Source of the DNA: Astropecten irregularis
Taxonomy: Eukaryota > Echinodermata > Asteroidea > Paxillosida > Astropectinidae
DNA length: 64,000 bases
NCBI GenBank assembly: GCA_963971285.1
Contig: OZ020262.1
Span: 5,737,036 to 5,801,035 of the forward strand
Direction of reading: 5' to 3'
A program made the translations under genes and the position numbers. A model generated the notes under the pieces. That model was not told the DNA's origin and made no database searches. It saw only the letters and a list, made by a program, of their open reading frames with translations. This document shows positions 1 to 64,000 of the stretch, piece by piece. How positions within the stretch are numbered: position 1 is the first letter of the stretch; every line of letters begins with the position of its first letter.

Positions 1-874
1 TTTTGTGGTGTCACCCGACGTTCGAGAAATCACGGACACCGCAGTCGTATTTGAACTTTGGTGAGCTGTATTTTTGTTGTCATTTTACCGCAAAACCGCG
101 CCACCGTCCGAGTGTGATTGTTGGGTCGTTGAATATTCATATAACATGTGTTGGGTCTATTGGTTGTGTATGCTGAGAGCGCCACATGAATATACATAGA
201 ATTGCATGGTCACCTGGAGATGTCATACGGCTGACTGTTGATCGTAACGTAGTCGTACACCGCGTGTGTTTGCATGTAGGCACATTGCGTGATGCGTGCT
301 CCGTACGTGCCTACAACGCCATTGCGTGCGTGCGTAACGAGTTGGACCAGCACATGGTTTCCGTCACGTCACGAGCACTGCCTTGCGCGTTGACCAATCA
401 GCGCGGCGCTTGTCACACACAGCACTGTTTCCATCCGTGTTACAGTACATATGGGGAATTTTTCGCTGTGCTAAATAAACGTTCATGGTGGAAAGAGTGC
501 AAGGCTTAGATTTTTTTAGGGAAATTATGATGGGGGAAAACGGTAACGACAATGCAACATTTCAATTCACTGATGAATCTTGATCATGAACTTTCTGTCT
601 TAATAAGAACAGGATTGACAACCAAATGTCCATGTGTTGTGTATCGCTTGCGAATTGTGATTGTTCTTTGACTGTTAAATAAGACTTGAAGCTATGCATG
701 CTGGAAGTGCTAAAAAAAGGTGGATTTGCAGGTTTTTACCTAGGATTTTGGTCAGTTGGTGCTCAAGCAATTTTTGGTGCTTAGGCAGCTCTATGAAATT
801 GGCCCCTGTGTAAGCTAACTTGTGAAACTCTTAATATATCATCACCATACTTCACTTGATTTTTACTTGAACAG
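1..874. other. Intron (or upstream sequence) of the NHE gene
   Basis: I see no NHE exon here. The stretch 577-808 is a copy of the fold-back family with CTTAGCAC-type interior (imperfect; ends in a form of AAATTGGCCCCTG). The 107-codon open frame at 186-509 has no family resemblance. Confidence 0.5.
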
Positions 875-3800
875 GGTCCGTAGTTGGTGCCATAGTTTGG
901 AACACGGCAGACACCAACGTGCAAGAAACCCTGCCCATTGTACGTAACGCCAAGGAGTGCGACATCGCGCAGGCCAGCACCAGCATCTACCTGACGCTGC
1001 AGTATCCCAGCAACAAGACGCTCACATTCCTGTACAGCAGAAGCGGTCTGACCAAAGAAGAATCCTACTGGGTGCCATCGGCATTCGTCGAAAAGGTTGA
1101 AAAAAAGCTAAATTCAGTTTGATTTGTTCCTCCTTTTCCTTGATTTGGCGAAAGTTTTGTCAGCTGTTTGGAGACTTTTAAAATACTTCCACGTGTAGTT
1201 GCCACTTGTTTGAAATTGACGGGAGCAGGGTTCGAACGGGCGACCTCCTGAATACTGTACAGGCGCTCTACCAACTGAGCCATCCAGCCCTACGTAGGTC
1301 GTGACCCCAACAATTATCTTTGTTCGTTTGGCACTCAGAAGCCATGAAACCACGCACACACCACCATATCCCAAGGATCATTTCACTGATACGCGCAGCA
1401 ATGCTGCAACCTGGGAACGGTACATTGGGGATCACTCAAAGAGGATACGGTTTTTAATTAATATAATCATAAAATAACCACAAGGCAAACTGACTGAATT
1501 AGTTTGAGCAAATGAGAAATTGATTAAAAGCCGGGCGCATTCTCTTTGAAGGTGTACTGTTTCTGAGGTTGCAGTATTGCTAATGCTGCAAGTATTTTAA
1601 ATGATCCTTGGGATATAGCGGTATTTGCGTGGTTTCATGGCTTCTAACTGCCACACGAACAAAGATAATTGACTATTAGGGACACCACCACCACCTGCTG
1701 GAAAGATAAGTTGGTATGAGCGCCGGTACGGTATTCCGGAGGTCGCTGGTTCAAATCCTACTCCATTCAATTTTACTTTTTTGTTAAATTTTCAATGAAA
1801 TGAAAAAATTGGCATTTGACTGGTTTTAGAAGATAACTTGAGATCTCGGAGTTATATACCGGTAGTCACGAGTACCAGCACTTACCAGCCAAGTTATCCA
1901 TTAAATGGTTTGATAGGGCCTCCCTGTTAATAAAATTTGTATTGTATTTGCTCTTGGTACTTGCCATGGGCCATATGACCCATTCATTGCCATGTGACCA
2001 CACATATCAGGGCTCGACCTTAGCGGTCGCCCGGGTGCCAAATGCGACTCAAAAAAGCGGCGGGCGAGTCAAAACCCTTCTCTCGGTAGTCCGGCGGGCG
2101 ACTCAAATTTTGTTGAAATAAAGTGTAGAAAACAAAATATTCCTATGCCCGGCCGCTTATTTTTTAAACATTGACTAAAAAATACGCGGCCGAAAAGAAA
2201 ACGTACGCTGCCCGGCCGCGATATACATGTTCCGTACCGTCCAAAAATCCTACCCCGTACGGCAGATCTTCGGAACCAACCGAGCCTGTACAGTGCACAC
2301 ACACAGTACGTACGGTGTGTATGTAGTCTTTGCCCACACGTGGTTGAGACTGGTGCACGTTGTTTTGATATCGTAGCTTTTACGTGTGGCCGTGTGGGTC
2401 GGATACCAGTCGTAGAATATTCGAGATTATGACCATGCTGACTGCACGATGCATCGTGTTTACGTCTTCTCTATGCATTCATCGCCCTAGGAATTTTTCT
2501 CACGACGTTTGTTTTTAGATCAAGCACATGTACGTGAAAAGTGTGTTTCTTCTTGGACAAAATTACCGACTGAAATTCAAGTAAGATGTAGCTGATCACG
2601 AAAATGCGCTTTACGGTACGGTCAGAATATTTGTAATTGTACGGGGATCTCGCAACGATACAAATAACAATCGTGACAATGCATACATCGTGTTTCATGT
2701 CGGTGTTCATGACATTGTCGGAAAAAAAGATCGCGCTAAGATTTGCTTGGTCTGTCATGTCGGTAGAAATAGCGCAAAATAAAATTTGGCACCCTTAAAA
2801 ATAGCGGAAATCAGCTAAAAGCCGGGGTGTTCTGGAAGGGTCTGGTCAATTCAGTTGTAACTTTTAAGCACGCCACACCTGGCGTGGCGCCCCGGTACGG
2901 TACTCATCAACAGCCATTACGCAGCATACTTCCGGGTTCTTGATTTCTTATAATATTAAATTGCAGGTATTATACCTGGCAATGTTATACTCGTTTTACA
3001 AGTAATCTTCTAATATTTCCAATAAACTGATTTGCATTAATTAAACCAAAATAAACATATAATTAATGTTTTTAAATAATTTTTTTTTTAAGTGCAAGAA
3101 AACATTTGCTAGCGCAAAACTGAAGCTGATGTGCACTTTTGTTTATATATAAGTGTTGACTTCCAACTTTAGTTGTGATTGTGTAATATATTTGCAATTA
3201 GCGTACATTTTTATCAATTTAAACAAATACTGACATTTGGTTGAATGATTCAACTAGATATGAACTCTGAAGTATAACGTAGTTTAATACCAGTTACACT
3301 TGTTTGCCGAAATTGCAAATAACAATGTATTTTTATCAATTTTAAGTTGGATTAAAAAAATAGCATAAAACATATGCGGGCGAGTTAAAAAACTGGCGGA
3401 CTACCCAAAACTCTGGCTGGGTAGTCCGGTGAAAAAAAAAGTTAAGGGAGAGCCCTGCATATACAGCATATCTCATCAGGTGCCCTTAAAGGTACAGTAC
3501 ATGTTCGGAAACATACCCAAACAGAAATGTTCACAGATTTACGTATAACTTTCAGGTTATGAAGATGGTGCTGGTAGAAACATACCGTTCAAATATTTCT
3601 GCCTGAAATGGTGTATTTATCCAGAAATTTGTTTAACAAAGACCGAAAACAGTTTTGATCTTGGGGTTATAACAATTTTAAGAGGATGTTTCTACCATCA
3701 CCATCTTTATACCCAGTATAAAGTTATAGGTAAATCTGTGACGATTTCTGTTTTGGTATTCTACCAAAGTATGACAGTACCTTTAAATGCCTTTCAAAAG

Positions 3801-6800
3801 CACCTTCACCCAGAAAAGTGTATATTATTTTCTCCTCTGTAAGACATTTTACAGGTACCTAGCAAATAGTATTTATTGTTGACTTATTTGTTTACTCCTA
3901 GTGTTTATTGTTTACTCTCTCTCTTTCTGCGCAGGTGAACTTTGATCCCGAGGTCTTCTTCAACATGTTGCTCCCACCGATCATATTTTATGCTGGTTAT
4001 AGCCTGAAAAGAGTAAGTAAAACCTGGTACCAACATGCATGACCAGTCTTGGCCACTGTATACATTATTATGAGTACACTTGCTTTTGCAAATTCGCTTT
4101 AATGGGAGACTTTTGACTAACCATTGTTAATCTCAAGAGGGCGTGCTTCACCAGCCTTTGGTAAAAGTGCGTAGATTTTGTTGTCATTGCTTTTGTGCAC
4201 GAATATTCGTCATCAACACAACTGCCGTAAAATAAGCACATGAAAATGGCTGGTACATACTGTGCAGTGCCTGGTTGTGGTGGCAGGGGAGGACATGAGT
4301 TCCCAAGAACAAACAAATACAGAATCTGTGGAGATTGGCCATCAAAAGGGCATGTTACAAACGATCATGGTGGCTGACGGCAAACAGCATAGTGTTTTGT
4401 GCACAAAGTTTTTACTTTGGCAAGCGAGACCTAGCACATTATTCCTTTCCAAACATAAGAATTTCACCTCACTTTGTGTTTTCGGGCATTCAAATTGGGG
4501 TGGAGGGCAATGTCAATCTAAAAATTGTTTGTAAATTGCTTGATTTAATGTTCACAGCATTTTCCTGCGCCTTTTGGAGCTTTTTTGGACAATCGCCGGA
4601 CTTTAATAAAGCGTGTATAAAAGTTTTCAGGAGACCAGTTGTTTGCTGCCCTCTATATCGCTCCAAAAATCTCCCATTGTTAATGTGTACTTGCGCATTT
4701 CCATGGTTTTGGGACACTGTCACTTATATGAACAAAAATGTGTCGTGATTTGCTCTAAACATTCAATTCCGCTTCAGTTATATTTTCATCATCATTATTA
4801 ATTTTTGGTATTTTTCTTAATTTGTTTAAATTTTGTTTTACAGCGCCACTTCTTCCGTAACTTGGGTTCCATCTTGACGTTTGCAATGATCGGGACTGCA
4901 ATTTCATGTTTCGTTGTGGGGTAAGTTTATACTGAATGGCACAACCCTATTTGATAATACATCTTAAAGTTATAGAACAGGATTGCTAAGCGTCAAGAGT
5001 AATATTGATGCTTAGCAAATGTGTGTGGTTTCATGGCTTCTGACTGCCAAACGAACAAAGATTTTATTAGGGCCACCACCAACATAGGGCTGGATCTAGC
5101 TCAGTTGGTAGAGTGCCTATATGGTATTCAGGAGGTTGCTGGTTCGAATCCTGCTTTAGTCAATTTTACTGCCCCCATACACAGTACACAACTATTTAAA
5201 GCAGTTATCTGAATTTTTACCCAGAAAACCTATATTGTTCTTTTTCACCCATTTTCCCCCTATTTCTCTTTTGTTTTGTTATTTACAGAGGAATCATGTA
5301 CGTCCTGGTTGTCAAGGCGATGAAACGGGACGATTTCAGTCTCCAGGATTCCTTTTTCTTTGGGGCTCTGATCTCAGCGACAGACCCAGGTAAGCACACA
5401 AATTTTCCAAAAATATTTAAGGCAATATCATACTTTGGTAAGAATGGTAACATACAGCAACAAAAATGTTCACAGATTTACCTATAACTGGCAGGGTATA
5501 AAGATGGTGACGGTAGAAACATACCGTTAACATTTCTCTGCCTGAAATGCTGTATTTATCCAAAAAAGAGTCAAACCAATGACCACAAAACAGTTTTGAT
5601 CTCAGGGTGAGATCAAACCTCCTGTGAATAGATTTGAAAATACCTTGAGCATTCTTCACTGTTTGCTCAAAAAGTGGGCACCGTATGGAACTGGAATTTT
5701 CACAGATGACTGTTATTCCTTCCTTGATATTTTTGCCCATGAATCTGTATTTCTTTGGCAAAAACGCAAAGAATGAAGTTACCTTTCTATCATCTGACAT
5801 ATTTTTTCTGTGAGGGGACAAAGATAATTGACTATTAGGGACACTACACTCTAACATAGGGCTGGATAATTCAGTTGTTAGAGCCCTGGTACGGTATTCT
5901 GGAGATCGCTGGTTTGAGTCAATTTTGCATTGTTCACTTTTCAACAACTTACACATAATGTCAACGAATGCTGGAAAATATGCAATAAAGGCTTACTGAA
6001 GATGACATTTACCCATATGTAATCTAAATTTCTGTTTCTATTTCTATTTCTTGATCTCATCCAACAGCAATACAATTGCCAATTACAGTGAGATATTTAA
6101 AAAGAAAAAGAAGAAATAAATAAATAAATATTACGTACACTCAATTTATATAATAGTTACACACAATAAATAAATAAAGCTCTTCATAAAGCATAACATG
6201 ACACTAAGCACAAACAAACAAACACACCAACAAACAAATGCATGGAACAAAGAAAGGAATTTAACAAACAGATTGACACTCCAACAAATAAATATACAAA
6301 CAAGCAGACACACAACAGACAAGTAATCAATAAAAATTGTAAAATCTTGTGAAAATCCTTTTTTTGTGGGAACGGATTCTTCATTGAATTTTCTGACCCA
6401 TAGTTTTCTTGATCTCTCTTTTCAGTCACCGTTTTGGCCGTGTTTCACGACCTACAAGTCGACGTGGACATGTTTATTCTCGTGTTCGGGGAAAGTGTTC
6501 TGAACGATGCGGTGGCCATAGTGTTATCAAGGTACGTGTGTTTGAATCAATCGCATGCTGCTCGTTTTTCAGAAGACATGTAGTCCCTTCATTTGCTGAT
6601 TTTGCTGATAACTTGCTGCGGTTTATGGAAAGGTTGCTTGCTATCAGTTGTATTTAACCCTAACCCCCTAGGCCCTTGTACTAGGAACTTAGGAAGAATA
6701 CTGAATCAAACATACTTCAACAGTTGGTCACAGGTTTGGTAGGGATTGGTACTGAACCTGACAAACTTCAACAGACTCCAGCTGTTGGAGTTTGATTCAC

Positions 6801-9800
6801 TTGGTATGGTATGGTCTATGCCTTGATGTGTGGCTGTAGACCAACTGTCCCAAACCACACAGAATGCCACAATGTTTTTCAACAAAATTCCACAGTGCCT
6901 TTCTACACACAAGGCACCATCACAGCCTCCCATGCAACTGTACTATAGGCCATGGGTAGCCTTACCCACAAACAAAATGCCAGTGCACTACCACAAACTC
7001 CAACACTTGTTTCTACAGGTCTCATGCCTTACTTCTCCAAACCTGTCAGAATGAAACAGTGTACTCCTGGACCTTTGGTACTGAGTTGACTCAAACAAAG
7101 TCCAACAACAGGTCCTTACTGTTTGGTACTAAACAAGCCAAAACTCAACAGAAGTACCTGCGGGAGTTTGAGTGATTAGTGGTTAGGGTACAGTACAGTG
7201 GTAATAGAAGCTTTGGCTGTGGCTCGGAAGTAGATTCTCTGGTTTGAAAAGGAAAACAGAGCTTCAGCTTCAATGAAAAACTACAAATTATTTTTAGCTT
7301 ATGGACGACATAGCCGGAGCCTAAGCCTCCATTTCGTAACCCTCTATAGCTGGTACTTTGACTTTTAACCTTTGCCTTCCTCCTCCGATCCGAAACCTTT
7401 CTTCTCTGCAGGACGGTGGAGTCGTATGAGAGCGATTCCTTCGAAGCCGGCCCTGTCTTCAAGTCGCTCGGGATATTCATCGGCGTATTTGTGGGTTCCT
7501 TCGCCATCGGCTCCGTCATGGGCATCATCACGGCTCTAATATCCTTTGATGACCCTAGCTTGTGACTCAGGATCACTGTCTCCCCTCTCAAAAAGGAAAA
7601 CGTTGATTCCCCAAACAATCTGTCATTTGTTCAAGTATCAAAGGACAGTCTTGAAAAGGCAAAAGCCAAATTTTAATAATTTTAATAACCTTGCAAAAAA
7701 TCTTTACAATGACGAAAGAAGTTTGTCATGAAGTAGCTTATTTAATCATTTCAAATTTCTCTTCAAATTGTCCAGAAAATAAAATGACTTCGCCTCTCCA
7801 AAAATTTGCTTACATCTTTTGAGTAGGTAACGTAAGTTTTTTTGACTTTGCGCTCAAGGTAATGAAGGTTTGGAGATAACGTAGAATGGACCGTTCCAGC
7901 TTTGCTCTTAAGCCCACCTTAGCAATGCAACGTGTTTTACATGTTTTTAGGTTCATTGACTCAGTTGAAATCAAACTTACGCCCTTTTCCAAACCTTGGT
8001 TCCGGTTCCAGCTCCATTTTGTGAATCCATTCTAAAATAACTGGTATCAAAATACCCAGTAGAGGCTTTTGGCTGTGGTTCGGAAGTAGATTCTCTAGCT
8101 TGAAAAGGAAAACAGAGCTTCAGCTTCAATGAAAAACCACAACCTATATTTTCAGCATATGGATGTCAGAGCTGGAGCCTGAGCCTAAGCCTCAGTTTTG
8201 TAAACACCCTAAGAGTTGCCAAAAGGTTTAGAAAAGGGCCTCATTATAATACCACAAGGATACAAAATGTCCGTGACTTGATCTCTTCCTTAACGTGTAA
8301 GTTCTCACGTGACCAAATTCACCCGCATCCGGGACTTCCCCTTACTGGAGACTGGGATCTTCTTCATCATGTCTTACATGAGTTACCTGATGGCCGAAGC
8401 AGCTCAACTCACCGGTAAGTATGGTAGACACTGGGACTAGGAGCTTCCCCAATAGCTGTTCAAATGACTTTTTTGTTTCATGGCTTCTGACTACCAAACG
8501 AACAAAGGTTCTACCATCTATTTAAAGGTACTACCATACTTTGGAAGCATACCGAAACAGAAATCTTCACAGATTTACCTACAACTTACAGGGTATGAAG
8601 ATGGTGGTGGTAGAAACATACCGTTACAATTTTTCCGCCTGAAATGGTGTATTTATCCAGAAATTAGTAAAACAACGACCGAAAATCTGTTTGATCTTTT
8701 AAAAGATCAAAAATCAAAGAGAACAGGCTTAAGAAATACTGTGGCCGTTTTTCACTGTTTTCTCAAAAAGTGGGCACCGTATGGGACTGCAATTTTCACA
8801 GATGACTGTTACCGTATCTGTCATGATATTTTTGCCCATGAGTCTGTATTTCTGTGATAAAAACCAAAGTATGATACTGCCTTTAAGGACACCAACAACA
8901 TAGGGCTGGATAGTTGGTAAAAGTGTCGGTATTTCAATGGAAATAACAAAGCAATCATGAATGTTCTCACGCCATGAGGCAAACGGCTATAGATGCTTCC
9001 TGGGCAGAAGGGCTTAAAGGTAAAATATGACTTCCACAATTTAGACATAAGTCATCATTCTCAGACAATTATTCTGAGTATAATTCTCTCCAACAGGAAT
9101 CGTGGCCGTGCTCTTCTGTGGCATCATGCAGGCCCACTACACCTACAACAACCTGTCAGAGGAGTCCAAAAAGCGCACCAAGGAGGTATCAGAGCTGACC
9201 CAGTTCCTGGCAGAGAGCTTCATCTTCTCATACATGGGCATCTCCATGTTCAATCCCCGAAACCAGAAGTGGGATGCGGGCTTCATATTCTCCGCTTTTG
9301 TATCCTTTTTCGGGACATAGGATAAGTTACCCTTCCCAAGAACGTGTCTGAACGTTTTGTGAAATCGGCTGCTGTATCTTGAATATTTAAAGGTATGATA
9401 CATGATTGCTAAAGTTTAGAACAGCGCTCACACTTTGTCTAATCCAGCATGTACATAAAATAACACACCTGCAAAAATTTGAACTCAATCGGACATCTGA
9501 GTCATGAGAAAATAGCTATAAAAAAAAAACGACTCCGTTTTCCTTTTAAAACATAAAGAATGGTTTTGATCTTACCCCAAGATCAAAACTGTTTTCACTC
9601 TTTGTTTGACTAATTTCTGAATGACTGTTACTGTATCTGTTTTGATATTTTTGCCCATGAATTTGTATTACTTTGATAAAAACCAAAGTATGATACTACC
9701 TTTTATTCTGCAATCTGATTCCGTCACTCCTGGGGGATTCTCAGAGCTTGACAAACAGACGGCGATGACATGACATTCACTGAAATTTGATCTAATGAAA

Positions 9801-12800
9801 TCCCGACCATAGGAGGAAGGGAAAACAAATATCTGATTTACAATTTGCTACCATGTGAGGTCATTTTTTCCCTTGACGCCAAGTCCGATCAGTTTGCCAT
9901 TCTGGTGGGTCGTTGCCTCAATATCTACCCACTGTCGTTCTTGCTGAATCTTGGCCGGAAGCAGAAGATTCCTTGGAACATCCAGCACATGCTCATGTTC
10001 TCGGGTAAGTTATTGAGTCCTTACTTTTGTCCAACCATCTTGAAGTCAACAGACAGTGCAAGAGGACAAAGATTCAGGTCTTCAGGTCCCTGGGGTCGAT
10101 TTCACGAAGCTACTCCGCGTGATCGTAACTGGAGTTACGAAGGATGACCACTGGTCTTACCTGTTTAACTCTACGGTTGTGAGACATGGGGTCAATTTCA
10201 CGAAACTCGTCCCAACTCACTATCAATCGTAGGATTTATGATGCATTGCAGTCCTACATAGGATAAGACATCTATGATGGGTTATCCTTCGTAACTTGAG
10301 TTACAATCGATGGCAGGGCTTTGTGAAATCGACCCATGGACTTTGACTGGGGCCTGGGAGGCCACTCAATGTCTTCCGTTCTGGGTCTCTGAGGAGGATC
10401 CTTGGGTACCGCTGGTCGGACCGTGTGTCTAACGAGAGGTTACTCACGGAGAGTCAGATGAGACCTATTACCTGCATGATACGTGATGTATCTAGTGATC
10501 CTGCCAGACGAATTCTCTCTATGAGAGAACCTGACTTGCCCAGTAGGGTGTCCGCATGACACATGGTTGCGTCAGATGGATCATTATTTTGCTGAGATGG
10601 GGATGGGTCGCGTGGCACCATTTATATCAGAAGACCGAAGGAGTAGACTAATGTTTTTGTGTGTGTTTTGGGTGTTTGATCTATAGGTTTGAGAGGGGCC
10701 ATTGCGTTTGCGCTTGTCATACGCAACACGGCCACTGTGGCCCGCCAGCTCTCACTCACGGCCACCCTGGTCATCGTTCTCAGTACGGTGGTGCTCTGTG
10801 GAGGGATGACCACTCAGATGCTTACCTGGCTGAAAATAAGGTACCTGTACTTCTCATTTGGGGGTACCCGACTAAGCAGCTTCTTCCAAACCCTGTCCAG
10901 GCTCTGGCTCCGGCTTGAGATCCAAGTCTCTAAGATCCAACTTGAAATCAAGATTTAGGCTTTTGGCTTCGGCTTTGCAGTTTACCCTCCGGTTTCGAGT
11001 GTTAAGAAAGGTGAGCATTGAGGTGAGGGATAAGCGAAAGCCTGTATTTGCAGCGTTTTTTGTAGCGAGTGACGAAGCTTTAGCCAGAGCCTGAGACAGA
11101 GGTTTGGATACGGTCTCCTCTGTTTCCCTGCAAGCAGCCAGGTCTGGTCTGGTACCCAGAGGACAACCAATTTGCCATGTGTGTAGTTGGCTTATGTTGC
11201 CAGCCTAAACTCATCGCCGTCTGGTTCCCAGAGGTCAAGCAATGACAGCGGCATAGTATGATTATGTTACACCAGAGTCGCCAGCCTATTTTGAGCACAA
11301 TTCCTATATGGGCCTTTTCGACATGATGCTTGATGAGGCTAGATTTGAGATTTATTATGCTACCTCCATTTTGTGTCCAAAATGGAATGAAGGGCTTGAG
11401 ATACATGGCGAAGCTTGAGCCTTTCTTCTGCTTCATCATGTGGCCCAATCCCTTTGTTCATTTTGTGGGCCTCAAATGGCAGTAGCAAAATAAGTCCCAA
11501 GCCTAGCCTCAAGCCTGGCTTGATAAAGCCGGAATGATAGAGTGTTGGAATGATACTGGTTTGGAAACTTGACCGATCAGGGGCCAATTTTCCCTACTTG
11601 AGCCAAAAATTGGATAGGCATGAAAATTCCTCCTTGACAAAAACAGGAATCTCGATCAAATTTTGCATTGATGTCCATTGCATTTGGCTTGCATTTTGCT
11701 ACCATTTTTGTACTTAGCATGACATTCACATGCAGTTTTGCTGGGTAAATGATTTTCTTTTGTTCTTAAGCGTATTTTGCTAACTGAGCAACTCTGTGAA
11801 AATGGCCTCAGGGATTTGAACCGGAGACCTCTGGAACACAGTAGCAGTGTTTTACTCCGCCCCGTACATATCCAACCCTATGATGGGTCCTTCCTATTAC
11901 TAACCTATCTGCCAGGACAACAAGAAGCTAAAAATAACTCATTAACTGCCATTTTATTTGCAATCATTCATTTTGGGAATTCTAGAAAAGTGCTCTATTC
12001 AGTCAAAGCCGTGGTTTATTATTTTCTGTCAGCACTGAAACTTCACCTTAAAACTGTCACCTCGTCTTGCACTTATAACTCATATTAAATCATTTTTGAA
12101 ACACTGATTTAATTTCTTCGGTAGTGGTGGCACTTTTAACACTCATAATTGGGTTGTCTTCAACAATCTATTGGCTTACTGACACTTCATATAAGTCTGA
12201 AAACAAGCAAAAAGAAAACACTTTCACGAAAAATGCAAAACCTGTATTAAAAGGTAATATCATACTTTGGTTTCTGTCAAAGAAATACAGATTCATGGGC
12301 AAAAATATCAAGGAAGATACATTAACAGTCATCTGTGAAATTTCCAGTCCCATACGATGCCCACCTTTTGAGAAAACAGTGTAAAACGGCCACAGTATTT
12401 CTTAAGTCTTTTCTCTTTTATTTTTGATCTTTTAAAAGATCAGAAATAATTTGGGTCACTGGTTTTCCTCTTTTCTGGATAAATACAGCATTTCATGCAG
12501 AACAATTTTAAAGGTATTTTTCTACCATCACCATCTTCATACCCTGTGAGTTATAGGTAAATCTGTGAAGATTTCTGTTTTGGTTTCTTACCAAAGTATG
12601 ATACTACCTTTAACACTTCCTTTCCAAAGAACAACAATTTAACTTGGTGCACCATTTATATCAGCATATCTCGTGTACTATAAATTGTCACCCTTCATAT
12701 TCTAATACAAGATTTCACTAACTGCATTATTTTCACCAAATAACTAGAGGTGGCATCATTCGTTCACTCTAAAAAAAAAATGCATACAATTCCATTATGT

Positions 12801-15800
12801 TTCACAAATATGTTTATAATTGGATGTTGGTCATGTTGTGCCACTCTTCTCAGAAATAAATGTTTTTCAAACCTTGCAAATGACACTGTGCTGCTTACTC
12901 CATTTGATACTAAACTCCCGATGATCTTCATACTCCCATTGTATAATTTATCGGAAATCGGCAACATTATCAGCCGTGAAATTGTAACGAAAATGAAATT
13001 TGCACAAAATGGTCAAGTACTCCCCAAATTCGAGTACATGGAATCGAGTACGGGCCAAGTACATTTTTATTTTTGAGTACTTTTAATCGAGTACGGGCCG
13101 AGTATTTTGTCTGTACTCGAGTTGTACTTGAGTACGAGTACGAGTACTCCAACACTGCTATTTGGGTCATTCCACTAAGTTGGGCCACAATTTGCTGTGG
13201 TGTCCCTTGTTACATCAGTGGTAATAAACATCTTGTCACCTTCATGTGGATTCTAAATTGGCATCGTTGTATACCTTACAAGGTTCTTGCAGAGTTGTGC
13301 TTTATCTTTGCAGAGTAATATGACTCACTCTGTTGTAATGTAAAAATAGCAGGCAGTAGAAGTTACCGATGTAACAGGGAACGGCGTCACAAACTGTGCC
13401 CCAACTTTGTGGAATGACCCATTTACCAACAGTTCACTCCGTTGATGTTATTCCCTGTCCTAATACAATAATACTTGGAGTTGGGAGTTGGGAGGGCCTG
13501 ATGTTTCGATCCCAGCAGGATCCCTTTCTCAAAGGCTGAAGAGCCTCTGTATTGCTTGTATCAAACAGAGTTAAAGTGAACGTGATGCCACTACTGCCTC
13601 ATAACACCATGGTGCTGCCACTATTTTTTTCTCTCAATATCTCTCTCTTTCTGCATGCTCCTCCCCTCTCCCTCCTCCCTTTTTCGTTGTTGTCTGCTCA
13701 AAAAACATAAACAATCCCAAACAAACTCCCGAAATGCGATCATAAAGGGTATCGGTCAGGCATTCGGAGTCTTTCTGGGCCAGACCCGATGAGCCTTCTT
13801 GGAATGCTGTCATGGTTGTATCGGAGGACGGGGGCAACTCAACTTCCACTATGATTGTTTCCAGGGTGGGCGTGTCGGACGAGGACTCCTCCCAGCAGGG
13901 CATGCAGGTGGCCGGATCGGTAAGTTTCCCCTGGGGGCGTCGAGCAATCTCCGGTTTTTTTTCTTAATTTGTTCCTTGAGAGGTACAAATCACTTTTACA
14001 GAAGACAGCCTCAGTTTTCCAGAGGCTATTGAAAATCCTGGCAAATTCTGGCAAATCCTTAAAGAGGATGTTCAACACTCAACAAACCTCGCTTTATTAG
14101 TTAGGACTATTGTTCTTAAATTACTTGAAATGAGAAAAAATATTTATCTCACACTGAACACAGAAAGAGTCTTTTTTAATGATTTTTCTCTCAGCCCGCA
14201 AGCTCCCCAAAATTCAGATTCTCTGAATTTCGTCAATGAGGGCAGCAGAACAGATTGTGTGAGTTTGTGACGTCAGATACGGGAGCCTTTTCTTTTGAAC
14301 AAAAGGCTCCCATATCTGACATCACAAAATCACAACAGATTTGTCTGCTGCCCCCATTGAACAAATTCGGAGAATCTGAATTTTGGGGAGCTTGCGGGTT
14401 GAGCATGTTGAGAGAAAAACCATCCAAAAAGACTCTCTTTCTGTGTTCAGTGTGAGATAAATATTTTTTTTCTCATGTCAAGTAATTTAAGGATTATAGT
14501 TCTAAAAAATAAAGCGAGGTTTGCTGAGTGTTGAACATCCTCTTTAAAAAAAACAGGAATATCCTAAAAAATCCCGGAAAATCATGGAAAATCATTGAAC
14601 ATCCTGGGAAGAATCACATGTTATAGGAAACACCTACTCATCTGGGTCAAGAATATCGTTAAATGTTTGACTTTAGTAACTTGGGGAATGTTCCTAGCCC
14701 AAATGCTCCATGACGTCTTGATGTCATTTAATAAGCATTCATCCATTCGATAAATTTTAATTGACTGTAAATCGTACATTTGGTTTCTCCCTTTAGCATC
14801 ACACCGAGCTGGACGTCAGAATAAGGAAACGATACGAGCAGGCTTGGATTGTTCGACAGTGGTACGATTTTGACCACAAGTATCCTTTGTGTCGTCTAAT
14901 GCACCATGAATTTGCTTAATACAGAAGCGAGCCCAGTCTATTATGGTTTTTGCCAATCCCAGATTCTGGGGTTCGTATTCATGAGCACCAGCTGTTCTGC
15001 TTCATACTCGCTGCATATTCACTGCGTATAAGGCGCGACGTTCCATTTCGAAGTGTCTGCCCTGCGGGTATAGAACGCACACTGCGTAATGAAAGTGCGC
15101 GTCTTTGTGTGCAGCATTTGGTACGCACCAATTTGACCCATATGTGTACAAGTTAAAATGTTTCAACATCCGCCGGATGCGTACACGCAGAGACTTGAAA
15201 GATGGCAGAGTATGAACATCAAATGCGACATTCGCGTTGTTCTTTTGCGCGCGCATAAAAACGCAGCGAGTATGGACCAGCCTTTATGCATTACATTTGA
15301 ATTTCACTTGCGAACAAGTTAAAATATGTCAACATCTGCCAGATGCGTACACACTGCACAGAGTTGAAAGATGGCTGAATGTGAACATCGAATGCTTCAT
15401 TCGCGTTGTGCTTTGCGCACGCGTAATCTGGCGAGTATAAACCAGCTTTTATGCATTACATTAAAATTTCACTTGATAGAACTTGCGCAAAACAGAATGC
15501 AATAGATATGCCCAAGTCATGTATTAAATTTGTGTCTTTTTTTAAGAGCGATCGAGTGGAAATTCCTTGACAATGCTTTGCCAGATTTTTTAAACCCATC
15601 TTCACAAGGAAAGGTGCCGATCTGAAAGAGACTCTGCCGACGTGCTGCTACCCCATTGCACGATGTCTTACCGTAATGGTAATAATTTTTCTGACAGTGA
15701 TTTAGTTCCAAATACACTTTTTTGTGACGTGGAAATTGGATGTGGAATGATGTGAATTACATAATGATAATAATAATGGACACTTATAATGCGCCGCTAT

Positions 15801-16778
15801 CCGCCAAGCATGACGCTCATGGCGCAAATAAATTATTATCCCTGGTCATCGGGCCATAATTTACATTCCTGAAACCATCTCAACTCCCTGGGGAGTATAC
15901 CGCCCCGGCTGCTGTATTCAGCGCACAGAGGCTAATCAAACCACAAAGCCATCTCTACCCTCGTAGGTACCCATTTACACCTGGGTGAAGAGGAGCAATA
16001 TGTGACAAAGCGTCTTGCACAAGGACGCAAGCACCATTAACCCATGGCTGGATTCAAACCCACAATCTGTACATTGTAAATGGGTACCTGTGAGGGTAGA
16101 GATGGCTTTGTGTTTTGATTAGCCTACGTGCGCTTATAGCAGCCAGGGCTGTATACTCCCCAGGGAGTTGAGATTGTTTCAGGAAAGTAGCCCAATGACC
16201 AGGGATACATGCATTAAGTATTTATCGTTATTACTAGATTTGGCGGCGTATAAATCATACGTATTATTATAATTGTTATGATTCTCTGAAATATCATTCC
16301 GGAAACATTATCTTGGTTGATGAGCAGTTTACAACGGTTTATCATCTATTATCATCTATCAAGAAAGATTTGAGGCTTTGCATGGTGACAATTGGTATGT
16401 GGATCGGTTTGCGGAAACACCATGTAAGAATCGTTCGTACTTTCGCACTTCTATTCCGTTCGCACTTCTCGTAAGGTATCAACGTTTAGACTAGCCTGCT
16501 CTAGTCATCATCAGTTAGACATCAACTTGATAAATTTGTTTGTTTATTTGTTTGTTTGTTTGTTTTGCCAGGACGAGCACATTGACGAGGACAGCGACAG
16601 CGACTTGATACTAGAGGACAACAGCTCAACGGGAGACCAGCTCCAATCCCCCGGCCTGGACGCGTCCCACCAGCCAGCCATTCACAACGAAGACGACGCG
16701 GGTTTGGACGGTGACCTCGGACTGGGCACGCATCAAATCAAAGGCTTGAGTATGAAGCCCATGCCGACCGATGTATAA
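875..16778 (+). CDS. SLC9A6/7/9-like: Organellar Na+/H+ exchanger, NHE6/7/9 type (5' partial)
   Basis: Fourteen exons join in frame: 875-1095, 3935-4012, 4844-4920, 5289-5389, 6426-6531, 7412-7538, 8309-8414, 9097-9299, 9893-10004, 10687-10840, 13865-13919, 14797-14879, 15585-15672, 16572-16778 (stop TAA). The roughly 571 residues cover most of the antiporter membrane domain and the tail. Family signatures visible in order are [15 protein letters not shown], a SATDP turn, [14 protein letters not shown] with the Asn-Asp pair expected at the ion site, [27 protein letters not shown] and [13 protein letters not shown]. The acidic tail ends with a GDLGLG motif also found in NHE9. The family exchanges luminal H+ for Na+/K+ in endosomes and the trans-Golgi. 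The first exons (start codon, first helices) lie upstream of the window. Three introns are U12-type. Invertebrates usually have one gene for this subfamily, so I do not choose between 6, 7 and 9. Phases agree at every junction. Confidence 0.93.
1216..1500 (-). mobile_element. tRNA-type SINE with leader (minus copy)
   Basis: The tRNA-like part (reverse strand) has an A-box-like GGCTCAGTTGGTAGAGC and a B-box-like GTTCGAACC at about 1230-1295. It is preceded on its own strand by the recurrent leader (CCAAACGAACAAAGAT, GGTTGCAGCATTGCTG). The body end is diverged. It lies head-to-head with the plus copy at 1530-1800. Confidence 0.75.
1530..1800 (+). mobile_element. tRNA-type SINE with leader (degenerate plus copy)
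   Basis: It carries the same leader (TTTCATGGCTTCTAACTG, GACTATTAGGGACACC) followed by a tRNA-like part with damaged A box (GATAAGTTGGTATGAGC) and a recognisable B box (GGTTCAAATCC). Together with the element at 1216-1500 it makes an inverted pair inside the first NHE intron of the window. Confidence 0.65.
2008..3457. mobile_element. Non-autonomous DNA element with CAGGGCTC termini
   Basis: The left end CAGGGCTCGACCTTA and the right end TTAAGGGAGAGCCCTG form imperfect terminal inverted repeats 1450 bp apart. Both subterminal regions carry related GCGGGCGAG and TAGTCCGGCGG/TAGTCCGGTG motifs. No transposase frame is visible. The ends resemble hAT elements, but I see no clean 8-bp duplication. 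Confidence 0.5.
3488..3785. mobile_element. MITE, AAAGGTA...TACCTTT family
   Basis: It starts with AAAGGTACAGTACATG and ends with CCAAAGTATGACAGTACCTTT. The interior has the family blocks CACAGATTTACGTATAACTT and its inverse TTATAGGTAAATCTGTG. This is one of many copies in the window. Confidence 0.75.
5020..5180 (+). mobile_element. tRNA-type SINE fragment
   Basis: The leader end (CATGGCTTCTGACTGCC) is joined to the tRNA-like part GGGCTGGATCTAGCTCAG...GGTTCGAATCC. The tail is truncated. It sits in the NHE intron 4921-5288. Confidence 0.7.
5419..5960. mobile_element. MITE (AAAGGTA family relative) followed by a SINE fragment
   Basis: 5419-5787 is a diverged AAAGGTA-family MITE (AATATCATACTTTGGT at the left, AAAGAATGAAGTTACCTTT at the right). 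5815-5950 is a degraded SINE (TAATTGACTATTAGGGACAC, then a tRNA-like part with a weak B box). The long antisense frame over this region comes from the repeats. Confidence 0.6.
6100..6330. repeat. A-rich simple and cryptic repeat (AAATA/ACAAA)
   Basis: Runs of AATAA and CAAACAAA units, including AAATAAATAAATAAATA near 6115. It is low-complexity intronic sequence with no coding signal. Confidence 0.6.
7190..8215. repeat. Two copies of a dispersed repeat (GGCTGTGG-TTCGGAAGTAGATTCTC type)
   Basis: About 7190-7345 and 8058-8215 share the blocks TCGGAAGTAGATTCTC, GGAAAACAGAGCTTCAGCTT and CAATGAAAAAC. An inverted, related copy lies at 54243-54475. The two copies here flank NHE exon 6 and the AT-AC intron donor. 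Class of element unknown. Confidence 0.6.
7539..8308 (+). other. U12-type AT-AC intron in the NHE gene
   Basis: The donor reads ATATCCTTT right after the Ala-Leu codons. The branch site TTCCTTAAC (8286-8294) is a perfect U12 consensus, and the intron ends in AC at 8307-8308, about 14 nt after the branch A. Only this junction restores the family sequence (ITAL|VTKFT). No usable GT donor is present at the conserved position. Confidence 0.93.
8524..8885. mobile_element. MITE, AAAGGTA family
   Basis: Termini are AAAGGTACTACCATACTTTGG and its inverse ending in GTATGATACTGCCTTT. The centre has the palindromic GATCTTTTAAAAGATC that marks this family. It lies in an NHE intron. Confidence 0.8.
9300..9892 (+). 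other. U12-type GT-AG intron in the NHE gene
   Basis: The donor is GTATCCTTT. The branch-like TCCCTTGAC (9869-9877) differs by one base from TTCCTTRAC and lies about 16 nt before the AG at 9891-9892. There is no polypyrimidine tract directly before the acceptor, as is typical of minor introns. Splicing joins FIFSAF to [16 protein letters not shown] in frame. Confidence 0.88.
9389..9704. mobile_element. MITE, AAAGGTA family (ACATGATTG subtype)
   Basis: The left end is AAAGGTATGATACATGATTG and the right end AGTATGATACTACCTTTT. The interior TGAGTCATGAGAAAATAGC block is shared with copies at 24931, 26722 and 31640. It occupies much of the second U12 intron. Confidence 0.75.
10187..10337. mobile_element. 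Fold-back element, GGGTCGATTTCAC family
   Basis: The sequence folds on itself: GGGTCAATTTCACGAAACTC at the left against GGGCTTTGTGAAATCGACCC at the right, with CAATCGTAGG and AGTTACAATCGATGG inside. Related copies lie at 17852, 30473, 33935, 35175 and 59216. A fragment lies just upstream at about 10085. Confidence 0.75.
10385..10650 (+). mobile_element. LINE 3'-end remnant (RTE-type reverse transcriptase C-terminus)
   Basis: The + frame reads [17 protein letters not shown] and [14 protein letters not shown], with stops and deletions. A parallel remnant lies on the other strand at 46855-47103. The terminal block RLYGHVARFPxxDPARRIL is typical of RTE-like elements. It is non-functional. Confidence 0.65.
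10841..13864. other. 3.0-kb NHE intron with repeats
   Basis: Contents are a diverged GGCTTTGGCTTCGG repeat (10900-11170), an AAAGGTA-family MITE (12250-12611) with GATCTTTTAAAAGATC at its centre, a tract rich in GAGTACGAGTAC (13010-13160) ending in CCAACACTG like a hAT terminus, and a GATCC-TGCTAGGATC-type repeat (13479-13560). No missing exon of the family was found. Confidence 0.6.
12250..12611. mobile_element. MITE, AAAGGTA family
   Basis: It starts with AAAGGTAATATCATACTTTG and ends with CAAAGTATGATACTACCTTT, giving inverted termini of about 20 bp. The central palindrome and the GGTAAATCTGTGAAGATT block are present. It is a near-complete copy. Confidence 0.85.
14059..14547. mobile_element. 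Fold-back element flanked by TTAA (piggyBac-like MITE)
   Basis: The two halves of 14063-14543 are inverted repeats of each other almost to the centre (GGGAGCCTTTT / AAAAGGCTCCC near 14295). Termini are AGAGGATGTTCAACAC and its complement, and each is flanked by TTAA (14059-14062 and 14544-14547). TTAA duplication is the mark of piggyBac transposition. No transposase is present. Confidence 0.8.
14880..15584 (+). other. U12-type GT-AG intron in the NHE gene
   Basis: The donor is a perfect GTATCCTTT. The branch site TTCCTTGAC (15563-15571) is perfect and the AG is at 15583-15584. Splicing joins WYDFDHK to FFKPIFT, matching the NHE9 segment WYSFDHKYLKPILT. The intron also contains a diverged direct duplication of about 166 bp (15148-15313 and 15314-15478). 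Confidence 0.9.
15148..15478. repeat. Diverged direct duplication, about 166-bp unit
   Basis: Two copies (15148-15313, 15314-15478) begin ACAAGTTAAAAT and share TTGAAAGATGGC, TTCGCGTTGT and TTTATGCATTACATT. The family resembles the GTGCGTTCC elements at 46418 and 58373 in its TTGCGC/ACGC-rich content. Confidence 0.6.
15759..16280. mobile_element. Long fold-back element with ATAATAATAATGG ends
   Basis: 15838-15975 and 16070-16210 are inverted copies (CTCAACTCCCTGGGGAGTAT against ATACTCCCCAGGGAGTTGAG). The outer ends have ATAATGATAATAATAATGG and a matching TATTATTATAATT. It carries no coding sequence. Confidence 0.7.
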
Positions 16779-19179
16779 ATATATATGTATGTATATACCG
16801 TATATATAGATACCTATACATATATATCTCATGGTCTACCTTAGGGAAACATTCTCGTGCACAAACTTTACTTTCCTATTTCTAAACATCCTCCAAAACC
16901 AATGAACTTGAAATTGACATTATGTTCCTGTTGAGAGCATTCTTGATTTTCTATAAAAATTTAGAGAGTAAAAATGTGTTTATAAAAGGTACCTAAGACA
17001 TTAGGGAGACACCAAAATGTCTCCTTAATGTTCGGTGTCTCCCATTTTCAAATTTGTCTCAAATTTTTAGCAAGGTCCGTTCCAGGTGTATACATATATA
17101 ACTCTACATGGTCTACCAAATTGCACTGCGCACTTGCGCTAAAAATAGCACCGAACCTCAGACAAACATTGCAACGTGGCCATGCAAACGTGTGGTTAGT
17201 GGGGGTATGTGCATGCATGGTGTGACGTCATTAGTGCGGAACGCTATTAGGGAAACATTCCCATAGGGTCGTGCACAAAACTTTACTTTCCTATTTCTAA
17301 GCATTCTCCGAAACCAATGAATGTGAAATTAACATACGTTCATATTGAGAGCATTCTCTGTCTTATATTAAAATGTGGAATCCCGCTCCAGTCAATTTTT
17401 CTTTGTTCACTTTTCAATGACTTAAAGATTCAGTCAGTTTCCCTTGTGGTTATTTGATGATCATATTAAGATATGGACTTTAAAAAGGTACCTTAAACAT
17501 TTAGGGAGACGCCAAAGTGTCTCTCTAACGTAGATTTTATAGCTGACTTTCAGTCAATTTCGCCAAACTCATCGTAACTTACTATCAATCGTAGGGCTGG
17601 ATAGCTCAGTTGGTAGAGCGCCTGAACTGTATTCAGGAGGACGCCGGTTCAAATCCCGCTCCAGTCGGTTTTCCATTGTTCACCTTTCAATGACTTCAGT
17701 CAGTCAATGAAATTCAGTCAGTTTCCCTTGTGGGTATTTGATGATTTAATCGTAGGACTTATGATGCTTTGCAGCCCTACATAGGATACAATTGGTTATC
17801 CTTCGTAGCTCGAGTTACGATCGATTGTAGGGCTTTGTTAAATCGACCCCTGGGGGTTGATTTCACCAAACTCATCGTAACTTACTATCAATCGTAGGAC
17901 TTTGATGCATTGCAGCCCTACGTAGATCCTTCGTAGCTCAAGTTACGATCGATGGTAGGGCTTCGTGAAATCAACCACTTGTCTCCCTAAGGTCCGATCC
18001 AAGAGTTATATACACATTACTAGATATATCACTCTTTAATACTACATGTATCTGCAACAGGTTTTTGCAGTGTGCTCAGTAACTTGACTTATCTTTGCGA
18101 AAGGATTGTTGGAAATCAATATTATCAATTTGTAATTTCTACTAGCATCCTGAGATAAGCTATTTGATAATAAGAAGGTCCCTGGTCACATATGAAGTTG
18201 AATAGCTTAGATGGCAGTGCAAAAAATACTTTTCATGCTAAGCAAAATTGTTGTGCTTAAGCAGCTCTATGAAATTGGCCCCATGTCACATCTCAATTTA
18301 TAAGTCATTCCACAAGTTTGGACATGTTGTAACACGATTGCCCACGATGTACCCAAGCAGTAATTACCTCATATTTATTAAGTTGAGTGCTTGTATGAAA
18401 ATTGTCGCTCTTAAAAGTAGAATTATTATCTGCATCTTGAACAGCATATTGCCAATAGCCAGGGGCCAATGTCACGGCCCTGCTTAGCACAAACATTTGC
18501 TAAGCATGAAATTTCTGTCTTCATAAAAACAGGATTAACAACCAAATTTCCATGTGTTGTTTTATCACTTGTGATTGTTCTTTGGCTGCTGTTGGCTGAC
18601 CATGAATATCAAATGGAATTTTAAATGGTGGTTTGTTTTATGCTAAGCAAATGTTTGTGCTTAGCAGCGTTATGAAATTGGCCCGTGGAGTTATGGTTAA
18701 AGAGTTATAGAGGAGTATAACGGTAGTTTGTGAATGTATTTTCAGAGACATTGTCCCAAATCCTACTGGAAAAGTGTGTGGAATGATCAGACCCAGCTCC
18801 TGTATAAACCATGCAGTGTTATGCCCACGATTTGTACTGTTATACATGTATTATCAAATTGAGTATTGTAAAGTATTGTATCTTCTATGATCCTAATTAC
18901 ACACGTAAGCAGAATCTGTCAAATTCTGTTAATTGACTAGCTTGACAAAAACTTTGCTAAGCATGGCTCAAACTTCAGGTCAAAATTAACCACTGTCGAG
19001 GATCAGGCTTAAAGTTTTAATATTTTAAATTTTCCAGAAAGCGTAAAAAATACCATAGCACACCACAAAATGGCTCGATGTTGGTATTTTTGGTGACTTT
19101 ATAGGGAGCTACAGGTCAGAAAAGTTAGTGTGATCTCAAGTGTAATAATCTGTTGATAACTTGTGTGTGAAAGGTACTT
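16779..19179 (+). other. NHE 3' UTR / intergenic stretch with nested repeats
   Basis: A block near 16840-17060 recurs at 17250-17530 (GGGAAACATTC, TTTACTTTCCTATTTCTAA, TTAGGGAGAC). 17551-17852 is a fold-back copy split by a SINE; 17852-17976 is another copy; 18190-18285 and 18461-18687 belong to the CTTAGCAC fold-back family. No AATAAA lies close to the stop codon, so the end of the transcript is unclear. Confidence 0.5.
17595..17748 (+). mobile_element. Short tRNA-type SINE, tRNA head at 5' end
   Basis: 17595-17666 folds as a cloverleaf: 7-bp acceptor GGCTGGA/TCCAGTC, D arm GCTC/GAGC, anticodon arm CCTGA/TCAGG with loop ACTGTAT, and T arm GCCGG/CCCGC with loop TTCAAAT. The anticodon position reads TGT (Thr by the code), but the base before it is C rather than the invariant T. 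The tail CAGTCAGTTTCCCTTGTG follows. AATCGTAGG flanks both sides as a target-site duplication within a fold-back element. Confidence 0.8.
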
Positions 19180-19189
19180 GATCAGTGGA

Positions 19190-20870
19190 CTTGTCCACAG
19201 CAAGGCAGCAATGAATGCCTCCACCACTAGGGTATATGGAAACCAGTCCCTCACACTGAAACAAGACTGATGGTCTCTTTACAGTATCAGTAGGAATGGA
19301 AGGGGTACTTAGTCCACAGCAAGGCAGCAGTGAATGCCTCCACCCCTATGGTGTGGAGAAACCAGTCCCTCACACTGAAAACAAGACTGATGGTCTCTTC
19401 ACGGTATAAATAGGACTGGAAGGGGTACCTAGTCCACAGCAAGGCAGCAATGAATGCCCCCACCCCTATGGTGTGGAGAAACCAGTCCCTCACACTGAAA
19501 CAAGACTGATGGTCTCTTCACAGTATAAATAGGACTGGAATGGGTAATAGTCCACAGCAAGGCAGCAATGAATGCCTCCATCCCTATGGTGTGGAGAAAC
19601 CAGTCCAGTCCCTCACACTGAAAACAAGACTGATGGTCTCTTCACGGTATAAATAGGACTGGAAGGGGTACCTAGTCCACAGCAAGGCAGCAATGAATGC
19701 CCCCACCCCTATGGTGTGGAGAAACCAGTCCCTCACACTGAAACAAGACTGATGGTCTCTTCACAGTATAAATAGGACTGGAATGGGTAATAGTCCACAG
19801 CAAGGCAGCAATGAATGCCTCCATCCCTATGGTGTGGAGAAACCAGTCCAGTCCCTCACACTGAAAACAAGACTGATGGTCTCTTCACGGTATAAATAGG
19901 ACTGGAAGGGGTACCTAGTCCACAGCAAGGCAGCAATGAATGCCCCCACCCCTATGGTGTGGAGAAACCAGTCCCTCACACTGAAACAAGACTGATGGTC
20001 TCTTCACAGTATAAATAGGACTGGAATGGGTAATAGTCCACAGCAAGGCAGCAATGAATGCCTCCATCCCTATGGTGTGGAGAAACCAGTCCAGTCCCTC
20101 ACACTGAAACAAGACTGATGGTCTCTTCACAGTTTAAATAGGACTGGAATGGGTAATAGTCCACAGCAAGGCAGCAATGAATGCCTCCACCCCTATGGTG
20201 TGGAGAAACCAGTCCCTCACACTGAAACAAGACTGATGGTCTCTTCACAGTACACATAGGACTGGAAGGGGTAATAGTCCACAGCAAGGCAGCAATGAAT
20301 GCCTCCATCCCTATGGTGTGGAGAAACCAGTCCCTCACACTGAAACAAGACTGATGGTCTCTTCACAGTACACATAGGACTGGAAGGGGTACCTAGTCCA
20401 CAGCAAGGCAGCAATGAATGCCTCCATCCCTATGGTGTGGAGAAACCAGTCCCTCACACTGAAACAAGACTGATGGTCTCTTCACAGTATAAATAGGACT
20501 GGAATGGGTAATAGTCCACAGCAAGGCAGCAATGAATGCCTCCACCCCTTATGGTGTGGAGAAACCAGTCCCTCACACTGAAACAAGACTGATGGTCTGT
20601 TCACAGTATAAATAGGACTGGAAGGGGTACCAAGTCCACAGCAAGGCAGCAATGAATGCCTCCACCCCTATGGTGTGGAGAAACCAGTCCCTCACACTGA
20701 AACAAGACTGATGGTCTCTTCGCAGTATAAGTAGGACTGGTAGGGTAATACACCTAGTCCACAGTAAGACAAGGATTCATATATCTCCTTACGAAGTGGA
20801 CAAACCAGTCCCCCATACTGCGTACAAGACTTATGACTTCTTCACAGTACAACAAGATATAGAAAACATA
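19190..20870. repeat. Minisatellite, unit about 119 bp, with dimeric higher-order structure
   Basis: About 14 units share GACTGATGGTCTCTTCACAG, TCCACAGCAAGGCAGCAATG and TATGGTGTGGAGAAACCAGT. Between about 19505 and 20100, units alternate between a GGGTACCTAGTCC form and a GGGTAATAGTCC form, the latter with a duplicated CCAGT. This gives a repeat of about 240 bp occurring about three times nearly unchanged. Edge units (19190, 20760-20870) are the most diverged. Open frames here are by-products. Confidence 0.95.
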
Positions 20871-20879
20871 CTCAACGCA

Positions 20880-23640
20880 ATACCCATTGTCTCAGTCAAT
20901 TTGCAGCTAACTTAATTTTCCAATTAATTTACTTCTTAAAAATACATCTTAAATAAATATTTAAGTGTCACAAAAAAATTATTAAATAATTGCCACAATC
21001 CCCTCCAAATATATATATATTTAAATAAATAAATGTATACAAAAAATATATGTTTCATTACGCTCTAATCAGAGTTACCATGTTTAGACATTCTATGTTT
21101 ATATGTTTTTATACTTATATTCTTGTAAGTTTTATGGTCTTATGTTATATTCTCTAGAAGTCAAATTACTTTAGGAAACATAGTTTGGGGTATAGTTTAT
21201 GTCAGTTACGTTTTAATTAATGTCCGAAGTTGGTTAAAGGTAATATCATACTTTTATTTTTTCATCAAAGAAATGCAGATTCATGAGCAAAAGTATTGAT
21301 AAAGTAACAGTCGTCTGTGAAAATTCCAGTCCCATGCGGTGCGGCACTTTTTGAAAAAAAAAACAAACAACTGAAAACGCCTATGGTATTTTAAAATCTT
21401 TTCATAGCAATTTTTATCTTCCGAAGATCAAAAAAAAAACATTTTCGTCAATTGGTTTGACTCTTTTCTGGATTAATACAGCATTTCAGGCAGAAGACTT
21501 TTGTTTTTGCCATCATTATCTTTATACCCTGTAAGTTATAGATAAATCTGTGAAGATTTTTTTTTCGGTATGCAACCAAAGTATGATACTACCTTTAATT
21601 CCATCATTTTGAGAAATCAGTTTAAATTACTTACATTCTTTTTCTTTTCTAATGTTGCTCTTCTTTTTTGTTTATAAATTCCAAGCTAATTGCCAGCAAT
21701 AACGAATCTAAGAGATATACAATGCTAGATTATTTTTTTATTCTTTTGTTTTTAATGTTCATACGTGTTGAAAAGTGAATATTGTGCCAGCATAGGAAGT
21801 TGTTTATAAGCTCAAAGCCCCGCCCCCAACCCCGCCCACCCACCAGCCCACCCCCCAGTAGAAAAATATATGTGTATATTATATATCATAAATGATTTAA
21901 AATAATAATAAACAAAAGAATTCAGCACATGAAAATGCCAAATGAGCTTAGAGATATATTGTAAGGGTTTATATTAAGCCCACCTATTGCATTTGGTCAG
22001 TTATGAAACTGACTTGTGTATTATTCAAATTATGCGATTTTCTGAGAATTATTTGCTTTAATACCGAAGGAAAGTGACAATGCACTAATTCCAAAGTAAG
22101 TTCTTTCCTTTGGGTTATAAAATGATTGTCACTCCGAAAATAAAACAACTCAGTTCCTATTGGGAGCCCTGGGGCTGATTTCACTAACGTTGCGATCATC
22201 GCTAAAGCCCAAATTAATTGCTAAACGTAAAATTGCTACACAAAGTAGCGATTGATTTTCCATTTAGCGATGGATTTGGGCTTTCGCGATGATCGCAAAG
22301 CATTGGTGAAATTGGCCCCTGATATTTGTACCACAGGACACCGAGCGAATCATGACATGATCGGCATCACCATCAATATCTACTCGGTCACTGTATTTGT
22401 AGACGGGAAAGTAATAAGCTTTTCGCAAGTTAAAATTGAACAATATCTGTGCAGATTAACTCGTAAATGGCTTATTGGTGTAAAGTGTCTATCCTAAGGA
22501 CACAAGCTTCAGCAATTAATCCTGTGGCTGGGCCTGGACCCTTAAGTTTGATATCAGTCTCACATCGCTTAGACACAGGATAATCCACTTCTTATCACTC
22601 AATTTTCTTCCGAACAGTCAAAAAAAAAGAAAGAAAAAAAACGGAAAAATTCCAAATCCATCTTTTTTGACCATTGTCTTTCAGGCATTATGTGTGATTT
22701 GCTACTTTATAATGAAAATGGAGAAAAAAAGCCAAAAAAAGATCATGAAATTCCAATTGAAATAAATAAGTGTTAACAATAAACGTGTTAATCGTAGCTT
22801 AGAGAGTAAGTTAATAAAATTGTGTGGAAATTGTGTCCGCAATTTAAGTACGTGTAGTTCCATCTATGCATAATTAGTACGTAATGCCAAGACTAAATAC
22901 AAAAAATTATGCATTTTTTTTCCAATTTTTGGTCTTTTTTCTTTGTCACAGGCAGCATTATAAGTTATGTATATGTAAAATGTGACCCATTGATTCATAT
23001 AAATTTGACTTGTACAAAAATAGCAACAGACCAATAAAATGTGTTTTCTGTTTATGCAAAAGCTAGATGTACGTTGTCTGTATTTGTTTCATTTTGTATT
23101 ACAGTTAAGTTAATGAGATGTTTGTCCTTTTTGGACTTATTGCAAGCAAATTTGAACCTCAAAATAAAATTAAATTGTGTTTTTATTGCCAAGTATTGAT
23201 GATGAAAAATTTGAGAGAAATTAATTAATCGCCAATTTTATTAATAAATCAATTTTAAAATTCATCACTATAAAAGTAAAGAAACAAACCAAAAAAAAGT
23301 ATATGGATGAATTAATTGAGAAATTTAAAAAAAAAATCGATAATATTATTAAAAGCAGTTTCAAATTGAACTAATTTGAATATTAACTTTGAACAGATTT
23401 TTAGCAAGAATTAAGCGGTCTTCGATTCAAAAATAGCAAAAATATTGCTTGTACAAGTTTCCTTCTTTGTAATTTTTATTTTCGTCCTCTTCCTTTTCTT
23501 CTTCTTTATTCCGCAAAGTTAGTTTTTGTTTTTGATTTGTATGCTTGTTTACTATCATAATTAATTACCCCCCTCCGACCCCGCCCCAGTTTTGAGTAAG
23601 AAACGTCAATTGATGAATATTCATGTTTATGCAAATGACA
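20880..23640. other. AT-rich intergenic stretch
   Basis: It contains an AAAGGTA-family MITE (21236-21597), a fold-back with CGATCATCGCTAAAGCCC (22169-22321) and poly-A/poly-T tracts. An AATAAA at 23033-23038 is a possible NHE polyadenylation signal, but it is 6 kb past the stop. No coding exon is apparent. Confidence 0.5.
22169..22321. mobile_element. Fold-back element, GATTTCACTAACG family
   Basis: Left TGGGGCTGATTTCACTAACG pairs with the right end TTGGTGAAATTGGCCCC. The interior is almost fully palindromic (GCTACACAAAGTAGCG at the centre). Relatives lie at 29341, 35312 and 35807. Confidence 0.8.
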
Positions 23641-24745
23641 GGCGCCATTTTGAATGTTTTGAATCGCCTGGCAGCGACGTAAACTACTGACTCGAAAACC
23701 ACCGGCTGCCGAAGGTAAATATCAAATGTATTGATTTAAAATTGAATATTAACCTAAAATTTGATATATTTTTGAAAATAGTTGCCTTATTTATCATTTC
23801 GAATTGGCTTTGGTGGTTGACGTGGTGAAGGAAATGTGAAAAACGCTGTCGAAATTGTCAATGACATGTCAAACTCAAAACGAGTCAAACTCAAACTTGA
23901 AACGTATAGGCCCTATGGGAATGTGTGCGTGAATCATGGGCATAAACGAGAAAGTCTTGTATTTCCGACAGTATACACACGATTTCTTCCTCTTCTTCTT
24001 TCAATAATCTATTCCCGTGCATTTGTTTTTCTAATTGGTCAGAAAAAAACTAAAGAAAATTGCACTTGAAGTTTGAGCGGAGAACCGGCATGATTAGCCT
24101 AAATTATCAACGAAAAAAAGTTAGAATCAGTGCGATCATCCGGGCACTTTCATCTCATGAACTTGACAACCGATGCAAATATACACATGTATGTTTGTTG
24201 GATTTTAATTTTGTTTCATCTTCTTTTGTTTATTATTAAAACACTTAAACTTGTTAAAGATACAACTTTAACTTTGTGTGTTTATTTATTAGGGCCTAAC
24301 TTAATTTATTAATTTCACGTATATATTAATTAAAAAGCCGTATCCTCTTTGAGTGATCCCCCATGTACCGTTCCCAGGTTGCAGCATTGTTGCGTGTATC
24401 ATTGAAACGATCCCTGGGGTGTGGCGGTGTGTGAGTGCTTTCATGGCTTCTGACTGCCAAACGAACAAAGATAGTTGACTATTGGGGTCACCACCAACGT
24501 AGGGCTGGATGGCTCAGTTGTTGGTAGAGCGCCTGTACGGTATTCAGGAGGTAGCCGGTTCGAATCCCGCTCCAGTCAATTTTTCTTTGTTCACCTTTCA
24601 ATGACTTAAAAAAACTCAGTCAGTTTCCCTTGTGGTTATTTCACGTATATTTATTAACTTATCATGCTTATTAATTTGATTCAGCACTCAGCAGCCCAAC
24701 AATTGTAAGTCCATACTCCAGTCCCGGAGCCTCCACTCCAGCACA
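23641..24745 (+). promoter_or_regulatory. Putative ZBBX promoter, non-coding first exon and 5' UTR
   Basis: Sequence ending at 23714 (CCGAAG|GTAAAT) looks like a short untranslated first exon; the next acceptor is AG at 24683-24684 and the ATG is at 24746. An ATGCAAAT octamer lies just upstream (about 23630). Within the exon, 23663-23675 reads ATCGCC-T-GGCAGC, one base off the RFX X-box half-site pattern, and a forkhead-like GTAAACT follows at about 23678. Transcript data are needed; the exon call rests on the donor site and position. Confidence 0.4.
24325..24637 (+). mobile_element. Full-length SINE with 5' leader, target-site duplication intact
   Basis: ATTTCACGTATAT occurs on both sides (24312-24324 and 24638-24650). 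Between them lies a leader of about 175 bp, then the tRNA-like part (24503-24577, with an extra TTG in the D loop) and a tail ending CCCTTGTGGTT. Because the duplication encloses the leader, the leader was part of the inserted element. Confidence 0.85.
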
Positions 24746-27700
24746 ATGTCGAGTGCCAGGGCTTTCAATACTTCCACCAAGGACTCAAGATCCGTCAAAC
24801 TAAGGTGAGTGAGTTATGAATGATGACAGTATTGAGTAGACCTTGTTTAAATCGTAGTGTCGTCAAGAACCACACATCTGTCTGGTTTCTGCATGAAGAA
24901 TTGTAGTACTGGTTATAGAAATTGAAACTTAAAGGTATAATACATGATTGGTAAAGGTCACAGAACAGCAGGCCTCAAAATAATGCTAGCCCATCATACA
25001 ATGTCTAGCGAAAACCACTCTGGAATAGCTACATGTAGACTCACTTCCTTGGTTGCCCAGTGGGCTAGTAAAAAAAAGTAAGAACCTACATGATAAGGTA
25101 TGGATCAACTATGTATATGGACTAGTAACAATCTAAACGGACTAGTAAAATCCGAAGTAAGCTGGGCCGGTGGGCTAGCCAGGAAAAAAAGTTAGCGCAA
25201 GGCCTGCAGAACAGCACTCTTACTTTGTCTAATCCAATATACTGACTCCACCGACAGCAAAAAACGGACTCAATTTTTCTTATAAAACATAATTGAATGG
25301 TTTTGATCTTCCCCGGAGATCAAACTGCTTTCGGTCGTTGTTTGACTCATTTCTGAATAAATATACCATTTCAGGCAGAAATATTTTAACAGTATGTTTC
25401 TACAAGCACCATCTTCATATCCTGAAAGTTATACGTAAATCTGTGAACATTTCAGTTCGGGTATGTTACTAAACCTGTACCGTACCTTTAAGGATGAATT
25501 TGCTTTGTTTCTTCCAGGAACCCTCGGCTGTCTTCCAAGGAGAGCGATCGGCTGGAGACGGATAATTACAAGATGGAGGCCAGATTGAGAGAGCTCAAAC
25601 TCAGCATGAAGAGACAGAAACAGGAACGAGAGTAAGTTTAGTCCGTTGAAATGTTATAAAGATCCCATGTACCGTTCTCAGGTTGCAGCATTGCTGGATG
25701 TATCGGTGAAATGATCCTTGGGGTACGGCGGTGTGTGCGCGGTTTCATGGCTTCTGACTGCCAAACGAACAAAGATGATTGACTATTTGGGACACCACCA
25801 ATGTAGGGCTGGATGGCTCAGTTGGTAGAGCACCTGTACGGTATTCAGGAGGTCGCCGGTTCGAATCCCACTCCAATTAATTTTTCTTTGTTCACTTTTC
25901 AAAGATCAGGACTGACGATGATCAGAGCTTGTCGCAAGGTCGGCAGAGCAGGGAGTTTGGTTCGATGTGGTTAGATAGTTTTGCCGAAAGTGATACAGGG
26001 TTATTGGGTTTTTTTGGCTTAAATACGTAGAAACTTGGAAAGTTGGAAAAACAATTTCAAACGTTCTATTTATGTTTTTTGCTACAGGAACATGCATTCT
26101 GATGGTGCTATCTGGTCATCTGGCAAACCTGGCGCCGTCACCTCGCATGGAACTGATCTGCTGAAGAAAGAACCTAGCAAGCCGACCCAGTCTAAAGGAA
26201 AGGTAAATGCCATATCTCAGTCACCACGTCTCCAAATCATCAGACGCGGAGACGACTCCAACATAAAAACATGAAAAATGGCTTGCGCTCACACCAAGGA
26301 GACGTCTCTAGACAAAGTGAAAGGCGCTTTGCCCGACAGGAGCAGGGATGTTGCTGCAACGGTCTCCAAGTAGTCGCTGCGACATCTCTGTGACGTTTCT
26401 TAGTTGCAACGAGTCTCTGAAATGTTTGGACATGTATTCCTAAATAGCAAACAAAGATGACATTGTTTCTTTTCTTTATTTTCTTCTTTTTTTCTCAGGC
26501 AAGGAAAATCAAGGTTCTGAAAGATACACCTCTAGGTAAGAATTGGGCAAAACAATTTTTGAAAAGAAATTAAATTTCCCGATAGATAGCTGTAAGGCCC
26601 ATGTCACAAGTGACAATTTGCGAACAATTATTTTCAGGCAATCTTTGAGAAGAGATAACGTCAATTTCAAGAAATGTTCAAGAAATTTGTTCTGCCAAGG
26701 GTTCCCTTTTGCATGCAGTTTAAGGGTATAATACATGATTGGTAAAGGTCACAGGACAGCACTCAAACTTTGTCTGATCCAGCTTGTATATGAAATAATA
26801 AACCTGTGAAATTTGGATCCCCATCGGACATCTGAGTCCCGAGAAAATAGCGAAAACCCGACTCAATTTTTCTTATAAAACATAAAGAATGGTTTTGATC
26901 TTTACCCCGAGATCAAAACTATTTTTCGGTCGTTGTTTTACTTATTTCTTGATAAATACAGCATTCCAGCTGGAAATATTTGAACAGTTTGTTTTTACCA
27001 GCACCATCTTCATACCCTGAAAATTATAGGTAAATCTGTGAACATTTCTGTTTGGGTATGTTACCAATCCTGTACTATACCTTTAAAGTTGATTGCCTCC
27101 AATGTGCCGTATTTCTACGATTTTCTTTTCTTAAAACCTTTCTCAGATATTCCTAAGCGTGCACCTGTCGTAGCACCATTCACGGAGAGGAGTCCTCCAA
27201 AACTAAAGGGACCAGCTTGTGGTCAGTGTGAACAGAAAGCTGTAGCCCTGGTAAGTCTTATTCCAAAAAAGGATCAGATTGCGGGCAGTGCGAACAGAAA
27301 TCTAAAACCCTGGTGTAAGATCTATTGCATTCGTATGGGAAAGAACTTTCTAAATGTGCAATTAGAATGTTGTACCCACGGTTAAACCTTTTACTGCGTG
27401 CATATACTGAGCTTATAGAGTTAGGAAGGCCAGTCTTTTCAATCCTAGTGGGATAATTCCCAAAGGCTACATACCGTACTGGTGCTCTACCAACTGAGCT
27501 ACTCAGCCCTATGTTGGTGGTGTCCCAAATAGTCAATTATCTTTATTCGTTTGGCAGTCAGAAGCCATGAAACCACTCACATATCGCTATATTCTAAGGA
27601 TCATTTCATCGATGCACACAGTATCAGCAATGCTGCAACCTGAGAAACAGTACATGAGGGATCACTCAAAGACTACACAGCATTTTAGACAATATAATCA

Positions 27701-30700
27701 TTATAATCATCAAATAACCACAAGGGAAACTAACTGAATTTGTAAGTCAATGAAAGGTGAAAAAGATAAATTTACTGGAACGGGATGTATGTTTTGTATG
27801 TTTTTTCAGACCTGCATGGAATGTGGAGAGAACTACTGCACGACCTGCTTTGCCAAGTTCCATATGAAAGGGGCGCTGAAAAACCACCGTTCAGTACCAT
27901 ATCAGGTAACTGAATCAATACCAGTCATCTCTAGCATATTGAAGACTTATTATACCATATGCAATTTCAACTGGTTCCATGAACGGACAAGATGACAAGC
28001 TGTCTATCAGTGAGTTATTGGGTTGTTACAAGCAGTTGATTTAAGGGAAAAAAGGTAACCGATGTCACGCGATGTCGTGATACCGACTTTTCGGCTGCTG
28101 GAACTGCTAGCCTTCATGAAGCAACTGAAGAACAGGGTGGGTGCTGCGGTGTCCGTTATATCCTGTGGGAACGCAATCTGTGTGCACAGTACTTTGCTAA
28201 GCAGACTGGTCTCTGCAGCGGACGTCGTATGGTTCAGTCTGCTTTTAGCTAGGGGCGTGACCTCGGCGTGGCTTCGGCGGTCCGTGTCCGCGTTCACCAT
28301 ACCGTGACCAGTGGACTGCGAACGGGTCTCTCCAGTGGACATCATAGTGCGTATTTCCATTTCCAGTCGATTTTGCTTGGAGTTAGGAGTGCCTGATATT
28401 TTGATCCCAGTAGGATCTTTCTCAAGGGCTAAATGAAAAGAGGACAAGAACATGGAAGTAAAGATAAAGATACACAAAATGTATGAGAGGATCAGAACAA
28501 AGGGGGACAGAGTGACCAGGGAAAGCATGTTATATTCTGGGTTTATGATTTATATTTCATTTTTTTATCATTTCAGAAGAGTGGCAGTTCATCTACTTCT
28601 GGATCACTTGAGTGAGTGTCGCTACCAACTTTATTTTGTTTAAGTTGTTGTTGTTGTTATTTATTGTTGTTGTTTTTTCCATTTCAATGGAGAGAAATTT
28701 TGATCTTGTTCAAGAAACTAGACTTTGCCGCATTTGTCGTGTTTGTGTGAACTGCAAGTAAACCTAAAGAACTTCTAGCCCGATTTATATATTCAAAAGC
28801 AATATTTTTCTTGTTTTAAATGTACTATTATACTTTTGTACCATACCAAAGCAGAAATCTTCACAGATTTACCTACAACTTACAGGGTATAAAGATGGAG
28901 ATGGTAGAAACATACTTTTAAAAGTTTCCTGCCTGAAATGCTGTATAAATACGGCATTTCAGGTGGAAACATTTTAACAGTATGTGTCTACCAGCATCAT
29001 CTTCATATCCTGAAATTTATTCATAAATCTGTGATCATTTCTGTTTGGGTATGCTACCAATCCTGTATTGTACCTTTCATTCAACTTTCATGAACCGATT
29101 ATAAACATTTCTCGACACGCAGCTTGAGTAACGGCATGACCCCTTCCCCCAAGAGCTCCGTGGAGAGTCTACCCATGAGGCCACCCAGCGCTAACCGGAG
29201 GACCACCACGTCCATCGACAGCTCTGGAGAGCCCGTCAAAACTATCGCTGTGAAACTCAAGGTAGCTGACGCAAACCGTTGAATCGTGGCGTCTTTTCAG
29301 TTATCTGTGGTTTTTACAGCCAGCATTTACTGCAAGCCATTGACCGAGAGCCGATTTCACTAACGCTTTGCGATCATTGCTAAAACCCAAATCCATCGCT
29401 AGACAGAATTGCGATGGATACAGGCGCTCTACCAACTGAGCTATCCAGCCCTACGTTGGTGGTGTCCCTAATAGTCAATTATCTTTTGTTCGTCTGGTAG
29501 TCGGAAGCCATGAAACCACTCACATACCGCTACATCCCAAGGATCATTTAAGATACGAGCAGCATTAGCAATGCTGCAACCTGAGAAACAGTACATTGGG
29601 GATCTCTCTAAGGGGATGCGGCTTTGTAATAATCATCAAACCTTGTTTGACTGACTACTACAGGGTCCCGAAGAGATGACGGGTGGAGCCTTCCTACAGG
29701 GTACCTTCAGCGAAGAGGAGAGCTCCTTGTCATTTGCCCAGGCCCTAGCTGAGTGGAGAGCTGCTAAACAAAGCGACTCCAACGACAAGCCTCAAGAGGA
29801 GAAGAAAGGTAACCAAGAAGTCCTTGACTCCTCTCCCCATCAACCACCTTCCTCCCTACCTCTTCTCTCTTCCAGGCCTTCCACTGCCCTTCTTTGGACA
29901 ACTTCCTTAAAGTCTTTGTTGTTTTTTAATGCTGGCTACGAAACCTGACCCCTTACAGTATTTGGAAATCATCCTACTGAATGTCCGGAATGCAATACCA
30001 AGACATCGCAAAACGTAGAGCTGAGACCATGGCCAAAGGGCCCAATTTCATGGCTCTGCTGATTATAAAATGTATTGCTTCACGTTCATCAATAAATAGA
30101 ACTGGAATAGTGTAAAACAGAGCCCCATGGTGAATTTTCTTTTCTTATTCTTCTGTTTTTAAATTCCATTTTAATAAGCCTCTCATTTTCTATTGTCTGA
30201 CGTCTTTAGTGGAGAGCATTGCAAGCGGTACGTCGACCGAAGAACCGGAACCGATCGAGATCACGTTCAAGAAAGACACGTCCATCACCTATGCCGATAA
30301 GCTACTCATCAAGAAGCATCGACGGACCGAGCTGTCTCCGTTACCCTCACCGAGACTGTCGAGCTACGAAGACAAGGAGAATCACTCTCCGAGACTGGAC
30401 GGCGAACCGTTGACCAATGGACATGCTGAGGCTATTTCTGGTACTATTCCTCAGTAAAATACAACAAACACCCAGGGATGGATTTCATCAAACTTGTTGT
30501 GATTTACTATCAATCTTAGGACTTGTGATGCGTTGCAGCCCTACGTAGGATAGGTCGCCTGCGATGGGTTGTCCTTCGTATTAACTCGAGTTATGAACGA
30601 TCGTAGGGTTTCGTGAAATCAACCCCTGGTCCCATAATAAGCTTTTCACAAGTTAAAATTGAACAATATTTGGTACACTGAACTCTTGTAGTAAATGGTT

Positions 30701-33700
30701 TGTTTGTTTGTTTTAACAAAATGGGCGATTCACAATAGTGCGTCTCCAAGAGTTTGCAACACGTTGAGCAATCACGATGCGCAAAATTTGTCGTCCCGAT
30801 TCGCATCTGAAAGGGTAGACCGATTTCATGCATTGTGATTGGCCAACACGTTGCAAACTCTTGGAAGCGCACTATTTTGAATCGCCCGTTTTAACGAATA
30901 AATCACTAGGGAAAATGAGTGGTTTGATTTTAGTAATTGAAAGGTGAACGAAGGAAATTGACTGTAGCGGGATTTGAACCAGTGACCTTCTGAATACCGA
31001 ACCGCCGCTCTACCAACTGAGCCATCCAGCCCTACATTGGTGGTGTCCCTAATTGTCAATTATCTTTGTTCGTTTGGCAGTCAGAAGCCATGAAACCACA
31101 CACATACTGCTATATCCCAAGGATCATTTTATTGATACTCGCAGCAATGCTGCAACCTGGGAAATGGTACATGGGGGATCACTCAAAGAGGATACGTCTT
31201 TTTTATTAATATGATCAATATTAATATCAATATAGTCAATTATCTTTGTTCGTTTGGCAGTCAGAAGCCATGAAACCACTCAAATAACTCTGTAGCCCAA
31301 GGATTTAGATTTGAAATGTGAGTGTTTTTGTTTTGAAACTGCGTTGCAGATGAGGAGACTGAGATTAAAGAAGAACATGAGCGATACATTGGAATCTTCA
31401 ATGAAGACAGGGAACCAGACCAGCCCAGACTGGAGAGCGCCCTCTCTATTGTTGAAGTCACAGAGGTATGCACCAAGTTGCCTTTTGAAATATTGCGTTG
31501 CCTTTACGAAACCAGGCTTGAGGCTAGGCTTGGGACTTATTTGGGTACCGCCATTTGAGGCCCATAAAACGAAATAAAGACGAAGCCAAAGAAAGGCTCC
31601 AGCTTCGCCATGTATCTCAAACCCTTCATTTCATTTAGGACACATACTGTTAAAACATTTCCGGCTGAAATGCTGTATTTTTCCAGAAATTAGTAAAAAC
31701 AAAGACCAAAAACAGTTTTGATCTCGGTAAGATCAAAACCATTCTTCATGTTTTGTAAGAAAATTTGAGTCGGGTTCGCTATTTTCTCGTGAGTCAGATG
31801 TCTGATTGAGGTCACATTTCCACAGGTTTATTATTTCATGTACATGCTGGATCAGACAAAGTGTGATCGCTGTTCTGTGACCTTTACCAATCATGTATCA
31901 TACCTTTAAAGCGGAAAAGAAATGTAGAATTTGTTTCAAATTTATTCTTCTCTGAATGTGTTGGACCTCAGGTACCCTCACCAGATGCGCTGGAGGTCGA
32001 GTCTGTTTACAATGTTGAAGAAATTGATGATCCAAACACTCTCATCTCAGAGCATACAGCAAGGTAGGTGAATTTGCAAGTGTACAACATTGTAATCTGG
32101 GCCCAATTTCATGGAATCCGTTAGAAAAAGTTCTTCGCTTACGATAGCAGACTTTTTTTGCTTACGGTTAGCATATTTCACAGCTGTCTTTCTCGCTCCT
32201 TAGCTTAGCAAGAACTTTCTGCAAAATGCATATGACAGCGCATTAGCAAAAAATATTCACGCTTACCCCAGAAATTCTTTACTAACCGAAAGTCTTGCTT
32301 ACGGTTTCCATGAATAGATTTCACTCTTAGCAGTGCCTGTAAACACAAAAATAGGCTGTACAATATTCTTTAAAATTGGGCCCTATTTACTGCCCAATGG
32401 AAAAACTGTAGACCACAATGTTGAGATTTGTAAAATAAAATGTTCAACTTCTCCAAAGCTTTATTTTAATTTCGGCTGGATTGGATATTAATCTAGGTTG
32501 TCTCACTTTTGGTTCTACAGCAATGGCATTCTAGTAACAGAACCATCGGAACTCCAGGATGCAGAGGCATCACCCCAAACAGGACCGGGCCAGTCTTCTG
32601 TAACACCCACTCCCGGCCATCCTGATGCCAGGGTCTCATCATCTCAGAAAGGACAGCAGCCGCGGCCGGAGAGCACCAAGAGACCGTCGCGGACGCCATC
32701 CACTCCATCAGGCGGTAACCGAGACACGAAGACCCCGACGAACAAGAAGAATCAGCAAGCCGTGGCAAAACAGGAGGAGCGCTTCGCATCCGCACGACCG
32801 TCCCGACTGAGATCGTCCCAGGAGGAACGGAAGCCCATCTCGCACCAGAAGCCCAAGAGTGCTGGAGTAGCCACTCAGCAGAGATCATCGGCAACGCGGG
32901 GAGCGGAGAAGCCCAAGAGAACCACATCGTCCTCCAAGGAGGGCGTCGCATCCGGAAGGAGCTCCGGGCTGACGAGCAACCCCTCGGGGAAGCTGGTGGC
33001 AGCCAGCCATCTCGGGAAGCAGTCCTTGCATCAGTACAAGGCCGGGCTCGGTGACTTCTTCCTGGCTGGACTTGATGGAGAGGGCGGAGCTCCAGAGAAG
33101 GAGGATGATGATGACCACACCCAAGGCTCAACCACACCTGTCAACAGACTGCCCAAATGCTCATACCAAGGTATTTATGATCCACTTTAATGTATCTCTC
33201 CAACTTATTACTTAGACACAAGAATCTTGTGTGAAGAAATCTTCCCTGGATCAATTTCAGTTTTATAGCAACATATGAAGTGTCAAACATATCATCTTAA
33301 ACATGTTGAAAAGGGCAAATCTTATCGGAAAAGCCAGGTACCTTAAGTTGAACCCCCCCCCCCCCCATCATCAGTCACTTTGATTGGTTCATTAAAGAGT
33401 GTGCTATAACATGTGACCATTACATTCTTGTTACAAATACGTAGCTGCTTCTCTTTATTAATTTTTGTGTGCGTTGTTTTCTAACAGGTGGTCTCTCATC
33501 ATGGCGGCCCGACAGCAGCCTCGCCGCTTCACCTGCACTCCAGGAGTCCCTCAAAGCCTTCTCTCCGTCGCCCCCTCCCAAGAGCGGCCGCCAGTCGCAC
33601 CGTGGCAGCGCCGCCAAGACCCGCCAGGTCAAGCCCACAGCCTCAGCGGACCCTGACCCTTCCCCTCCCAACGTCAAGGTCCAAGGCCCCAGCGCTAAGG

Positions 33701-35744
33701 TTAGGGATGACCGCTGGAAGGGCAGTCCACGCCCAGACACCGCTAACACCATCTCGTGGATGCTCAGCGAACAAGGAGAGAAGAAGAGGAGCTGGAACGA
33801 TAATAATAACGGGACGAGCGGCGATGACAAGCCCAGGAAAGGGAAAGTCACATCTGGTGAGACCTTGGAGCCTGACCGGTGTAGCAGCCGGATAGACGTT
33901 GATGGTGAGTGTCCCGGGTTATCCCTAAACCCACCAGGGGTCGATTTCACCAAACTCATCGTAACTTACTGTCAATCGTAGGACTTAGGATGCATTGCAG
34001 CCCTATATATTGCAGCCCAGGATATGATGGGTTATCCTTCGTAACTTGAGTTACGATTGATCGTAGGGCTTTGTGAAATCGACCTCTAATGGACAGATCC
34101 AGTAGGGATTTCCCAAAGGTATCCTGTTCCCACACTACGTGTTGTCTTTTCAACAGTAATCCTATGCCGAATCCTATACTGTACACTGATTCGACAGCGT
34201 GACTATGGAGGCAGGAAACACCCGCCATTACTGCAGTTTCCCCGCCCGTATTTTGTCCGGCAACAAAAGAATTTACGTCAGCCGTACTCTATACTGCAGG
34301 GTGTACGTCCCCTAATCATGGAACATACATTCTGCAATTATAGAGTACGGCGGAGCATAAATTCTTTTGTTGCCTGACAAAAGCCAGGCGGGGACACTGC
34401 AGTAATGGCAGACAGTATATCGTGCCGTTGGATTGGTCTATAATCCTAATCCACAGTCTTCAAATACCAAACCTCACCTATGTTCTGCACTCCTACTGTG
34501 ACACAATGCCCATTTCCCCGAATTATGTGCCACCTTATGAAATTATTTTTACCATTCTACTCATAAACTTTCATTATTTGTATATTATTGACTCTCTCTC
34601 TTTGTTTATTTAGGAGATGACATGACGATGTATGACAGCACTGGGCAGGAGGAATCAGAGGAAGCCGACCAGGAGATGCTGGAGAAACTAACCTGGGAGC
34701 TGGCATCACAATCAGGAAGAATCACAGGTTGGTTGTAATCCTCTCACCCCAAAGATGTCCATCAATCTCCCTTTGAGAGTCCGCAGTCGTGACATAAATT
34801 GGCAAAGCTAGTACTTAGATTTGAGGCTTTGCATGGTGGGAGTACATAAAGTAATAAGTCTTGCAGTAACATTATGTGATATATTATTTATCTCTTTTGT
34901 GAGTATGGGGTGGCTCTGAAAAGACTGGTTAACTTGACGGCCGGCCAGTATGCTCTGGTCGTCTTCAGGAGAATTTGGATGTTTTTTTGTGGGTTTTTGA
35001 GAGGCCATGGGTTCATTTATTTGATTGGAGTTAGGAGGGCCTGGCGTTTCGATCCGAGCAGGAACTTTCTCAACAGGATCTTTGGGAATGATCCTGCTAG
35101 GAGCCTTTGAGAAAGATCCTGCGAGGATCAAAACATCAGGCCCTCCTTACTCCAAGCATTATATATAATATTTCTGGGGTCGCATTCACAAAGCCCTGCG
35201 ATCAATCATAACTTGAGTTACGAAGGATAGCCCATCGAATCTTACTTAGGGCTGTAATGCATTGTACGTCCTACGATTGATAGTAAGTTACAATGAAAAC
35301 GCTTTGTGATATCGTTAAAGCCCAAATCCATCACTGAACAGAAAATTGCTAGGCAAAGTAGGGATCGATATTCCGTTTAGCGATGGAGTGGGTCTTTAGC
35401 GATGATCGCAAAGCGTTAGTGAAATTGACCCTAGGTCATTATTTTGGTTGATGAGCAAGTTGCATCAGTTTATAACTTGTGTTGAATCATTTTTTTTAAT
35501 AGCCGACGGTCGTCTAACCAGCATGAGTCTACCGGACCCCGATGATGAGATCTACCGAGAGAATAGCTTCAGTCAGGATAGAGAGCTGGGCATCGAGAAT
35601 GATGACGGCATGGGGTCGGGCCTCAGCACACCCTTTGACTTTGTGACGGGCAAGAGCATCAGCCCCATGGAGAGCGATGAGGAAGATCGGCAGGCAGACG
35701 TGGAAGTACAGAGGTATACGGCAGAGGTGGAGGCTCTACATTAA
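24746..35744 (+). CDS. ZBBX: Zinc finger B-box domain protein (ZBBX-like), complete
   Basis: CDS exons: 24746-24804, 25518-25631, 26088-26202, 26499-26535, 27147-27250, 27810-27905, 28577-28611, 29123-29261, 29664-29808, 30210-30440, 31350-31465, 31972-32063, 32521-33170, 33488-33904, 34614-34727, 35503-35744 (TAA); 901 aa with consistent phases. Residues about 20-58 form a charged, probably coiled-coil segment ([20 protein letters not shown]). Residues about 131-175 are a B-box with CGQC, CMEC and CTTC pairs followed by two His. Two further blocks resemble vertebrate [20 protein letters not shown] (about 248-263) and [15 protein letters not shown] (about 300-314). From about 430 the protein is Ser/Pro/Lys-rich and probably disordered, with an acidic C-terminus. 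I recall the family as a marker of multiciliated cells with no known biochemical activity. The start is the first ATG after the exon 2 acceptor. Length is similar to vertebrate ZBBX (about 800 aa). Confidence 0.9.
24931..25492. mobile_element. MITE (AAAGGTA family, ACATGATTG subtype) interrupted by a hAT-like element
   Basis: The outer element starts AAAGGTATAATACATGATTG and ends near GTACCGTACCTTTAA. Its sequence is interrupted after ACAGAACAG and resumes with CAGAACAGCACTC, so the two halves bracket the insertion at 24969-25206. Confidence 0.8.
24969..25206. mobile_element. hAT-like non-autonomous element with 8-bp duplication
   Basis: It begins CAGGCCTC and ends AAGGCCTG. CAGAACAG flanks both sides (24961-24968 and 25207-25214). 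Eight-base duplications and CAGG-type termini are characteristic of hAT transposons. No open reading frame. Confidence 0.8.
25665..25905 (+). mobile_element. tRNA-type SINE with leader
   Basis: The leader (GATCCCATGTACCGTTCTCA, GGTTGCAGCATTGCTG) runs into GGCTGGATGGCTCAGTTGG and GGTTCGAATCCCACTCC. It lies in a ZBBX intron in the sense orientation; the tail is cut short. Confidence 0.8.
26722..27086. mobile_element. MITE, AAAGGTA family (ACATGATTG subtype)
   Basis: The left end AAGGGTATAATACATGATTG and the right end CTGTACTATACCTTT bound the family interior (TTTGATCTTTACCCCGAGAT). It is in the ZBBX intron just before the exon that begins the B-box. Confidence 0.75.
27470..27760 (-). mobile_element. 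tRNA-type SINE with leader (minus)
   Basis: On the minus strand a tail-like segment (TTTCCCTTGTGGTTATTTGA) and the leader precede a tRNA-like part with box A GTAGCTCAGTTGGTAGAGC. Sequence breaks off after the anticodon region. It separates the two ZBBX exons that together encode the B-box. Confidence 0.75.
28840..29080. mobile_element. Internally deleted MITE, AAAGGTA family
   Basis: It has the subterminal blocks CACAGATTTACCTACAACTT and TCTGTGATCATTTCTGTTTG, but the central third is missing. It lies in a ZBBX intron. Confidence 0.6.
29341..29640 (-). mobile_element. SINE (minus) inserted in a fold-back element
   Basis: 29341-29410 is the left arm of the GATTTCACTAACG fold-back; it stops mid-arm and a minus-strand SINE begins (box A complement CTCTACCAACTGAGC, then leader). 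No right arm follows, so the fold-back was truncated at or after insertion. Confidence 0.65.
30473..30629. mobile_element. Fold-back element, GGGTCGATTTCAC family
   Basis: GATTTCATCAAACTTG at the left is mirrored by TCGTGAAATCAACCCC at the right. It starts just after the ZBBX exon ending at 30440. Confidence 0.7.
30720..30889. mobile_element. Fold-back element with GGGCGATTCA termini
   Basis: GGGCGATTCACAATAGTGCG at the left pairs with GCGCACTATTTTGAATCGCCC at the right, and AAGAGTTTGCAACACGTTG with its inverse CAACACGTTGCAAACTCTT. Seen once in the window. Confidence 0.7.
30935..31200 (-). mobile_element. tRNA-type SINE with leader (minus)
   Basis: From the B box complement (GATTTGAACC) through box A (CTCTACCAACTGAGCC) and the leader to AGAGGATACG. 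A second leader fragment follows at 31225-31300, immediately before a ZBBX exon. Confidence 0.75.
31640..31909. mobile_element. MITE, AAAGGTA family (inverted, left part missing)
   Basis: The right end (CCTTTACCAATCATGTATCATACCTTT region) is intact and the interior GAGTCAGATGTCTGATTGAG is present. The left end is lost. It lies between two ZBBX exons. Confidence 0.6.
32099..32330. mobile_element. Fold-back element, GGAATCCGTTA family
   Basis: GGGCCCAATTTCATGGAATCC at the left; the right arm (CTTACGGTTTCCATGAAT) is an imperfect inverse. A second copy is at 48656-48875. Confidence 0.6.
33935..34410. mobile_element. Two fold-back elements in a ZBBX intron
   Basis: 33935-34087 is a GGGTCGATTTCAC-family copy. 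About 34222-34410 is a different one: CCGCCATTACTGCAG and CAACAAAAGAATTTACG on the left mirror AAATTCTTTTGTTGCC and CTGCAGTAATGGCAG on the right. Confidence 0.7.
35020..35440. repeat. Chain of fold-back fragments before the last ZBBX exon
   Basis: 35020-35155 is an inverted pair of GATCC-TGCTAGGATC-type repeat. 35175-35315 is a GGGTCGATTTCAC copy whose right end runs directly into 35312-35434, a GATTTCACTAACG copy. The hybrid junction suggests one element inserted into, or recombined with, the other. Confidence 0.6.
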
Positions 35745-37524
35745 ACCCTTCCATCTTCAAAAAGATTTACGGGCAATTCCACGGTAATGTACGTTAATAC
35801 CTAGAGTTAGGAGGCTTTGCGATCATCGTAAAGCCCAAATCCATCGCTAAACGGAAAATTGCTACGCAAAGTAGCGATCGATTTTCTGTTTAGCGATGAA
35901 TTTGGGCTTTACGATGATCGCAAAGCGTTAGTGAAATCGGCCCCTGACGCGTTTCGATCTTAGCAGGATCTTTAGGGCCACTAAAGAAAAACGGAAAACG
36001 AACGGAATTCACGGAATCTGCTTCTTGAAACAGAATTCCATTTTCGAAACGGAACTAAGTAAATTCACCAATTAAATTCACAAAATGCATCATTTATGTA
36101 ATCTGATTGCTATACATTTCCTAGGCTAACTGAATCATGGTTTGATCTTGCAATAAGTGACGGTTTTTTGTGACAAAACACAGTCTGACAAGTTAGTCTT
36201 CACTGTGCAAAAGTTACGACACTTTTCCAGTGCATGCCCACAGTCAGTACAGTATGTGATTTACTGCATGTTATACAACTTTTTGGAACTGAATAGCACA
36301 AAATAGGTGGGTTAGGCTTAAAGAGGAACCAGGGGCCAATTTCACGACCCTGCTTAGCACAACAAATGTGCTAACCATGAAAATTCTGTCTTAGAAAAAA
36401 AAACCAGGATGAACAACCAAATTTCCATGTGTCATTACTTGTATCACTTGTGATTGCTATTTGGCTGTTGTTCAATGACCATGAATACCAAATGGAATTT
36501 TTAATGGTGGTTTGTTTTATTCAGCAAGACAATTTTGTGCTAAGCAAATTGTTTTGTGCTTAAGAGCAACATGAAATTGGTCCCTGTCCTTAACTACATA
36601 ATACTGTAGGCAAATTATTTGAAAATATTTACATATAAATAGATTCCGTTCACACGCTAAGAAGTCTTCATAAGTACATATGTATAAATATATATATACT
36701 ATATCATTTAATTAAAATGTTTGCATATTTTGTGTTTATTTTTTCAGTTGTTAAAAGTACAATTCGATTCCATCCAATTGATTGTATAGCTATGTTTAAA
36801 TTCCATCCAGTTTACGTTATCCGTCCATATTTACGTTTGATTTCACAAAACAAAATTGTTTTGAATCAGATTTATTTTAAATATTGTATATATATAGACA
36901 TAAATTAAACAAAGATATGGTGCATAGATTAGATTCCCATACTTCCGTTTCCATCATAATTATATTTTTTATTTGATGCAAGTGTGTCACAGAAACGAGC
37001 CCAAGTCTATGGCTATGTTCAGATGCAGTACTCTGGAGACCGAAAACGGTCTACCCTTTGTGGTCACAGCAGGAGGTAAACATTTCATCCCAAACCCCTT
37101 GTGTCCATACTACACAGGGTTAAACTGAAAACAGTCTATCTCTGGTGTTTAGAGGTCACTCGTGTTGCATAACTCCGAAACCCTAACTTCCCTTAATTCA
37201 CAAGTAGTAACATAAATGTTTTGAATTGTCCAATTTTCTGTTCTCCTCAACTGATATTCACTTATCTTCTGCAGCACTGGTTGAAACGATCGAGCTGTGT
37301 GTCTACACATGGTGCACAAATGACTATTTGTAACTTAAATTATCAGTCATTTTCAGATAGTTGTTTTTGCATAGGCCACTTACATTTTTGTAGAGAAGTC
37401 TATGATGTACTTGTGAAAGAATTCCCGTGCTATTTGTATTTAATTGCCTATATCACTCTGTTGTCCCAATTTAATCGAGAAGAAATATCTTCACAAAGTT
37501 TGTTGAGCAAGTTTTCTTTTTGCT
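35745..37524. other. ZBBX 3' UTR and intergenic sequence
   Basis: Contains fold-backs at 35807-35946 (GATTTCACTAACG family) and 36330-36586 (CTTAGCAC family), plus AT-rich DNA. No AATAAA lies close behind the stop; ATTAAA at about 36713 is a weak candidate. No exon is apparent. Confidence 0.5.
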
Positions 37525-37982
37525 TGGAGTTAGCAGGGCCTGACTTTCCAATCCTAGCAAAGATATTTCTTAAAAGGGAGCCATTGATAAAGTTCCGCCT
37601 TTGAGAAAGATCCTGTTAGGATCAAAACGTCAGGCTAGTTGTTGAGAAAGATCCTGCTAGGATCGAAACGTCAGACTAGCCTTTGAGAAAGATCCTGCTA
37701 GGATCAAAATGTCAGGCTAGTTGTTGAGAAAGATCCTGCTAGGATCGAACCGTCAGGCTAGCTTTTGAGAAAGATCCTGCTAGGATCAAAACGTCAGACT
37801 AGCCTTTGAGAAAGATCCTGCTAGGATCAAAACGTCAGGCTAGTTGTTGAGAAAAGATCCTGCTAGGATCGAAACGTCAGACTAGCCTTTGAGAAAGATC
37901 CTGCTAGGATCAAAACGTCAGGCTAGTTTTTGAGAAAGATCCTGTTAGGAACGAAATGTCAGGCCCTACTAACTCCAAGCAT
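37525..37982. repeat. 41-bp tandem block (GATCCTGCTAGGATC core)
   Basis: About nine units read GAGAAAGATCCTGCTAGGATC followed by AAAACGTCAGGCTAG with small changes. The core is palindromic. The same unit occurs singly at 13479, 28367, 35022 and 58232, so the block looks like an expansion of a dispersed element. Confidence 0.85.
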
Positions 37983-38695
37983 TTTATACATTTCAAGTCA
38001 TTATTTTGGTTGATGAGCAGTTTGCAGCAATTATTACTTAAGTATTGTTTTTGTCAGATGTCTTACATCAAGAATTACATTGCCATTGAAAGCAATGCAA
38101 GAGAATGTTTGCAGAAAAAGTAGGAGTCAAAGTTCAATTTTATTGGGGCAAAAATTCAGACGGCACAAATTGTAAGTGTAATAATACATAAGAATCTTTA
38201 TTCACTTTGTAGGGTTCTGAAATTAGAAATTGATTTAAAAAATTCATTGTTGAACATTTTACCACAAAATTATTTGAAAACGTTTGCATTTAATGTTCTA
38301 ATGTGCTTGTGTTATACCTGTATTCAAATTGACATCAGAATAGCTGTAAAATATGTATTTTCTCCACAAATATTAGTCCAGTTTGCCATTTCTTCCACAG
38401 AAATTGCATGTATAATAGTGTTTTAATTCGTGTACTTCCAAAACAAAATGGAATGGTATGAATAAGCCCAACATTAAGAATGATTTCACCAAATACAGTC
38501 ACTTAAATAAAGAACTTAACTTCCAGTTCAATATTATTTGCATTCTCAAAACTTGTGCATTTATTTTATAATTAGTACACAGTTAATAATTATTTTAACA
38601 TTGTTCCAAAATAAGGAAGCATCTAACGGTTTCAGTTGTCCAATATAAATTTGTTTGGAAACATGGAATAAAATAAATGGGCATGCACACAGGGG

Positions 38696-40157
38696 AAGTA
38701 GTGCCCCCGGTAGTTCCCCCAGTATGAAGTAGTGCCCCCGGTAGTTCCCCCGGTAGTTCCCCAGTATGAAGTAGTGCCCCCGGTAGTTCCCCCGGTAGTT
38801 CCCCAGTATGAAGTAGTGCCACCGGTAGTTCCCCCCGGTAGTTCTTCCAGTATGAAGTAGTGCCCCCGGTAGTTCCCCCGGTAGTTCCCCCAGTATGAAG
38901 TAGTGCCCCCGGTAGTTCCCCCGGTAGTTCCCCCAGTATGAAGTAGTGCCCCCGGTAGTTCCCCAGTATGAAGTAGTGCCCCCGGTAGTTCCCCCGGTAG
39001 TTCCCCCAGTATGAAGTAGTGCCCCCGGTAGTTCCCCAGTATGAAGTAGTGCCCCCCGGTAGTTCCCCTAGTAGTTCCCCCAGTATGAAGTAGTGCCCCC
39101 GGTAGTTCCCCCGGTAGTTCCCCAGTATGAAGTAGTTCCCCCGGTAGTTCCCCAGTATGAAGTAGTGCCCCCGGTAGTTCCCCAGTATGAAGTAGTACCC
39201 CCGGTAGTTCCCCAGTATGGAGTAGTGCCCCCGGTAGTTCCCCAGTATGAAGTAGTGCCCCCGGTAGTTCCCCCGGTAGTTCCCCAGTATGAAGTAGTGC
39301 CCCCGGTAGTTCCCCCGGTAGTTCCCCAGTATGAAGTAGTGCCCCCGCCCCGGTAGTTCCCCCGGTAGTTCTTCCAGTATGAAGTAGTGCCCCCGCCCCG
39401 GTAGTTCCCCCGGTAGTTCTTCCAGTATGAAGTAGTGCCCCCGGTAGTTCCCCCGGTAGTTCCCCCAGTATGAAGAAGTGCCCCCCGGTAGTTCCCCCGG
39501 TAGTTCCCCAGTATGAAGTAGTGCCCCCGGTAGTTTCCCCGGTAGTTCCCCAGTATGAAGTAGTGCCCCCGCCCCGGTAGTTCCCCCGGTAGTTCTTCCA
39601 GTATGAAGTAGTGCCCCCGGTAGTTCCCCCGGTAGTTCCCCAGTATGAAGTAGTGCCCCCGGTAGTTTCCCCGGTAGTTCTTCCAGTATGAAGTAGTGCC
39701 CCCGGTAGTTCCCCCGGTAGTTCCCCCAGTATGAAGTAGTGCCCCCGGTAGTTCCCCCGGTAGTTCCCCAGTATGAAGTAGTGCCCCCGGTAGTTCCCCC
39801 GGTAGTTCCCCCAGTATGAAGTAGTGCCCCCGGTAGTTCCCCCGGTAGTTCCCCAGTATGAAGTAGTGCCCCCGGTAGTTCCCCCTATAGTTCCCCAGTA
39901 TGAAGTAGTGCCCCCCGGTAGTTCCCCCGGTAGTTCCCCAGTATAAAGTAGTGCCCCCGGTAGTTCCCCCGGTAGTTTCCCAGTATGAAGTAGTGCCCCC
40001 GGTAGTTCCCCCGGTAGTTTCCCCAGTATGAAGTAGTGCCCCCGGTAGTTCCCCCGGTAGTTTCCCCAGTATGAAGTAGTGCCCCCGGTACTCCATACTG
40101 GGGAACTACTAGGGGCCACTACTTCATACTGGGCCGGGGAACTACTGGGGGAACTAC
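38696..40157. repeat. GTAGTTCCCC minisatellite (left arm of compound satellite)
   Basis: Units combine CCCCCGGTAGTTC (single or doubled) with CCAGTATGAAGTAGTG, giving variable spacing of about 30-45 bp. From about 40089 to 40155 orientation is reversed (GGGGAACTAC), immediately before the 35-bp array. The 495-codon antisense frame is a product of the repeat. Confidence 0.95.
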
Positions 40158-43140
40158 GTCATATCTATATCATCAATCACAGACAAGCTTCATACGTATA
40201 TCTATCATCAATCACAGACAAGCTTCATACGTATATCTATCATCAATCACAGACAAGCTTCATACGTATATCTATCATCAATCACAGACAAGCTTCATAC
40301 GTATATCTATCATCAATCACAGACAAGCTTCATACGTATATCTATCATCAATCACAGACAAGCTTCATACGTATATCTATCATCAATCACAGACAAGCTT
40401 CATACGTATATCTATCATCAATCACAGACAAGCTTGACGTATAGCTATCATCAATCACAGACAAGCTTCATACGTATATCTATCATCAATCACAGACAAG
40501 CTTCATACGTATAGCTATCATCAATCACAGACAAGCTTCATATGTATATCTATCATCAATGACATACAAGTTTCATACGTATATCTATCATCAATGACAT
40601 ACAAGCTTCATACGTATATCTATCATCAATCACAGACAAGCTTCATATGTATATCTATCATCAATGACATACAAGCTTCATACGTATAGCTATCATCAAT
40701 CACAGACAAGCTTCATATGTATATCTATCATCAATGACATACAAGCTTCATACGTATATCTATACCATCAATCACAGACAAGCTTCATACGTCTATCTAC
40801 CATCAATCACATACAAGCTTCATACGTATATCTATCATCAATCACAGACAAGCTTCATACGTATATCTATCATCAATGACATACAAGCTTCATACGTATA
40901 TCTACCATCAATCACATACAAGCTTCATACGTATATCTATCATCAATCACAGACAAGCTTCATACGTATATCTATCATCAATCACATACAAGCTTCATAC
41001 GTCTATCTATCATCAATCACATACAAGCTTCATACGTCTATCTACCATCAATCACATACAAGCTTCATACGTATATCTATCATCAATCACATACAAACTT
41101 CATACGTATATCTATCATCAATCACAGACAAGCTTCATACGTATATCTATCATCAATCACATACAAACTTCATACGTATATCTATCATCAATCACAGACA
41201 AGCTTCATACGTATATCTATCATCAATCACAGACAAGCTTCATACGTCTATCTACCATCAATCACATACAAACTTCATACGTATATCTATCATCAATCAC
41301 AGACAAGCTTCATACGTCTATCTACCATCAATCACATACAAACTTCATACGTATATCTATCATCAATCACATACAAGCTTTATACGTATATCTATCATCA
41401 ATCACATACAAGCTTTATACGTATATCTACCATCAATCACATACAAGCTTCATACGTATATCTATCATCAATCACAGACAAGCTTCATACGTATATCTAT
41501 CATCAATGACATACAAGCTTCATACGTCTATCTACCATCAATCACATACAAGCTTCATACGTATATCTATCATCAATCACATACAAGCTTCATACGTATA
41601 TCTACCATCAATCACAGACAAGCTTCATACGTATATCTATCATCAATCACATACAAGCTTTATACGTATATCTACCATCAATCACGTACAGGCTTCATAC
41701 GTATATCTATCATCAATGACATACAAGCTTCATACGTATATCTACCATCAATCACATACAGGCTTCATACGTATATCTATCATCAATCACATACAAGCTT
41801 CATACGTATATCTATCATCAATCACATACAAGCTTCATACGTATATCTATCATCAATCACATACAAGCTTCATACGTATATCTACCATCAATCACATACA
41901 AGCTTCATACGTATATCTATCATCAATGACATACAAGCTTTATACGTATATCTACCATCAATCACGTACAGGCTTCATACGTATATCTATCATCAATGAC
42001 ATACAAGCTTCATACGTATATCTACCATCAATCACATACAGGCTTCATACGTATATCTATCATCAATCACATACAAGCTTCATACGTATATCTACCATCA
42101 ATCACATACAAGCTTCATACGTATATCTATCATCAATGACATACAAGCTTTATACGTATATCTACCATCAATCACGTACAGGCTTCATACGTATATCTAT
42201 CATCAATGACATACAAGCTTCATACGTATATCTACCATCAATCACATACAAGCTTCATACGTATATCTATCATCAATGACATACAAGCTTTATACGTATA
42301 TCTACCATCAATCACGTACAGGCTTCATACGTATATCTATCATCAATCACATACAGGCTTCATACGTATATCTACCATCAATCACATACAAGCTTCATAC
42401 GTATATCTATCATCAATCACATACAAGCTTCATACGTATATCTATCATCAATGACATACAAGCTTCATACGTATATCTATCATCAATCACATACAGGCTT
42501 CATACGTATATCTATCATCAATGACACACAAGCTTCATACGTATATCTATCATCAATCACATACAGGCTTCATACGTATATCTACCATCAATCACATACA
42601 AGCTTCATACGTATATCTATCATCAATCACATACAAGCTTCATACGTATATCTATCATCAATGACATACAAGCTTCATACGTATATCTATCATCAATCAC
42701 ATACAAGCTTCATACGTATATCTACCATCAATCACATACAAGCTTCATACGTATATCTATCATCAATGACATACAAGCTTTATACGTATATCTACCATCA
42801 ATCACGTACAGGCTTCATACGTATATCTATCATCAATGACATACAAGCTTCATACGTATATCTACCATCAATCACATACAGGCTTCATACGTATATCTAT
42901 CATCAATCACAGACAAGCTTCATACGTATATCTATCATCAATGACATACAAGCTTCATACGTATATCTATCATCAATCACATACAGGCTTCATACGTATA
43001 TCTATCATCAATGACACACAAGCTTCATACGTATATCTATCATCAATCACAGACAAGCTTCATACGTATATCTATCATCAATCACATACAAGCTTCATAC
43101 GTATATCTATCATCAATGACAAACAAGCTTCATACGTATA
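40158..43140. repeat. 35-bp satellite array, about 85 units
   Basis: The unit is ATCTATCATCAATCACAGAC plus AAGCTTCATACGTAT, repeated head to tail without spacers. Variants (CATACAAG, GACATACAAG, GTACAGG, TTTATACG, TCTACCATC) are distributed in recurring patterns. The left 400 bp are nearly uniform. Because 35 is not a multiple of 3 and the unit lacks stops on this strand, all three + frames stay open for long distances. Confidence 0.97.
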
Positions 43141-43428
43141 GTTCCCCTAGTAGTTCTCCCAGTATGACGTAGTGACCCCGGTAGTTCCCCTAGTATGGAG
43201 TAGTGCCCCCTAGTAGTTCCCCCAGTATGACGTAGTGACCCCGGTAGTTCCCCCAGTATGGAGTAGTGCCCCCTAGTAGTTCCCCCAGTATGACGTAGTG
43301 ACCCCGGTAGTTCCCCTAGTATGACGTAGTGACCCCGGTAGTTCCCCTAGTAGTTCCCCCAGTATGACGTAGTGACCCCGGTAGTTCCCCTAGTAGTTCC
43401 CCCAGTATGGAGTAGTACCCCCAGTATG
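43141..43428. repeat. GTAGTTCCCC minisatellite (right arm)
   Basis: Units such as CCCCTAGTAGTTCCCCCAGT and ATGACGTAGTGACCCCGG resemble the left arm but carry their own variants (GACGTAGTGAC). Thus the 35-bp array is embedded inside this minisatellite. Confidence 0.9.
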
Positions 43429-43688
43429 TTTGTCATTGTAGGCCTAATTCTGATCAGCTGATTTGTTTATATTTTAAGATATTTTGATTATAAAGTGTCA
43501 TTTGAACACAAACAATAAACAACACAAAAATTGACACAAAAGACCAAATGTCAAGGTTCCTAGTTCCAAGTCATTTATTGTGACATTTTGTTTATTTACA
43601 GGCCTTATACAGCCACAGCAGCAATTAGACAATGAAAGTCACTGCGCAATATTTTATTTACTTGGCAAACATTCAATGTGAAGTACTT

Positions 43689-44045
43689 AAAGGTAATATC
43701 ATACTTTGGTTTTTATCAAAGAAATACAGATTCATGGGCAAAAATATCGAGGACGATACAGTAACAGTCATCTGTGAAAATGTCACTCCCAAACGGTGCC
43801 AATTTTTTGAGAAAACATTGAAAAACGGCCACAGTATTTCTTAAGTCTTTACTCTTTTATTTTTTGATCTTTTAAAAGATCAAAACGATTTTCGGTCGTT
43901 GTTTGACCAGGATAAATACACCATTTCAAGCGGAAAAATGTTAACGGTATGTTTCTACCAGCGCCATCTTCATACCCTGTAAGTTATAGGTAAATCTGTG
44001 AACATTTTTGTTTTGGTTTCTTACCAAAGTATGATACTACCTTTA
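43689..44045. mobile_element. MITE, AAAGGTA family
   Basis: Left AAAGGTAATATCATACTTTG and right CAAAGTATGATACTACCTTT are inverse. The centre reads GATCTTTTAAAAGATC. Near-complete. Confidence 0.85.
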
Positions 44046-44374
44046 ATGATGACAATGGGTACATTTCAGTTTGAGTTCCACCAATAAAACATTCCATATT
44101 CGATTCTAATTAGATACAAATGTCAGATACTTCAAATAAATTGTTGGGTAAATAATATTGTCATACCTACAATTGTTACTGTTTTTGCTTGGGTTTGAGT
44201 TCTTTCAAAGCGCCGCAATGTGTTTGAAAAAACAATTATGTGTATACTTTAAGCTAAGCAGCAATGGTTCTATATTTTTCAGACATGAAGAAAGTATGCC
44301 ACTAGAATGCTGGAAATTAGGTTAACAAATAATTCGTGATAAGTTTAAAGCTTAATCAAATTCTTATTTGGCTG

Positions 44375-44440
44375 AAAGGTAATATCATACTTTGGTTTTT
44401 GTCAAAGGAATGCAGCTACCTAAGTATGATAGTACCTTTA
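44375..44440. mobile_element. 66-bp end-only derivative of the AAAGGTA MITE
   Basis: The left terminus AAAGGTAATATCATACTTTG is followed within about 25 bp by the right terminus TAAGTATGATAGTACCTTTA. The whole interior has been lost. Confidence 0.75.
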
Positions 44441-44561
44441 GACGTTTTACACATATGTATAAACCTATGATTAAAATTAAAAAGAAAATCAATTTACATA
44501 TACCAAGATTTCTGCTGGAACTTGAAGAGGGGAAGAAGCCGAGGTATGCCTTCCTTTTTTT

Positions 44562-44917
44562 AAAGGTAGTGTCATGCTTTGGTTTTTGTCAGGAAATACA
44601 GATTCATGGGCAAAAATATCAAGGAAGATACAGCAACAGTCATCTGTGAAAATTTCGGTCCCATACGGTGCCCACTTTTTGAGAAAACAGTGAAAAACGG
44701 CCACAGTATTTCTTCAGTCTTTTCTCTTTTATTTTTGATCTTTTAAAAGATCAAAAATAATTTAAGCCACTGATTTTACTCTATTCTGGATAAATACAGC
44801 ATTTCGGGCAGTAAAAGTGTAACGGTACATTTCTACCATCACCATTTTTATACCCTGTAAGTTACAGGTAAATCTGTGGAGATTTCTGTTTCCTATGCTA
44901 CCAAAGTGCTACTTTTA
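44562..44917. mobile_element. MITE, AAAGGTA family
   Basis: Left AAAGGTAGTGTCATGCTTTG; right CTACCAAAGTGCTACTTTT (decayed). Central GATCTTTTAAAAGATC retained. Confidence 0.75.
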
Positions 44918-45611
44918 AATACCATCTTGTAAAAAAATTGGCAGATTTCACGTTTTCACAGAAGTTTTTTGTGGAAAGAAGAAAACTTTGACTCATCCAA
45001 AGCAGCACCACAGGAATAGGCTTTACTCATGGCGCATCCTTTTTGTCACCTTCCTTGTATACCCTTTGGAAAAGAGGACACCAATTCTAAAAAGAAAACG
45101 GGTACCAGACTATTTTGAATCCAAGCCTCAGTTTGATTGCGCTGCTTCGAATGCAGGATGGATGCACCATGAATAAAAGCCTTTTACACAGGGCCTGTTT
45201 GTTTAATGCACAGGATCCAAATCTGTGGATCCACTGACTATGCAGGTTACGCTAAAATGGGATCCGGATCAGTAGGATCCGTGATCTTGTGCGTGAAACA
45301 AACAGGCCCACAGCCTTACCATCTTAGGTATCATCGTCCTATGATAGAGGTTCTCATAAAAGTTCTTGAGTCTTTGTCAGCAGGTTGAGGAAAGGTGTTC
45401 AGAAGCCTTGTCTTGAAGAGATGGTGGTTTTTACGACAGTTGGAAAAGTGTTCAGAAGCCTTGTCTCGAATAGATGGAGGTTTTCACGACAGTTTTAGGC
45501 TAGCTAGAAAGCTCTGCTCACCGAAGAGCATATTTCCGGCCTGTCAAGGACAGCAGTTCTCTCTGTCTTGCTGCAAGGGCAGAGAGCGCCGGGGAGGCCC
45601 GGCCTGACCTC

Positions 45612-51904
<6,293 letters not shown>

Positions 51905-52326
51905 TTTGGTTTTGAAAGTTGTTTTTGTTGTTCTTCTTTGTTGTTTTGTCACAAGACTTGGCCTACATAATCATTCATAACAGACAGACCGAAACCAGAT
52001 TTCTCTGTCTGTGAAAATAAAGAGAGAGCAAAAAGAAACAGCACAATTAGTTTTAACATCATGCTTAAGTAGTATGATTAGCCAATCCCACAATCAATCT
52101 GACTTCCTTTGAAGTTTATAAATATTTTTCTTAAATTTAATTTTTTATGATTTTTTTTTTTTTAATTAAGGTGCTTTTAATATTATTCCATGTATTTTTC
52201 ATCTATCCTGTATTCCACCCAATGAAATAAATAAATACGAATTAGGGGGGCCTAACCTGGGGACGTACGAATACGAGATGGCCCCAAATCCATTTTTTTT
52301 CATATTATTGGCAAGGTTTCAGGTCA

Positions 52327-52530
52327 GCTCGGTCCGTAACCAACTCGGTCTGTGACCAACTCGGTCCGTGACAAACTCGGTCCATGACCAACTCGGTCCA
52401 TGACTAACTCGGTCCGTAACCAACTCAGTCCCAGTCAACTCGGTCTGTGATCAACTCGGTCCGTGACCAACTCGTTCCGTGACCAACTCGGTCCAAGGCC
52501 AACTCGGACGCTGACGGTCCGAATCAACTC
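52327..52530. repeat. 16-bp tandem repeat, about 12 units
   Basis: The unit is CGGTCCGTGACCAACT with scattered changes (CCATGACC, CTGTGATC). It is in the divergent promoter interval. Confidence 0.9.
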
Positions 52531-53125
52531 GGAATAAAAAAAAGCTCCGTGACCTTTTTTAAGTTTAACATTTTTTGTTATCACGGCTCACGTTAATCAT
52601 TAATGAAACAGAATATGCATGCCAATGAATGATTACTGAGCAATACTCAAAATAAAAACAACTTTTATTATTTTAAGTTACCTTAAACAAACAACTTGAT
52701 GCAGAAAAGTGAAAACGTTACTGAACTGTGCACTACGTTTTTCAATAGCGAAATACACACAAAAACCTCTCATCGTGTAAAGACTGGTACTAAATCATTG
52801 ACACCATTCTATGATACACTGTGCAGTCTAGGTACCAGATTACGAATTGCCCCATTATGCAGTTCATTTACCAGTGGGTAAATTTGTTAATGCATGTAGT
52901 TTAATCTCCTCTTTGGATTAGTAACAGCCATTGCGTGAATTTATAATTTTTGGAAATTGTATAAAATTATCCGCATTAATTCATTTTTATTAATTTTTAT
53001 TTCATATTTTCAAACATATTTAATTTGGAAACACTGAAATATCTTAAAACAATTGATAAGAGCTGTTCGTCTTTCGGCAATTCTCGGTATTCTTCGGCCC
53101 CGTACGGAATGTCAACAAAGTGACG

Positions 53126-53140
53126 GTTGCCCCTAGCGAC
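53126..53140 (+). promoter_or_regulatory. RFX X-box upstream of XRRA1
   Basis: The sequence GTTGCC-CCT-AGCGAC fits RYYNYY-N(1-3)-RRNRAC at every position and ends 14 nt before the start codon. RFX factors use such sites to drive ciliary genes. Function is inferred from the motif only. Confidence 0.6.
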
Positions 53141-53154
53141 GGAGCAAATCCATC

Positions 53155-56100
53155 ATGGCGGTTCCAGCTGGAGTGAAACTTGACGATGGAACTGGAGGTT
53201 TTTTCACGAATTGCTTTCCAGCGAGAAATGTATTCAGGCAGTCCGAGGATGGTAAGATTTTGCGGCAATATTTCTTTGGGATTTGTCTGGATCTGGGGTG
53301 GGATGCGGCAGTCCTTTCATCTTTTTTGGCGCGTTTTATAAATGCCGTCTGCTGCTGTCACTGCACTGGTTGTTGAGTTGAACGTCAGGCCCGGCCTAAT
53401 TAATTGAGTTAGGAAGGCTTCTGTTCTGCAAACACTACCGCACAATTGAATGCATTTGTCATAACAATCAAATTAATTTTATAGTCCTTCGTTAGTGTAT
53501 AATATTTATAAAACAATACTGATAAGAATTATCATTTGATTTCATCAAATAAAATTGCAATCCAAACTGTTGTGTAGGCCACCACAGTTGTGTTATGAAT
53601 TTTAATAAGACAATGACATGTCAATGGTTTGTCACCAAATAAAAAAAAATTATGAACCACCATTTTCACACATTGACAATGTTTTTTTGGCCTGCAAATG
53701 CAATAATATGTAGGCCTAGGCCTACTCAATTTAAATTAATTCCCCAGTTTGTTTTGATTTCAACATTTGATTTGATTTGATTTTATAATTTAATTAGGCC
53801 TAACGTTATATCTTTTATTATCCAGTTGTTGAAGAGTGTCTAAAGGAATGCCGCCTAAAAATATTAAATTAGAAAAAAAAGAATTAAAAAATATATTTTG
53901 ATCGTTGGTGAAATTAACAATGAAATTGCTTTTTGCTCCTCCCCCCACCCTAACAATTTTTTTCAAATGTCTTTATGTGATGAGATGCTATAATTCTTTT
54001 ATGTGCAATTTTGTTTTGTAGCTGGGGCGTGGTTGGTGGCTAAGAAGGCAGAGCAACGCCGTCACTTCAAGGCCGTCATGTGCTCCAAACCCAAGACCTA
54101 CGCCCAGATCAAGCACGAAAGGAAGGAACGGGAGAAAGAGGAGAGAAGGAAGAAGCATCCGCCGTCCGGACCACAGAAGGACCTCGCCGAGGCTGAGGCC
54201 ACGACCCCGGGGATGTTAGACGGTTTCTTCCTGGTAAAAAAATCCTCAGACTTAGGAAATTTATGAAACGGAGGCTCAGGCTCCAGCTCTGACATCCATG
54301 TGCTGAAAATATAGGTTGTAGTTTTTCATTGAAGCTGAAACTCTGTTTTCTTTTTCAAACCAGGGAATCCACTTCCTAACCGCAGTCAAAAGCCTCTGAT
54401 ACCGTCATTTTAGAATGGATTAACGAAATGGAGCTGGAGCCTGAGGCGGAGCCTGAGTCTCCGTTTTGTTAATGCCCATAGATTCCCCCACATGCATTGT
54501 CCCTAACGTTATACCCAGTAACTTGGGCACTGAAGTCGCTTTTTGGGGGCCGACAGTTGGTCTAGTGCCCCAGAGAATCCCACGGTACTTGCGCCAGAAA
54601 TGTCCCCAAATGACAACAAAGACATCACAAATCAGCTTGAAAATCGCTCCATCCCTTCTCAGAATGTCAGGGATGAAATTATAATTGGTTTTATTAATAC
54701 TTTCTGTTTCTTGTTATGGTTTTTTAGCTGAAACATTGCTGTGTTGATGACCCGTCCGATGTCTGCTCGGTCAATATCGTGGACAAAGAGCTGACCGACG
54801 TTAAGGAGGAAGATTTCCAGCTCTTTGACAACGTAGCTTATATCAACGCCGGGGAGAATCTCTTGCCATTCGGTAATTTCAGTCAATTTTTTTTTCTTCG
54901 ACCCCGGTTTCAAAGAGACATTCTGTCCCAATGGGAGACATTTGAGACGTTCGCGGCAGCAGACTGAAGACTCTGTTTTGCTAGCTCTGAGCATGCCTGC
55001 GCAATTGTGAGCATGCACGCATTGTTGTGCCCGTGCGCTATCAAGTTGAAGACCTCGCTCCAAAGTATCCCATTACGGTCACTGTCCCAACTGCATTTGG
55101 GACTGGTCCAACTGAGACCCAAGTAAAGTTGGGCCCACTTGGAGTGGCCAAGCCGCGGACCAAGTATCATTAAGAATATGGCCACAGTTAGGGCATAGGA
55201 AAGACAGCATAACATCAGCTTTAAACCAATCATTGGTCAGTAATATTCTGCACGAATCAACCGAAACAATAGAAACCTTTGTTTTTTGGTTAAGCATCCA
55301 TTTTGTAAAAGTTACAGACAGTATCCGCATAATCGCAATCAGTGGTCATTTACATTCTGCATGAATCAACGAAAACAATAGAAACCTTTGTTACCTTAAG
55401 CATCCATTTTGTAAAAGTTAAGTTACAGACAATAGACACCTTTGTTTTTTGGTTAGGCTTCCATCTTTGTACTTTGATAAAAAAAAAAGTTATGTATCCG
55501 TAACTTGGTGTTTGTGTTTTTCATCTTTCAGAAGCGTTTACTCATTTTCCCATAGTCAGAGAGCTAGAGTTACCCTTAAACGCACTCCGAGGCGTCCGAA
55601 TAGATCTAGATGACTTCCCGTGTTTAGAAGTAAGTAGAAATTGAGATTATACCATCTTTATACCCTGTAAGTTATAGGTAAATCTGTGAATATTTGTGTT
55701 TCGGTATAGTATGCTACCAAAGTATGATAGTACCTTTAGTTGATTGCTGCAAACTGCTCATCAACCAAAATAATGACCTGAATTATATCAAATACTTTAA
55801 GCATTTTTTATTAAGATTCTCAGAACTCTTCATAATGAATTCTTAGCATTTAAATCAAAAATGTCAAAATTACAGAGAAGAAGTTAACATTTTTGGACGG
55901 ATATCCGATGGCAAAGCAATGATTGTACCATTTGATGTTTGGATTTGAACATCATAAATATTGGGGTATCCTATCAATTTATCAAAACGATTATTCAAAT
56001 TTTTGATATTCTGTTTCAGGTCCTTGATCTGTCCTACAACAACCTGTCAAAGGATGACATCCTTGCTTTGGGCACGCTGCCCAAACTCAAAGTCTTGTAC

Positions 56101-59100
56101 CTGACTGGCAACCAGCTACGATCCCTCCCTGTAGAGATGGCCAAGCCCTACAAAGTCCCCTACCAGTAAGTGAAACGTGAACTCCTCATGTCATCGCCTG
56201 GACATTTATGCTAAGAGCCTTTCAAAGTCCTTCTAGATCCTATCTTTGGGCTTTGTAGTTTGTATCCTTGCCACTGACTAATAATAATAATAATGACTGG
56301 TATTTATAAGGCGCCTTTACAGGAGATCAAAGCCCTGTACAGAAAGTATAGACAAACAACAAGACAAGGACAGGGGTTATGGGAACAAATAAGATTTAAG
56401 CCGTTTCCTAAAAACAGTGACAGAGGGAGAATTCCTGATGTTGATAGGGACAGAGTTCCACAGTTTGGGACCAGCTACAGAAAATGATCTATCTCCGAAA
56501 GTTTTGACTGAGTAGGAATAGACAGAAGAAGTTTATCATCAGAAGATCAGAGTCCCGATCTGCCTGGTTGATACGGAGTAAGTAATTGAGACAAGTAGGG
56601 AGGAGAAATACCATGTAAGCACTTGTAGACCATGAGAAGAAGTTTGAAAGATAGTCGCTGTTTGATAGGTAGCCAATGAAGCGGTGCCTACTGTCCTTCA
56701 AGACCCTTACGCTTACTCTACCCTTTGTCAGCGGGGTAGTTTGTAAATGTGCATTTGATTTTGGACCGTGGAGGGATCGGCAGAATCGATTGGTTGGTGA
56801 GCCTAGGGCTGACCTCTTCAGTACTTTGTGGGAAGAAAGTCAAATTACTGTTGATGTCAGCCCCTCGGCTCTGGACCGAGTGCATCGTTGGAAGGCCACG
56901 CTGTGTGCAATGTTGGCAGGATTCGAACCTGCGACCTCCCATTTGTGAGGGCAGGTGTCTAAACTACAGTTTACATAGCCTAGCTGTATGGTAGTGGTGA
57001 AACTACTCCGGGCTGCTGGTGGTGAAAACCATTAAGCACATCCAGAGACCAACCTCGGTTAGGATTCGAACCTGTGACCACCAGTTTGCAAGGGCAGGTA
57101 TCTCGCCACAGTTTACATGGGCTTAGCTGTATGCTGCTGGTGTAACTACTCCGGGCTGGTGGTGGTGAAAACCATTAAGCACATCCAGACAAAGCTTGGG
57201 TGGGATTCGAACCTGTGGCCACCCGTTTGCTAGGACAGGTGTCTAACCATAGTTTACAGGACTTAGCTGTATGCTAGTGCCTTGGTGAAACTACTCCGCG
57301 CTGAAAAAAGTCGGTATAGGTGCAATGTATATTTCATGTTAATTTCAGTTGGTCTGAATTTTTGGGTTCTCATAATCCTGTTTGCTCACCTCTATACTCA
57401 GGGACAGTGGACAAACGTCGATCACCCGATTTGCCAACCTGGAGCTCCTCTCCCTGGATGACAACCACCTGACAGACCTGGCTACCTTTGCCAGTCTGGC
57501 CGGACTCCGGAGGCTGAAGCACCTCAACCTGAACAGAAACGACATCGCCTCGGTGCCCCACCTGAGGGCACTGAGTGGCAGCCACGTCGCCGTGGAGAGC
57601 GAGCCCCCGTCGGCTGCCTCCACGCCCGGGCGCAAAACCAGACGTCCAAAGTCGGCTCGGAAGAGTAGGGCTGGGAGCAGGAGCAGCACGGCATCGCCGG
57701 GGATGACAACGAATGAATCAGGTTAGCATAAATTCAAATGGAACAAATTATTGAAACAAACAAACAACTAAAACTAAAACCAAATAAGAAAAATAACAAG
57801 ATCAGAATCTTTTAAAAAAGGGGAAAGCCGACCTCAGAAATGGCGATAGTTTTTCAAGACCTCGCCCTGCTTCCTGGCTTTGGAGAAGACGTCAGGTTCT
57901 CCAAGTTGATTCCTGAGTCTTTAGATTTTCAACTCTCCCAATGTTTGATTTCCAGATAGAAGAGATGGGATGGAAGAGGCCACACCGCGTATTGCAGAGA
58001 CCAAGAAGGAACAGACACCTGTTGATTTGTACGATGACGACCTTCCCCAAGAGCTACCACCACCTTTCCCTGAGTTGGAGCACCTTAGTCTAGCTTTCAA
58101 CAAGGTACATGATTCACTGATAAGGTTCACCAAACTCTGCAAAGCATTCAAAGGCATTGGTCTGGTTGACCATTTAACCATAACCATATTATTATCCTTT
58201 AAGTAGTCATTGTACGAAATCTAACACTCCTAGCTAGGAGTTAGGAGAGCTTGATGCGTTTCGATCCTAGCAGGATCTTTCTCAAAGGTTTAGACAAAGA
58301 GGGGTCAGATAGGCAAGATCAAAGGTACCAGACTACAAAAGGCTACCTCAAATCAGTGGGAAGTATACAGCCCAGGGGTGCGTTCCACTCCAGCTAACTA
58401 CGCGCACGGCGCACAATGTGCGCCACCGTTTTCAAACCGGAACGCGCTGTTCGCCAAACACGCACACAACGTTCGCCTAACAAAGCTAACGGTGTAGAGG
58501 AGGTGTTTGCTGAATTTGGCTAACTACATCGAATGAAAGATGGACGCAGTTCGCAATACATGTTCGTGGTTTGTTGCGTGTGCGTTCCACTACAAAATCC
58601 AAGCGTAACGCAAACGGCGCAAACATGTTCGCGTATGTTCGCGCAAGCGGAACGCACCCCTGGCTGATGTAAGTGCACAAAAGCTAATCAAGCACAAAGA
58701 CATCTCGATACACTCTAAGTTACCTATTTACCCAGTCTGTTCATTGACCACAAGACCTTGAATACAAATTTTGTTTGCTCTGAACAATGAGTTTGTCATT
58801 CAAAAACGGCAGAGGTTATCTCCCAAATCTGTTTCAAATCTTGTAGATCAGCGACGAAGAGTCGCTCTTGGCCGTGGCGGCCTGGCCGATGCTCAAGGAG
58901 CTGATTATCCACGACAACCCTCTGACCACCCACAGTAGCGGGGACCCTCCCTTGCTCAAGAGGTACCTGACAGACAGGCTGGGCATCAGCATGGTGCGAC
59001 GGAAGCCGGACAACAAACCCAAACCGACCATCCAGGTACCGACCAAGCCACACAGAAAGGTAAGGCTGTTACTTTTGTCTCGCGAACCGGAACTCGCATC

Positions 59101-62045
59101 GGCTTCGCTTCCTCTAAACAGGTCGGAGAGCTAGAAATCTCAAACGGATGATACATTTACTGTTAAAATAAGCAGTTAATGAGCTTTCAGACGGTATGCA
59201 ACACTTAGGATGCCTAGGGTCGATTTCATGAATCCCTACGATCTATCATATAATTGGAGTAACAAAGGGTAACCCATCGTATCCTATGTAGCGCAAAGTC
59301 CTACGATTGATATCAAGTTATGATGAGTTTGGTGAAATCGACCGCTGGTAACATTTTCAGGGGATTTCATTGGGTTCTTGTTGTGTTTTTTGTTTCGTGT
59401 ACGTACACAGGTTGCTGAAGTGGTTCCCCCTATTCCGAAGAAGCCACTTCAGCTAATGCTTGAATCGGCGCCCACCTCTAAGGCCCTTCCCTCCACCGCC
59501 CTACGACCTACCCCTCCACCCCCGGTCGATGACAGGACGGGACCTCTTCCACCAATCCCAGCCACTCCCGAGGACCGGCCCAGGACCTATCCACAGCACC
59601 ACAGGGAGGACAGAGGCCTGGCAGACGAGGAGAAGCTTACGAGGACAAAGTCCTGGACAGCCGAGAATTTCAGGGTTGGAGATGAAGCGCCGAGGAGTCC
59701 TGCCGCAAAAGTGGAACAAGTGGATGAACCAGTCTTTCTCACACAGGTAAGAATTCAAGTTGCTGGTTCGAATCCCATCTGAGCAGTGTGTTGTCTGGAT
59801 TGTCTGCCACTGCCAGAGCAGTATGCCTGGTTCCAATCCCACCAGAGAAACAATGAAGAAGATTGTGCTTCTACCTTCAGGAGCAATGTACTTGGTTCAG
59901 ATCCCACCAAAGGCAACATGTGGATATACAAGATTGCCAGTCCCTACTTGATCGGTGTACATTGTTCCAATCCCACCAAATAAATCATGTAGAAGATTGC
60001 GAATCTGCCTTGAGCAATGTACTTGGTTCAGATCCCACCCAAGGCAACATGTGGATAGCCAGTCCCTATATACTTGATTGGTGTGCCTGGTTCCAATCTC
60101 ACCATAGTCACCCTTTGGACTGGATTGTCTACCCCAGCCTGACCATTATTGCACCTGGTTCAAATCCCACCAAAGGCACCATTTGGATCGGAATGTCAGT
60201 CCATCCCTTCCTCATTACCGTACTTGGTTCGAATCCAGCCATCAGTTCATCATAGATGACAATGCCGGCCTTCTAACAACAAATTCTTTCTCCCACTCAC
60301 CTAGGTCGATGACCAGGCGGACGAAGCAAAGCCTCAGCAAGTTCCGTCCAAGGAGAGCACGTTGGACGAACAGCAACCAAAGACAGAAAGACGCAGGAAG
60401 AAGAAGGAGAGAGTGGACAGTGCCGCCTACTCCATGGCGGTCCCGGAGAAGTTCAAAGGTTACGAGATCTTCTACGATACGCAGGATGACCCAGAAGAGG
60501 AAGAACCTATCGTCAAAGGTACGAGTCAAGCCCACAAAGACCCTTCATCATTTTGTCAAAATTCAAACAGTGCCATTAGCCGCTTGAAATCATGAAATTT
60601 GGCAGACCGATTTGGAGAGTATTTAAAGTGCCGATTGTCATTTGCAGATATCCAAGGCAACGTACGATCTCTCAGGCTGGCACTGAAGCAGTCTACCCTG
60701 TACCAGAACCAGGTGGATCTGGAGAGACTTCAGAAGCCGTTTGAGCCTTACAAGAAGGTAGGTGGTGACGTGAGGGTACAAGTGGATGGAGGGGGTATGG
60801 CTCTCACTTGAGGAAATTGGACTCAATTATCCCAACTGTATCTAGACCAGTGACCCATCTCAGTCTTCTTCTCAGAGCACAGCACTCTCTCCAAAGTGTA
60901 TACAGATTGCATTAAAAAAAATTCATACCTTCACAGCAGTCCAAAGCAAACAAGTCTATCTTTAATAGGAGGTCGCCGGTTCGAATCCTGCTCCAGTCAA
61001 TTTTTCTTTCTTCGCTTTTCAAGTTATCTTTGCGCTCATTCCAGAAAGTTTTTCCACTCAATTTAGAGCCCCTCATCATCATCTTAGGCTGATGTACATT
61101 AGCACCAACCATCATATTATATCAATGTGATGTTGGATGGTCTGTTTTCAGAGTAAGTTCCAGCCCCGTCCGCCGCACAAGAACAAGGCGGAGAAAATGG
61201 AAGACGTCCTGGGAGCCATGAAAAACAGGCTGGTGATCGAAGAGATGAACCTGGGGCATCTGCTGGAGGACCGGCAGCGCCTGAAGAAGGAGTATCCGGA
61301 GGTCTTGGAGCTCCTGCAGGAAGTAGGTCTAGCTCTTTAATTCCGAGAACGATCTTTCCCATCCTCCCCTGATCTCCTCATCCATCCTCAACGGGCTTGT
61401 AGAGGACATTCTCAAGACGTACTAGGTCATGGAGCTTCCGGTTGTAGTCTACTCCCAACCCTGAGTCATGGCACTTCCGGAAGTTGTCTTCTCTCAACCC
61501 TGAGTCTTGATCGGCTTCCAGAGAATAGTTAGAGCCTGTAGCTAGGTCTGTGAGCTTCTGTTAGAGGTATCCCTGTCCCATCAATGATACCCAAATGCTT
61601 CCTCAACCTTTCTGTCAGCAACAGCTGAAGAAATGATCCTTGGCAAAGCTTCTAGAGGGTTGGGCAAGTCGAGACAAAGATTAGATGAGGACTTGAAGCT
61701 TCTGCATCTTCCTTGAAACCCTACCCTGATGACCACTGGAGGAACTCCTGTAAGAGATGGATGTTACTCCTGTAACATCCTTCCGGTATCTCCAATCTCA
61801 TAACCCTTCTTTTCGGTCTCCTTTCCTCTCAGATCCAGAACAAGTACAGCTCCGTCCGCGCCACGTCCATGCACGAGAGCAGCAGCCAGAAGGAAGCGGT
61901 CTCCGACACCCTGAAGGCCATGCAGAGCCTCAGCGACCAACTGCAGGAGCAGCAATCATCACAAGAGGGCGCCAGACACAAATCCGCCAGCACGACCGCG
62001 GCTGCTCACCTCAAGTCTGCAAGCGCCAGTCCTGCAAAGTCATGA
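53155..62045 (+). CDS. XRRA1: X-ray radiation resistance-associated protein 1-like LRR protein, complete
   Basis: Exons: 53155-53251, 54022-54233, 54728-54872, 55532-55629, 56020-56165, 57402-57721, 57956-58104, 58847-59059, 59411-59746, 60305-60518, 60648-60757, 61152-61322, 61833-62045 (TGA); 807 aa, phases consistent. The N-terminus KLDDGTGGFFTNCFPARN and the segment LKHCCVDDPSDVCSVNI match vertebrate XRRA1. Leucine-rich repeats run over about 150-310 (VLDLSYNNLSKDDILALG, VLYLTGNQLRSLP, LLSLDDNHLTDLATF) and resume at about 375-420 (HLSLAFNK, ELIIHDNPL). A Pro/Glu-rich linker follows, then PVFLTQ, a charged region and a helical C-terminus. Vertebrate XRRA1 was named from radiation-response work and its molecular role is unclear. 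Length is close to the human protein (about 790 aa). The start ATG lies 15 nt after an RFX X-box. Confidence 0.93.
54243..54475. repeat. Dispersed repeat (GGCTGTGG-TTCGGAAGTAGATTCTC type), inverted copy
   Basis: CAACCTATATTTTCAGCA-like and TTCATTGAAGCTGAAACTCTG blocks are inverse to those at 8058-8215, and AATGGAGCTGGAGCC blocks extend further. Located directly after XRRA1 exon 2. Confidence 0.6.
56281..57300. repeat. Intronic repeats: ATAATAATAATGACTGG element and a 140-bp tandem
   Basis: 56281-56700 starts with an ATAATAATAATAATGACTGG run, a type of dispersed repeat common in invertebrate deuterostomes. At 56915-57290 a unit of about 140 bp occurs three times with AGGATTCGAACCTG, TTTACATGGGCTTAGCTGTA and AAACTACTCCGGGCTG-like blocks. 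XRRA1 intron between exons 5 and 6. Confidence 0.65.
58232..58662. mobile_element. GATCC-TGCTAGGATC repeat and CAGGGGTGCGTTCC fold-back
   Basis: 58232-58290 is a single copy of the GATCCTAGCAGGATC repeat. 58373-58662 is a fold-back with CAGGGGTGCGTTCCACTCC and GGAACGCACCCCTG termini. Both are in an XRRA1 intron. Confidence 0.7.
59216..59347. mobile_element. Fold-back element, GGGTCGATTTCAC family
   Basis: AGGGTCGATTTCATGAATCC mirrored by TTTGGTGAAATCGACC, in the XRRA1 intron before exon 9. Confidence 0.7.
59750..60240. repeat. Degenerate tandem repeat with GGTTCNAATCCCACC motif
   Basis: About nine spaced copies of CTGGTTCCAATCCCACC-like sequence alternate with GCAACATGTGGATA and GCCAGTCCCTA blocks at roughly 55-70 bp spacing. 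The repeated motif resembles a tRNA B box. XRRA1 intron. Confidence 0.65.
60955..61020 (+). mobile_element. SINE fragment (tRNA 3' end and tail)
   Basis: GGAGGTCGCCGGTTCGAATCC followed by TGCTCCAGTCAATTTTTC. Only the tRNA 3' third and the start of the tail remain, in the XRRA1 intron before exon 12. Confidence 0.7.
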
Positions 62046-62207
62046 TCGCCTTCCCGTTTCACTTCACAAATGAAACCTTCAAATTTGCCATTCCATTAAA
62101 ATATATGCCGTCCTTCCTCATGCAAAATCTGGGGTTAAAAAAGTCTAGATAAATTGCTAATTAATTGATGATAAATTATTCTGAAGTCGTCTTGAGCTAA
62201 AACTTTA

Positions 62208-62768
62208 AATAAAACATCAAACCTAAACTCTGTGAGCACAAGGGTACTGATAAATTTTAGGTTGCAGAAATTTCAGAGACCTATTAATTTTCATGCGATG
62301 GATGAAAATGCAATGTTTCATTTGAAACATCATAATATAGGGGATCTTTGAAAATTGATAAAGCTTTACGATCTTAAATAATATAAAAATATCTTTCCAA
62401 CCATATAATTCAGCTGAAAGTGTAAAGAATTTTATTTATTAGGTTAAAATATCACAGTCTGAGTCGATCGATGCTTCCATGCAATTGAAATTGGGGTGCT
62501 TATAAAATTAATTTTGTCGTGAAATTTGACATCTTCCTATTAAACATGTTAAAATGGTTGTATTACGACTTCCTCACAGAGTGCCTTGCTACATAAAGCA
62601 AATATTGTAAATACATGTAGACTGCTTCCTCATTGTACAAATGTTAATTTATGTAAATATAATCATTTTATCACCTACAAATATGTACATAATTTATGAT
62701 AATCTAATTTATTACTTTTTTTCCTAAATTGGCGTTCAGATTTGATTTTTGGTACATATTTAAATAAA
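62208..62768 (+). terminator. Candidate XRRA1 polyadenylation signals
   Basis: Canonical AATAAA hexamers occur at 62208-62213 and 62763-62768, 163 and 718 nt after the stop. The surrounding sequence is AT-rich, as expected of a 3' UTR. Which one is used cannot be decided from sequence. Confidence 0.5.
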
Positions 62769-64000
62769 ATATGAAAGATAAAGTTTGATTTTTGAATCGG
62801 CCGGTGCTGTTATTCAAATTTATGTTATTAAAAAATGACAAAAGCAATAATTACTGATTAATTACGGGTACCGTATTTGGACTCTATACTGCCTGACTGC
62901 GGCTACTCAATCACTCCAGGAATTAAGCTGGCCGCTGCGCGTCAACGTCAGTACAGACAACACGCATGTTGAATACAAAGCGCGCACTCTAGTTTTTACT
63001 TATTAAAAAACCCTAACTGCACACAACGACACAAATTCCAACACCAGGACAGTGTGGTATTCTGTTGTATTGGGTACCACAGGCTTCCCATGTGGTGTTT
63101 ACTTATGTGTGAATGTGTACTACTGGCCTGTACTTGACCTGTTGATTGGTGTTTCATTGGGTACTGTATGCTTGTGTACTGGGTAGTGTGTCTAATTGTT
63201 GACTAACACCAAATGGTGTTCGTGGGCTAATCGACCTCGACAATGACACGCTGGACTGGCTCACAGCAACGGAGCTGAATGTCTAGGACATACGACAGAA
63301 GAAGAAGAAGAAGAAATGTGAAAGAGAACACAGAGGAAACAAAGAGATAAAGAAACAAAGAATGGTGTTGTTTTCCTTTCAACTAGCAGTTGTGGTGAAA
63401 AGGAATAGTTCTGAGCCCACAAAAAACCAAAATTGATTTCCTATAAAGTGTAGTGTAGCCTGACCTTGTGCCAACCCTTGCCAGAGAAGTGACCCAGGGG
63501 AATCAGGGCTATGCGGTAGCAGACACAGAAGGGAAATACATGTACATAAATACAGTTTATGCACAATGATATTGTGTTAATTGTGTTTGACTAGGTACAA
63601 TATATTTATAGTCTTTGCAAAGTGCCATGGGTTTCCTGCACACATTCCAGCAAAATCAAACAGGTAAAGACCTGTTGAAGTTTGTGTAATTATGTCCAGT
63701 TGCAGCAAGAGTACATGTTGAAGTTTGTTTGACTGTGTACTGTGAACTAAGAGTATTTTCCCAAGTGTTGAAGGGTGTGCATGGGATTGAGGGAGGTCAG
63801 GTCCAGTAACTCTCGGGTGGTTAGGGTTAAATTAAACTCATACATAGTTCATACATATTGTAAGCTTGAGTAATAGCTGTTTTGTACACAGATACTGAAA
63901 TGGTCAAGTTGCTATCGGCCCCGGCCAGTCTGTCGTGCTGATGATGTAGGAAGAATTTAATGACCCCAAACCCCAAAATAGTTAGCTTACCTTGTGAGCT
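62769..64000. other. Intergenic sequence, no gene seen
   Basis: AT-rich at first, then mixed sequence with a GAAGAAGAAGAAG tract at about 63298. No exon, SINE or clear fold-back is recognisable. Confidence 0.5.

Follow-up and report, generated by a model that had tools for sequence, protein, structure and literature searches.

Does a single starfish gene need both spliceosomes, and how old is that arrangement? The question is raised by a Na+/H+ exchanger gene of Astropecten irregularis, lying in a 64,000-nucleotide stretch of DNA (the window), in which a sequence-only reading had proposed three U12-type introns, one of them with AT-AC ends. We consider it highly probable (about 0.93) that the exchanger pre-mRNA needs both spliceosomes, that three of its introns are U12-type, and that the AT-AC intron was probably inherited from before the split from SLC9A8. 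U12 introns in the Na+/H+ exchanger family are already known. What we add is an AT-AC position common to the SLC9A6/7/9-type and SLC9A8-like genes of one genome.

The exchanger gene and its U12-type introns

The gene, on the (+) strand, encodes an exchanger of the SLC9A6/7/9 type, an assignment made by sequence matches, with NHE8 absent from the matched solved structures. Its protein matches NHE9 and NHE6 (E about 1e-143) far better than NHE3 (2e-59) or NHE1 (about 1e-54), and it contains Pfam PF00999 (E 6.7e-75). The matches bear out the Na+/H+ exchanger named by the sequence-only reading and support a predicted product that is an endosomal/trans-Golgi Na+(K+)/H+ exchanger. This was the only SLC9A6/7/9-type gene found by our search of the A. 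irregularis genome. The mitochondrial COX1 translates best with the echinoderm code, consistent with a sea star.

We found 14 introns in the gene, of which three (the 7th, 9th and 13th) are U12-type. The window opens about 1.3 kb downstream of the end of coding exon 1, whose donor is TAC G/GTAAGC. In the gene model, coding exon 2 (875..1095) is followed on the same strand by exons at 3935..4012, 4844..4920, 5289..5389, 6426..6531 and 7412..7538, the last ending ...GIITAL and also placed by alignment with NHE6 and NHE9. Here the first U12-type intron intervenes (7539..8308, +, phase 0), with donor ATATCCTTT, branch TTCCTTAAC at 8286 and the end CAC, so that its AT-AC termini are as proposed. 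The next exon (8309..8414) starts VTKFTRI. The exon at 9097..9299, ending FIFSAF, is separated from that at 9893..10004, starting FAILVGR, by the second U12-type intron (9300..9892, +, phase 0), a GT-AG intron with donor GTATCCTTT, branch TCCCTTGAC at 9869 and the end CAG. After exons at 10687..10840 and 13865..13919, the exon at 14797..14879 ends WYDFDHK with its final codon split by the third (14880..15584, +, phase 2), again GT-AG, with donor GTATCCTTT, branch TTCCTTGAC at 15563 and the end CAG. An exon at 15585..15678 and the final exon at 16572..16778 (stop TAA) complete the model. Coordinates, motifs and phases (0, 0, 2) all agree with those first proposed.

The U12-type call rests on donor, branch, spacing and termini together. 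All three introns carry the exact 9-mer of the donor consensus (A/G)TATCCTT(T), and their branch sites agree with TTCCTTRAC at 9/9, 8/9 and 9/9 positions (in order along the gene, as below). Counted back from the 3' end of each intron, the branch A is 15, 16 and 14 nt away, within the expected range of about 10-20 nt. Under approximate scoring matrices, the three donors reach 15.8, 16.7 and 16.7 bits as U12 sites, far above their scores as U2 sites (-6.4, 1.8 and 1.8). Branch scores are 15.1, 11.1 and 14.7, against a best of 7.9 among the gene's other 10 introns in the window. Given such branch-like scores in other introns, the donor tells more than the branch motif does by itself. Placement of the junctions is unique, as sliding any of the three introns by up to 6 nt in either direction alters the mRNA. 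Across the first two, the spliced protein aligns ungapped with NHE9 and NHE6; the third lies outside the aligned part and is placed by the open frame.

The sequence-only reading had also held that no other intron traced in the window's four genes shows U12 signals. This stands for the 10 remaining introns of the exchanger gene, whose U12 donor scores range from -28.8 to -7.6. For the four genes, it agrees with a strict scan of both window strands, which returned no donor/branch pair outside the exchanger gene at a branch cut-off of 11 bits, one that would miss introns like the SLC9A8-like one described below (branch 8.1). Another candidate U12 donor, at 56262 (+), GTATCCTTG, was rejected. It lies 96 nt beyond an exon end at 56165 that has a GTAAGT donor, the strict scan pairs it with no branch and acceptor, and by eye it falls on no exon end.

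Some U2-type use is possible at the two GT-AG introns because U2-like donors lie near both. Within -130..+150 of the donor, one of 8.4 bits is found 93 nt inside intron 9300..9892, and GTG/GTACGA (5.2 bits) lies 18 nt, or six codons, upstream of intron 14880..15584. The latter, in particular, would suit a twintron, in which competing U12 and U2 site pairs produce slightly different exchangers; human SLC9A7 is listed as a twintron gene, with forms of 725 and 727 aa. However, GTG/GTACGA ranks close to the weakest of the 10 U2 donors in this gene (0.6 to 11.2 bits), and around the AT-AC donor the same interval contains no U2-like donor of at least 4 bits. We consider twintrons unlikely here.

An AT-AC position shared with an SLC9A8-like gene

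A paralogue on contig C9 of the same genome, a candidate NHE8/SLC9A8, has an AT-AC U12-like intron at a codon and phase identical to those of 7539..8308. Its protein is 45% identical to the window protein and, among solved structures, matches NHE9-type chains best (E 2.7e-81), ahead of NHE1 (about 1e-54), with no NHE8 structure among the matches. NCBIfam TIGR00840 ('sodium/hydrogen exchanger 3') matches both proteins and does not tell them apart, a point against the SLC9A6/7/9 assignment of the window gene. In the paralogue, the intron has the donor ATATCCTTT, an AC end and the branch GACCTTGAC (8.1 bits). This branch score hardly exceeds the 7.9 of a U2 intron of the window gene, and the U12 status therefore comes mainly from the donor and the AC end.

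The position of 9300..9892 is also split in the SLC9A8-like gene, by an intron that lacks a U12 branch and has the U2-type donor GTAAGTATCCTCA. At the third U12 position that gene is unsplit, the exon continuing (by eye) through KWDTKYFVPFF. Six of the eight intron positions compared are common to the two genes, namely the two U12 positions that fall within the compared part and four other phase-matched ones; exon boundaries in the SLC9A8-like gene were placed with homology in mind, so the p value of this sharing is flattering. An NHE1/3-like gene of the same genome shares none of its four introns and has none at either U12 position, which rules out that all NHE paralogues share them. A second plasma-membrane-like NHE fragment, on contig C27 at about 9.79 Mb, was partly inspected. 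A peptide-pattern search of viral contigs for relatives matched 96 stretches, none encoding one.

Because codon, phase and subtype are the same in the SLC9A8-like gene, the AT-AC intron is probably older than the SLC9A6/7/9-SLC9A8 split. Independent gain or gene conversion could also place one intron at the same point in both genes, and our comparison is of one genome. Yet independent gain of an identical rare subtype at one codon is improbable, and recent conversion is disfavoured by four extra shared positions in proteins of such low identity. We give this explanation little credence. The earlier suggestion that some positions may be ancient fits what is in print. In Table 2 of Lin et al. 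(2010, PMC2831892), fly Nhe3 (CG11328) and human SLC9A7 have a common U12 AT-AC intron. The fly intron is the 5th of 12 and the AT-AC intron of the window gene the 7th of 14, each among the first half of the introns of its gene in the same family. Note that Nhe3 is one entry among the 19 fly U12 introns of that table, whereas the window gene has three such introns, and that the likeness is at the level of gene family. Two U12 positions are common to plant and animal Na+/H+ antiporters according to PMC2426677 (citing Zhu and Brendel 2003). Plant NHX5/NHX6, which like the window gene encode intracellular Na+/H+ antiporters, have U12 introns (PMC4892727, PMC3422263). SLC9A8 itself is named among U12-intron genes in PMC8329584, a likeness to the A. 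irregularis paralogue at the level of the gene. PMC7968993 does not mention SLC9A8, and PMC4710014 yielded nothing on this question. The sources searched, in the parts accessible, contain no statement of co-located minor introns in SLC9A6/7/9 and SLC9A8; coverage was partial, and this is weak evidence of absence.

A more extended history is possible, and we put it forward only tentatively. The AT-AC intron and the GT-AG U12 intron next to it may each have been minor introns already in the SLC9A6/7/9-SLC9A8 ancestor, before animals and perhaps before plants and animals separated, the second having since become U2-type in the SLC9A8-like gene through insertion of GTAA. The donor GTAAGTATCCTCA resembles a U12 donor preceded by these four bases. 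Conversion from U12 to U2 type is usually proposed to proceed via a single C-to-G change, and an insertion, if true, would be a different route.

Chance controls and predicted dependence on the minor spliceosome

The donor 9-mer by itself was dropped as proof. With up to one mismatch it occurs 29 times in the window against 38 expected, and the exact 9-mer occurs 8,169 times genome-wide against 10,469 for its reversed pattern. Because it is unenriched, our case was built on the joint signal together with the reading frame. Exactly three exact donors occur in the window, all on exon ends with a correctly spaced branch and acceptor. The (+) strand has four donor/branch/acceptor pairs, one a cross-pairing, and the (-) strand none. 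In first-order Markov resamples of the window, this combination, a pattern picked after the sites had been seen, gave at least three pairs in 0/200 and at least one in 6/200. That the motifs are chance, and that the major spliceosome removes these introns at other GT-AG sites, would accord with the unenriched 9-mer and the two nearby U2-like donors, but is scarcely credible given the joint placement, the resamples, the unique junctions and the lack of a U2-like donor near the AT-AC site.

The genome also has genes for the four snRNAs specific to the minor spliceosome. Among the candidates scored, U6atac, U12, U11 and U4atac each gave one match above the family cut-off. The U11 gene begins AAAAAGGG and the U12 gene, on its own strand, reads GAGTAAGGAA; by eye, these are able to pair with the donors and branch sites, respectively. 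By the established mechanism, U11 would pair with the (A/G)TATCCTTT donor and U12 with the TTCCTTRAC branch motif. U4atac/U6atac would join next, U6atac would replace U11, and one machine would cut AT-AC and GT-AG ends alike.

If any one U12-type intron is retained in the predicted mRNA, the reading frame runs into a stop within 6 to 13 codons. Failure at any of the three would thus end translation early, and exchanger output would fall with minor-spliceosome activity. Because any of the three would have this effect, it is a fair inference that expression would depend strongly on U11/U12. Fly data bear on such dependence in both directions: none of 15 Nhe3 probes changed in minor-spliceosome mutants, which counts against it, and Nhe3 protein was reduced in miso-null ovaries, which is contrary.

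Few genes have three minor introns. Olthof et al. (2019, PMC6717393) give three such genes in human and three in mouse, which the window gene resembles in this respect. An AT-AC position, phase and subtype persist here between paralogues only 45% identical, and the pair offers a within-genome test of minor-intron persistence and of conversion to the major type. We predict that these animals would control endosomal pH less well when the minor spliceosome is limiting.

Three U12-type introns in one Na+/H+ exchanger gene

The exchanger gene on the plus strand of the window carries three U12-type introns. Their positions, read again in the sequence, and their phases in the gene model (0, 0, and 2) are exactly those given by the sequence-only reading. 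From the first exon inside the window (875) to the stop codon (16778), the model has 14 exons and 13 introns, with the frame open throughout. An extra coding exon, ending in TAC G|GTAAGC, lies in the sequence upstream of the window (L011). The gene thus has at least 14 introns, of which the U12-type introns are the 7th, 9th, and 13th. The first (7539-8308, phase 0) is an AT-AC intron with donor ATATCCTTT and branch TTCCTTAAC, the branch A lying 15 nt from the intron end. The second (9300-9892, phase 0) and third (14880-15584, phase 2) are GT-AG introns that both have the donor GTATCCTTT; their branches are TCCCTTGAC (branch A 16 nt from the end) and TTCCTTGAC (14 nt).

The near-perfect minor-spliceosome signals first noticed by reading were borne out by scoring with approximate U12 and U2 matrices. 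As U12 sites the three donors reach 15.8 to 16.7 bits, as U2 sites at most 1.8; the branches score 11.1 to 15.1. The other 10 window introns of the gene score −28.8 to −7.6 bits as U12 donors and at most 7.9 for branch-like motifs. The claim that no other intron is U12-type holds for these 10; the other three genes were covered by the window-wide scan alone. This strict scan of the whole window detected no further donor-branch pair elsewhere.

The donor motif by itself is uninformative. With one mismatch allowed, the 9-mer occurs 29 times in the window versus 38 in shuffles, and exact matches genome-wide number 8,169 versus 10,469 for a reversed control pattern (fewer than control in both cases). 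It is the donor-branch-acceptor combination that is informative. Using a pair pattern set after the sites were seen, the window was resampled 200 times under a first-order Markov model: at least one pair occurred in 6 resamples, and three pairs in none; the real window has four on the plus strand (three true and one cross-pairing) and none on the minus strand. More telling than the resampling is placement: all three exact donors in the 64 kb (both strands) sit on exon ends. No shift of up to 6 nt of any U12 intron preserves the mRNA. In three alignments, the window protein is ungapped against solved NHE9 and NHE6 at the first and second U12 junctions; the third lies outside the alignment and is supported by the open frame.

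Among solved structures, NHE9 and NHE6 match best (E about 1e-143), well in front of NHE3 (2e-59) and NHE1 (about 1e-54), which marks the gene as an SLC9A6/7/9-type exchanger. The Pfam assignment is Na_H_Exchanger. A genome-wide protein search (19 candidates scored) returned 15 matches: 9 in the window gene, 5 in two genes on contig C9, and 1 on contig C27. The six other matches are 26 to 52% identical, versus 73 to 98% for the window gene's own exons, and were therefore judged not to be 6/7/9-type. The window gene is thus the only such gene found in this search.

Repeats in the window and COX1 matches elsewhere

The third U12 intron contains a 169-bp tandem duplication (15148-15475; 81% matches). 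The intron before the exon directly 5' of this U12 intron holds five pairs of nested inverted repeats (14059-14547; arms of 37 to 96 nt, complementary at 73-92%), which may be a fold-back mobile element. About 2.4 kb past the exchanger stop codon starts an array of about 13 copies of a 119-bp unit (19193-20750), partly with a 243-bp higher-order period. Within 38698-43395, about 85 copies of a 35-bp unit (40168-43140) are flanked on both sides by arrays of similar-looking, GTAGTTCCCCCAGTATGAAGTAGTGCCCCCG-like units; this looks like one satellite inserted into another, and the repeats probably account for the long open frames of this region. Three tRNA-Thr-like predictions (17595-17667, 24503-24578, and 25807-25879), with similar GGCTGGATAGCTCAGTTGGTAGAG pieces recurring by eye in the stretch read, suggest tRNA-derived short repeats.

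No stop interrupts the mitochondrial COX1 on contig C168 when it is read with codes 4, 5, 9, 13, 14, or 21. By eye, its five AAA codons fall at mammalian Asn residues and the ATA codon of DIGT at Ile, a pattern consistent with the echinoderm code (9) or the flatworm code (14); the two differ only in TAA. The animal was taken for an echinoderm, and the appearance of the sequence tentatively suggested a sea star. Another COX1 match (C131:32162-33484) has a 552-amino acid open frame without TGA, and its contig may be bacterial. A partial match with seven TGA (C25:9951047-9952018) has probably been copied from the mitochondrion into the nuclear genome.

An AT-AC position shared with a paralogue

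One of the C9 genes, which we take to be SLC9A8-like, encodes a protein 45% identical to the window protein. Between VSAL and LLKHIDL it has an intron that starts with ATATCCTTT and ends in TAC. When aligned, this AT-AC intron falls at the same codon boundary, and in the same phase, as that of the window gene; its branch motif (GACCTTGAC) is weak (8.1 bits) and lies 13 nt from the end. The compared part has eight introns in each gene. Six match in column and phase, both U12 positions of that part among them (nominal hypergeometric P = 4e-13, with boundaries placed with homology in mind). The comparison was confined to exons with placed SLC9A8-like counterparts, leaving out window-gene 875-1095 and all after 10840. 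In the same alignment comparison, none of the four introns of the NHE1/3-like gene, a further paralogue, is at a window-gene intron position.

The intron of the SLC9A8-like gene (C9, minus strand, about 21.57 Mb) at the second shared position is U2-type, with donor GTAAGTATCCTCA and no U12 branch (best −3.5 bits), where its counterpart in the window gene is U12-type. The GTATCCT found 4 nt inside it could be the remnant of a U12 donor or could have arisen by chance. At the third U12 position, no intron was seen by eye in the SLC9A8-like gene. Judged from the alignment, the AT-AC intron probably predates the split of SLC9A6/7/9-type and SLC9A8-type genes.

Expected dependence on the minor spliceosome and known precedents

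In the minor spliceosome, U11 and U12 bind the donor and branch jointly before U4atac/U6atac.U5 arrives, and AT-AC and GT-AG ends are treated alike. The genome has one match above the family cut-off for each of the U6atac, U12, U11, and U4atac genes (39 to 49 candidates scored). By eye, U11 starts with AAAAAGGG and the U12 gene, on its own strand, includes GAGTAAGGAA; as read, these would be able to pair with the U12 donors and branch sites of the window gene. Retention of the first, second, or third U12 intron leads to a stop within 8, 6, or 13 codons, respectively, so RNA left unspliced at any of them would be expected either to be held back or to be degraded. Minor splicing is reported to be slower and potentially rate limiting (PMC8329584). 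Fly evidence on Nhe3 dependence is mixed: one study has none of 15 Nhe3 array probes altered in U12-spliceosome mutants (PMC2952598), and another has Nhe3 protein lowered in miso-null ovaries (PMC12084885).

The family has published precedents. Intron 5 of 12 in fly Nhe3 is an AT-AC U12 intron with a U12 counterpart in human SLC9A7 (Lin et al. 2010, PMC2831892), and Basu et al. 2008 (PMC2426677), with reference to Zhu and Brendel 2003, report two U12 positions common to the Na+/H+ antiporters of plants and animals. SLC9A6 is treated as a minor-intron gene (PMC6865273), SLC9A7 is among human twintron genes (PMC3564746), and SLC9A8 is among named U12-intron genes (PMC8329584). In Arabidopsis u11-48k plants, mis-splicing affects introns of NHX5 and NHX6 (PMC4892727). 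Human and mouse each have 50 genes with two minor introns and 3 with three (Olthof et al. 2019, PMC6717393), which places the window gene at the top of that reported per-gene range. The starfish Asterias rubens has a minor-intron density comparable to vertebrates, and between human and Arabidopsis minor introns are less conserved than major ones, contrary to Basu et al. (Larue and Roy 2023, PMC10639083). A limited search, largely of excerpts, found no published statement of an AT-AC intron common to the SLC9A6/7/9 and SLC9A8 types.

The observation of the sequence-only reading is thus confirmed and its interpretation supported. U12 introns in this exchanger family were already known, with the probable pre-split age of the AT-AC intron a modest extension.
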